From Zasmidium citrigriseum (lineage: Eukaryota > Ascomycota > Dothideomycetes > Mycosphaerellales > Mycosphaerellaceae), in the NCBI GenBank assembly GCA_002786025.1, contig NHNW01000071.1, positions 1 to 64,000 on the forward strand: a stretch of DNA of 64,000 bases. The letters are read 5' to 3'. This document shows positions 1 to 64,000 of the stretch, in pieces. Position numbers and translations under genes: made by a program. The stretch's first letter is position 1. Each line of letters begins with the position of its first letter. The notes under the pieces were generated by a model. That model saw only the letters and a program-made list of their open reading frames with translations, was not told the origin of the DNA and did not search any database.

Positions 1-540
1 TATTAATACTAGATATACTTAGCTAATATATAGTAGTAATATTTATATACTCTAAAAACCTATAAAATTAATTACTCTACTATAGTATACTTTTACGTAT
101 CCTAAGACTAAATAAAATCGGCCGCTCTACTATAGTAACCTACTACCTCTCCCGAGACCGAATAAAATTAGTCGCTCTACTTAACTATCTTTACGTAATA
201 AAGCTTAATTATAGGTAAATATATATAATATATACTTAGATATATATTTAACGTAATCTCGTTATATTACTAATAGTAGAGTAACTAGTAAAGGGATATA
301 GAATCGAGCGCTCTTTCTAGACCTAGCCTTTACTATATAAAGTTACTCTTACTTAGTATAACCTCTAGCTATCCTATAGTACTAATTTTATTACTAAATA
401 TTCCTATATTCTTAAGCTAGGCTATCTCTCCTATAGTTTATATAAGCTAGAAAGGCGCCTTTCCCTACTAAGTTAAGTTATAAAGAGTAGACTAAAGTAT
501 AGTACCGAATAAATCGAGTAGCCGCTTAGGATTAAATATC

Positions 541-1860
541 TAAGCTAGTATATATATATTAATAGGAGGAAAGCTCTAGTAGTTCGTATATTCTTAAACG
601 CTTTATATAATAGATCGTAGTAGTATAAGGTCTTAGTAGAGCTAGGTATCTTCTAGTAGGCTAGCTAGCGAGTATATAATAGAGATTATAGTAAGCTAAT
701 TAATCGAGTCTTAAAGGGCCTCTATATTTCGAAGTAGTTCTTTAGGTCGTAGTAGGTAGTAGCGAAGTACTATAAGGTAATAAACGGCTAGCTAGATTAG
801 TATAGGTACTTTATTTAGTAGGCCTTCTAGAGTAGGGGTATAAGGCTCCTATAGCTTATTATATAGCGGTAGGCCTATCTTAGTACGTATAGTATATATA
901 TATAGAGGTAGTTAATAATCGCCTCTAACGTAAGAATTCTAGCTATTTCGTTAAAGTTAAGGTAGAGAGTAGACCTCTATAGTATTAAAGGTAGCTATTA
1001 CGACTTAAGCGTAGAGCCTTTATTTTAGGCCTTTATTAAGTTAGGGTTAGATTATCTAAAAAGAGGACTAAAGTAGTAGCTAAGAGGCTTTTACTAGAAG
1101 CGTAAAGGTATCGAGAGTAGGACTAACCTCGATAGTAGCCTCTCGTCTACGCCTTAGAAAGACGTTTACTACTCGTCCTAATACCCGTTTAAGCTAATAA
1201 ATAGCGCGAAGTATCTATACGGAAGGATCGCCTCCTAGATTTCTAAGAGATAATAGTTCTTAAGATATATCGGGGCGTTAGTTAATAGTAATAGTATTCT
1301 TAGGGGTTATAAAGACTACGAACGCTTTAGAAAGGCCTTAATAGAGGGAAAGCGTCGAGCGGTACCTTTAATATACGTCGATCTAAAAGGTATATTAAAT
1401 AGATACCTCTTATTAAACCTAAGCGCTACTATAGCTTAGTACTTTCTAGTAAGGGGGATAGTATATAGCCTAATAAGCGCTAAGGAAAGCGAAGTATAGT
1501 TAAAGTATTCTTAGAGGAATAAGTAAATAGACTAGATACTAAAGGTAGTCGGAAAACGGTATAGTCTAGCTATTATAGATAATCTAGATATAGCCTATAA
1601 TTATCTAGTTATAGTTAAATCGAAGTTAGAATACTTCTAATAGCGATATCGACGCTACTAGTATAATAAAGTATAGTTAAAAGGTCTCTAGGCTCTAGAA
1701 TATAAGGATAAAGAAGTCGTTCGATCGAAAAGCGCTTTAATATAACGTATTACTACTAGTAGTAGTATTAAGGGTAGATAGTAGGAAGCTATATATAATC
1801 TTCGATATAGAAGGTTATAGTTATTATATAGTAATAGTAGCCTCCGAATATAGTAAGTCT
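541..1860 (+). pseudogene. Long RIP-broken reading frame inside the left repeat
   Basis: One plus-strand frame can be followed for over 400 codons. Every interruption in it is TAG or TAA; no TGA occurs, because TGA itself contains TG and is a RIP target. Reading those triplets as Gln or Trp gives a basic, Arg/Lys/Tyr-rich protein. I do not recognise the protein. Possible sources are a transposase or an accessory ORF of a large fungal transposon. Start and end are approximate. Confidence 0.45.
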
Positions 1861-3842
1861 ACCTCGCTTAGGAATATAAAGTATAGCGGGGTTAGTAGAA
1901 GACTAGTCGCTATCGTAGGTAAAGGTAGAGCTAGAATAGTATAGGACGAAGACTTAAAAAGTAGTAGCGGATACGACTTCTTTATATTTAGGAGTCGTTA
2001 AGGATCTAGCTTAATATAAGGTAGGGGGAGCTCTAGAGAAGCCTAACGTAATATATATATATACTATTAGCTATAGAAGTATATCTACGCTATAAGAAAA
2101 TATCGCGTCTTTCGACTAGAGGTTCTCTAATATATAGTTAGGAGGCGATAGGGTATCTTTACGTAATTAAAGAGTTAGTATAGCTAAGCTATAAGGTATC
2201 TAGACTAGCGATAGTAAAGAATTTATATTATATAAAGAGTATACGACGAAAGTTTATAGTATTCGATTTCCTATAAAAGTTTTATAGGAAATTAGGTATA
2301 GTAGCCTATAATTAGTAAGCGTTAGCGGTTAGGGCTTTACGTTAGTAGTTAGGGCTTTAAGCCGTACCGCTTCTAGATTCGGCCTTAGCGTTAAAGTAAG
2401 CTTTAAGAACGGCGAGCTTACGATAGTAATATCTTTTAAAGGAAACTAGATATAAAGAAAATTTATATATATAAATTATAGAGTATACCTAGAAGAGTAT
2501 AATAACTAAACTAGAAGACTAGAAACTATAAATTAAGCCTAAACCTAAACCTAAAAGTTAGGTCTAGAATTAATTCTAGATAGCTTCTCTACTAGGAAAG
2601 GATATACTCGAGCTATAACTTAAGTAACTATACTCGTAATACTATCCGTTATTCCTATTATTTAGTAATATATATAGCGGCGAATACGCCTTATTAGAGT
2701 ATACTAACTATAAGACTATTAGATTCTATAGCGCTACCTATAGTAGTATAGTCTATAGACTTTAATTTTAGGCGCTATATTAATAGTAAGAAGGCTAGAA
2801 GTCGCTCTATACTAGCTATAGATATCCTATCGCCGATAGGCCTAGTCTAGAGTCTACTTCGCCTATAAATCCCGTCTTCTATAGAATACTTCGCTAGGTT
2901 AAAGTATCGAGTATCTACTATACTATACGTACCTAGCTATCCTTAAATTAACTAGATATCCGTCTTTAAAGAGCTATCTCTAGCTATAAACGACGTTCTA
3001 TAGTACTATAGTATTAGAAGACGGGAATACTTATATATATAGAGCTTAATATCTTTCGAGTTATAGCTCGCTAGTATTTAACTTAGCTAGGATTAAATTA
3101 TAATCTCCTAGCTAATACTTATAAGTTCTCTATAACCTATTAATTATATCGCTATAACAGATCTACTAGACTAATCTATAAATTAAATCCCGTCTTTAGT
3201 ATCCTATTCGTAAGAATTCGATACTACGTTACTCTAGTCTTATAAGTATAGTCTCTAATTAATACCTCTATAGAAACTATTTAAGTATATATAACTATTA
3301 AGCGAAGATTTACGGATTTAGGTATACCTAGTACTTCCTCGATATCTCGCTAGCTTTACTAGCGTAAAGGTCCCTCTTTTATTAACTAGTAAGATCGATT
3401 ATAGTAGTATATACCGCTTATAGGAAGGTCTAAAGCGCGAAGCTATATCTTTAACTCTTATAAATAGTTCTTAAGACCTATAACTACGTAGACTATAAAT
3501 TAAGACTAGGGATTTATATAACTAGGGACTAAAGTAACCTCTATTATATATATAAAGCCTAAGATTAGCTCGCTATATTATACTTTACTATATACCTCTA
3601 CTTAAGAAACTATCTAGTTAGAATACTTATATTAGCTATAATATTATATATCTACTATCTAATTAACTCTAGTACTTATCGCTATATAATTTCGACGCTA
3701 TATTCTAGAACTATAGGACTATAGGCTTAATATATTCTATAGAAGGTACTATTTATTAATAGAAAGATCGCCTACCTACTTCTAAAAGCTAGTAAACTAT
3801 TATAGTAGTATTTACGTTACCTTAAGTATATTTATAGTCTTA

Positions 3843-4320
3843 AGGAAAAGAGTTAACGAATCCGTAATCTCGTTAAGCTAATCGAAAGCGAAGCTTTATA
3901 GATAGTTTATATAGTAGCGAATACTTTTAAAAACTTTAAGAGATCCGAAGAGCTACTATAGGTTACGCCGCTTTAACGGGTAATATTATATCTTAGGCGA
4001 TATATAAAGTTATATTTCGAACGGGTATTAATTAGCCTATAGTAACGTCTTTTAAGTAATATCTCTATAGTAATAGTACTATCTCTATCGGAGAATAGGC
4101 CGTATATAGCCTTAGTAGTCTAATACTATAGGGAAATACTCTTTAATAATAGGCTATCTACCTATATTATCCTTACTAATAACATTACGACGCCCGACTA
4201 GATCCGAGACTTATTATATAGTAAACGTAGTAGCTAACCGTATATAGCTTATATATATACGGTCGATATATTCTCTAATAGCTACGGTACTCGTTACGAA
4301 TCCTAAAGACTACTTAATTC
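3843..4320 (+). pseudogene. Second RIP-broken reading frame of the left repeat
   Basis: This plus-strand frame carries about ten TAG/TAA triplets across roughly 160 codons and is otherwise continuous up to the repeat edge. The deduced product is rich in Leu, Ile, Tyr and Arg. It may be the C-terminal part of the same element as the frame at 541-1860. No known motif is visible. Coordinates are approximate. Confidence 0.35.
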
Positions 4321-4634
4321 GTGTCTTATATTACCTATTCGAGCGTAAACGCTATATACTAAGAATAAACCCCGCTAGGATTATCTTCTCTAGATTACTA
4401 TTATAGGATTAACGCTATCTTAACAATGTTATATTCCTAAGTTTCGGCTCTCCTCTTTTATAGTTCTGCCTTGCTTCTCGACTAAACAAGGCGTCGGGTC
4501 ATTCATTCTGCGAGAACGTGCGCTGGACGTGCGTTGGAAATGAATCGACGGCAGGGCAGAATGGGCAGACTCAAAATGATGTTATTCCCGCCTCAGGACT
4601 TTTTTTCAACTTCACGGCTACTGCTTTTCCAATA

Positions 4635-5759
4635 ATGCGCACACTCTCGCTCACGGCATGCCAGCTTCTCTCCGCTCTGCTCGCCACGACTGTTGACGCT
4701 GCCAGCTGCTCCAATCCGCTGAAACCGGACAATGCCGGCGATCCGAACATTGCGTACCAGGATGGATGGTACTACTTCATAACGACAGGAAGCCCGCCAC
4801 CATCGCTGACCATGACCCGAGCAACGACCCTGGAAGGACTCAAGACTGGAGAGACCAGGACTGTGTGGACAGACTCGACTCCCTCCAGATGCTGCAACCT
4901 CTGGGCACCCGAGATGCATCTGGTCGATGGCTTGTATGTGTAAAGAATCTCCGCGGAACCACATAAGTGGCTGACATCTCAAGGTGGCACATCTACTACG
5001 CCGCAGGACCAGAAGGTGATGCTGGGCAGCAGCGTTCACATGTTCTTCAAGGCGGCACAAGCCTCTGGGATGAGTTCCAGTACCTTGGCCAGATTCGCGA
5101 TGACTACTCCGTCGATGGCACGCTTCTCGTAGTCAACAATCAAAGTAAGCATTTCACCCGGAGGAGGATCGTCCAGTGATGCTCACTCTCTTGCAGATTA
5201 CTACGTCTACTCCTGCCGAGACAACGATGTTCAGAGCTTGTGCATCGCTCCTCGCACTGGACCCGCAACGACAGGGGACTCTCGGGTGATCTCCAGCCCA
5301 ACGCAACCTTGGGAATCGCAGAACTCTCCTTTGAATGAAGGACCGTATGCACTGTATCATGACGGCAACACCTGGCTCTCTTTTTCGGCCGGAACTTGCG
5401 ACAGCCCAACATACTCACTCGGCTTGCTGCAGTACAATGGAGGCGACCCAATGGATATGTCAAGCTGGACAAAGACTGGTCCCGTCTTCAGCTCGGCGAA
5501 TGGGAATTACGGCACAGGGCACAACTCTTTCTTCGGCAGCCCTGATGGAACTGAGACTTGGAACATCTGGCATTCGGTAACGAACTCGAGTGGCAGTTGC
5601 GGTGCAGATCGCATGGCCAGCTCGATGATCGTGCGATGGAACGAAGATGGATCGCCGAACTTGGGCCAGGCACCGCCGTTGGGAGAAGTCATGCAAGGCC
5701 CGAGCGGCGAGCCTGGCGATGAAGGCGCCATTGGATCTGGTCGACGTTTTCGACGATGA
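4635..5759 (+). CDS. Secreted glycoside hydrolase family 43 protein
   Basis: A predicted extracellular enzyme of the five-bladed beta-propeller GH43 family, which removes arabinose or xylose units from plant cell-wall polysaccharides. The start at 4635 opens a typical signal peptide (hydrophobic to about residue 22). The mature part begins with NAGDPNIAYQDGWYYF, where Asp36 fits the catalytic base. WAPEMH and NEGPYALYHDG follow, the latter holding the likely acid Glu. Exons are 4635-4933, 4984-5144 and 5197-5759 (340 codons plus stop); the introns are 50 and 52 bp with GT..AG. Exo-arabinofuranosidase-type substrates seem likeliest, but the substrate is inferred. It is the first gene after the RIP block, with only about 200 bp of ordinary upstream sequence. 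Confidence 0.85.
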
Positions 5760-6146
5760 GGTGGTCGAATCTTAATATGCATTGGAAAATGCGACAGAGT
5801 CTGCGGCCTTGGAGGTAATAGCCTATCTTTGGACACCAGTATGAATGATCTGCCAGCATCTCTGATCCTTGGGTTTTCTTATCGACGCTCGATTGAAGAG
5901 TCGTATGCGAGATGAAATATGCTCGATCGGGCTCTTGAACTGTCTTCAAACGATGCGCAACATTCGCTGAAGTGAGCGAGGCGATTTGAGAATGAGCAAG
6001 CCGCGGGACTTCCAGTTGCCCGCGGCGAACAGGTACACCTCTAGATGACATATATACGACAAGAGGTCATTGAGTTGAGAGGATGTTCAACACATTTCAA
6101 AACCTTCAAAGGGTCCATTTCCAGTGACCCTCTCCAAGTTGTTGCA
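5760..6146. other. Intergenic, GH43 to dialkylglycine decarboxylase
   Basis: This 387 bp stretch holds the GH43 3' region and the presumed promoter of the next plus-strand gene. An in-frame ATG at 6045 could extend that gene by 34 codons. No other coding signal or repeat was seen. Confidence 0.6.
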
Positions 6147-7514
6147 ATGAACGCCCTAATGGAAGACTTCCGTTCCACCACGGATCGCAAGCACTCCAGG
6201 ATGGAAGATCGGGAGCTTTCAATGAAGGCAAAGCAGTACATGGGAAGCATCGGCGCAACGTACAGGAGTGAGATCATAACAGCAGCCAGCGGTCTCTACC
6301 TGTACACCTCATCCGGCCACAAATTCCTCGACTGGACATCTGGCCAAATGTCCTGCTTGCTGGGCCACGGTCACCCAGAGATCGTCAAAGTCATCGCCGA
6401 GTACGCAGAGAACCTCGACCACTTATTTAGTGGTATGCTTTCTCCGCCTGCAATCTCACTGGTAGAGCGTCTCGTCAATATGCTGCCACCAGGTCTTGAC
6501 AAAGCTTTCTTCCTTTCCACCGGCGCTGAGAGTAACGAGGCGGCCATCAAGCTGGCGAAGATGTATACCGGCAAGTTCGAAATCGTTGGACTGGGAGCAA
6601 GCTGGCATGGTATGACTGCTCAAGCACTCGGAGTTCAGTATCGATACGGACGGAAAGGATACGGTCCGTCTATGCCGGGGATGTTCGCCTTGCCGGCACC
6701 AAATGCATACCGCTCAAGATTCCGCAAGGCAGACGGAAGCTATAACTGGGAGGCTGAGATGATGCACGGCTGGTCCATGATCGACATGCAGTCGTGCGGC
6801 TCGTTGGCGGCGTGTATCGTGGAATGCATTCAGTCGTCGGCTGGCATCCACGTCCTCCCGGAAGGATACTTGAAGAGGCTTCAGCAGGAGTGCAAGAAGC
6901 GAGGGATGTTGTTGATTGTTGATGAAGCCCAGACGGGAATCGGTCGCAGCGGAGACATGATGGCAATCATGCATGAGCAGATCGTCCCGGATATTGTTAC
7001 ACTGAGCAAAACGTTGGGTAATGGGATGGCGTTGAGCGCAGTCGTCACCAGCGCTGAGATCGACGACACATGCAAGTCGCGAGGCTTTTCCATGTATACC
7101 ACCCACGCCAACGATCCATTGCCGTGTGCTGTCGGAGACAAAGTCCTGGAGATCGTCATTCGAGACAATCTGGCAGATCATTCCAAGGAAATGGGTCATA
7201 TCCTTCGAGCTGGCCTGCGCAATCTGCAAGCCAGATACGGCTGTATTGGCGATGTGCGCGGCCGTGGACTGATGGCTGGCATGGAGATTGTTACGGACAG
7301 AGAGTCAAAGTCGCCTGCAGCCGAGCTAGGTCGAAGCATTGCAGAGAAGGCGTTCGAACTTGGCCTGTGGGCCAACTTGAGCAGCGACTCGTACTTCAGC
7401 GGCACTTTGAGAATCGCGCCGCCAATCGTGATCACGGAGAAGGAAATCCTAGAAGGTCTGCAGATTCTGGAAGAGGCTCTCGCAGTAATTCCTGGTACGA
7501 TGCCTTTCCAATAG
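6147..7514 (+). CDS. 2,2-dialkylglycine decarboxylase-like aminotransferase class III
   Basis: A PLP enzyme of aminotransferase fold class III. Known bacterial dialkylglycine decarboxylases convert alpha,alpha-dialkyl amino acids such as 2-aminoisobutyrate plus pyruvate to CO2, ketone and alanine. This protein follows that subfamily closely: DWTSGQMSCLLGHGHPEIV, HLFSGMLSPP, FFLSTGAESNEAAIKLAK, SWHGMT, VDEAQTGIGR, and the PLP lysine in TLSKTLGNG (Lys288). GDVRGRGLMAGMEIV and the RIAPPI segment sit near the end. It is a single 455-codon exon. I chose the ATG at 6147 because upstream residues show no family similarity; 6045 is the alternative. Its 3' end faces that of the Zn2Cys6 regulator, 22 bp away. 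Confidence 0.88.
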   Translation: MNALMEDFRSTTDRKHSRMEDRELSMKAKQYMGSIGATYRSEIITAASGLYLYTSSGHKFLDWTSGQMSCLLGHGHPEIVKVIAEYAENLDHLFSGMLSPPAISLVERLVNMLPPGLDKAFFLSTGAESNEAAIKLAKMYTGKFEIVGLGASWHGMTAQALGVQYRYGRKGYGPSMPGMFALPAPNAYRSRFRKADGSYNWEAEMMHGWSMIDMQSCGSLAACIVECIQSSAGIHVLPEGYLKRLQQECKKRGMLLIVDEAQTGIGRSGDMMAIMHEQIVPDIVTLSKTLGNGMALSAVVTSAEIDDTCKSRGFSMYTTHANDPLPCAVGDKVLEIVIRDNLADHSKEMGHILRAGLRNLQARYGCIGDVRGRGLMAGMEIVTDRESKSPAAELGRSIAEKAFELGLWANLSSDSYFSGTLRIAPPIVITEKEILEGLQILEEALAVIPGTMPFQ

Positions 7515-7536
7515 CAAGGGGTATGATGCTGCTTGA

Positions 7537-9489
7537 TTAGGAGAGCCCTGGGATAAGCCAGTCATCAATCCAATTTTCCCATGCGAAGGGTGTGTCCGGT
7601 GTGTCAAAGCCAATTTCATTCATTGAGGAACGATCGTCCGTAGTTCGATGCTTCGAGATCTTATCCAAGGTTTGACCGTAGTACTCAATGCATGGATCTG
7701 CGATATCCCAAGCGGCCTCCGTTCGATGCCGACGTAATGCGTCCATCATTTGCTCAGCGAGACTCATCGTCCAGCCTGCTTCGATGGCCAGAGTCTCTGC
7801 CTGCAATACTGTTCGAATGAGAAACGTCATCACCATCAACAGCGCAAGCCCCATCGTTGGCATCCAGAAGCAATTCAGTTGCTCGTCATGAAGTTCTTGA
7901 AGGAACAGTACGACCTCTTCTGCAATCCGCAAAGCCGACTGGACGTGCCCTCCCTTGTGCTTTGTAACCAAATTGATGCGCTCCTGCAAGAATTTGACGA
8001 TGAGGAATGCTAGACGCAGATTTGCTGAGCCTGGGATGGAAAGATCGTTTCCTCGGAGGATAATATTACGGCTGACTCCGGTGCTCGAGTCGGCCCAGGC
8101 TTGAAGTCGATCTTTGGGTTCCTGTGCGATGCTCAAGTTCTCCTTGATCGAATATAGCAGACCCAGTTGAGGCGTCAGAACATCTTCGGTCAACGTTACT
8201 AGATGAATGTAAATTGCTTTCTGTCTTCTCTCGTTTTCAGGTAGCTTTTCAAACCACTGCTGTTCGAGACTAGGCAACGGAACGTCGCTGCCGTCGATGC
8301 TTATAAGCGGCGGAACACCAAACGCAAGACTTTGCCTGTCGGTTTCGTTGTCGGCAATTCAATGAAGTGTCATCGCGGAGGGTAGATTATCTCACCACCT
8401 GTCGAGAACCACCAGTGCCCGCCAGACATTGACCCGGAAGGTCTTCTCGTGAGTTGGGATGTCCCAGCGAGTGGGATCTCTGTGCAGGCCAAGGGTATAC
8501 GCCATTGCCACAGCAAAGCCTAGTTGGCCTGCATTATTGAAGACCATCGACGTTGGGCGACCAGAGATGTTGAGTAGGATGGCAGCAATGGTGGAGATGC
8601 TCGGTCCGAGACGCATCTCCAGGAACAGAGCTTCGTTAGCAAGATTCCAGATAAATCTTTGGTCCGGTCGTCGGCAAGAGACAAGTTTGGAGCTTGAAGA
8701 CCAGTAGGTTAAGGAGTGTGCGTAGAGGCAAGCCAACAACGCAGGCGACATATCGGTTTGTGAACCCTGGATATGGAGCAGGACATTGTTCCCTCCCACG
8801 GCGGGGAAGCAGTAGCTCTCCTTCTCTGTGTGTCTGATGCAAGTTAGTATTGAGAATCATCCAGTAGCAAAGTTTTCCTACATCTGAATCACGTCCTCTT
8901 GCCAAGGTTCTATCAGCTTCTCAATCACCTCGAGCTTTGCCTTTGCTGGATTGAAAGCTGTGTTTTGCCCGACAGGCCTCCTCCTTGCTTGTGTGAAGAC
9001 GATTGGTGTAGAGTCCATGTCCGAAGGGCGTGAGCTGAATGTTCTGCCAGGCAAAGTTCGTCGTGTGTCGTCCTGCTCCAGCAGGTTCGAAACGAGATCG
9101 CTATCGCGAGCGAGGACAGGTCCGATGTACCTCTGGGCGAAAGTTGCTTGCTCCGGCGACTCCAATGCCTGTGGCCCATGACAATCATCATGAATTGACC
9201 CGCCATCGGAAGCTGGCACAGGAAGGGCTTCATCTCCCGCAGATAGAAGATGGGGATCGCCTCGCCTCGATAAAGCTGAAGCTACAATTGAAGAGTCCTC
9301 GATGACATCTGGAAGCTCACTCGTCTTCATTCTTGTCCTGCCCTTGGTTCTTGTTCGGATCGGGGGAAAGGCACACTGCGTCTCGTGAGATCTGCACATC
9401 ATGCATGACGGCGAAAGCTCTGGCTCCACTCGGCATTGCGACTTTCGTTGACGGCATGCGAAGCACGCTGCCACTCTCCGTTTTGCCAT
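7537..9489 (-). CDS. Zn2Cys6 transcription factor with fungal-specific middle domain
   Basis: A nuclear DNA-binding regulator. The N-terminus has the binuclear zinc cluster: Cys9, Cys12, Cys19, Cys29, Cys32 and Cys39. The middle domain is recognisable from ESYCFPAVGGNN onwards, then AMAYTLGLHRDPTRW and LDRQSLAFGVPPLI. Exons are 9489-8882, 8833-8399 and 8335-7537 (introns of 48 and 63 bp), giving 613 codons plus stop. The ATG at 9489 is chosen because the in-frame codon at 9513 is GTG. It lies between the dialkylglycine decarboxylase and an MFS transporter on the same strand, so it may regulate this small group. The target genes are inference. Confidence 0.87.
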
Positions 9490-9697
9490 AGAGGAAAGGC
9501 TGTTGGCCGTCACCGCGGCATAATGAGCACATTTAAAGAGATGATCGAGAGGGAGGATGAAGAAGCTCGACGCAGAGGGGAGAGAGAGAGTCTGCTTGCC
9601 CGCGGCCCGCGGCGTTCCTGCTGCTCAGGCGCGGGAAGCGCATAGAAGGATGTTCCGCAAGGATTCTCGGATGGAACAGCTTGGATGTATATCCTTC

Positions 9698-11467
9698 TCA
9701 ATCGCTGGCGATTGCAACACTCTTCGCCCTGATAGCTGCACCAAACACATACAGCACGAGCGGGATCGGTATCATCAGGGCGGCGATGAATCCAAAGATG
9801 CTCACACCCCATCCAACCCCGAGATCATGCAGCATGTACGAAGTGAAGAGCGGGAATGCCACCGCAAAGACACTTCGCCATAGAATGTTGGCCGCCAAAG
9901 CAGATGCCGCCACGTGCTGGAAGGTGTCGACAACGTAGCTGTTGGCCGAGTTCATGATGGTCATGAATCCGAAGCCAATGAAGACTGCCACCGTCAGATT
10001 GTGATGGATCTCATTGTGGAGGGTTCACTTACCAAGGCCGATAATAGGAACAATCCAGAAGATATCCGGTCCCGACGACCATGCCAGCATGAAAAGCCCT
10101 CCTGCAAAGAAGACAGACCCGATCATGACTGGCGGTAGCCTTGCTTCCGGCACGGACTTCCCTCCGTTCGCCTTCAATCGATTCATATAGAACGGTTGAT
10201 TGAAATACGTGGCCAATACTCCAATGACGATCCCGACCAGCATCGCGAGGAATGGCAAGGCTCCAACGACTTCATTCCAACCTTGGACTTCTTGGAAGAT
10301 GATCGGGACTGCGCTGAGCGAGGCATACAGCACACCAAATGCAAAGGCTTGATACCTGTATCTCATCGGTTAGTTTGGAGAAGCAAAGATGTTCTCCAGA
10401 CTTACGTTGCCATAAGAAAGCCGATAGGTGTTATGAGGATCTAGAACACTGTTAGAGGCGTCGAAGTGCAATCCAGGCATCTGTACTCACTTTGAGCGGC
10501 CGTACAAGATAGGTTCTTGTTAGGCCAGATACAGAGACTTGAGTCTCTTCATGCTTTGCGTGTAGCGCCCAATTCCCACCATGTCTTAAAGTCTTGGCCT
10601 TCCAGGCCAGCAGGGTGGCTTCATGAGTCTCATCGAGCATGATCATTCCAAGCACCACTTGAAACATGATCCAGATACCTGTAATGTACTGAGTCCAGCG
10701 CCAGCCAAGGCTGCGATTCATGACCAGAGCACCGCCGATCAAAGGGCCGACCAGAGGGCCTCCAACGTTTGAGACAGTATACAGAGCCATAGCAGCTCCG
10801 CGCTTGTCGGGAAGAAAGATATCAGCCAGCACGCCACCGGCATTCGATAGCGGCGCACTGCAGAAGAAGCCTTGAAACTGCATTGCGTCATGTTCAGCAC
10901 TCCCGATCCAACTCGCGAGGCCTGGGAACTTACAAAGCGGCATATCATGATCGTTTGGATATCTTTGCCAGCTCCTACTCCAAAAGCAAAGCAGCCCCCG
11001 ATGAAGACGGGAACCAGTATGGACAGCTTTCTGCCGTAGAATTCGGACAGAGGAGCCCATAACAGCGGTCCCAGTCCGAATCCGACCAGAAAAAGAGATA
11101 TGCCAAGCGTGGCTATTTCGGTTGACACGCCATAGGCTTCTGCGATAGGAGCAATGGCAGTGGAGAAGACGCTGGAAGCGAATGTGGACGTTGTGGTTGT
11201 TGTCTTGTGTCTTGAAGTTAGCTTCAGTCTGCAATGAATGTGGCAACTCACAGCGTAGAGAAGCACCGTCGCAATCTTCTTCCTCGGAGCCCAGTTACGA
11301 GGACGATATGGATCTCCGTTGGCACCGAAATCTACCAGCACCTCGGCTGAGGTGTTCTCTTCGTCTAGAGGATGGTGGAATCGTGGCTCTGCATCTCGCA
11401 TGCGAATGGACGAAATGAAACTTTTGCTTCGCGGTGGGCTCTTCTTGGGAAGAGATTCTTCTGACAT
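9698..11467 (-). CDS. MFS transporter, DHA1/polyamine-transporter-like
   Basis: A predicted 12-helix plasma-membrane drug:proton antiporter of the DHA1 group to which fungal polyamine exporters (TPO-type) belong. Visible signatures are a charged N-terminal tail, NGDPYRPRNWAPRKK before helix 1, LGISLFLVGFGLGPLLWAPLSEFYGRK (motif A loop), SNVGGPLVGPLIGG, GWRWTQYITGIW, and the late segment SANSYVVDTF. Six exons fit: 11467-11252, 11203-10934, 10877-10491, 10440-10406, 10355-10033 and 9984-9698, giving 505 codons plus stop. The 35 nt exon 4 supplies ILITPIGFLMA, which joins RPLK to YQAFAFGVLYASL as the family expects. The start at 11467 is the first ATG in frame. It lies head to tail with the Zn2Cys6 gene. 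Confidence 0.87.
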
Positions 11468-11994
11468 GACGTTGTAAAAAGGCAAATGGTCTCGGGGAAT
11501 GCTGAGACTTCATACGATCTCAGGAGGTCTGAAATTGAAGACTTACTACCAACGACTGCGTTCATCAACGTCGGTCTTTATACAGGACTCCATTTGCCGT
11601 GCGCGGCTCAAACATGACCGTTTCCATCATCGTCATCGAAATCGCTTTGACTGCGCTCGGCCGCCATGCTCACTCGAAATTTCATGTTCGGTTGGTCTCC
11701 GTGGCGAGGAAGTTTTCGCAGGAGCGAGAGGACGTCGACTTCCCAATAGAACTATTCAACCAATCGGAGCACAACATTCTCGGGTCCGAGACGTCCGAGA
11801 CTTTTGTGTTCGAACTCGTCCTCGCTCCCTTCTTCGAGGTTCATCTTCATCATGCGTGAAGACATTATGTTGAGAACCATTGACTGCTTGCTTTCCGACG
11901 CAGCCTTGCACAGCGCAAGACGTTGTACGGTCGTCGCAGCAGCCTTGTCCAAAACGTTCTCGAAGATTGACTCTGTCCCCAAACACGACGATAA
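11468..11994. other. Intergenic, MFS promoter and 3' side of the phosphodiesterase
   Basis: This 527 bp stretch lies between two minus-strand genes. It should hold the MFS promoter nearest 11467. Open frames here (for example around 11499-11873) have no start context, no splice support and no family resemblance. No repeat is seen. Confidence 0.5.
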
Positions 11995-13404
11995 TTACAA
12001 GATACGAAACTTGCCCATAAGGCCATAATGATCGCTGACCCAAGTATCAGTAGTCGTGAACTCCGCATCCTTGAACGCATCTCGTCCTTCGCGACGGCTC
12101 TTTTCCTTCAACTCCACCGAGATGTATCGGTACTCAGGCTTCGAAATGACTTGACCCAGACTGTCGACGACCTGGCTCTTGTACTCCCATCTGTAGGCTT
12201 CGACGGTCGTTTGAAGCCCAACTCCCAGTCGTCGAAGTCCTCTGGTCAGTTGGTCCCCTTGCGTCATTGGGACCAGGTCTACAAGTCCGGTGAAGAGGAT
12301 TTTGTCAAGTCGCTTTCCACTTCTACGGCTGTTTCTTTGTTGATAACCCCAGGTATGACCCTTGGCTAGGCCGTTGGTGAGGTCCTTGTTGCCCCCCTTC
12401 CTGACTGGGACGTCAGCTTCTGGACCACACTCCCAACCATCCCGGAGTTGCACATCTCCGGACTTTGGGTACTCGTGCTCTGAGTTGTCAATCGCATTCA
12501 TGTCACCACCGACGATGCCGCCGACAATGGCGAGCTCCTCCTGGGCTGAGTCTCTCAGCAAGCTGGAAATCATTGCGAGCTGTCCATGTCAATATCGTCT
12601 TCCCTCAAAGAGAGACTCGAGATGGGTGGTGCAGACTCGCAAGACCTTGTGCCGGTCAGAGGCCTGCTCAACGCCCTGCACCGAGATGTCCGCCACCAGC
12701 ACGTCTCGTCCCATTCCAGTGTTGAAAGGAACTCGAAAGGTGGTGGTGATAGGCAGATCATTCGACACCAGCATAGCTGTGAAATACCGAGAGGCTTTCC
12801 AGAGGACATCGTGCATGACGAACGTTTCTCCCACTTTGTCATCGCGGACCTCTTCAGGGGGCTGGACGGTCGAGATGTTGAAGTTCCGTCTGATCCAGTC
12901 GTGCTCAAGCAAAGCTTCAAGTGACTGCAGTCGGACTTCCTGCAGCATGACGATGATGCGAGATACCGTATCTTCACAAACTTCTTGAAGATGTTCGATT
13001 GCAGCAGTAGCTCTCGCTTTTGGTCCAGGGCCAGGAAAAAACAGGCTCCAAGTGATTATCGTAAGCTCTTCGCCTCTCGCCAGAGACTGTCCGGTCGATT
13101 TGCGTGTTGTCCATTGGAATTCCGCATAGTCGTAGGAGTGGAACGGGTAGCTGTATGGCTTTGGCGCCTCCTGCAGAACAGGTGGCGGAGGTAGACGATT
13201 CCGCCGGAAGTAGAAATGCTGATGCAGAGTCATAGCCTCAAAGTCATTCCTCGTGCCCTTTGAATTGGTAATTTGCCCGTGGCGATTCCCGGCGAACAGC
13301 TTCCCAGACTGGAAGCCAGACAGCAAAGGGATTGTGCGCCGACGCATAGCGACAAGATCGAAGAGCGGCAGTGTTACTCGAGACAAGAGGAGAGTGAGCC
13401 TCAT
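11995..13404 (-). pseudogene. Endonuclease/exonuclease/phosphatase (TDP2-like) gene with in-frame TGA
   Basis: The 470-codon frame encodes an Mg-dependent EEP-fold phosphodiesterase. Motifs occur in the order of the tyrosyl-DNA phosphodiesterase 2 group: ITWSLFF (where TWN is usual), IVMLQEVR, TTHLESL, GGDMNAID and SDHYGLMGKF near the end. TDP2 enzymes remove topoisomerase adducts from 5' DNA ends; that activity is not certain here. The frame is broken once, by TGA at 12589-12591, between HLESLFEGRRY and HGQLAMISSLL. Coding continues in the same frame on both sides and no intron signals surround it, so a CGA-to-TGA change is the simplest reading. It may be a recent pseudogene, a strain polymorphism or a sequence error. 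The conserved Asn of TWN is also Ser. Confidence 0.75.
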
Positions 13405-14152
13405 TTAAACATACTCAGCACCCTTGCCAACTGCACAGACGCTTCACCTGGGTTCCAATTTCGATCGGAAAGTTCCATGCGTCCGCAACGATACAATGGA
13501 GGTAGCTGTTACCACAAGTACATTCTTGATTCTTCTCCCATTCATGGTCAAAGTCTGTAGGGTAATACACTTCCACACTGCCGTTGGAAAGCAAAAAGGT
13601 TTGCCTTACAGCTCATTGACATCACTCTCTCCAAAGGCGAGCAGGAAGATCCAGCGTCTTTAGCCAGGACTACGTCGACGTTCGCACCTGCACTGGTTTT
13701 GTTTGAGACACGCTGTGTCGACATCGCAGGTTGAAACAGGAGTGGAATGTCAAAGTTGAAGCATGTACTGCAGACCAAAATAGTATATAGAAGTGCACGA
13801 TCCAACATTCGTTCTTACAGGGAATGCATTTTGTGTATGCCTTCCACTTTCGTCCCACCCTACTATTCGGCCTTTAACAGATTCTTTGATGTGGAATGCC
13901 AAACGAACGATTGCTCTTCTCGTACCGAGAATGTCTTCAACTGTCGCTATGGGAAGCTTCGTCGAATTTTGGAGGTCGCAAAGTTGGAGCTGCTATCTTT
14001 GAGACAAGAGTGCGAGTCGAATCGGAACATACGCGACCCCCTTGTTGTGCGGAACAGTATGTTGGAAGATGCGGTCTTTGCTTCGAAATCATGGTTTTGA
14101 TGTTTCTCTCTTCCATGTCCCAAGTCCAAAAACATGACCCCTATTCTCGCAA
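13405..14152. other. Intergenic, phosphodiesterase promoter side
   Basis: This 748 bp stretch lies upstream of the minus-strand EEP gene and downstream of the minus-strand flavin oxidase. Several 60-150 codon frames exist, none with a recognisable product or convincing splice pattern. Nothing else was seen. Confidence 0.5.
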
Positions 14153-15739
14153 TTATTCCCAGGCTGCATAGCTTCGATGCAAGACACTCTCCAAAGGCAC
14201 TCGCCCCAAGCGCTCCTTGGAAGCAACATACACAGGCGGAATCTTGCGAGCACTCTTTCCGAGTACAGAGTCCGCAATATGTTCGCCACAAAGCCAGGCA
14301 TTGACCATCCCCACGCCGTTGAAGCCTGCCGCGATCCATTCGCCTTTGCCAGCTCGACCTGATAGCTCTTCTGGCAGACGTCCAACCAATGGACACCCGT
14401 CGACAGTGTATCCCATCGTACCGCTCCAGTTGGCTTTGATAGGGCCTTGGACAGGCTGGCCGAAAGAGTCGTTCATGGCGTTGGCGAGACCATTGATGAT
14501 GTCGTTGCCGGCAATTTTGTCTTCTGCAGTGGAGACCTCTTCGAAGAAAGAGTCAATACCTACGCTACCATATGCGTATATGTCTCCTGTCTGGGGGCTT
14601 CGATACATGGATTGAAGCGCTCCTGGGACAGTGATGCACCAAGTGTTGGAGGAGCCACGGTTCTCGAGAGCTGTGGCCTTGGATTGAACCTGAGCAAAGA
14701 CTATCGTCAGCATTCTCACTGCTCTGTCGCATGGAGAATGATGTGCAAAGGGATACTCACCGTAACTGCACATCTCAAGGGATACACAAAACCCCTGATC
14801 GAAGGGATGAGATGTCCGGCGTGAGCATTGGTGGCATGAATGACGTGCTTTGCTCTGATCGATCCTCTTGGCGTCTTGACCGTGTAGAGTCCATCGTCGT
14901 TCCAGTTTACTTCGAGAGCCGGTGTTCGGGTTTCGATGGAGAATCTGTCGCCGTGTTTACGAAGCAGCTCTGAGAACAGGCCGGTGAACAGGCGGTATGG
15001 CCAAGCGGCACCGGCAGGCTGAACAGCGCCTCCAAGTGCATTCTCGATTCCGTACTTCTGGCAAAGGTATTCAGCAAGCCTTCTTCCGTAGGATCAAGTC
15101 TCTCACCTCCGACATCTCTTCTTTCAACAAAAGCCTCGCCCTTCGCCTTACATTGCCCAGATCCGCATCTAGAAGTGCGATCCGTTCTTCTGCAGTTGCC
15201 TTCGTCTTTTCGGTAGTAAAGACATGCAGCATCTCCAGCTGACGAAGCTCGCAGTACTGCTTGAGCTCCGGCGAGATCTCGTCTCCGAGCTGAAACAATG
15301 CGTCTTGGTTGTCCAGCGTAAACTCAACAACCTCTTTGGCCATCTCTTTGCCGTATGCGCCTTTCATGCCATGGTAGAATAGTTCAGGGATTGAGAGAAT
15401 GTGACCGCCATTACGACCGGTGGCTCCTGGCGAGACGTTAGTCGTGCAGATATTGCGAATGAGTTCGATCATACCGGATGTCAACGTTCTGGCTTCAAGT
15501 ACCGTAACTTTGACCTGATCATCTTGCTCCAGCAAGCGGCGAGCAATACTGCAACCTGTGATTCCAGACCCGATGATGATGACGTCTGTCTCCGCCGGGA
15601 GTTGATTAGACTGAGCATTGTATACGTCCAAAGTCGGTGGCTCTTGCCATAACGAAGGCAATGGGCTGTCGACTGGAAGTCCAGGATCTTTCTTCATGTG
15701 CTCAACGGCAAGCTTGGGGTCAGTGTTGGCGTGTGCCAT
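14153..15739 (-). CDS. FAD-dependent oxidoreductase, DAO family
   Basis: A predicted flavoenzyme of the D-amino-acid-oxidase/sarcosine-oxidase-like fold that oxidises an amine or amino-acid substrate. The dinucleotide-binding motif is VIIIGSGITGCSIARRLLE (Gly57, Gly59, Gly62), followed by GATGRNGGHIL and, near the C-terminus, GYTVDGCPLVGRLPE and WIAAGFNGVGM. Exons are 15739-15475, 15426-15107, 15057-14761 and 14689-14153, giving 472 codons plus stop. Intron 1 is 48 bp and stop-free, so it reads through in frame. It is called an intron because it has GT..AG and a CTAAC site and splits the conserved SGATGRNGG. No signal peptide is clear. The substrate is unknown. Proximity to the dialkylglycine decarboxylase hints at amino-acid catabolism. 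Confidence 0.85.
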
Positions 15740-16599
15740 GGGTTGCTCCAGGTACAATCGACTTGAGGTGTAGGAAGATCTTGTGTGCAATTGCAAGAGC
15801 TATAGTGAGTCCTCTCCAAAGAGTAGACATCTATATGTATCCCTTCAAGTCGTCTCTCTGCTCTTGGGGCTGTGCGGATGATTGTCAGCGGAGTGTGCTT
15901 GGCTACGTCTTGACACTGTCTCTTAGAAACTACACCGTTGGATGGGCCGTAGTATGCAAGATGAGCTTTCCGCTGTGGCAAGAGTAGAAGAATGGCTGTC
16001 CTACTTCTTTTTTCAGCCACCGATCGGCCTCACCAGCTCGATCAGGCTGCACGGAGCCCGCGCGACACGGCTTGGTCGCTTGGCATCATGTCGAAGGGCG
16101 GGACGTCTTACATACTCTTCACACAATATTTTGCATCTCTCATCATGCTTACCAAGTCCCGAAGAAAGCTTGCTGCTGACTCAAATGCATACCACGCCAC
16201 TGCTTCGTTCTGTGCGTTGGTGGACCGGGAGCGGATCATGTCTGCAGCGCAGCCCGTCGGAACAGCCCTGTGCTTTGATGCTGTGAAAGTTGGACATCAC
16301 CTTCTTAGTGACATCTGCTTCAGAGGTACTCTCCTCAATCTTTCGCCTGGGCTCAGGGGAAGACTGTTCCTTCATGGCTCGGAAACCAAGTCGGCTTGAA
16401 CGGAAGAAGTTTTGATTGCGAATGACTATACGAGATAGCATGATCAATTCTAAAGCCAATTTGGTACTGTGTCTCCCTCGAGTGATGCCGCGATGTCAAT
16501 CATCTCGCCCATTCATACTTTCAAAAGCGCATTGTTGCCGAGAAAACAAGAGCATGTCATTACCCGATCCTACACCAGGCTCTCTTTCCCGTTCCTTGC
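15740..16599. other. Intergenic, between flavin oxidase and microexon gene
   Basis: This 860 bp stretch holds the promoter of the minus-strand flavin oxidase next to 15739 and the 3' flank of the microexon gene. A 135-codon plus-strand frame at 15992-16399 shows no signal peptide, motif or codon pattern that would support it. Confidence 0.5.
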
Positions 16600-17355
16600 C
16601 TACCCGATGTAGCTAGAGCTGTCCTGCATTCTGTTAGTACCCTTATTCCAGACTTGTCTCAACCCGTACGTACACAGCGCTGAAGTGAGATGTTAGCTTT
16701 GTATTCATTTCGTTGCGGGAAGGACTTCTTACGCAAGTAGGTATCTACAGATTCAAAACGTGTATGTGTAAGCCGAGGTTTTATTGAACTCGCAGAGCTG
16801 TTGCTACAACTTACTCCGGTCTAATAGCCAGATCGCAATGGAATCAGCACAAAAAAGTTAGAGTGGACGGGCTGAGCTTACACAACGCTGTCAAATGTCA
16901 GTCTGAGTCTAGGCAGATAATCGACAAGTACTCACGGCACAAGGTGGGATGTTGTAGCATTTCTAAGGGCCGTGTTAGATGAGGGAACTTTTGAAGTCCA
17001 AACGTGGGTCAAGACGTACTCCCATACACTACGAGTACGTTAGTACGATCACGAAAGCTATGGGGGAATCTGGGGCAGCCGTTCTTACCAAACGTCCATC
17101 GTTGGCATCGTCTCGCTGCTCGATGCGTCAGTCCATAACCGTGACTTGTTGGACTGGATGTCGCACCCCATAGCAGTTCTGCTCGCAGTCCTCGATGGTA
17201 TCGAATGTCACCTGTTTGCAGCCAGCTGCCTTGCCATCGTCGCAGAGTGGTTGTGTGTCGCGAGCGAAGAGAGCGCTCTCGAAACCAACAACCGGATTGG
17301 CTAGCGAGAGTCCGACGAGTGGCGCGCATGCCATCAAAAGAGTGAAGAAGTGCAT
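16600..17355 (-). CDS. Small secreted ten-cysteine protein built from microexons
   Basis: No family is recognised. Exon 1 (17355-17167) encodes a signal peptide (MHFFTLLMACAPLVGLSLA) and four cysteines ending in CEQNCYG. Eight introns of 48-70 bp follow: 17166-17116, 17088-17029, 17019-16963, 16935-16888, 16881-16821, 16814-16745, 16732-16680 and 16673-16624. All have GT..AG ends, most with a clear CTAAC or CTGAC site near the acceptor. They leave exons of 27, 9, 27, 6, 6, 12, 6 and 24 nt, all phase 0, reading RDDANDGRL, CMG, KCYNIPPCA, RC, TG, IPTC, RC and DSSSYIG plus stop. The product is 101 residues with ten cysteines after the signal peptide. Size, secretion and cysteine content suggest an effector or antimicrobial role, which is inference. 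Without splicing, the frame stops soon after CYG. Confidence 0.72.
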
Positions 17356-18147
17356 AATTGGGTGTTCAGGATACAAAGTGGTTGGACAGGTGGGTTGGCA
17401 ACGAAGTAGCGGGCTTGAAGTACTTTGAAGTGGAGATTCCGGCTGAGTAGCGAGTTTTATGATCGTCTCCCTACGTTTGACCCCCAAGTGAAGGCCGCGG
17501 AATGATCTCAGCAGCAAATTGCTGTACCGCGACCATTCGTTGATCAAGACAGCTCCGAGGGCATACAATCCTCCAGCCTGAAGAGAAACGCTAACGAAGG
17601 ACAGTGGAGAAGGCTGCATACACATTTGCCGGCGTCTTGGCTTACACTATATACCCTATACTACATTCGTCGTTGTTTACGATCGTAGCAGACGTCCACA
17701 TCCCGAACGGACGATTCAGTGATGATTTCTACAACTGTAGTATGGTGACAGCTGTTTTCATGGCACTAGAAGGATCCTGACGCTGTGTCTTGACCTCCGA
17801 GGAGGTTGTCTAGTCTCTGACGATGCACACAGCAGAGAGTAGTGTATTGTTGGTGACGGAATGCTGTTCCATGGTCTTCAATACTCGCGATACTTTCGAA
17901 GATCCGGAGCGACTAGAGCAATCTTCATGCATTCGTTGAGTGCGAGAAGTGACTAAATGTTGCGTTGGAAGGCAGCCACATTCATCAGCCCAGAAATGGT
18001 CGACTCGGGAAGAAAGGCTCCCAATGTCATGGAAACGAGTACAAAGCGTTACTCTGCCCTCCTGATGGTTGAAGTGACTCGTCTGCATCTTACGCTTGCA
18101 GCTTCTGCTTTCACACCACATACACCCATTCTTTCACAAGATTAACC
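17356..18147. promoter_or_regulatory. Shared region between two divergent secreted-protein genes
   Basis: This 792 bp region separates the microexon gene (minus, ATG at 17355) from a second secreted-protein gene (plus, ATG at 18148). A TATATAG-like element lies on the minus strand near 17650. The spacing to the ATG is long, so a 5' UTR or another start site is possible. No coding signal was accepted here. Confidence 0.4.
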
Positions 18148-18685
18148 ATGAAGCGCATGACTGCGTTCGGCATGCTCCCAGCCTTCACGGCGGCGCTGAT
18201 TGCCAACAACACCGCAATCCCTGGCATGAAGATCGTCAAGCTCGACGACGATACTTCAATGAGTCGCCAGTATTACAGCCCTGATGCTTTTCCCTGATTA
18301 ACGTTAACGTTCACCTTGCAGACTCTTGGCCCAGTCGACAGATCCAGGTCCAACAACTTTCGACTTCTACTACGGCCAAGAAGGAGGATGCGACGCATTC
18401 GATGTCGAGTTTGTGACCAATGTTGGCCAGGACTGTGACAACTTCAACGGACATCCGCCTGCATCTGTCTACTGGAACAACCCGAGCAACCCCAATGATC
18501 CTGACAACAAGCCGTATTGGAACCTGATCTTGTACTTCCAAGGGGACGAGTGTCCTGTGATTGGACATCCGATACAATGCGATACAGTTGGCGCATATTG
18601 TGTTACTTTCGCGGAGGGTAGTGCCAGACCTCTGAGCTTCAATATTGTGGAGTCGACCACGGGAATTCGCAACTGTGACGTTTGA
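18148..18685 (+). CDS. Small secreted protein of unknown function
   Basis: Two exons, 18148-18269 and 18322-18685, give 161 codons plus stop. The intron is 52 bp with GTATTA donor and CTTGCAG acceptor, and joins SMSRQ to LLAQSTDPGP. The N-terminus (MKRMTAFGMLPAFTAALIA) looks like a signal peptide, though short and polar at its start. The mature part has six cysteines spread from YYGQEGGCDAF to the C-terminal NCDV, and a Pro/Asn-rich stretch (YWNNPSNPNDPDNKPYW). I do not recognise a family. It is divergent from the microexon gene and could share its regulation. Confidence 0.7.
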
Positions 18686-19942
18686 AGAGTGTGGAGGAGC
18701 TCAGTCCATAGTTGAGAGGTAGTCTTACGAAACACCTGTCTCTGCTTCTCTCGCAAAGTGCTCTCAAATGATCGCTACGATTCCAACGCTCGACAAATAC
18801 ACTCCCCCATGTGAAGAAAATGCTCAGTCCTTGAGGCACGGATCCGGCATGGCGAACGGTCGCTCTTGCATTTTTGCCACAGCCTTACGGCGACGCCGAC
18901 TATTGTAAGCGATTGGCCTTCGCCACGGGTTCGACATCATGGGCGAACACAAGACGTGCAATGCGGCCGCGATATCATGCGTACTTGGTGAAAACGTGCA
19001 AACACATGTGCCGATGACGGCAAGACGGTCCTTTGCTTGCCGCCGATACTACTTTCGTTCCTCGGAGGAAGCAGCCACCTCTTTAGGGAAGGTGTGCGTA
19101 GCCTCTTTCATCATTCAAAGCTTCCTTTCATACATTCTTCGCCAGCACCGACGCTTAGATGACGGTATAAGTCAACTACTGAAGCTACGCGGGCACTGAA
19201 GAAGCTGAGTTGCGTTTTGGCGGAGCGTGGTGGCTTTCTACTCTCGCCATATCATTCCTTCGCCCAATCTTCCTCCAAGCTCGTGGCATCTCTAATGCAC
19301 ATGTCCTTCGTGCTACGGACTAGTCACTCTTAATCGACGACGTCTTCACGAACGGCCTCTTCGCATCCACCGTCCGCGCCGCGGATGGCGTGTAGACCAG
19401 CGGCTACTTCATTGGAGAGCTGCAAGTAAACACTGAAAGCCTATTACGGTACTCTTGGCGTCGGAAGGACAGTCGCTTTGCTTTGGCCATTGACATCCTT
19501 CAAGCCATGCGTGGAGTCCAGCGATATCAAGCGCTCTGCCTGGCGCACGAACATCAAGCACTTTGGGTGAAGCATCGAACATGAGCCAACCAGGTCTCAG
19601 TTGTCCGACTGCTCCACGGAGATATTGAAAGCACCTGGAAGCCATTGTGATGTCCTTCAGTTCTTGGCCTGCATCGACCTCGCACTCAACGATCAGGGCT
19701 GTTCCATCGTTGCATCAGCAATGAAATGTACGTCAAGCACGAAGCTCGCCGACCGGGAGAGTGGAGGGAAGGGCGGAAAGATGCGATGGCTTTTGGCACT
19801 TGATACCCATGTGAGAGCAAATGGGACATCGAATGCCTATAAATACAGCAATGGCCAACGCATCCATTGATGTCTGCACAACACCAACTCATCAGACTCT
19901 CTCTCCATTGTTGCAGGATATCTCTCTCCTTTGCCAACCACC
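18686..19942. other. Intergenic, 1.26 kb
   Basis: No gene is supported. A minus-strand frame at 19409-19645 and its upstream continuation look mildly protein-like, and a plus-strand run near 19330-19430 slightly resembles a transporter fragment. Both are interrupted and lack splice support, so they may be relics. The right end holds the promoter of the gene at 19943. Confidence 0.45.
19838..19845 (+). promoter_or_regulatory. TATA box candidate
   Basis: TATAAATA lies 98-105 bp upstream of the ATG at 19943, a spacing compatible with a fungal core promoter. It is followed by a pyrimidine-rich leader (CTCTCTCC) before the start codon. Confidence 0.5.
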
Positions 19943-21042
19943 ATGTCTGCAGCCGTAGATGTCATTAGTGTCTTGGGCACAGGCATCACTGCCTACAGCT
20001 TCCTTTCGGGCCTCTTCCCAGGTCAGCAGAAGATGGGTGCCACCGTCGAGATCCGCACAAGCGAAGGCATCAACCCAAGCACCGGGAAAAAGGAAAGCAG
20101 CAACACTGGCGGCGACATCCGCAACGTCTGGGGTTACGATGCAGGTGGAAAATTACTGGGCTATAGCGGTGGAGGCCACATCGGAGCCGGAGGCAAAAAG
20201 GACTTCAAGATCGACCAAGGCAACCAGAACCAGGCACTCTACATCGACGTCGTTGTCGACGAGGATGCTGTTTGTATCCCCGTCATTTCGGTGACGCAGC
20301 CTGGTGATGGGCTTAACTTTGCCTGGATCGGCGACGTCTTCCAGGGATGCGGGCTTGCTAACTACTATGGCAATGTGGATGTTAGTGGAGATGGAAACAT
20401 GCCTCGATGCGGGTGGTTGGGTATGTTTGTGCGAAGAGCGCCAACGATACCTGGGCTCTTTCACAGAGATTCTACATTGCCGCTGCTGACAGTCAGGACA
20501 GATGCCAATCATCAGGCCGGCGTTCAAGCGGCATCATTCAAATGGTACCTCCCAGCCTTCAGCGTCGGCCACGGCCAGTCGTATAATACAGATCCAGACT
20601 ACTACTGCCACCCTCGCCCAGTAAGTCGAGACACGGCAAGATGCACTTCAATTGTCTCTAAGCACATTCCATGCAGTTCGAGATCCGCTACGACGCCCAG
20701 CCGATCGAAAAGCGAGACGAAGTTGAGCGCCGCGAACGTATCCGACGAGGCTTCAAGTTCAGCGAGTTGATCATTAGTCCTCACGCCCAACATCCAGCGT
20801 CAGAGCTCTGCGAAGACCCAACGACTGCTGGGCCAGACTTTGTCTCGCTGCACGAGAAGACCTTCTGCGACATGGGCAATAAGAAGTGGTACCAGCTCTG
20901 CCATGAGGATGCCGGCATTCTGGACAACTGCTTTGCACTGGACATCGTGAACAAGACTTTATCGGGTATCTTTTCGCACCCAAAGGCCCTTGGTCTGGAC
21001 ACGGATGTGTTTGGATACGAGAGGCTGACCCAGTGGATTTGA
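19943..21042 (+). CDS. Conserved-looking hypothetical protein, 347 residues
   Basis: Function unknown. Exons are 19943-20620 and 20677-21042; the intron is 56 bp and joins YYCHPRP to FEIRYDAQPIEKRDE. The N-terminal 25 residues (MSAAVDVISVLGTGITAYSFLSGLF) are hydrophobic and could act as a signal or anchor. The first half is Gly/Asp-rich (YSGGGHIGAGGKKDFKID). The second has a charged run EKRDEVERRERIRRGFKF and ends with four to five cysteines, including CEDPTTAGPDF, FCDMGNKKWYQLCHEDAGILDNCF. The gene model is well supported by frame and splice sites. A TATAAATA lies about 100 bp upstream. Confidence 0.78.
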
Positions 21043-22223
21043 GCCTTCATGCGAGGATCTAAGGGTGTCGACGCCGGACACAACAGAAGGCTCATTCGTA
21101 CAAGTGGAGATGGTATATAGATTGCTGATGGTGGAGGTAGATTCAGAACTCGAGAAGCTGCTTTGCAAAGTCAGCACGGTTTCCGAAACGATACTGATCA
21201 GAATGGATGAACTTGTTGATAAGACATCGTTGCATTCTTCCCGTTCTTCTCCAGGCTGCCCTCTCGACTGTTCTCGCAAGAATGCCATTTCACCTGGTGC
21301 CAAAAAGATCATCCCAAAATAAATGGAAGCACCGCAAACCTGTTGACGCAAGAGTTCGTGCTGACGTCGTACAGCCTTGGCTGCAATGCTAAGACGGATG
21401 GACAGGGGCACTCGGCAGCCAAGCCCGGCGCAGCCTCTGCCACCTCCTATAAAACCAACGTCTTCCTCTCTAAACTCCTACTCATCCCATCGACTGATTT
21501 GTTGGGTCAATCATCTCGCCGCGGATAGAACATAGTCTGTATCATGACTCTTGCGACCCAAGCAACACTGTCCAACAAAGCACTCCATCTTCGCCTCCTC
21601 CGAACTCACCCGATCTTGGCTCCTTGACACCAATCTCTTGGAGTGGACCTCTTCAGTCTTGTCATCCTGCACCTCCATCTTGGCCAGTCGCACGTCTGCT
21701 TGCCCAGGAAAATCACGACGATGCTTCGCCTGGACGTGTTTGCGTGTCCGTCTTGGGATGTTTCGCATCATCATTTAACCACGTCACAGTTTCCGCCAGC
21801 CGCCGACAATCTTGCTTGTATATTTGGAAACTGTCCCATGCGGTCGTGCGCTGCCGAGAAGATGGCATTCCTGCCCAGGTGTCGCAGGCTGGGAGAGAAT
21901 GCGTAACAAGGCGCGAAAGGGTGGGAGATGGTGTCAGGAGGCGCCCAGATCTCAACACTGGTGTGCTGGGGTTGGGAATTCTTCATTTCTGGAGTCTTGC
22001 CACCTTCGTCTCTTTCTCTTTACCCCCTTCTCACTTTCTTTTTCCAACCTTGACGCCATCGATACTCCACGATTCCGCTACTGACTGGAAAAACACCTTT
22101 GCAGATGACTAGCACAGCGTTCGACCGACCATCGGCCCAGGGCGACGAATAACGCCCATCCGACCTCGACTTCCAACCAATATCAATCACAGACACATCG
22201 AATCCCGGATCGAGTTTTCAGCT
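21043..22223. other. Intergenic, upstream of the Na+/H+ antiporter
   Basis: This 1.18 kb stretch probably includes a long promoter and 5' leader for the gene at 22224. It has a TATAAAA at about 21448 and pyrimidine-rich tracts around 21465-21490 and 22005-22050. Frames of 60-160 codons here have no recognisable product. Confidence 0.45.
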
Positions 22224-24148
22224 ATGCCGCTCCTGGACCTCAGCAACCTCAACGTCTCACTCTCCATCCTCGGAACATTCATCGTCGCATACGGCTTTCT
22301 CTCCGTCAAAATCAAACAAGTCTGGTACTTGGGCGAAGCACTCCCAGCCGTAGTGATAGGAATCGCACTCGGACAAGTCGGGGCCCAATGGATCGATCCA
22401 CGGAAATGGGGTTTCGAGAACGGCAGCGAGCAACAGAATGCCATTACGCTCGGTCTCTGTCGAGTCGTTATCGGCGTACAGCTCGTCGTCGCTGGATTCC
22501 AACTCCCGGCCCGGTACCAACTGCAACGATGGAAAGCCATGGCGATTTGTCTGCTCGCGGCCATGACATTGATGTGGCTTTGCACAACTGGGTGTATCCT
22601 GGCCACGGTTCCGAAAGTCTCGCTGCTGGCGGCTCTGGTCATTGGGAGTTGCGTGACCTGCACCGATCCGATTCTTAGTCAGGCTATTGCGAAAGGACCC
22701 TTCGCCGACAAGTACGTCCGTCGACCTCTTCGAGAGATCATCTCGAGTGAAGCAGGCGCCAATGATGGCTTTGGATTTCCGTTCTTGATGCTTGCTGTGT
22801 ACCTGATCCGGTACGCTTCAAATCCGGAACTCATCGACGAATCCGCTGTCGCCGACTCCCATGGCCATCGCCTTCTCCTAGCCCGAAGTCTTGTATCTCG
22901 AGCAACACATTCCGATCTCGGCCGACTGGAAGGAGGACCCGGCATGGCGATCCAGCAATGGGTAGTCGAAACATGGATCTACTTCATCTTGCTATCCGTC
23001 ATCTACGGCGCAGTCGTCGGGTTCTTGAGCATGTACGCCATCAAATTCGCCTTGCGTCGCCGATGGATTGATGGTGAAATGTTCCTTCTTTGGCCAGCTG
23101 CCCTCGGATTGTTTCTCGTCGGGACCTGCGGTCTTTTCGGGACGGACGATCTTTTGGCTTGTTTCGTTGCTGGGAACTGCTTAAACTGGAACGGGCAGTA
23201 TCTCGAAGAGACCGAACTGCGACATGACGAAGTCAACAGCTGTAAGATTAACCAAATCCACTCGCCGATGGACTTTTGAGCTGACCTCATCATCTAGGCA
23301 TCGATGTTCTCCTCAATTTCGGCGCTTTCATGTACATTGGCGCCATAATGCCCTGGAGCGAATTCGAAGACCCCAACGGAACAGGTCTGACCTACGGCCG
23401 TCTGATCGGCCTAGGAATCCTCGTCCTCTTACTGCGCCGCATTCCCGCCATCTTCGCGCTGTACAAGTTCATGCCCGAAGTTTGCCAAGACTGGAAGGAA
23501 GCCTTGTTCATGGGCTACTTCGGACCGATTGGTATCGGCGCCGTCTTCTACGTCGAACACACGCGACATCTCTTCCCAGAGCCTGGCGAGGCACTCACGA
23601 CGGAGGAGAACGATCTGACAGCTGTCATGATCCCGGTCGTGTACTGGCTGGTACTCTTCAGTATCATCGTCCACGGACTTTCAATTCCGGCGCTCAACAT
23701 CTTCTTCAAATGGAGAGGCGTACAGCCCATCTGCGACGAAAAGGGTGGCGTCGAGATGGACATGCTCAGCGTCCGGACGCCCTTGCCCAAGAATTCTCGT
23801 CGAAGCACCAGCGTTGGCCCAAGCAGAAGGAATAGCATCATTGTTCACAATCGGTTCAGTCGAGGATCAATCGCCGAGCAGCTGGAGTGGCAGGATAGCG
23901 AAAGGGCCGACTTCCAGCGGAGGTGGCCTCGGCGGCGACTCTCTGTTCTTCAGGGCGCAGATCTCGAGAGATCAGACTCTCAAGTTTCGCTTGTAAAGGA
24001 TGGTCAGGATGAGCAAGACGATTGGGTGCCCGTTCGCAAGTACGTGACAGAGCCTACTCGTGCGGCATTCACGACTCGACGACGGGAGATCTCATTTGCG
24101 GATGAGAAGGATCGAGGTCGGAAGCGATCCCTTGGAGGCGACGTCTGA
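22224..24148 (+). CDS. Plasma-membrane Na+/H+ antiporter, Nha1/Sod2 type
   Basis: A predicted CPA1-family cation/proton antiporter that exports Na+ (and possibly K+) for salt and pH homeostasis. About twelve helices span residues 12 to roughly 470. The family's SSEAGANDGFGFPFLML carries the ion-site Asn-Asp pair. CTDPILSQAIAKGPFADKYV and DLLACFVAGNCLNWNGQYLEETE also match Nha1. The hydrophilic C-terminal tail (from KWRGVQPICDE) is Arg/Ser-rich, as in fungal Nha1 regulators' targets, but short. Exons are 22224-23241 and 23298-24148, giving 622 codons plus stop. The intron is 56 bp and splits a Cys codon (S-C-I-D-V). The gene ends tail to tail with the MATE gene, 173 bp apart. Confidence 0.9.
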
Positions 24149-24321
24149 GCGATGCGGTGAGGTGATCGGGAATACACGGATAGATTTTACGATACAGCAA
24201 AGCGGCGTTCAGCGGTTTTCGGCCTTTGGTGGTGAATAGATGGAAGGCGCGGGCGAGCACAACATGATATGGCTGGGGCAAGCGATATTGAGGGCCGAGA
24301 AGCTCACATAGGTTACAGGCT

Positions 24322-25830
24322 TCATCGACCTTCTGCAATACCCTGCAGAGGACCACTCGAGGTCTTCCTTAGCCTCATCCAAACCACCACCGCTTCCACA
24401 ACCGTGATGATCCCCAACCCACTGCCCAATCCAATCCACAACCCTCGGATGCCGAGTTTTGGAGGACCCAGTTCCAAGAGCAGCGAGATCGGAACGGCGT
24501 AAATGTAGTTGACAGTGACAGTGACCCAGGCGCCCACGCTCTGCCAGCCAAAGCCCCGGACGACACTATGCGGCCAGTTGGAGGTAGCATCAAAGACGAC
24601 GAAGCCAGCGACGTAGGGCAACGCCAGCTTCACCAGTGCAGCAACTTCCTCGTCGTCGACAAGGAGTCGCAGCATCAGAAAAATAATACCGCAGCTGAGC
24701 AGCGAGTCCAGGATCCCGATGCAGGTGAAGACGAGAGCGTACCATCTCATGACTTTGGTGACGGCGGCGGTCAGTCCTGCTCCGATGAGCTGGCCGATTC
24801 GGGTGCTGTAGGCGATGGAAGCGGAGAATGGGATGTGCCAGAGTACGACCGCCGTGGTGGACAGGTATGTTTGCGCAGCCAGAGACTCTGTGCCCACGTA
24901 CGAGGTGCAGAAGGTGAGGATCTCGAAGCAAAGCCATTCGCTGAGACACATGAGAGCACCGGGGATGGCTAGTAGCACCATGACCTTCCAGTCTTTCCGC
25001 CAGCTATTTCGAATCTCCTCGGCAGGCGGCCAGCACTCCAATGTCGTAGGTTTGACGAGGATGGAATATCCAGCAAGCAATACCGGTCGGACGAGATTGG
25101 TTAGTGAAGCAGCCAAAGCAGCACCAGCTACCCTCATTCCAGCTCCTTGCACCAGCGCCCATGTGAGAAAAATTTGGATGGGTACGCAGACGACAAGGAC
25201 GAAGAAGCCCGCAAGAAAGTTCCCCTGAGCTTGCATAAATCGTTTGCCGGCCTCGAAAGTCGCATAGCCCGGGATACTAATCAGCAGATAGCGGAGAAAG
25301 GTTCCAGCATGCTCAGCAAGCTCAACAGAGGGAACATGAACGAGCAAAAGAATCCTCTCGGAGAATAACCACAGCAGGGCAATGGGGATGGCGACCAGAT
25401 GCACAAAGATGGTGAAGCGGATGGTGTGCATACCGACGTCGGTCAGGCGCGAGGCACCGTAGGCTTGAGAGCAGAGGGTGTCCAGGGCGGTGGCCATGCC
25501 TTCGAAGATGGCATATCCGAGGATGTTGCTGGTGGTGATGCCCAGCGAGACTCCCGCGAGCTCTTCGGTTGCGAACTTGGAGGCCACAATGATGACGATG
25601 AGTGAGTTCGCATATTGCAACAGATAAGTCAGGGTCAATGGTGCCGAATAGCGGAGGAAGATGGCGGCTTCTGCTCGTAGAGAGACTTCGCGAATGTTGA
25701 CGGCACGGTGAATGTTGGCGAGGGTACTGATGGCGGTCGGTTCGTCGTCGTCGCAGCTGCCCTCGCCAAGGAGCGGCGTTCTTTCCATGTCATCTTCGCG
25801 GCCGTCATTCTCGATGCTGGGTGTAGACAT
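24322..25830 (-). CDS. MATE-family multidrug/toxin extrusion transporter
   Basis: A single exon of 502 codons plus stop, starting at the ATG at 25830. MATE proteins export cationic or organic compounds in exchange for H+ or Na+. The N-terminal 50 residues are acidic and cytoplasmic (EDDMERTPLLGEGSCDDDE). Two MatE repeats follow: LTYLLQYANSLIVIIVASKFATEELAGVSLG and CSQAYGA in the first, and TESLAAQTYLSTTAVVLWHIPFSASIAYSTRIGQLIGAG in the second, with twelve predicted helices. Length matches yeast Erc1-like members. The promoter side faces the large retrotransposon insertion, whose left target duplication lies about 800 bp upstream of the start codon. Confidence 0.92.
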   Translation of the reverse strand: MSTPSIENDGREDDMERTPLLGEGSCDDDEPTAISTLANIHRAVNIREVSLRAEAAIFLRYSAPLTLTYLLQYANSLIVIIVASKFATEELAGVSLGITTSNILGYAIFEGMATALDTLCSQAYGASRLTDVGMHTIRFTIFVHLVAIPIALLWLFSERILLLVHVPSVELAEHAGTFLRYLLISIPGYATFEAGKRFMQAQGNFLAGFFVLVVCVPIQIFLTWALVQGAGMRVAGAALAASLTNLVRPVLLAGYSILVKPTTLECWPPAEEIRNSWRKDWKVMVLLAIPGALMCLSEWLCFEILTFCTSYVGTESLAAQTYLSTTAVVLWHIPFSASIAYSTRIGQLIGAGLTAAVTKVMRWYALVFTCIGILDSLLSCGIIFLMLRLLVDDEEVAALVKLALPYVAGFVVFDATSNWPHSVVRGFGWQSVGAWVTVTVNYIYAVPISLLLELGPPKLGIRGLWIGLGSGLGIITVVEAVVVWMRLRKTSSGPLQGIAEGR

Positions 25831-26625
25831 GTAGGGGAAGGGCTAGGACGACAGAGGGCATGAAGCCGTATGTCGATTATCATACGCCGTTCGCAGCGAC
25901 ATCGATGGGTTAGGTAGGTAGGGGAAGTTGATTACGCGGAGTTCGGCCTCCCGTGCCTTCTTGCATGAGCTGCGTCGCTGCTGCATGGCTGGTCGATCGG
26001 CACTCGGATCCGTTCTTTGGAAACGCCATGGCAAGTTCTTGCACCACCGTCGGCGTCGCCTTCTAGTCAAAGCAGGGTAATGTTACAGTTCACCGATCCT
26101 GGCCGAGATGCTTGAGTAGAGGTGTTGGCTTGTCGGACAAGTGAGTCCCATCGGCAGGCGCCTTCCAGCCATTGCAAAGCTATGGGGGCGTTGGCAGCTT
26201 TCTCGCCTGGCCAAGTTCAACGCCATGAACAGCTTGAGGAGATGTTATGAACACCCTTCGGCAGGAGGACGGAGCCGAACAGCCGTTCTGGACAGGCCCG
26301 TCGCCTCCATTTCGGGCCGAAGAGAGCCACATTGCCAGCCTCCAGCCCGACCGCCACTCGGCTGGTATCCTTTGCTACCTTTTGCCCATTGAATATCGAG
26401 TCGAACAGCAATACGCTTCAAAATCGGCAGAGTACTGATGTTGACTCCTCACATCATGCAGCAGTCGCTTCGGCTTTGGCGACGTCGGCTATCAGGAAAT
26501 CCAGTCTTCTTTTCGAGTTTGGCTTGACGAGGCCATGAATGTCCCCCAAAATGATATCGGAGTCAGATGTTAGGAGTCTGATAGAGAGGGACAAGAACAA
26601 GAGCAAACACGAAGTTGACCCCTTC
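25831..26625. other. Intergenic, MATE promoter side up to the transposon insertion
   Basis: This 795 bp of ordinary-composition sequence carries the MATE promoter. Short frames at 26141-26538 have no support. It ends exactly at the AAAAC target duplication of the retrotransposon. Confidence 0.55.
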
Positions 26626-26630
26626 AAAAC
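26626..26630. repeat. Target-site duplication AAAAC, left copy
   Basis: The five bases directly before the left LTR are AAAAC. The same five follow the right LTR at 39935-39939, marking one insertion event. Confidence 0.88.
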
Positions 26631-26756
26631 TGTTGTGCAGCAGGATTATGGCCTTCATATAATAATTAAATGATTGATTAAAGATCAACTATCTGAGAGG
26701 TGCGAATTCTGATGGTGTGGCTTCCTTAGCACTTACGTGACCCTGTAGGCATAACA
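26631..26756 (-). repeat. Copia-type LTR, left copy (element's 3' LTR)
   Basis: A 126 bp long terminal repeat. It begins TGTTGTGC and ends in ATAACA, a RIP-altered form of the GCACAACA seen in the right copy. It aligns over its whole length with 39809-39934. I count about 16 differences, all transitions, which fits RIP. Because the element lies on the minus strand this is its 3' LTR. Confidence 0.88.
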
Positions 26757-26767
26757 CTCCCCCTTAG
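26757..26767 (-). other. Polypurine tract of the copia element
   Basis: On the minus strand CTAAGGGGGAG directly precedes the 3' LTR, where plus-strand DNA synthesis would be primed. Its position supports the minus orientation of the element. Confidence 0.7.
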
Positions 26768-27058
26768 CATTTAAACAGATTACTTAATACTATTTAATTG
26801 CTGTTATAAGTACCTATTAGGCTTATATACTCTTATTACTAGCTTAATAAGTTACTTAAAGAGTAGGTGCCTTCTAGAAATATATATAGTAGTTACCTAA
26901 CTTCTAGTAAACTTCCTACTATACTAGGGTATAATAATAACCTTCTCTTATAGTTTAAACCTTCTCTTATACTACAACCTTTCTACACTACTTTAGTACA
27001 CCTTAATCTACTTAAATACTTCTATACCTCTTCTAATATTATTAATAATAAGGTATAA

Positions 27059-27955
27059 TGTCTAGTACTAAGTTTTAAGAGCGCTACTAACTATTTGCAG
27101 TTATTATATCTACCTAAATAATAGACTTTTAGCTTTAGGCCGTAGTTAATAATACCTATACTAACCTCTATTTAAGCTAGGTTAATTTACGCTAGTATTA
27201 GGATATACTAGAGGCTTAGAACCGTAGCTTTAACTTCTCTATAGCTCGTTAGAAGCTATTAGTTTAGTAGATAGCCTTCTTTAATAATACTACTAATACC
27301 CCTCTTTAGCTTACTTAGTCTCCTATCTTTAATAGATAGTCTACTATTATACTTAATAGTAGCGCTAACTACTTACTCTACCTTCTTACTAAGGCTTTAA
27401 ATAGTCTAGTTCCTTAGGGTAGTAATAGCTATCGCTACTATACTAATCTAAATGCTATAGGAAGGGTCTTTAGAGTATATAATAAGATTACGGCTATTAA
27501 TAGTACTAGTATTATATACTTCTATAATATATATACTATTTATATATAGGGCCTTTAGTACCTAACTTATAGTACTTTAGGATATATACGATAGCCTAGG
27601 ACTCCTAAGAAGCTAGTTCGCCGTAATTCTAACGTATTAGATTAGTCTAATAGTTCGGGACGCTCTAGGTAGTAGTAAGGTAGCTCTAATACTCGTTAGG
27701 ACTTATACTTTACTTATAAGGTTCGTATAGCTAGTAATAGATTACGTATAGGCTAGATTATTATAAACTTTAACTTCTTAGTAAATACCTCTCTTTAGGA
27801 GCGGAATAAGATTATAAGGCGTACTCTAGCTCTTACGGAGGAGTAGTTTAATAAGTATATAAACAATAGCCGTGCCTTTAAGCTAGGTAGGTATAACTAC
27901 CTACGTAGTAGTTAATTAATAAGCTCGTAGTCTTATATATAGATAGATAGCTTAT
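27059..27955 (+). pseudogene. RIP-broken frame on the opposite strand within the copia element
   Basis: A plus-strand frame starts at an ATG (MSSTKF) and stays open for about 300 codons apart from TAG and TAA triplets. It runs almost to the gypsy left LTR. It lies between the copia RNase H region and the copia 3' LTR, but antisense to pol. I do not recognise the product. It may be an extra antisense ORF of this copia lineage, a captured gene, or the remains of a third element. Confidence 0.45.
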
Positions 27956-27956
27956 A

Positions 27957-27961
27957 GTTTC
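27957..27961. repeat. Target-site duplication GTTTC, left copy
   Basis: GTTTC directly precedes the left gypsy LTR and recurs at 34889-34893 after the right LTR. It shows the gypsy element inserted into the copia element. Confidence 0.85.
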
Positions 27962-28132
27962 TATTACGATCGCGCTAGGTTATTTATCTAACCCCGTACG
28001 TTACATGCTAACGCCTACTAGCGGCTTAGTATTCTCTTAAATAGCTCGCGCTTCTCGCGCTCTTCTTAGAAACTCTATCTCTCGATAGTTTAAAACCCTA
28101 TACATAACCCTCGTTCCTACTACCCTATAATA
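27962..28132 (+). repeat. Gypsy LTR, left copy (5' LTR)
   Basis: A 171 bp terminal repeat starting TATTACGA and ending ATAATA, RIP forms of TGTTA..TAACA. It matches 34718-34888 with about six transition differences. Confidence 0.88.
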
Positions 28133-31124
28133 GTTCGAGAGACTATTTAATCGCGTAGAGTAATATACTCTACGCTACCGTACGCCTTACTAGCGTACCT
28201 CGACACCGCGACATACTATAATATATAGACACCTAGTAATCCTCCGACCTCGAACTATACTAGCTATAGCGGTAACTTTCCGACTACGAACTCCGATACC
28301 GCTACTACTCGACTACTAAACTAGAAGAGTAGAAGAGGAAAGCGAGTAATTAGATCGCCCGGAAACTCCTACAAGTTTAGGCTTAGAAGAGCTAGCCTAA
28401 TATATTAGGCCTAGGTATCCCCGCCTCGTACTTAGCCCGTAACGGGCTCGTAGATAGTAATAGTACACTAGTTACTCCTTTTCCTAAGTCTTAGACCTAA
28501 GGTTACGACGAGCCGGCGTATTAACGCGCTCGCTCTCGCTCGACTAGCCGCCTCCGCGATTTAATATAGTAGAGGCTAGCGACTCGAGTAGCTAATAGAC
28601 TAGATAAAGACGAATCTAACGTAGGCGCCGCTAACGACGAAGACGCTAATAGCGAAGATACGTTCCTCTAAGATACGGTACGTCGTAATAGAGATAGTAC
28701 TAGTATCGACCTTTCCGCCTACTATAACGAGGGTACTATAGCCTAACTCCCTAAAGAACTTACTAACGCTACTATAACCGACTTCTAGGTATACGGCTCT
28801 AATAACTTCCGCCGAGCTATCTAAGATCGTCCTCGATTCTAGTATTATAGCGTCTACGACCTCGCTAATAAGTATTAAAAGTTAAAAGAGAGCCGTAGGT
28901 ATCTAGAAGAGTAGATATAAGATTTGTAGTAGGAACTCGCTAATATATAAGATAACCTCGCTTAAGCTATTACTAACAATAATAGTAAGAAGCGGGTTAG
29001 AGAGGCTACTAATAAGCTTAACGAGGCTAATAGGAAGATTAAGGAAGTAGAGAAGGAAGGCGATAACCTACTTAAGGAGTATTATCGTATTATCGGCGAT
29101 AAGAACTAGGAAATCTTAGACCTACGAGATAAACTCGATAACGTTAAGGCTTAGTTAACGGTCGCTAACGCGGCCGCTACCTTAAATCCTCCGCTATTAA
29201 GTCGACTTAAGCAGATACGCCGTAGTTTACTAGCTACGCTATCTATATAACGTACCTAGTCTATACTAGCTTATCTATTCGCCTACGCTACGTTAGCCGC
29301 TCCTACCTACGCTAGTACTACTAGTACTTATTTCTATTCTACGCGTAATACGAAGTTCCTAGATCTAGACATCTTTAACGGTAAGACACCCGAGTATAAG
29401 GTCTAGCGCAAGTAGATAACTAGCAAGATTATAGCCTAGTTTAATAAATCTAGTAATATCTAAGAGATCTTCGACTATATCTTATAGCGTACTAAGAGTA
29501 CCCCTTAGGAGCTAATTAACCTATACTCTAAGAACGCCTAGAAGAATCTAGACGATATATAGATAGAGCTTAACTCCAACTTTAGTAAACGCGATATAGC
29601 GCTTAAAGTAGCCGCTAAACTAACCTAGATTCGTTAGAAGGAGGGTTAGCCTTTCTCTAAGTTTATTATCGCCTACCGTTCGCTTCTCGCTAAAGCTATA
29701 AAGGAACCTAACACCTATAAGCTATAGCTTAAACTTAACAAAGTCTATATACGAGAAATAAAGCACTTCTAGTATATACTATTTAATAACTTTTATAAGG
29801 TAGCTAAGACCGAAGAAGATACGTATTAGACTATAAAGAGTATAAATCCCGGCCTAAGTAGTAACAACAACGGAAACACTAGTAATAGAGGGGGCAACCG
29901 GCGCTCTAATAATAACTAAGGCTCTAACGGTAACCTAGGGCGCCGCTAGTTTAGCACTCTAACGTGTATTATCCCTTATAAGTATAAGGGCCTTCCTAAG
30001 CTCTCTAAAGCCGATCGTTAAGTCTTAAGGCAATAGAATAAGTGCTTCCGCTACCGAGAGCCTAGTTATGCTAGTACTAATACGCGCTATATTCTCTATT
30101 AAGACAAAGGCCGTTTTACGTATAGGGACGTCTCTATTAATACCCCCTATACTAAAGCTAACGCTCGCGTAGTAAACGTCGCTCTTAACGCTATAAATAA
30201 CGAGTAAGCCTAGTAGTAAGTAGAAGCACCTCCGGAGCGCCTAATAATTACTAACGGCTCCGATTAGGGAAATACCTAGCCTTATAATAAAGTCGCGTTA
30301 ATAAGGCCCGAATATACGAAGAAGAATACGAACCTAAAACCTAACCGAAGTAGAAATAGTAGTATATACGAGATTACGAGGAGTATATCTCCTATACTAC
30401 TACTATCTTCTATACCTCTACTACTATAACTACGATATACTAAACCGTATTAGTCGAGCCTAAATATAGTCGATATCTTGTATATACGAGTTTAGTAGTA
30501 GTAGTAGGAAATCTAAAGACAAAAGCTAAAGCCCTATTAGACACCGGTAGTTTAGCCCTCTTCGTTTACTCTTCCTTCGTTCGCGTATATAAGTTACTAA
30601 CCTTTCCCCTTTCCTCGCCTAAGAATCTCTATCTCGCCGATAGCCGTAAGACTTAACTTACGTATACTACTATAATTACTATAACTATTAGAGGATATAT
30701 AGATTAAGGACTCTACTATATTACTAATCTAGATTAGTATAACCTCGTTATCGGAATATCGTAGTTTAAGGAGTATAATCCTTAGCTAGATTTTAGTAAG
30801 CGAATAATTACCTTTAGTTCTAAGTAATGCCGCCTATATAATTAGGGTAGCTAGCTATATATAGTAACTATCGACACCGACAATCGGTCTTATACCCGCG
30901 ATAGCGACTAGTATACTAGTAACGAATCTAACCCCGACCTCGATATATACTTCGTTAGCGCTAATGCCTTTATTAAACTAGTAAGAGAATACCCCGAGCG
31001 GCTCTCTATCCTATAGCCCGAAGATCTCTCTAACGACGTTAATAACGACGAGTATATAAAGTCTTTCGTACTCGTAGTCGATAAAGCTCTCGACGCCCTA
31101 TTACCTAAAGATATTAAGAAATTC

Positions 31125-31307
31125 ATGAATTCTAATAAGACTAATCTACGAGTAAAGTTACCTCTAGTCTATTATAACCTAGCCGACGCCTTTAAATATA
31201 AGACAGAGTTTACGGTGCCTAAATATAGGCTATTAGACTACGCTATTAATCTTAAACCCGGTGCTAAAATCCCCTATAAGAAAGCCTATACTATAAGCCC
31301 TAAGTAA
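31125..31307 (+). pseudogene. Intact fragment of gypsy reverse transcriptase N-terminus
   Basis: This 60-codon open stretch is the longest unbroken part of the gypsy pol frame. It includes YRLLDYAINLKPGAKIPYKK and ends YTISPK, the usual entry to the reverse transcriptase domain. The next codon is TAA, followed in frame by an RT-like sequence. It is not an independent gene. Confidence 0.75.
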
Positions 31308-34300
31308 CTAGCCGTTATAAAGAAGTACATCGACGATAGACTCGCTTAAGGAACTATTAAGAAGTCTAACTTAAGATACGCCTCGCCTATATTAATAGTT
31401 AGTAAACCTAGTAGAGGTCTACGGGTATACGTAGACTATCGCGGAGTTAACGCTCTTACGATTAAAGACCGATATCCTATTCCCTTACTTAGAGAGACAC
31501 TAGATCGACTCTATAAAGCGACCTTCTTTACTAAGCTAGATATCGTCGTAGCTTTTAATAACCTTCGTATCCGTAAAGGCGATAAATAGATAACTGCCTT
31601 TATTACGCGCTACGGCCTATATTAGTATAAAGTTCTTCCTTTTAGGCTCTATAATAGGCCTAGCTCTTAGTAACGACACGTTAATAGTATACTACGAGAG
31701 TTTCTCGATAACTTCGTTACGGTCTACCTAGATAATGTCTTAATCTACTCCTCGGGATCGCTAGAAGACTATTAATAGAAGGTCCGACAAGTTCTCGTTA
31801 AACTAAGAGACGCTAGACTACCTATCGATATTAATAAGTGCGAATTTAACGTTAAGAAAGTTAAATACCTCGGTCTTATTGTTACTACGGAAGGAATTAA
31901 GATAGATCTAGTTAAAGTAGAAGTAATTTAGCACTAGGCTATACTACGTAATACTAAAGATATCCTAGCCTTCCTAGAGTTCGTAGGTTTCTATCGACGA
32001 TTTATTAACTCCTTCTCTAGAGTCGCTATACTATTAACGGACATAACGAAGAAAGATGTTCCTTTTTACTAGACCGACCGCTACTAGTACGCCTTCGACG
32101 AACTTAAGCGGCGCTTTATAACTACGCTAGTACTAGCTTATTTTAATCCTAACCTACCTATATAGGTGGAAACTAATACCTCCGACTAGGTAATAGCTAG
32201 AGTCCTATTATAAAAGGGAGAAGACGGTATCCTTCGTCTAGTAGCCTTCTATTCTAAGAAGATAAATCCTTAGGAGTACAATTACGATATATACGACAAG
32301 GAACTACTAGCTATCGTTAAAGCCTTCGAAGAATAGTAACCTAAACTTATAGGCTATAATAAGCCCGTCCGCGTCCTTTTAGATTATAAGAATCTCGAGT
32401 ACTTTATAACTACTAAGAAGCTTAACCGCCGGTAAGTATAGTAGGCCGAGTTCCTTAGCTAGTTTAACTTTAAGATTACATACTAGCTAGGTAAGTAAGG
32501 CTAAAAGCCCGATAGTCTAACGCGACGCTTATAAGACCTACCGAGTACGGTTATAGACGCCCGTCTTTAGTACTAGTAATAGACTATCCTAAAGCCTTAT
32601 AACCTCGATATCGTTATATAGTTCGCAATATAAGCTAATAAAGCAACTAGCTTAGATACGACTTCCTTCCCTATATACTAGGCTCCCTCTATAGCTAACG
32701 ATAACGGCGAAGACGGTAGTATACTACTTAAGGATAACGCGGCCTTAGAGGGAGGGGGTAAAGCGACAAACGACTTAGATTACTAAGAATAAGAATTAGA
32801 CTCCGAAGAGTATATACTAGAGTAGGCTTACTAATAACCCCTTATAACTACCCGGCTTAAGAGACTTAGTAGCGACCTAGCCGTAGGGAAGCTAAATATA
32901 TAGTTATAGCGCTAAAAGATCGAGGCAGCCGACTACTATATTACCCTAGACCGGCTCTACGTTAATAAGCGCCTATATATACCGGAGTTTAAGAATCTTC
33001 GTATACGGATTACTTAGAGGTATTATAATACCTAAGCGGTAGGGTATTAAGGACCTACTCGAACCTTTAAATTAGTATAGAGATAGAACCTTTTCTAGCC
33101 TCTAATATTAGTAGATATCGCGAGGTACTATAGGAACTACTATATCTATCGCCGAGCTAACTCCTTACGACTAAAGAAATAAGGAACCCTCTTAGCGATA
33201 CCTACCCCTAGAAACGAGTAGAAACACTTAGCCGTTAACTTTATTATCGAGCTACCTACGAGTAAAGATACGGAGACTAGAGCTATATATAAGAACGTTA
33301 TAACCGTTACCGATATACTTACTAAGTAAGTTAGATTAATCCCTACGACTAGCCTAGAGGCCGAATATATAGCTAACCTCTTTTATAAGTATATCTTCTA
33401 TATTTACGGTTTGCCTAAGGTTATAACTTCGGATCGCGGCACCTAGTAGATTAGCACCTTTTTTAAACGTCTATATAGCCGCCTTAGTATTATATAGAAT
33501 ATCTCTACGGCCTTCTATCTAGAAACCGACGGTTAGTCTAAACGTACTAACTAGACACTAGAGTAGTATCTCCGAGTATTCGTTAACTACTAGTAGGATA
33601 ACTAGATTACGATACTTCCTTTAGCTAAGTTTACTCTTAACAACTACACGTCGGTAAGTATAGGTATAACCTTATTCTTCGCTAACTTAGGGCGACACCC
33701 TCGAATAGAATTCTACTCGCTAGTAGCGCCTTAAGTCCCTAACTCCTAGCTCTCTTACGTATAAGTAGTAGACGACTTCGCCGACAATATATAAGATATA
33801 TAGGCTTATCTATAATTAGTACTAGAGTAACTACGTAAGGAGCGACTCGAGGAACTAATAGTATAGTACGTACTTACTTAGGCCCGCTATACTAACGCTA
33901 CTAATAAGAAGCGAGCTACTATACCCGCCTATCGAGCTAGCGATATAGTCTAGCTCGATGCTCGTAATATTCGAACTACCCGACCTACGAAGAAACTTAA
34001 TTATAAGTTCCTAGGACTATTTAAGGTTATCGAACCTATCGGACGACGCTCTTACCGACTTAAGCTATCTCCTAGTATAACTATCTATAACGTCTACTAT
34101 ACCTTAGTTCTACGGCGCTATACTAACGATCCTCTACTAGAGTAGCGATAGGAGCCGCCTCTACTAGTCTAACTCGACTTAGAAGACGACCTCGGCTCCG
34201 ATAAGTAGGAAGTAGAAGAGATATTAGATTCGCGTACTAAGTACTATAATAAGAAGGTATTCTATAAGGTTAAATAGAAGGGATATAACGAAATTATAGA

Positions 34301-34717
34301 GGAGCTATAGGATAACCTAATACCTAGAAGTAAGAAGCGTATTACTACCTTCTACGAGCGATACCCTAATAAGCCTAAGCCTCGAGTATACGAGCCGATA
34401 CGGCCTCTACGATAGTTTGGACTTATAGTACTTATCGGTAACGATAAGTAATTATCTAACTATAGTACTAACCTTACTAGTACTAATACCGCTATCGTTA
34501 CCTTAAGTACTTATACGCTACCTACTCCGTATATAGTCGCTTCTCCGCGCTATAGCGATTAGGCTTAGAAAGAGTCTTCGTACGCCTCTATAAGTAATAA
34601 CTCGATATAAAGTACTACTACCTTAACCCCTTAGGTATAGTTATAAGTTACTATCTAAAGTAAGCGATATAGATATTATAGACGTTATAGGAGTTCCTTT
34701 AATAGAGGGGGGGGTAC

Positions 34718-34888
34718 TATTACGATCGCGCTAGGTTATTTATCTAACCCCGTATATTACGTACTAACGCCTACTAGCGGCTTAGTATTCTCTTAAATAG
34801 CTCGCGCTTCTCGCGCTCTTCTTAGAAACTCTATCTCTCGATAGTTTAAAACCCTATACGTAACTCTCGTTCCTACTACCCTATAATA
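34718..34888 (+). repeat. Gypsy LTR, right copy (3' LTR)
   Basis: This 171 bp copy of the left gypsy LTR is preceded by a G-rich polypurine tract and followed by the GTTTC duplication at 34889-34893. Confidence 0.88.
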
Positions 34889-37800
34889 GTTTCTTTCTTT
34901 CTTTAGAATAAAAAGTTAAGCTTAGGAAGGAGACTCTCTTACTTTTAGTATTTTATACTTTCTAGATACCTAGTATTAGTATACTAAAAAGTTATTTTAG
35001 CTTTTAGATTTAATTTTAATACTATAGAATAAAAAGGCTTGTATGTTACTACTAAAAATAGTCTCTAGTCTCTAGTTTCTAGTTATAAAAGAAATTTAAA
35101 TAAGTGTAATATATATAAGTATATAGGATATGCTTATAAAAGTTAGTTTGTCTTTCTAGCTTTAGTAAGAGTATCTACTTGCTATTTTGTAGTCTTAATG
35201 TACTTAATTAAGATTAGGCTATTATTATATTACTCCCTATAGTAGTAATTTCTAAGAGAGATATACCTTAACCTTCTAGAGTCTATATAGTTCTTAATAA
35301 GATAGATAGCTAACTTATTATTAATAAAGATCTTAAATTAGCTAGGGACTTTTATAACTAAAGGCCTAAGTTTAGTAAGTAAATTTTAAAGCTAATAGAG
35401 TTCTCTATATGTCTCTATAAGAGTAAGATACTTAGCTTTAGTACTAGAGAGTATAACTTGCTTCTATATCTTTAATCTCTAGATTACTAGAGTACTATAT
35501 ATTTTAATTAATAATCTAGTAGTTAATCTTATAGTATCTAGATCTCTAGCGAAGTCTAAATCTAAGAAGACTTTAATCTTAAGAGCCTTACCCTTCCTAT
35601 AGATAATTCCCTTATCCTTAGTACTAGAGATATATCTCTAAATATATTTAGTAGTAGTAATATGCTTAGGAGAAGGATTCTAAAGGAATCTAGCTAAATA
35701 GTTAATAGTATAGGAGATGTCGGGTCTTATATAGTTTAAGAGGTACTATAGCTCTCTAATAATCTTATTAAATAGGGTATAGTCCTATAGTATATATTCT
35801 CCTTTAAAAGGCTTATATATTTTATCTATAGGATACTTAATAGAACGTACGTTATTAAGGTTATAGCTACGAAGCTTTTTAAGAGTATAGTACTCTTATA
35901 AGAGCTTTAACTTATACTTACCTCTCTAGATAAGTTAAATACTAAGGAAGAGTATTATATCTACTTCCTTAACCTTCTAAGTCTTCCTTATCTTACCTAG
36001 GAGCTAGTTAATCTTCTCTCTTAACTTACTAAGGATCTAGAAGTTATTAATATGTATTATAATAGCTATATCGTTAAGGATAAATACGTAGGGGTTAGAC
36101 TATAGTCTTTTAAAGCTAAGATTAATTAAAAGTTAAGTTACCTCTTAGTATTATAGTACTACTACTTGTTTAAGCCTATATAGGCCTTTCTTAAGGCGTA
36201 TAACTATTCCTAGTCTAAAGAACTCTTCGAGTTTAGTTAGAGGTTTAATATAGAGGTCCCTATCTAAGTTAGGGATTAGGAATATAGTCTCTATATCTAC
36301 TTAGGCTCTAAATAGCTCTTCTTAAACTACTAAAGCTAATAAGACTCTACTTATTATAGTTCTTAGTATTAGGGTAAATATTTCCCTAAAATTAATTCTA
36401 GCCCTTTAGGTAAACCCTTTTCTAGTCTACCTAGCCTTAAACTTCTTAATAATATCGTTTAGAAGCTACTTAGTCTTAAATACCTATTTATACTTTATTA
36501 GAATTCTTCCTTTAGGTATCTAAGTCTTTTTAACCTAATCTAGAGTATTAGTTTCTTATAAAGACTTAATCTCTTTAACTATAGCTTTTCTCTACTACTT
36601 ATATTAAGGATTACTAGGAGTAAGAGCCTCTTAAATAGTTTTAGGATTAGAGTGCCTTTTTGTAGCTCCTCCTATATATACTAGGCTATTTAAGTATATA
36701 TCCTTATAGTTATAGGCGGTAACTTACCTCCTAGACCTTATAGGTCTTATCTTAACCTTAGGTTTAGGCCTTTTCCTTTTAATCTTAGGTTTAGGAGTCC
36801 TCTTCCTTTTACTAGTTATTTAGATAGGCTTAAAGGGAGTTTAGGGTATATTAAACTACTCTATATTCTTATCCTAGGTATTCTATATATCTAGGGATTA
36901 ATTCTATATATCTAGAGATTAATCCTAAGTCTCTTAGACCTTAGGTTCTTATACTAACTACTTAAACTCTCTATTTTATACTCTAGAAGGCTAGGCTTAT
37001 AAGGAGGTAAGGTTAGAATAGAGTTTAGGCTATAAACTCTATTATAACGTTACTTTATATAGTAGTTACTTAACTTAGGTAATATACTTAATAATTAGAG
37101 TATACTATATATATAGAGGCTCTTATAGCTTATTATACGATAGTACTAACTCCTCCTAAGTCCTAAAATACTTATAGATAATAGGTCTTAGCTAGGCTAG
37201 GGGTTCTTCTAGTTCCTATTAGGGATCTTATTATATAGGCTCCTAAGTATCTCGTAGGCTCTTACTAAAGAGCTCCCCCTAAGCTATAAGAGGATTAGGA
37301 GTACTATACTATCGTATAATATAATAGCTATATAGCTTAGCCTTATTAAAAGTTATATATAGTAAGGTAAAGAACTTATTAATATAGGTGCCCTTTTATT
37401 AGTCCTATTTAGGTCTCTAGTAGATATAGTTCGTTATAGAGTTCTCTTAAAAACCTATAAACTAGGTAATAGTTACTCTAGTATTAAACTTAGTAGACTT
37501 AAGCCTTATTTTAACTAGAATATAAATATAGGCTTTGTATTTAAAGACCTTAAGTAAGGTTAAATCCTTAAGGCTAGTATCTCTAGCCTTTAAATCCGTA
37601 AGGAATTATCTTATAAGTATATCCTTAGTCCGAATATTTCCTAAGATATTAGCTAGGAGGATTATATATTAGATTATAAAATCCTAGAGCTTATAAGGAA
37701 GGTTAGCTCTAACTAGTATAGATCTTACTCTAAATAAGATAGACTTATTAGATAACTCTAAGATTCTATTTTACTTAGGTATATATAGGGTAGATATATC

Positions 37801-39787
37801 CTACCTAAGACTAAGTTAAGTAGCTATATACTTTAACTTATTATTAATAAACTCCCCTCCCCTATCTAAGAAGAAGAGCTTTAGGTACCTACGGTACTAA
37901 GTAATTAATTTGTTTATAAAGTGCTAAATATAGGCTATACTATCCCCTTTAGAGGCTATAGTAAAGGCAAAGCGTATCCTTGTCTTTATATCTATTAAAA
38001 TAAATAGAAATCTATACCTAAGTATAGTTAGTAGCGTAATTAGGCTAACTAAATCTATATAGATCTTATTAAGAGCTATCTTAGGCTTAGGCCTTAGTCT
38101 TCTTAAGACCTTTCTTTAAGATCTTACGAGTTTATAAGTCTTATAGTAAGTTAGGGTTAAGATATTAACATTCTCTATACCCTAAGTAAAGTTCTTAGTA
38201 AGGTTAAGGATCTTTCCTCTAATATAGCTAAGTCTTTTATACTATAGTATTATAATCTTCGCTAGATTAATAAATGCTAGTATAATAATCTTTTAATCTA
38301 TATAGACTAGAATCTACTCTTTAGGAGTAGGTATTTAGACTCCCTAAAGCATATTAATATCTATAATTAGTATTATATAGCTAATAACTTTACTATCTAT
38401 AATAAGGTCTCTAGTTTACGTATCCTAAGTAATATTACCTTTACGCTTAAGTCTACCTTTTAAGAGTAAGTTATAGTAAGAGTAAGGTAAGTATAGCGTA
38501 TTTGTAACCTTAATATATATTATATACCCGCTTTTAGTCTTTAAGAGAAGTCTTATAACTCCTCTCTATATATAGCTTAATCTTCCTATAGCTTATAAGA
38601 AGTTAATAGGCTCTTTTAAGCGCTCTATAGACTTAAACTATAACTTCTTATTAAAGAAATAATATAATGTCCTAGAATTAAAGATAATACTATTTAAAGT
38701 AAGCCCTTTCTACCTAGCGCTAGTAATAGTAGCTCTAGCTTAACTTAAATTGTCCTTACTATAGGTATATAACTTAAGGAGGTTATTATTATCCTTATCC
38801 TCTTTAGTAGGCGTAGTAGCGCCCTTCTTATAGGTAGATCTCCCCCTACTCTTTAACTTACCCTTCTTAGACTTCTTTTTATTATTTAAATCTTAAGATT
38901 TAGGTGTCTAGCTATTAGGGGCTTACTTAGGATATTTAACCTAGTATTTCTTAGGGGTATATCCTTTCTTCCTATACTCTTTATACTCTAAACTTAATCC
39001 TATAGCCCTAGTAGGCCTAATCTTATTCTATATAGGTAGAGTCCTCTTAGTCCTTAAGGTTAAGATTAACTTCTCTAAAGTATAATTCTTAGGCCTATAG
39101 GCTTATCTCTATATTCTTATCTACTCTAGATACCTTATACTACTTAAGAATAAGATATTAATATATATACTTAGTAGCTCTAAGGTTAGTCTTAGACATG
39201 TTAGATTAGCTTAATAGTACTACTCTATTATAATCTTATGCCTTTACAAGTTCTTTTAGAAAGCCTTATAGTATACTAGTACGTTAGTGTCTATTAACTT
39301 CGTTAAATAGAGGATCCTAAGAGTACTATAGATATCTAGGGTAATAATTAGTATATATATAGCTCGAATAATATTAAATAGCTCTTTAGCTGTCTTCCTC
39401 GCTTACCTAAAGTCTAGTCTAATCTTATTATCTAGCCTTATACTTATTAAGCTAAAGGCTAGGATATCCTTCTTATACTATACCTTAAACCTTTCTTAGT
39501 AGGTTTCTATTAGTTCTAAGGTATTACTAATTATCTATCTTTTAGGCTTTAACTTAAATACGAATAGTAGTATATTATTAAAGACAACTTTAATAATATT
39601 CTTCTTAAGTAGTATACCCTTAAGGATAGATCTCTATACTTAGAATAAACTACCTCTCTTAAGGATATACTTTATACTACTCTTATCTACTTAGGAGTCT
39701 ATAATAGGTATAGGGACAATAGGAGGAATGTAGATATAGATTAGGAGGTTTTAGAGGGATTAAATAAATAAATAAGTAAACTAATCT

Positions 39788-39808
39788 ATAAGCGCCGGGC
39801 TTATAACC
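39788..39808 (-). other. Primer-binding site of the copia element
   Basis: On the minus strand GGTTATAAGCCCGGCGC follows the 5' LTR directly. Allowing one RIP change (TGA to TAA), it is complementary to the anticodon arm of initiator-methionine tRNA (..GGGCTCATAACC). This is the half-tRNA priming known for copia-type elements. The tRNA match is from memory of the conserved anticodon loop. Confidence 0.6.
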
Positions 39809-39934
39809 TATTATATAGTAGGATTATAGCCTTTATATAATAATTAAATGATTAATTGAAGATCAACTATCTAAGAGGTGCGAATTCTAATAGTGTGGCT
39901 TCCTTGGCACTTACGTAACCCTGTGGGCACAACA
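39809..39934 (-). repeat. Copia-type LTR, right copy (element's 5' LTR)
   Basis: A 126 bp copy of the left LTR. Its outer end keeps the un-mutated GCACAACA, while its inner end TATTATATAG is a RIP form of TGTTGTGCAG. The AAAAC duplication follows at 39935-39939. Confidence 0.88.
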
Positions 39935-40194
39935 AAAACGGCCCCCAAAGTCAATCTCAGGACCTAATCCCGGCGGCTGAAATAGACTTCACCAAAGGTC
40001 CGAGGTCGTGCGTGCAGATGACGCTGGAGCTCGAACATTTCCCGTCCAAAAGCGTACAAACCCGACAACAAGCAAGCAGCATGGCCGTCTCTACCGGCAG
40101 CTCATCGACTTTCGAGATGGAGGCAAGTCCTGATCTTTGGCATCTCCTTCATCCACACTCAACTCGTCACCGACCACCCTGAGCCCCCTTCACC

Positions 40195-42058
40195 ATGGTC
40201 TTCAAACAACCGGACCAGCTCAAAGTGCCGGGCAAAGACATCACTTCATGGTATTTCGATGACCCTAAGGTGAACGATAACAGACCTGTCTATATCGATG
40301 TTCAGAATCCAAAACGGAACTATACCTTTGGACAAGCTCGCAGCACAATCAGAAAACTCGTCGCCGGCTTCAGGAAGATTGGTTTGAAGAAGGGCGATGT
40401 TGTGTGTCTGCACAGCTTCAACGATATCAACTACCCGTGAGTCTCAATCTCAAGACTCCCTCTTGCCAAGCTGATTCATATCTGCAGCATCCTCGTCAAT
40501 GGCATCGTGGCCTTTGGCGGCATGTACGCCGGCACAAACCCCTCCTACCAACCGTACGAACTCTCCCACGCCATCAAAGCAGCCGACATCAAAATGATCA
40601 TCGTCGAGCCGGAGATCCTCAAACACGCATTAAAGGCAGCAGATGACGGAGGCATTCCTCGTGAAAGGGTGATGATCTTTGACAATCGAGAAGGTCAGAC
40701 AGTACCGGATGGCTTCAAGTCATGGAAGACGTTGCTCGAACATGGAGAAGAGGACTGGGAAAGATGGGATGATGTCGAAAAGTCAAAGCAGACAACTGCT
40801 GCTCGCATGTTCAGCAGTGGCACGACCGGCTTGCCCAAGGCTGCTATGCTGAGCCATTACAACTTGATTGCACAGCATTGCCAGATCAATGAATGGCATC
40901 CCAAGCCATACGAGGTAGGTCGCAATAAGAGCCAAGTAAAGAAGACAATGGCTAAGGATTCGAGCAGGAGAGAAGAGTAGTCGCCACACCCATGTTCCAC
41001 GTTGCAACCGCTCCGTGCACTCACTTCTCGCCTCTCAAGAACGGCGTCCAAACCTTCATCATGCGGCGATTCGAGCTCGAAAGTTACCTCAAATGCATCC
41101 AAGACAATCAAATCACAGACGCAGCCACAGTCCCACCCATGGTTCTCTCCATCATCCAATCCGATCTTCGGCACAAGTACTCTCTCAAAAGCATCAAATT
41201 TGCAACCTGCGGCGCTGCGCCCTTGGAGAAGGCTCAGCAAGCCCGCTTCCAAGAACTTCTTGCTCCTGGAGCTCCGTTTACGCAAGTATTTGGCATGACA
41301 GAGACAACTTGCATTTGCTCCAACTTTCCTTATCCAGAAGACGACAATACAGGCTCGTGTGGGAGACCAGTGCCTGGCATCGAATTTAAGCTTGTGGATG
41401 TCGCAGATGAGAACAAGGATATCACCGGCTACGATGTCCGTGGCGAGCTTTGTGTACGAGGCGAGACCGTCATTCGAGGGTATCTCGACCAGAACGAGAC
41501 AGACAAAAGCTGGGACAAAGACGGCTTCTTTCACACTGGCGATATCGCGTACTGCGATAAGCAGACTGGGAAGTGGTACATTGGTATGTTGATTCCAAGT
41601 ATTGACGAAATACGGCTAACGAGCATGTTTCTGTGTAGTCGACAGAAAGAAGGAACTGATCAAAGTTCGAGGATTCCAGGTCGCACCTCCTGAGCTGGAG
41701 GCTGTGCTTCTCGAACATCCCGGCATTTACGACGCAGCTGTAATTGGCGTTCAATTTAAGAAAGACGATTCCGAGTTCCCGCGAGCGTACATCATCAAGA
41801 AAGACAATGATGAGGGCAAGAAGTTGGACGCCGAGGGCGTGAAGGAATATATGGGCAGTCGGCTGGCCAAGTTCAAGAAGCCGGATGGCGGAGTTGTCTT
41901 TGTTGATGAGATTGTAAGTCGTGTGATCTCCTTTGTATTGCAGGTTACTAACGCATGACCTGCAGCCAAAGAACCCGAGTGGAAAGATCCTGAAGAAGAA
42001 CCTGCGGGAGAGAGCAGCAGAGGAAATGAAGAAGGAACGGCAAACCTCGAAGTTATAG
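40195..42058 (+). CDS. Peroxisomal 4-coumarate-CoA ligase-like acyl/aryl-CoA synthetase
   Basis: An ANL-superfamily enzyme that adenylates a carboxylate and transfers it to CoA. Signatures are the P-loop FSSGTTGLPKAAMLSHYN (residues 189 on), FGMTETTCICS, GELCVRGETVIRGYL, GFFHTGDIAYCD, VDRKKELIKVRGFQVAPPELE, and the terminal lysine motif PKNPSGKILKK. The C-terminus is SKL, a textbook PTS1 peroxisome signal. Exons are 40195-40436, 40488-40914, 40968-41583, 41639-41913 and 41966-42058, giving 550 codons plus stop; introns are 51-55 bp. The substrate could be a cinnamate, benzoate or fatty acid. The adjacent aromatic genes favour an aromatic acid, but this is inference. Its start lies 256 bp from the right end of the transposon duplication. 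Confidence 0.92.
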
Positions 42059-42717
42059 ATTCTGGGCGAGTTGGTAACCTGCAACGAACGAGACGATTTG
42101 GTGAGTCGACGACGATCATGCTTCACGTTGATTATGTTGTTACATAGGCGGCATCATGACGGCGCAGCAGTCTGATCAAATAAATTTGGAAGTGAATTGC
42201 AAGCAAGGCATCATCACAAGCTCCACACTCGTTACTCAAGTCGTTGCCTAATTGAGACGATTCCATTTCCGGGCTTGTGCGGCTTTCGAAAATCCGGCCT
42301 GAGATACCGTACGTGGGAGCAGGCTGAACATTGGAATCACCAAGCCACCGTGCTGACAGCGCATGCACGTGGATTCCATGAACCTCTAAGCCAACTATTC
42401 TCATGCCAAGTCATCCGCCTTTCGATCTAAGGTGACCAAAATGAGCAATGGGATTGGCTGGCTCAGATGGAATGTTTTGATTCCATGCTTCAAACCGGAG
42501 GAACCAGACAAGATGCTCGTGCGCCGCCACTGACAGAAACGGTCGACTGAATCAGCTGCGCCATTCTATTGTGTCATTTTCTGGTATGCTTGGAATTTCG
42601 TCGATGGAATTCGGGGCTGATTTGATCGTGGTCTACGCAGAAAAGGAACCATAAGAGGTGAGAACACTCCCCGAAAGTGTCGACGGCTCTACATACGACT
42701 TTCACCAGATAGCTACA
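42059..42717. other. Intergenic, ligase to catalase
   Basis: This 659 bp stretch contains the ligase 3' region and the promoter of the secreted catalase. No coding signal or repeat was found. Confidence 0.5.
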
Positions 42718-44967
42718 ATGAAGCTACTCCAACATTCTTCACTGGCCATTGCCTTGGCCGTCCAACTCGCTGCAGCTCAGAATCTCGCCCAGCAAAAGGT
42801 TTGTTATCTCCAGTCTACTTCCCAAGATTATCGTGACTGACTACTTCCTTAGGTCAATCAGCTCAACGCCGCGACGTACTCCACCAACAACAAGATCGAA
42901 ACAACCGGCGAAGGCGTCAAAGTCAACACCTCTAACTCACTCCGCTCTGGTCCACGAGGTTACAACCTCCTCGAAGACACCTCCGGCCGCAAGAAGCTAA
43001 TCCACTTCGACCGCGAGCGAGTCCCCGAAAGAGTCGTCCACGCCCTAGGTTCCGGCGCTTATGGCCAGTTCGAATCATACGGCGACTGGAGTAACATCAC
43101 CTCGGCCTGCTGGCTGCAACAAGGTGCCGTCAGTGAAACCTTCACACGCTTTTCGGTCGTTGTGGCTAGCACCGGCGGGAGCGAGGTCAACAGAGATACG
43201 CATGGATTTGCGACTAAGATCTATTCCGAGTGCGGGAATCAGGATCTTGTGGGCAATCATGTCCCGTCGTTCTTCATCAATGATGGGATTGATTTCCCTG
43301 ACTTGATCCATGCTGTGAAGCAGGAGGCTAACAAGGGCTTTCCGACTGATGGCACGGCTCATCCGACTGCTTACGACTTTTTCAATTTGCATCCTGAGGG
43401 GTCATTGCAGCTTATGACTGTGCTTTCTGATCTTGGTATCTTGATCTTGCTTCTGGACTCTTGAATCGATGCTGATGACATCTCCACAGGAATCCCACGC
43501 GACGAACGCCACATGCGTGGCAACGGAGTGCACACCTACCGTTTCATCAACGCCGCAGGCAAGTCGACCTTTTTCAAATGGTACTGGATGCCAACACTTG
43601 GTCTTCGCTCACTGGTCTACGACGAAGCAACCATTCTCGCGGGCAAGCAGGGCAACTGGGAACGCATCGATCTCTACAACAACATCGAGGCTGGCAACTA
43701 TCCTGAATGGGAGCTCGCTGTGCAGATGTTCCCTGATGATGGAACGTTCATGTACAAAGGCTACGATCTGCTGATTCCGACCCAAGTCATCCCATTTGAT
43801 GTGGCACCTTTGGTCAAGCTGGGGAAACTCACTCTGAACCGCAACTTCAGGAACTTCTTTGCGGAGCCAGAGGCGGTTTCGTTTGCTCCGTCGAACGTCG
43901 TGGACGGCGTCAGCTGGGTGCCTGATCCTCTGCTTCAATGGCGTCTAATGTCCTACGATGACACTGCATCGCACCGACATGGCTCACCAAACAGTTACCT
44001 TCTCCCCATCAACAAAGCCATCGCCCCTGTCAACAACAACTACCGCGATGGATACATGCAACCCCTTATCTTCGAAGGCGATCAAACCTCCACGCCAAAC
44101 CAACTGGGCGGAGTCATGGCAGCCGGTCCCAACGAAACCCTCCCCTACACCTCGCCAGGCGAGAACGCTGGTCAAGGTCCCATTGGTCGATACGCCCCGT
44201 ACTTCGACAATTTCTACCAGACAAGAATGCTCTACTACGGTCTCAGCAAATACGCTCAACAGCACACCGTCGACGCCTATCGCTTCGAGCTCGCCAACGT
44301 TGGTGACATGGCCGTCGTGCAGCGCTACATCGACGAAACTCTGAACAACGTCGACAATTGCCTGGCACGAAGAGTCGCTTACGGGATTGGAGCCACGATG
44401 CCGGCTGTTGGCAGCGGACCGATGAACAACTCGACCAATATGCCGAATGCTTACGCCTCGTCGTTCTACGCTCTCGATGCGAACCAGACAAAGAGCAATG
44501 TTGGTCTACAGGTCGCCATCATCGCGAACGACACTCTTCTCAGTGCGAGCGATGTCGCTGCGATGATGCCACTCCTGTCAGCACAAAAAGTTGATCTCAC
44601 GATCATCGCCCCCAAGATTGGCACTCTGGCCTCTGGAGTCAACGCTACAGCCTCATTCCTCATCTCAAGCAGCGTTTTCTACGATGCCGTATTCATTGGT
44701 TCAAGTGGAAACTCAACTTCCAATTCGGCGCCTTTGAACACCGATATGACCAGCTTTATCCAGCAAGCATATTCGCACGGCAAGGCTATCGGTGCTCTGG
44801 GCAGCAGTGGTATGGCCTTCTTGAGAGGCATGGGGGTTGCGGGCCAACCTGGCGTCTTCAGCGGCAATGCTGGATCTGTCACGAACCAGGTCTTGAACGC
44901 GCTCAGCGGTCCTGTCAGGTTCCCCGAACGATTTCCTACTGATGACCTGGACATGATTTGCGGTTGA
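42718..44967 (+). CDS. Secreted large-subunit catalase
   Basis: Heme catalase (2 H2O2 to O2 and water) of the large-subunit fungal class. It has a signal peptide (MKLLQHSSLAIALAVQLAAAQ), a catalase core, and a C-terminal flavodoxin/DJ-1-like domain from about residue 560 (VGLQVAIIANDTLLS). FDRERVPERVVHALG holds the distal His90 and DLVGNHVPSFFIND the distal Asn162. DPLLQWRLMSYDDTASHRHG has the proximal Tyr and Arg. Several usually fixed neighbours differ (VVHARG to VVHALG, GAHG to GAYG, GNN to GNH), so this is a divergent member whose activity is uncertain. Exons are 42718-42798, 42853-43435 and 43490-44967, giving 713 codons plus stop. It would act on extracellular peroxide, such as that of a plant oxidative burst. 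Confidence 0.9.
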
Positions 44968-45107
44968 GACGACCAGCACAAGCTTATCGAAGAACGCTCG
45001 CTGTCTATTATCGACTGCCGATGAAAAGGGATATCTATGCATCAATGGCGCCTATTAATCGACTTGTCTCACATCGATACTGACGAACTTCACACAATCA
45101 AGTATTT

Positions 45108-46196
45108 TCATCTAAACTCCTTCAACAATGCAACTCTCTCCCCGCTATATCCCGTCCTCTCCATCCACTCCCTCACAGACCTCACCCTCCCCGGCAAAAT
45201 CTCATCAAGCAACTCATAATCCCTCTTGATCAACCCCACATTCCCCCTACTCGCCTTGAACAAATTGAAGAAGTTCCTGAAATTCTCACCATAAGTCATG
45301 TTCAAATTCTCCTCCCCTTTGCCAGATCGAAAGCCAACTCTCGTGTCCGCTCCGTTCGGGAACGAGCTGAAAGCGACCTTTGCCCAGGCCTCGAATGGAA
45401 TGCTTTGGTATACGGCTGGCCGGCCAGTGACGGCGGTGAAAGCTTCGGCGATATCTTTGCCGCTCGTATGGGCGATGGCGATGCCCAAGTCGAGACCGGT
45501 GGACCGGACAGGATTGCGGAAAATCCATTCGACGTAGCGGCCGTAGTCTTCGAGGTGGATGAAAACCATTTCGCCGTCTTCGAGAGGGAGCATGAAGACA
45601 TGTTTGTCGTCAGGGGTCTTGGTCGGGAGGAGCCCTTCGGACAGCATCTCGATGTAAGGGCCCGTGCGGGTGATTGTCCAGGCTGTGCGGGATCTAGGTT
45701 GAGATTGGATGAATGCTATGAAGCAGCGAGTTAGTACATGTCTGTATCGTGGGATCTATGAAATGGTTGACGAACCTTGAACTCTCGCCTTCCCTTGGAA
45801 GTGACCAACGTAGAACTCTGGTTTGTACCCCGAGTTTCTGTAATGGTCATCCAAGCCACTGTACACCACGTGCTGTACATGTGCCTTAGCAGCCGTTTCG
45901 TACAGTCTGATGCCCCAGTACGTCTCGGCTTCTTCACCAAGAGAGAAACCGTCGGTGTTCAAGAACACTCCATATGACCTTCGAGCTGCGGCTTCGAAAG
46001 CTGCCAAATCATAGCCTTGCGGCGCTGGATTGATCACGGCTTCGACATTGGGCAGTTGGAGCAACTCCTTGCATTGGGCAGAATCTGTGCTGCGAGTGAA
46101 GAGGAGGATGCCAAATTCTCCTGTGGCAGCGAGAACACGGACAACGGCTGCTCCTTGGGCACCAGTGCCACCCACGACCAGGATGTACTTGACCAT
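45108..46196 (-). CDS. NmrA-like NAD(P)-binding protein
   Basis: A Rossmann-fold protein of the atypical short-chain dehydrogenase group that includes NmrA, the nitrogen-metabolite regulator, and isoflavone-reductase-like enzymes. The N-terminal MVKYILVVGGTGAQGAAVV has the GGxGxxG dinucleotide motif. VQHVVYSGLDDHY marks the usual active-site region, with no clear YxxxK. Exons are 46196-45776 and 45715-45108, giving 342 codons plus stop; the 60 bp intron joins KARVQ to AFIQSQPRSRTAWTITRTGPYIE. It could be a redox sensor or a reductase acting on an aromatic substrate. It ends 141 bp from the catalase gene, tail to tail. Confidence 0.87.
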
Positions 46197-47217
46197 TATC
46201 GCGGGAGGATTGCTATTGTGATTGTTTGTGTCCGGAAATGTTTCGTTGGGGTAAGGCCTCGATGATGGTTTGTGGGCAGAACTTGCTGAACGGTCTTCAT
46301 CTTCTTATACCTTCTCTTTCCTATGCTTTGATCTTTGAGCTCTCGGCGGCCGTAAGGCTGTCCTTGACGTTGAAGTTGTGACTAAGCCTGGTCTGGCCAA
46401 TGTTTAGTGATCGCCGTCCCGAGCTTTGGCTGACCAGTTGGTATGCGCATCGTCATAGCACCTGCTGCGTTGGAATCATTTCCCTTCGAGAAGGACGACA
46501 CAAAAGCATGTTTTGTCATTTCGTAGCCACGGCCGTATCTTGCATCCTCGGTTCATGTCATAAAGGTCGCACGAGATGATTTTGATTATCATCTTCGCTC
46601 TCAATGAATGCCGAGAAGATGTTGATGAGGCAATGTCAACAGCTTCGTCGCGCATACCTAAAAGAACACCACAATGTTAGAGACCTGCGGGAGAGGACTT
46701 CGTAATATGCGCTCATGGGACTCTTTCAGAGGCAGATCTGCATGGGCAGATCAATTCTCCAACAAACACCTTTCATTCGCATGGCTGGAGGGTACTTGCT
46801 TGCCGCTGATGCCTGAGCAGCATCATCAAAACCAGTTGCAAGCCATCCAAGAAAGACCAACAGATGTGTTCAAATCAAAACAACGACGTCTTCCGGAAGA
46901 GCGGCAGCGAGCAAGTTCGAGCACCGTCCGGCAGCGCTGTGGTTGAAGGCATGGACAAGGTGTTGACGGTACGAAGAGGAGACAGCCTGTCCATCGCGAT
47001 TTGGAAAGGCGGAAGAGAATGAAGTCGAAGCGAGACCAACATCTTGGTATACCTTGGCTGAAATAGAGGAGGCTGGGATCCTCGGACCCTTTACCGCATT
47101 CAGCATCACATGAAGCCGAGGAACCGGGACGCCGGCCGGCTTGTGCCTCAAAAGACCTCACTCCATCAAGACCTCTCCCAACAACACCAATTTTGCTCTG
47201 ACTTGAGGCCAGCCAAC
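46197..47217. other. Intergenic between divergent genes
   Basis: About 1.0 kb separates the NmrA-like gene (minus) from the unknown protein gene (plus), so it holds two promoters. A 90-codon frame at 46674-46946 lacks any supporting feature. Confidence 0.5.
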
Positions 47218-47988
47218 ATGGACCAACTCCAGCCTCACCTCGAGACAGCGCAGAAGTTCATCCTGGACAGAATCCCGAAAGACCGCAACCACCAGATCAT
47301 CCTCGCCGGGACAACCGTCTCGGTAGCCGCCGTGGTTCTCTATCCACTTGCATACTACTGGTCTCTCGGCCGTCAACTACTTCTCACGCACCCCAATGCA
47401 TCCTCTCGCTCGGCCTCCTTGGAATGTGGTGAAATCAGCTCGCTGGACGAGGACATGCTGGAGAACCCAAAAGCCTATCGCGTTGTCCACGACAAGATAA
47501 CAAAGTACATCCCGACTTTTACCGTGACGCTCTCGCCGAAACATGAGAGGATGTTCACCGCTATCCTACGCCACAACTTCGAGCTCTTCAGCTACCGCAC
47601 ACCGCAGGGTTTCTTTTTGAGCAGGATGTTTCCCGAGGAGAAGAAGACGTTCGATCGAGAGTATCTCCAAAATTGCATGTTCCAGGAAGGCGACGTCGTC
47701 TGTGGAGCATACGAAGTCGTCAAACGGACCCCTATGCGTTGCGAATTGGCGATGCGTGGCAAGGGAAAGTTCGGTCCTGTCGATGGATTGCTTGTGCTCA
47801 GTCTGAGGCCACGACGAGAAGGTGCCGTCATGACCAACGAGACGATCCAGTGGACGAAGAAGAACAGTGGGAATTATCTGCCCTTGGAGAAGTGGGTGCC
47901 GAAGTTCTTGCACAACTATGCGTCGAGGTGGATTGTAACTTCAGCGGCGAAGTACCTCGAGGAGCTTGATAGGACGGGTGATGTTTGA
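47218..47988 (+). CDS. Hypothetical single-pass membrane protein
   Basis: A single exon of 256 codons plus stop. The ATG at 47218 is preferred because it precedes a compact N-terminus and a clear hydrophobic segment (IILAGTTVSVAAVVLYPLAYYW, residues about 27-48). The remaining soluble part has TVTLSPKHERMFTAILRHNFELFSYRTPQGFFLSRMF and DGLLVLSLRP. This layout recalls fungal proteins that carry a hydrophobic helix followed by a DUF2867- or polyketide-cyclase-like fold, but I cannot assign a family. The frame also opens upstream at 47110. No function is assigned. Confidence 0.75.
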   Translation: MDQLQPHLETAQKFILDRIPKDRNHQIILAGTTVSVAAVVLYPLAYYWSLGRQLLLTHPNASSRSASLECGEISSLDEDMLENPKAYRVVHDKITKYIPTFTVTLSPKHERMFTAILRHNFELFSYRTPQGFFLSRMFPEEKKTFDREYLQNCMFQEGDVVCGAYEVVKRTPMRCELAMRGKGKFGPVDGLLVLSLRPRREGAVMTNETIQWTKKNSGNYLPLEKWVPKFLHNYASRWIVTSAAKYLEELDRTGDV

Positions 47989-48522
47989 GAAAATTGATCA
48001 CGAGTCCACAGTCTGGACCACATTTTCGGTATGTCAAAAGAATGACTTGAGGTCGTTGGGCCTATGGATGATTAGAGGTGCGTTGAAATTGGACTGAACA
48101 GGACAGAACAGAGCATGCATTCTTCTGTACATATGCGTATAAGCATGTTAGGTGGCTTGTATCTCGCCCATCCCCTAAAGAAGAACTTTATGTGGGAGGC
48201 GTGCCCTGACTTTCTGCCTTCATGCCAAAAGTTGGGTGTTATTCGCGAGCGGCTGCCGTCGGACTACAAGCAAGAATGCACTCCTACGGACGTCTTCGCC
48301 CCCATGTGATGTCAGATTGACTCCGTCCCGGGCATTTGCCAGCATTCAAGAGGTGCTTCTCAACGTCGGAGTCTCCTTTCTAACGAGAATGCGACTTACT
48401 GAACGCAACCCGATGTCTTGCATGAAGAAAACTGGTACAATCGCTAAATTGAGACTCCCAAGCCCAGCCTGTCAACAACACAACATGGTATCAATCTCAA
48501 CCTTCCCCGTTCAACTCTAACC
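47989..48522. other. Intergenic between convergent genes
   Basis: This 534 bp stretch lies between two gene 3' ends. Frames at 48115-48520 have no recognisable product. Confidence 0.5.
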
Positions 48523-49961
48523 TCAATGACCATTGACACCATTCACAGCAACACCATTCGTCTGAGCCGGCCATCCCTGAGGCCACTTACTCCGCACATC
48601 CTCCCGCATATCATAGCCGTTCATCTCAGCAATGGTCAGCTTCTTGTCCTCGTCCTTAACTTTGTACAGCGGATTATCAGTGTTATCCGTGAATCCGATT
48701 CGCTCGTGGATGTTCTCCCTGGCCCTCGCACTGGCGGCCTGGACCTTGGTGGCTCTGGGATGTCTCACACGCTCGTACAGCTTCAATGCCTCCTGTACAC
48801 TGCCAGGGTAGAACTCCTTGCTGAAGACCAGACCAAGAGCACCGGAGTCCTCGATAGCCATGCAAGCGCCTTGCGATTGATCGGGCATCATTGGGTGAGC
48901 GGCATCGCCCATGATGCAGGCAACGCCCTTTTGCCAGTGCGAGTAAGGCTCGTGGACCCAAAGTCTCCAAGGTCGAATCTCCTGTCCAATAGCGAGATGG
49001 CCAAACACTTGACGGTCAAGGTCCGGATACGGTGCGAGAAGGTCCTCGGTGGTCGATGAAGCGTCCCACTTTTGTTCAGAGAAGTCGCCTTTCTCTCGCG
49101 GGAAAAAGCAGTAGTAGGAGAGGAGGCTTCCAGAGTTGCAAGGCGAGAGAACGATCTTGTTGAAGGTGTGATGGCCACCCCAGTATTCGATGGCGGAGTT
49201 CTTGGCGTAGTCTGGCAGGCCGAGCTTGACAGCCTCTTCGGTAGTGACGTTGGCGTGTAAGCAGCTGGAGTCGGCGGGTCGCTTCTCTACTTGGATGCCA
49301 ATGAGTTTCCGGACCTGGGAGCCGATGCCGTCTGCGCCGATGACAGCCTCATGTTGCGCCTTGCTACCGTCGTGGAATGTTATGATGCCGTTTTCAGTAT
49401 CAAGGTCGACAGTCTGTATACATTCTTAGTGACTGATCTGGCGATGACAAAGGGTAGGAACGAACCTTGTGGTTGACGATGAGCTTGACAGGAGTGCCTG
49501 CACCTTCTTCTTGCAACGCACAATCCATCAACATCTTGTGCATATCTTGGCGGTGGAACATGTAGTATCTTGCTCATGTTAGCCGACCATGAACTTTCCA
49601 TTCCAAGCCTGAAAGCAAGAACTCACGGATGACCCCATTTCGCCTCGTAGTCATTCAAATCAACAACGCTGACAGGCTCGCCAGATTCCCAGTCCCGGTT
49701 GATGAGTTGCCTCAGGTAAACGCCATCACCCTTGGCAATATCGACATCCCATTCTCGCAACCACTTGACACCGTTCGCCGCACAAGAGATCGAAGCTCCA
49801 ACTTCACCAGCAAAATCCGCTCGCTCGTAGATGGTGACTTTGTGACCAGCTCTCCTCAGGGCAATCGACACAGCCAGACCACCAATACCTCCACCAACAA
49901 CGGCAATGTCGAGTGGTCTCCAAGCCTCACCAGGCTGATATGTGTTCGTCGCAGAAGGCAT
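48523..49961 (-). CDS. Salicylate hydroxylase-like FAD monooxygenase
   Basis: A class A flavoprotein aromatic hydroxylase; salicylate 1-monooxygenase converts salicylate, NADH and O2 to catechol and CO2. The three family fingerprints are present: IAVVGGGIGGLAVSIALRRAGHKVTIYER (FAD), AVIGADGIGSQVRKLIG (DG motif), and IMGDAAHPMMPDQSQGACMAIEDSGAL (GD motif). Exons are 49961-49627, 49568-49466 and 49413-48523, giving 442 codons plus stop; introns are 58 and 52 bp. No targeting signal is visible, so it is probably cytosolic. Next to it lie a ring-cleavage dioxygenase (divergent, 609 bp apart) and 2,3-dihydroxybenzoate decarboxylase, which strongly suggests a catechol-forming role. Related 6-hydroxynicotinate or 3-hydroxybenzoate hydroxylases cannot be excluded. 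Confidence 0.88.
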
Positions 49962-50570
49962 ATCGTCGTCGTTTATCTGATCTGATGGAATCGGGATGCC
50001 GTCAGGAGTTGTCGTGATGTTGTTGATGGATGTAGCAGCAATCCTTCCTTCGAGACGTTCTTGAAGTCATCTAATATTGCTTTTCGCTATCAATGATCCA
50101 GACACCTGCCCTGAGCTAACTGCTTGCCTATCTCAGATTCTGGCCTCCGTAATGGTCTCTTCCCGAAGGCCTGGCAGGGTGGTGTTCGGGCCGTGCACCT
50201 GGAGGGAGTTGCTTGTTCGGCGGCTCTGCTCAGGCGGCCCGTCGGTAGCCGATTACACCTCACCTCCTCCTGTTCCGTACCTCTCGGCTGACTGATGCGC
50301 GAGACCCTAGGCGACAGGTGAGATTGAGGGATTCTGAGATGGACGCCGAGCTCCTCATGGATTCTGCGCTGTCCGCGCAACTTCCTACTGTAGAAGCACT
50401 TGCGGCTGAAGATTCGCTTGAGTCCAGTCAGCTCAGCGCAAAGATGCTGACATAGGGCAGATGAATGTTCGAAGGAAAGGAGGAGATCCAACATCTTCCT
50501 CAAGTATATCCTCAGCCATAGAGCAAGCAGGTATCTCAATTGAGAATCTCCATCAATCGTCTTCAGCAAC
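49962..50570. promoter_or_regulatory. Shared promoter of monooxygenase and dioxygenase genes
   Basis: A 609 bp divergent intergenic region between the salicylate-hydroxylase-like gene and the intradiol dioxygenase gene. The arrangement suits co-regulation by the nearby Zn2Cys6 protein. I could not pick out a convincing CGG-triplet palindrome by eye. Confidence 0.45.
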
Positions 50571-51815
50571 ATGAACGGAACCAAGCAGAATGGAGCAACT
50601 CCCAAAGCCGGCCTGGGACAAGAATACACCGAGCAGGTCATCAACTCTATGGGGCCAAAGACAGATCCAAGACTGAGAGAAGTCATGGCATCTCTGACTC
50701 GCCATCTACACGACTTCGCAAGAGAAGTCGACTTGACCTTTGATGAGTGGATGATGGCGACTCAATTTGTAAGTGGATTGAATGGCCCTTCGAAATCGAA
50801 ACCAATCTCTTCCATCCACAGGTCAACTGGGCAGCCACAATGAGCACCAACAAGCGGAATGAAACGCAGTTGCTGCAAGATCTCATCGGAATGGAATCGT
50901 AAGTCCAAATAGCATCATATCCACGCGGATACTCAGGAATTGCTAGTTTGGTAGACGACATCACCTACCGCAAAGCCGCAGAAGCCACCGACTCTGCCAC
51001 AGCTTCAGCAATTCTAGGACCATTCTGGCGCCACGACACTCCACTTCGAGAGTTCGGCAGCACCATCACCTTCAACACACCCGCCGATGGGCAGGTTGCA
51101 TACGTTCACGGTACCGTGACAGATGCAAAGACTGGCGAGCCAATAGCCAGAGCACTTGTTGATGTATGGGAAGCGTCTACAAACGGTAAAGAAATGCAAG
51201 AAGCTTTCGGGGAGACATGAGATCTCACAGCCTACTGCAGGATTGTACGAACAGCAAGACGAGAACCAAGTGGAACATAATCTGCGCGGCAAGTTCTTGA
51301 CGAACGAAAAGGGGCAGTATGCCTTCTATTGTCTTCGGCCTACGCCCTATCCGGTATGATCTGGCACCCTTGCTCATCGAACAAGTTTCTCACTGACAGC
51401 CATAGGTCCCGTTGGACGGACCGGGCGGCAGACTTCTAGAGTTGCTGGACAGACCCAAGTTCCGCCCGGCACACATCCATTACATTGTACGCAGTTCAGC
51501 AGTTCCGCTGGTCGAAGAGTCCTTACTCACATCTCCAGGTCACGGCCGATAGCTACAAGCCCATCACCACTCAGATCTTTGACTCGTGAGTCTCATGCTT
51601 TCACGACCTTGCTTCTCCATACTAACACATTGTCCAGAGAGTCCGAATACCTCATCAACGACGCCGTCTTCGCAGTCAAAGACGAACTAATCGTCAAATT
51701 CGAACCACGAAAAGGCGACCCCGAAGCCTCCTGGCAACTCCAATACGACATAGCCTTGGCAAAAGAAACCGAAAAAGGAGTTCCAGACAAACCACTGGCA
51801 AATCCAGCATATTGA
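50571..51815 (+). CDS. Intradiol ring-cleavage dioxygenase (catechol 1,2-dioxygenase-like)
   Basis: A non-heme Fe(III) enzyme that opens catechol (or hydroxyquinol) between its hydroxyls to give a muconate. Seven exons: 50571-50768, 50822-50898, 50947-51185, 51241-51353, 51406-51486, 51539-51585 and 51638-51815, giving 310 codons plus stop; introns are 48-55 bp. The helical N-terminal linker domain ([26 protein letters not shown]) is followed by [11 protein letters not shown] and the Fe ligands Tyr174 (NGLYEQQD), Tyr208 ([12 protein letters not shown]), His232 and His234 (RPAHIHYIV). This is the full-length catechol/hydroxyquinol class, not the short secreted type. It ends 62 bp from the decarboxylase gene, tail to tail, and is divergent from the monooxygenase. 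Confidence 0.92.
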
Positions 51816-51877
51816 TCTATCCAGAATCATCGCTTGCTTAAAATCAAACCCTCAGATTTCTACACCCGGGGACTCAT

Positions 51878-53581
<1,704 letters not shown>

Positions 53582-55951
53582 TCAATTGCCCAAAACCGGC
53601 CACAGACTCTCCCAGTCAATGTACAGATTATCCGACAACAAAGGCATGTCGTTCCAGTCATCACTCGGCGCCTGCGGATACAGCGTCGAGTTGAGATCAT
53701 AACCGTCAAGATCAAAGCTCAACATTGGATCCAAGTTCGCATCGATGCCACCAGCTCCATTCATTTCCCCAGAAGTTGGTGTTGTATACGCAGCTGCATC
53801 TCCAGTAGTAGGCGGTACATTTGCAGCGGCCGAAGCATTTGAAGGATCTTGAAAGTCAGCAGTGAAGATCTGACTGACATATCGATCGCTCTTCTTCCGT
53901 CGTTCACGGCCAAGCTGCTCTCGACGGGAGTGAATGGCGTCGCCGAAGGTACTAAGGATTTCGAAGTAATGTCGGGCTTGGGGTGATATTTCACCGAGTC
54001 GTTCGAGAACCGACACGGCGTTTTGAAAAGCACCATCGACTTCCGGAACTGGTTCCTGTTGGGCGAACATGGAGAAGCCGAGGAGAAGGCCGGCGGCGAA
54101 CATCCAAGCTCTGAAGCATCTGTTAGCATAGTCACGGTGCGTATAGTTTAAAACATACTTCAGAAGGCACATGTTATTCGACAAGATCTGAGAGCTGATC
54201 GCCATCCATCCAGTCTTGGCCATGTACATAGCCGAGTCCAGGCAAGCTTGCGCGAGATCAGACACATGAGAAGGCTCGATGCGTTCTGAGCTCGGTATGC
54301 GGTTGTGCGGTCTCCTCCTCCGTATCTGCGATACAAGATGTGATATGAGGAACGGCCTGGTGACCAGGATGATTGTGAAGTAGTAGGTGCAAGCAACGTG
54401 CGTGGCGCCAATGAATAGTTCACGGTCGGCTGGTCCGAGAGTGGCATCTTTCATGCTTGCGAAATGTCGAAGTTCGGCTGGCAGTGTTTCGTTCCATTTG
54501 CGTAGTCGTGAAAGGAAGGCTTCAGCTGTTGATGAGTCGATATTAGTCCCGTTGCCGATCTGCTGCTCCAGCTCGATGATATGTGAGCAGATGGAGAAGA
54601 CGGCTCTCGAAGCCATCCATCGTGGTCGATCAGATTCGCCAATGACAAGATCTGCGTCGCCTGAGTTGTCCTCGTCCAGACGCATTGAAGGTAGGCCTCC
54701 AGGTCGACCGAGTATTGATGAAACGATGGTGTCCAGAATCAACAAGCTCTTCCAAGTCCGCCATCTTCAGAAGTCAGTACTTGTACATGCGTGATTGCTG
54801 TAGCAATGACTGACCTTGTGGTATACTCAACTGTTGATAAGGCTTTATTGGGCTCCTTTCGGTGCAGCCCAAGAGCACAAGCCGCCTTCGAAGCAATGCC
54901 CAGGTACATGAAAGCAGCATTCCGATGACACGCTCCAAGCATGTAGAAGGCCATCATCAAGAACACTCTGACCATATCCAGACTTGGATCACAGAGAAAG
55001 CCCTCGAAAGCGAACTTCTGTGCGCATGTAAACGATCTGGCGGCGTTGTAAGAGTCCAGCGGATTCTGCCCTCGACATTGACTGCCGATGGCAAGCATCA
55101 TGTTGAGGAAGGCCTGTTCGGCTTTGGCATGCTTATCCTCTTCGGCGATGAAAGCGCTTGGACTGAGGGCGTTGTGTCGATCGAGGAAGCCATGGACTTC
55201 GTCTACCGTGAAGAGATCGAGAATGCCACTCGACTAACAACGGTCAGCCGATGCTTCGTGCATAGATACCTTCAACTTACAGCCTCTCGATATAGCTGCA
55301 CCAAAGTATACTTCTCACCACGGCTCTGATCACACACAAGAGGGCTTTCGTCCCGAGCTAGCTCAACTTCCAACATATTCTCCTTGAACTGGTTTTCTGT
55401 GAAAGCAGACGGCCCCATATACTTCTTCAAGATCTGCCGCAGGAACTGCAAGAACGATAGCGACGCATTTTCGCCAATGTATACTGTGAACAGTCAGACG
55501 AGACATTCAATGACTTTGATTCAGAAAGCCTACACTTCTCCCCCTTAGAGCTAAGCAACATCCGACTCTGCGTCAACCGGGATGCCGAATTACCCGGCTC
55601 GGGTGTAGGCGTAGTCGTCGCCGTAACAGTATTCGCATGTGAAACCAACAAGGAAGGGTCAATAGCAGGAACAGGAGCAACATGGCTACTCTCGGCGGGA
55701 CTATGCGTCTCAAACTGCGGCGAAGTATCGTCCAGGCTAGGAGTAGGCAGCGGCGAGGCAGCCTGATGCTGATGATTCGTCTTCTGCCTCTTGCGAGAAG
55801 ACTCCAGATAGACGCAGGCGGACGTACGCTCGCGCTTCAAGCAAGGCCCACATGGCGTAGCAGCATCGCAGCGGATCTTCGAGGCTTTGCAGGGGAGACA
55901 GGCACGTGCGGAGCGCTGGCGGTCCTGTGGCTTCACCTTGGGACGAGGCAT
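53582..55951 (-). CDS. Zn2Cys6 transcription factor, likely regulator of the aromatic cluster
   Basis: A nuclear regulator of 724 codons plus stop. The zinc cluster is RACLPCKASKIRCDAATPCGPCLKRERTSACVY (Cys18, 21, 28, 34, 37, 46), preceded by a basic run. A fungal-specific middle domain follows, with SSGILDLFTVDEVHGFLDRHNA, YLGIASKAACALGLHRKEPN and WRTWKSLLILDTIVSSILGRPGGLP. The C-terminus is acidic and Asp/Leu-rich, ending IDWESLWPVLGN, a possible activation region. Exons are 55951-55534, 55483-55281, 55233-54815, 54764-54159 and 54110-53582; introns are 47-51 bp. The ATG at 55951 is used because the upstream in-frame start is TTG. Its place between the decarboxylase and an aldehyde dehydrogenase suggests pathway-specific control, which is inference. 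Confidence 0.88.
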
Positions 55952-56812
55952 CGTGCTGCTGCCGTCATCCAACAGACCGGCCTGCTGGGAAGGGAGACGG
56001 ATAGCACCGGGACAGAGAGGCCGTACGAGTGTCGGATCCGGGCAGAGTCGGCTATGGGAATGGCGAGATATATCAGAGCGCGCTCCTGCTGCGGTGTAAC
56101 GAGGTGTGGGCTAAGGCTCGCGAGAGGGCTGCGGCTGCGTTCGAGGCGCAGCGCCGGCTTATGATGGCTCTCGACTGGCCGGTTCTGGTGGCAACTGATA
56201 AGAAGACCTCGTCTGCGCTCTCCTTCGTCGTCCAATTCGACTCTTCCCCGTTGCTGGCGCTGATAACGATTGAGGCTCTTGGATGGGCGTGGTTGGAGAG
56301 GAGGTGGTGCACGGGCCGGGACCCCACAGTGCTTGAGCATTTGATATCCACTGGTCCGATAAAGGCAGAGGGGCATGCGACTCACGTGCTTGCTTGCATA
56401 CTCTTCTGATCTCGCACGGCTCGGTCCACTATGCGAGTGCGAGCACTTAAGTTGACGACTCCCAGGAGGAAGCCGGCCAGACACCTCAGGAGCTAGGTAG
56501 CATCTACAGGAAAGACCTCCAAACCCGTGCTGATTCACCTCGCCAGCGACTCAAATAATTATTAAGCACCTTCAGAGTGCTCGTCGATCCCTATTGCTTG
56601 CCCAGACCCTCCACCAACTTCAAGCCCCTCTCCTTGACCCTACCTAGACTGCCTTTATCAACTGCCTAAAGAGGACAGACCAGACTTCACGGCTGTAAAT
56701 GCGGCAGATGGCTGACAAATTGAAAACTGAAGATACAAAGTGAGCGCCTCGCGCGAAGGCCAGAAAGCGCAACACTCTTCGAACCATTCGTAGCAGAGTG
56801 ACGTCTTCCAAA
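55952..56812. promoter_or_regulatory. Divergent promoter region, regulator and aldehyde dehydrogenase
   Basis: This 861 bp stretch separates the minus-strand regulator from the plus-strand aldehyde dehydrogenase. A 126-codon frame at 56029-56409 is GC-rich and reads Arg/Ala-rich, but has no motif and lies in a promoter position, so it was not accepted. Confidence 0.45.
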
Positions 56813-58386
56813 ATGGCCGAAACAAACGATGCAAAAGCCACTTCGGGCTTCAAAGGAAGTCCAGACTGGACAATACCCCTCTGGCGTGATGGCCAACAAG
56901 TCGAAACCTCCACCTCATTCGACATCATCTCCCCACTAAACGAAAAAGTCCTCTACAAAACCTCCGCCGCATCGCCCGAAGACGCCACCGCAGCCATCGC
57001 GGCAGCTGAGAAAGCCTTCCCAGCATGGAGCAGCACCAAGCCTGGCTTCCGTAGAGACCTCTTCCTTCGGGCGGCTGAAGAGTTGCTTCGCAGGAAAGAT
57101 GACTTGTGGCATTTCTGCAGCACCGAGACGGCGTCAACGGAGCCGTACTTTGACTTTGATTTCAACGATGCTTTGGAGTCGTTGAAGAGCTGTGCGGGAT
57201 TGATCTCTGCTGCGAGCTTGCAGGGACAGGTGCCGACTATGCTTGCTGAGGATCGAAGTGCTATGGTGATCAAGGAGCCGTATGGTGTAGTTGTGGCCAT
57301 TGCACCATGGAATGCGCCGTGTATTTTGGGATTGAGGTCGTTCCTTGGTCCTCTTGCAAGTTAGTATCGCAAACTCATGAGAAGAACAGAACTAATGAGG
57401 AGCAGTGGGGAACACGGTCGTTTTGAAATGTCCCGAGAGAGCACCAGGCTGCTACTGGACTCTGGCCGACATCTTCCACAAAGTTGGTCTGCCAGCCGGC
57501 TGCCTCAACACGATCGTCCATCGTCCTGAAGACGGGGCACGAATCACCGAGACGCTGATCTCATCTCCCATCGTCCGCAAGATCAACTTCACCGGCAGTA
57601 CAGCAATTGGCTCAATCATCGCGGGCCTGGCAGGCAAGCATTTGAAGCCTGTCCTGATGGTACGTCCTCGTCAACCCTCCACATCATCTACACACACTTA
57701 CGACTTCGTAGGAACTCGGCGGCAAAGCCCCAGCAATCGTCTGCGAAGACGCCGACCTCTCCAACGCAGCCCTCCAGTGCACCCTCGGAGCCTTCCTCTA
57801 CTCAGGCCAAATCTGCATGGCAACCGAGCGAATCCTCGTGCACGCCTCCATCGCAGAAAACTTCCGCGAAGTGCTGGCGGGCACTATCGACGCCGTATTC
57901 CCGGACGCAAAAGGCCTGGTCCTCGTCGACAAAGCCCCCGTGGCAAAAAACGCAAAACTCCTCCAGGACGCCGTCAGCAAAGGCGCAAAAGCAATCTACG
58001 GCGATCCAGCCCAAAGACTCGACCTCAGCACCGCAATGCGTCCCGTCATCGTCGAAGGCGTGAAAGAAGGCATGGATCTGTACTATACCGAGTCCTTCGG
58101 GCCCACCGTATCCCTAATGGTCGTCGACAGTGACGAAGAAGCGATAAAGATCGCAAATGATACCGAGTACGGACTGGCCTCGGCGGTATTCACCGAGAAC
58201 CTCCAGCGTGGGTTCCGGATTGCGAAGAAGATCGAGACAGGGGCAGTGCATATCAACTCGATGAGTGTTCATGATGAGACGAACTTGCCGCATGGTGGGG
58301 CGAAGAGGAGTGGGTTTGGGCGGTTTAATGGGGAGGAGGGGTTGAGGGAGTGGGTGAGGACGAAGACGATTACTTGGAAGAATTGA
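56813..58386 (+). CDS. NAD(P)-dependent aldehyde dehydrogenase
   Basis: Oxidises an aldehyde to the acid. The fold is complete: the VIKEPYGVVVAIAPWNAPC entry segment, GNTVVLKCPERAP, INFTGSTAIGSIIAG, the general base Glu268 in ELGGKAPAIV, the nucleophile Cys302 in YSGQICMATER, and ESFGPTVSLMVVDSDEEAI. The numbering equals that of standard ALDHs. Exons are 56813-57359, 57406-57659 and 57712-58386, giving 491 codons plus stop; introns are 46 and 52 bp. Sequence style is that of the vanillin/salicylaldehyde dehydrogenase group, which would produce benzoate-type acids for the neighbouring monooxygenase. The true substrate is inferred. It ends 62 bp from the GST gene, tail to tail. Confidence 0.92.
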
Positions 58387-58448
58387 TCACTTTGCCAGTT
58401 TGCCAGATTGTTTGAATCAAGCCTTATGCAGTTCCGTGGCATCCACCT

Positions 58449-59227
58449 TTACCGCCCCAAAACCCCCCTCCTCTCCCCCATCCAAATCCCCCAAACACTC
58501 TTTACACTCTCCCTCCCATGCATCTCCTCCCACCACCGTCCCCAACTCGGAAACTCTTTCTTCCACTCCTCCTCTCCCTTAACCCTAAACGCAACAACAA
58601 AATAAGGCAGCCACATGAAATCCACGAAACACACCTCCTTCCCAGCCAAAAAAGCCGACTTGCTAAGCTGCCCATCCATAACAGAAATGATTCTATGTAT
58701 TTCGTTCGAGTAGCGAGTAATGACGTCCGGGAGTGGAGTGGGGTGGTAGTTGATGAAGAAGGAGTATTGGCCGAAGTAAGGTCCTTGGCCTGGACAATTG
58801 TAAGTGTTGGGTGTGCGAACATAGGGGGGAGAGGACGGACCAGAAACCTGAAAATCCCTCCAACTCCTCGCATTCCACCTCCCCCCTTCATCCTTAGGAA
58901 CTAACCGTCCCTCGGCATCATATTTCTCCAGAATGTAGTCGATACAAGCGCCGCTCTACACCCACCCCATTAGCAACACCCTCACAACCCTACACCCCAC
59001 GAAGCATGGTATCTTACCTCCCAAACCACGATCCCAGTATTGGGATCCTCAATCGTCGGGACGCGGCCATTCGGGCTCAGGGCAGTGTAAGCAGGATCTT
59101 TCATCTCAGGTAGTTCGAGGAACTTGTGTTGGTATGGAATTCTCAGTTCTTCGAGGATGAGGGCGACTTTCCAGGAGTTGGGGCCTGTGCGGTGGCCCCA
59201 GAGGGTGAGCGGTTTGATGGTTGACAT
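58449..59227 (-). CDS. Glutathione S-transferase, Ure2/GstB-like
   Basis: A cytosolic glutathione transferase of 221 codons plus stop. The N-terminal thioredoxin-like domain has LTLWGHRTGPNSWKVALILEELRIPYQ and the cis-Pro loop NGRVPTIEDP, followed by ESGACIDYILEKYD. The C-terminal helical domain starts at FQVSGQGPYFGQYSFF and contains ISVMDGQLSKSAFLAGKEVCFVDFMWLPYF. Exons are 59227-59018, 58955-58841 and 58789-58449. The second intron uses a GTCCGT donor, which is needed to give VSGQGPYFG, a strongly conserved join. It may detoxify quinones or epoxides made from aromatic substrates. Glu-Ser at ESGAC is the glutathione-binding pair. Confidence 0.9.
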
Positions 59228-59838
59228 GATGATCTACCTGAAATCAAGGTTTCGTTCGTGATATCGCTTGGACAAGACTTGCTCCATCGTTTTATATATT
59301 GACGGAGATTGAGCAATGCTAAGCTGACAAATGTATATCTGCCTCAAGTCACAATCTTTGGTCTCGAGGAAGAGGCTAGCATTCTTCAGCAATGTTGCAA
59401 TTGCAGATGAGGTCTGGAGAGAGGTACTTTCTTTTACTGATTCCGTATCGATCTACTCCGGAAATCAATGTCAGATGCGATTGGATGTGAACTTACGCGA
59501 TCTGATCCTTCGCTCACTTTTCTCGAGAGGGCATTACCCAAAGCGGTTCTGCATGCTTGTCTCTCACTTAGCGAGTAGACCTTTGTTGCTGAAGCCTTTG
59601 GAAATCAATTTGTAAGCCGTGTTCATTGCAATTCAGGATCGCCCTGCTGTAGCATTTGTGAAGCTATCTTACTGAGCATATGACAAGACCACCGGCCGTT
59701 CCCTTGTCGCTTCGTGTCTCGGAAGCACTCATGCCCAGAGCACCATCGCACCCGTAAAAGTACATGCCCGCCGCAAACGCCGCACGCCACGCTATGTCAA
59801 ATCACATTTTTCTCTTCCGTCTTGCCTTCTTTCCGTTT
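59228..59838. other. Intergenic, GST promoter and RPB5 3' side
   Basis: This 611 bp stretch contains the GST promoter at its left end. A 94-codon plus-strand frame at 59331-59615 has no support. Confidence 0.5.
59291..59298 (-). promoter_or_regulatory. TATA box candidate of the GST gene
   Basis: TATATAAA on the minus strand lies 64-71 bp upstream of the GST ATG at 59227, a usual core-promoter distance. Confidence 0.45.
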
Positions 59839-60582
59839 TCATATAGCCCATCTGTAACTGGCGTAACGCCCGGCCGTCTCCGACTTCCTGATGATCTTGA
59901 CAACCTGACTTCTCCTCAACCCCAAGTACTTGGCCATGGGATCATCAACCCGAATACGCGGCAGCTGTGTCTCCTTCAAACGGTATCTCTCCAACAATCC
60001 CCGCTTCTCCTCTTGACTGAGCAGAATGTGCTTCGGCACAAGCTCATGCCGGCTGATATTCACCAGCAAATCCTCCTCCTTGAACAGCTCCAGCACAGTC
60101 GGCAACAGCGTAGGAATGACCTTATTCGCGGCAGAAGTGGGCGCCTGCTGGCAGATGTAGATGCCCGTGTAGTAGTTCTTCTCGGTCAACAAATGCGCAA
60201 AGGTCTTCAGATGCTTGACGCCGATGTTCGGCTCGCCGGAGAATTCGACGTGGATGGTGCCGATCTCGGGTTCTCGCTCGGGCTGGCCTGGTCGTGGGAG
60301 GGGAGTGTACTTTTGCAGCATCGAGGCGGTCGGTCGGGCGCTGAAGGCCATTTTGGCGCGTTGCGGGGCGCCAGACTCGTCGGCGTATTGGGCGCGGAAG
60401 TCGTCGAGGCTGACGTTGCATTCATCTTCGGAAATCTCGTAGCCCTGAACAGTGGATTAGTTTCGAGGAAGAGGGATGTGGCTGTCTTTCGAGGCGCTTA
60501 CCCGATCATGGCACATTTGCTTGACGGTGCGCATGACGCGCCATAGTCGCGACAGCTCGCGCGAGGCCTCGTCGGCGGACAT
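59839..60582 (-). CDS. RNA polymerase subunit RPABC1 (Rpb5)
   Basis: Shared subunit of RNA polymerases I, II and III, in the jaw/assembly region. Exons are 60582-60502 and 60444-59839 (57 bp intron), giving 228 codons plus stop, slightly longer than yeast Rpb5. The N-terminal domain has ELSRLWRVMRTVKQMCHDRGYEISEDE. The conserved C-terminal domain holds NISRHELVPKHILLSQEEKRGLLERYRLKETQLPRI, DPMAKYLGLRRSQVVKIIRKSETAGRYASYR and the terminal WAI. The match is unmistakable. It is divergent from VAC14, with 644 bp between the starts. Confidence 0.96.
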
Positions 60583-61226
60583 GGTGGTGTGAGAGGATGT
60601 GGGGTGGTTGTGGTGTCGCTGGAGGAAAGTTTTGGATGGCCGGATGCGTCTGAAGTCGCAGAGAAGCGTGACTAAGCGGCAGAACGCCGGCAGATCTCGG
60701 CTGCTCCAGATCTCGGTCTCGGATAGCGATCACCACCTGCGCCTGCACATGGAGCTCTCGTTGCTCGTTGCTCGAGTGCTCTTTCCTGCTTGCCAGTGAC
60801 ACCTTCCACTTTCACGAACCGCTCCTGCTTCGAGTATCGATAATACCAAGAAGCGAACGTGGCATGACCTCACCGATTCATGTTCCACAACGACACCTCG
60901 GATCACATGCATGGACTACCGATTGAATAGCTTGGGATAGATGGCACACGCGAGCATTGGATGAAGTGACAACAGCATGGATAGCAGCGTGCAGCGTTTG
61001 TTGCAGGACAAGCTGTAGGCCGAAGCAAACGACGTCTTATTGCACTTTCGCTAACATCCGTTCTTCTGGTCGGGCAGGTACGATAAGCGCAAGGTACTTG
61101 TTCCACCCTGACCATTGCAACAACACAACGCTGACAATTTGCACAGGCAGGAGCATTGGAGTAAGCCCACTCCCTTTCTTTCTCTTCTCCTCCCACCAGT
61201 ACACCCTCCATCGATCAATCGCGGTC
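60583..61226. promoter_or_regulatory. Divergent promoter region of RPB5 and VAC14
   Basis: This 644 bp stretch lies between two housekeeping genes transcribed away from each other. A pyrimidine-rich stretch (CTTTCTTTCTCTTCTCC, about 61170) sits just before the VAC14 ATG. A 5' UTR intron of VAC14 is possible. No other gene is seen. Confidence 0.5.
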
Positions 61227-64000
61227 ATGGCCTTCCTCAAACGCTCCAAGCCGCAACCCACCCCCGCTCCGGCCTCGCCTTGTCCCTTCAACGACGACTA
61301 CGAGGTCAAGCTCGACCGCTCCGATAGGAACGCGCTAAAGGAGCACGCCCACAGGCTCGAATCCACCATCCGCCAAGCCCTCACCGACGGCAATCATGAA
61401 CGCATTGGAAAGATCGTGTGGCAGCTGTGCCATGACTACGCATATGCCGTTCATCAACCACATGCAAGGAATGGAGGTCTCATAGGATTGGCTGCGGCTG
61501 CAATAGCTCTGGGATCAGTACGTTCACAAAGAGAAGATACTTAAGAGGTGGATCTAACAGACCCAGGAAGTCGCCCGCTACCTGAGCGAGATAGTACCTC
61601 CCGTACTGGCCTGCTTCTCCGATCAAGATGCGCGGGTACGGTACTACGCATGCGAGAGCATGTACAACATCGCAAAAGTCGCCAAGGGAGAGATCCTCAT
61701 CTACTTCAACGACGTCTTCGATGCCCTGGCCAAGTTGGCCGCTGATACAGAGCTATCCGTGAAGAATGGAGCTGAACTGCTGGACCGTCTTGTCAAGGAC
61801 ATCGTCTCAGAGTCAGCAGCAACATATGCGTCGGTTCTTGCGCCTGAAGCCATGCAAGGCTCGGGCGAGAATACGCCAGACCAGAGCTTGGAGATACCCA
61901 CCGCATTCAGCTTACCACGGTTCATACCGCTTCTACAGGAACGTATCAATGTTCAGAACCCTTTCGCCCGCACCTTTCTTGTATCATGGATCACACTGCT
62001 GGACCAAATCCCAGATCTCGAATTGGTCGCCTACTTGCCAAGCTTCCTGAGTGGCCTGTTGAGGTTTCTCAGTGACTCCAACGAAGACGTTCACACAACC
62101 ACAAAGACCGCCCTGGATCGCTTTCTGGTGGAGATCAAGAAGATTGCTGCTGTGAAGAAAGGCATCGCAGAGAGCAAGAAGGGCCGAGAGGAGACCAGGA
62201 AAGCCAGCGACTCAAGTTTCGCTGTGGAGAGCGACAAGGGCGACGACGCCGAGGCGGATGCTGACCTGACACAAAGCCGTGAGAACCGAGAAAGCGGCAC
62301 CATGGATCTCCCTGAGCCAGAGCTACAGACTGGTGACACCGAGGCTCAGATTCAGGATGGTGCATCTTCAATCACAGCCGCAGACGACGAAGAAGAGGTT
62401 GTCGGTGCTGGATTGGAAGACGAGTGGATACCTGGTCAGGATGTTCAAATCGATTACCCACGAATACTCGAAATCTTAGTCAACTTCCTGGCCGAGTCTC
62501 GAGAAGAGGAGATTCAGATCACGACTTTGAAGTGGATCGAGACGTTCCTGGAGATCTGCCCTGAAGATATCCTATCTTTCACGCCAAAGCTTCTACAACA
62601 GCTACTACCAGCCCTATCACACGATCGAGAACATGTCAGTCAAGTTGCGCAACGAGTCAACCAGCTTTTGATGAACTATATCATGTCGTTGCCGGAAGAT
62701 CCTGCGAAGACACAAAGTGGGCAGCCTGAGCCGGCACAGATCGCAGCTCCGGCATCTACCACACCAGCTTCCACTGGCACTCCAGCCAGCGGTGGTGGAG
62801 GTAGTCTAGCGTCTGCATTGCGGCTCTCGAAGGATGCCAATGGTAACGAGAAGCGGGAATCGATCGGCAGGTCTGGCAAGCAGGCGGCGACACCTGAACC
62901 AGACTCTGCATCGAGGACACCCCAAGTCGCCACTCCTGAGCCACCGGCAGACGACTCGGACGCAACAGACAAGCAGCACACCAATCTCGACCTCGACTAC
63001 GAAGCTGCTGTCAACGCACTTACTCTTCAGTTCTTGCACGAACACGAGGCGACCAGAGTCGCTGCACTTGCGTGGTTGATAATGTTGCACCGCAAGTCGC
63101 CGCGAAAGATTCTGGCCATTCAGGATGCAACTTTCCCAGCTCTCCTCAAGACTCTCAGCGATCCTGCGGAAGCTGTGGTGACGAGAGATCTCTTACTGCT
63201 CTCACAGATCAGCAAGAGCAGTGATGACAGCTACTTCTACTCCTTCATGGTTAACCTTCTCAAGCTGTTCGCGACTGACCGTCGATTGCTCGAGACGAGA
63301 GGGAATCTCATAATACGACAGCTCTGTCTCTCGCTATCAGCAGAGAAGATCTACCGAACCATGGCGGAGTGTTTGGAGAGGGATGAAGACGACATTGAGT
63401 TTGCTGCAATAATGGTGCAGAACCTCAACAACAACCTCATCACAGCACCCGAACTTGCGGAGCTGAGAAAGAGATTACGCAACCTCGACAGTCGTGAAGG
63501 CCAGACATTCTTCACCGTCCTCTTCAAGGCATGGTGTGTCAACGCTGTGGCGACCTTCTCTCTCTGCCTCCTCGCACAAGCCTACGAACAGGCATACAAC
63601 CTCCTCCAAATCTTCGCCGAAATCGAAATGACCGTCAACATGCTCATCCAAATTGACAAACTCGTCCAACTCCTCGAATCACCCGTCTTCACCTACCTCC
63701 GAATGCAACTCCTCGAACCCGAGCGCCACCCCAATCTCTACAAATGTCTCTACGGCCTGTTGATGCTCCTCCCTCAAAGCAGCGCCTTCGCTGCCCTCAA
63801 GAACCGCCTCAACAGCGTCTCCGCCATCGGCTACCTCCACATCGGCGTCCGTGGCCAAGGTCCCGGCGGTGGGGCAAACACGCCCTCCTCCGTGTCGACA
63901 TTCGAGCGTCAGAATCGTCTTAAGAGCCGGGAGGACGGCGGGATCAAATGGACGGAACTGCTGGAGAAGTTCAAGGCAACGCAAGATAAAGTCCGGCGGT
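61227..64000 (+). CDS. VAC14-like scaffold of the PI(3,5)P2 kinase complex, 3' end outside window
   Basis: A HEAT-repeat scaffold that holds the Fab1/PIKfyve lipid kinase and Fig4 phosphatase on the vacuole membrane and so controls PI(3,5)P2. Exon 1 is 61227-61517; a 43 bp intron follows; exon 2 runs from 61561 past the window end, over 900 codons so far. Family features are IVPPVLACFSDQDARVRYYACESMYNIAKVAKGEILIYFNDVFDALAKLAAD near the start, FIPLLQERINVQNPFARTFLVSWITLLDQIPDLELVAYLP, the Vac14-Fig4 binding region LDLDYEAAVNALTLQFLHEHEATRVAALAWL, and late HPNLYKCLYGLLMLLPQSSAFAALKNRLNSVS. A low-complexity acidic and Pro/Ser/Thr insert (about residues 310-400 and 520-590) is longer than in yeast. 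Confidence 0.92.

Follow-up and report, generated by a model that had tools for sequence, protein, structure and literature searches.

A predicted fungal gene for a small secreted cysteine-rich protein with a series of phase-0 micro-exons

The serial micro-exon layout is known from secreted proteins of parasites and aphids. As described for Schistosoma mansoni (PMC10526429), micro-exon genes (MEGs) have exons of 3 or 6 to 81 nt, most of them a multiple of three in length, separated by introns of 0.1–5 kb; the 35 MEGs code for at least 87 verified proteins, and their products are secreted by way of a signal peptide from genes that automatic annotation handles poorly. The bicycle genes of aphids, in the account given by PMC9168663, are poorly conserved putative effector genes with many unusually small internal exons, nearly all of a single phase (phase 2), with ~17 exons on average and many genes per genome. 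In filamentous fungi the layout is hardly described. According to a 2024 study (PMC11121469), no functional micro-exon was on record there before the 20-nt exon of Xlr2, earlier tests having been made only in Schizosaccharomyces pombe. This exon of the filamentous ascomycete Trichoderma virens, which had been missed by gene prediction, bears cysteines (PCRRCE), stands singly, is not a multiple of three and belongs to a glucose-regulated transcription factor. For the intron-rich white-rot fungus Phlebia radiata, the excerpt of PMC6540522 remarks in general terms on genes with exons of a few codons, some of less than one, and names no secreted micro-exon gene. A fungal secreted gene built of serial micro-exons was found in none of the literature matches listed; in five of those with a single occurrence of 'microexon', the term denotes a read-aligner setting.

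Here we describe a locus at 16600..17355 on the minus strand of a 64,000-nucleotide stretch of fungal DNA (the window). An earlier note had proposed a first exon of 63 codons, introns of 48–70 nt and further exons of 27, 9, 27, 6, 6, 12, 6 and 24 nt. Our gene model reproduces that structure letter for letter: nine exons and eight phase-0 introns end in a TAG stop codon at 16602-16600, and the spliced product is 101 amino acids long (translation of the nine-exon model). The parts are as follows.

17167..17355, minus strand: exon 1, 189 nt, 63 codons; signal-peptide-like N terminus and four mature cysteines
17116..17166, minus strand: intron 1, 51 nt; donor GTGCGA, CTGAC, CAG
17089..17115, minus strand: exon 2, 27 nt, RDDANDGRL
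17029..17088, minus strand: intron 2, 60 nt; donor GTAAGA, CTAAC, TAG
17020..17028, minus strand: exon 3, 9 nt, CMG
16963..17019, minus strand: intron 3, 57 nt; donor GTACGT, CTAAC, TAG
16936..16962, minus strand: exon 4, 27 nt, KCYNIPPCA
16888..16935, minus strand: intron 4, 48 nt; donor GTGAGT, CTGAC, CAG
16882..16887, minus strand: exon 5, 6 nt, RC
16821..16881, minus strand: intron 5, 61 nt; donor GTAAGC, CTAAC and CTGAT, TAG
16815..16820, minus strand: exon 6, 6 nt, TG; flanked by the two introns with the weakest branch sites
16745..16814, minus strand: intron 6, 70 nt; donor GTAAGT, CTTAC (no CTRAY), TAG
16733..16744, minus strand: exon 7, 12 nt, IPTC
16680..16732, minus strand: intron 7, 53 nt; donor GTAAGA, CTAAC, CAG
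16674..16679, minus strand: exon 8, 6 nt, RC
16624..16673, minus strand: intron 8, 50 nt; donor GTACGT, CTAAC, CAG; rival acceptor at 16619
16600..16623, minus strand: exon 9, 24 nt, DSSSYIG and stop TAG

The second half of the protein is encoded by eight tiny exons, the smallest two codons long. Structurally the locus is thus predicted to be a micro-exon gene (MEG-like): its very short exons are consecutive, all are multiples of three and all share one phase. With the MEGs it has in common many very short exons and a structure awkward for automatic annotation, its signal-peptide-like start may make a secreted product a further likeness, and the sequence supports the view that gene predictors would easily miss it; it differs in its introns of 48–70 nt and in being one gene. 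Membership of the schistosome MEG family, for which long introns are required, was rejected on that intron length. Likewise, with the bicycle genes it shares small internal exons of one phase, but that phase is 0 throughout, where bicycle genes require phase 2, and it has nine exons and a single copy; membership of that family was also rejected. Because these tested defining features, intron length and phase, differ, the gene is counted outside both families, though it may work like them; the likeness is one of exon layout. It resembles Xlr2 as a cysteine-bearing, easily overlooked micro-exon case, and Phlebia genes in having exons of only a few codons; unlike Xlr2 it has eight short exons in series and a predicted secreted product.

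The predicted protein bears out the earlier description of a signal-peptide-like N terminus followed by an even number of mature cysteines. The N terminus is hydrophobic (best 9-residue Kyte-Doolittle mean 2.44) and, with the cleavage site placed by eye after A20, the mature part has about 81 residues and ten cysteines, those of the tail being spaced C-x3-C-x5-C-x2-C-x5-C-x-C. Exon 3 begins with a cysteine codon, and exons 5, 7 and 8 each end with one. An IPxC..RC module is common to exons 4 and 5 (KCYNIPPCA-RC) and exons 6 to 8 (TG-IPTC-RC). Among 2,000 shuffles the likeness of the two was reached by 42 when scored with BLOSUM62 and by 80 when scored by identity, so the repeat is suggestive only. 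It nonetheless speaks for keeping the weak 6-nt exon TG in the model, since the second module then has the same C-x5-C spacing as the first. Within exon 1, positions 17173-17223 encode GC-x4-FxTIExC-x3-C, which resembles the end of Kunitz domains. A Kunitz domain was rejected: the only match among PDB sequences, to Boophilin, is insignificant (E 0.25 for the whole sequence, 36 for the FxTIExC stretch alone), and there is no Pfam match.

Splice-signal scoring places the donors of seven of the eight introns near consensus; that of intron 1 is lower and the weakest, while the weakest branch sites are those of introns 5 and 6. Eight CTRAY branch-like motifs occur on the coding strand from 17400 down to 16400, and every one is within a predicted intron, two of them in intron 5 and none in intron 6. 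A branch motif had been claimed near most acceptors, and CTAAC or CTGAC indeed occurs in seven of the eight introns, intron 6 having CTTAC. Exon 6 (TG) is the least certain exon of the model. The start codon at 17355 is a choice among in-frame ATGs: it was taken because the signal-peptide-like start lies there, but the frame of exon 1 is open upstream as far as an ATG at 17625, and within 17356-17660 a TATA-like stretch lies ~25 nt before that ATG.

How far such a series departs from chance was measured by counting chains of introns. An intron was defined as GTRNG, a branch motif and YAG within 44–80 nt, and the exons between as phase-0, stop-free and 3–60 nt long; the background was made up of the window together with 17 stretches of this genome of 10 kb each, 234 kb in all and scanned on both strands. 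At the locus the chain is eight introns with the branch motif CTNAY, and four and, separately, two with CTRAC. The CTNAY class was widened after CTTAC had been seen in intron 6; the result for the strict class is independent of that widening. Outside the locus, phase-0 chains reach at most two with CTNAY or YTRAY and at most one with CTRAC, and in 100 dinucleotide shuffles of window positions 4001-28000 (4.8 Mb over both strands) no chain exceeded two. With the phase condition dropped, one background stretch (L013) reaches three with all three branch classes and another (L005) reaches three with YTRAY. The introns of two signal-dense places, in L011 and L013, were listed and translated, and neither has eight in a row. 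In L013 (~8320-8555, minus strand) three strong introns follow one another, separated by exons of 16 and 59 nt and outside phase 0; this is the sole other place in the 234 kb with a three-intron chain under the strict branch class once phase is disregarded.

A parse blind to reading frame, which weighs the strength of splice signals and the length of introns by general tables for filamentous ascomycetes rather than by tables trained on this genome, recovers all eight donors and seven of the eight acceptors. The seven internal exons of this parse are all divisible by three, which freely varying exon lengths would give by chance about once in 2,187 cases; together with the model itself, this supports the claim that every exon is a multiple of three and every junction phase 0. 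For intron 8 the parse takes the acceptor at 16619 instead of 16624 (5 nt downstream), with which only one residue would follow the last RC. Past the stop codon it calls two further introns (16518-16467 and 16115-16071), and is therefore not free of false calls. The splice-signal score is 62.5 at the locus against 34.1 for the best non-overlapping window among 2,232 overlapping 800-bp windows covering the 234 kb (mean 6.0, sd 5.9). The lengths of the introns are not unusual, because those identified by eye in two ordinary neighbouring genes, for an Na/H exchanger (56 nt) and an aldehyde dehydrogenase (46 nt), are similar, and the removal of each restores an open frame.

The frame of the spliced tail is also distinctive in its cysteines: the chosen frame has six in 38 residues, the other two frames one and two. 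When exons of the same lengths were placed at random in the same stretch (200,000 drawn), six or more cysteines were found in 24 of 26,435 stop-free placements. The RC-exon pattern TAAC..YAG-CGNTGY-GTRNGT has a single match in the 44.4 Mb genome, at exon 8; its reversed control also matches once, elsewhere, and the match therefore carries no weight by itself.

The spliced protein has no homologue in a set of 5.8 billion proteins, in a search that can find only proteins already predicted from their genes and sharing three 5-residue words with the query; the set includes proteins of close kin (Zasmidium cellare matches for two neighbours). A Pfam profile search gave no family at E up to 10, NCBIfam gave nothing above cut-off and one match below it, over the signal region, and an Rfam search of the window gave no match. 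In the genome itself (44.4 Mb in 148 contigs) a protein search limited to exon 1 and a DNA search that skips very common words each match the locus alone, and by these searches the gene is single copy. A search of the assembly for 5.8S rRNA found no match; the rDNA is perhaps absent from the assembly, or was missed by this search.

Around the locus is a GC-balanced block of ~22 kb, with AT-rich, RIP-like blocks on either side. These latter, at 1-4000 and ~26000-40000, have a GC content of 0.30–0.41, a strong RIP-like dinucleotide bias and a composite index of 1.2 to 2.3. For two neighbours of the gene the best named matches are Zasmidium cellare proteins: a class III aminotransferase at 6045-7511 (82–83% identity; next named matches Clonostachys and Fusarium, 75–77%) and a MATE transporter at 24325-25830 (81–84%; next named matches Dothistroma, Lecanosticta and Fulvia, 67–68%, Mycosphaerellaceae-type fungi). 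The genome thus appears to be near Zasmidium cellare, of the family Mycosphaerellaceae, a placement resting mainly on the Zasmidium matches since the next matches of the aminotransferase are Clonostachys and Fusarium. The Z. cellare matches of the two proteins are PRZ48_010267 and PRZ48_010269 in one strain and M409DRAFT_70379 and _70377 in another, the two contigs concerned being equally long in either strain, so that, going by gene numbers, at most one annotated gene lies between them there. Here the two are 16.8 kb apart, and the interval holds MFS, DAO and Na/H exchanger genes as well as the micro-exon gene. From gene numbers alone this suggests that the block within 6045-25830 is peculiar to this lineage or has disappeared from Z. 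cellare; the micro-exon gene may be lineage-specific.

These observations of anatomy, departure from chance, frame and cysteines have to be set against several explanations. The finding was picked by a reader searching for oddities, and a chance run of splice-like sites would be one way to account for it; but the chain counts, the shuffles, the frame-blind parse and the cysteine placement test all oppose such a run, and we regard it as exceedingly improbable. Only slightly less remote is a special origin of the introns, as introner-like elements or stwintrons, with the tiny exons as by-products of intron multiplication or as sequence inside composite introns. Introner-like elements are reported, in the excerpt of PMC4457414, from Fulvia fulva and Dothistroma septosporum, and Fulvia is in the same family as Zasmidium; moreover 3 of the 28 intron pairs exceed z = 2, all of them involving intron 8 and scored without masking the branch motif that the introns share. 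Against this, a search of the genome with the DNA of the locus, in which very common words are skipped, recovers the locus alone and none of the near-identical intron copies that mark introner-like elements. Removal of an intron makes a GTRNG donor, a YAG acceptor or a CTRAY branch site across none of the eight junctions, which led us to reject stwintrons. That exon 1 alone is functional (63–75 amino acids, four cysteines), the micro-exon tail being a decaying or untranslated remnant with introns, seems to us quite unlikely: with intron 1 retained the frame continues for 12 codons to a stop within it (75 amino acids, four cysteines) and this intron has the weakest donor, but the seven exons that follow keep the frame and the tail has an excess of cysteines.

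The earlier note had also proposed that the protein could diversify by exon skipping. The proposal holds in so far as skipping any one of the seven internal exons in silico keeps the frame; it is weakened by the cysteine count, which falls to nine without exon 3, 5, 7 or 8 (ten remain without exon 2 or 6, and eight without exon 4). With four of the seven single skips giving nine, a cysteine would often lack a partner under simple cassette skipping, and for this reason constitutive splicing is ranked above the generation of isoforms. A fungal counterpart of the schistosome genes, in which combinations of skipped phase-0 cassettes would give several disulfide isoforms at a host interface, draws on the symmetry of all seven internal exons, on the cysteine codons at their ends and on the shared IPxC..RC module. 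It is opposed by the odd cysteine numbers, by the near-consensus donors, by the single copy with no family found in own-genome searches and by the fact that alternative splicing in fungi is mostly intron retention, and we hold it to be rather unlikely. The same low credence attaches to its broader form, that filamentous fungi evolved micro-exon secreted genes of their own, parallel to MEGs and bicycle genes, with phase-0 cysteine cassettes yielding several disulfide isoforms in this instance.

We consider it likely that the locus is a real and intact orphan gene, that its introns are removed constitutively by intron definition, and that it encodes a small secreted cysteine-rich protein with five disulfides and an extracellular role as effector or antimicrobial. 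Each intron would be recognised singly, by its own donor, branch site and acceptor within 48–70 nt; as each carries its own signals, the 6-nt exons would need no exon recognition and could be joined one after another, constitutively. Retaining any one of the eight introns in silico truncates or alters the tail, which is consistent with introns meant to be removed, and these effects together with the near-consensus donors read more like constitutive splicing than like tuned cassettes. The product would fold by way of five disulfides and act outside the cell, either on a host or as an antimicrobial, a role to which its size, signal-like start and cysteines point. Small secreted cysteine-rich proteins of Dothideomycetes include effectors and antimicrobials, and the predicted protein is like them in size, in its signal-like start and in its even number of cysteines; it differs in having no Pfam family, no NCBIfam match above cut-off and no homologue. 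To our knowledge its intron density is unusual for that group.

Should the transcript match the prediction, a filamentous ascomycete would be joining exons of 6 nt one after another to make a secreted cysteine-rich protein. To schistosomes and aphids the gene would then add another independent instance of one-phase micro-exons in genes for secreted proteins, possibly at a host interface, and it would offer a compact test of how intron definition handles exons of 6 nt. It would also mean that effector catalogues built from standard gene prediction can miss such genes.
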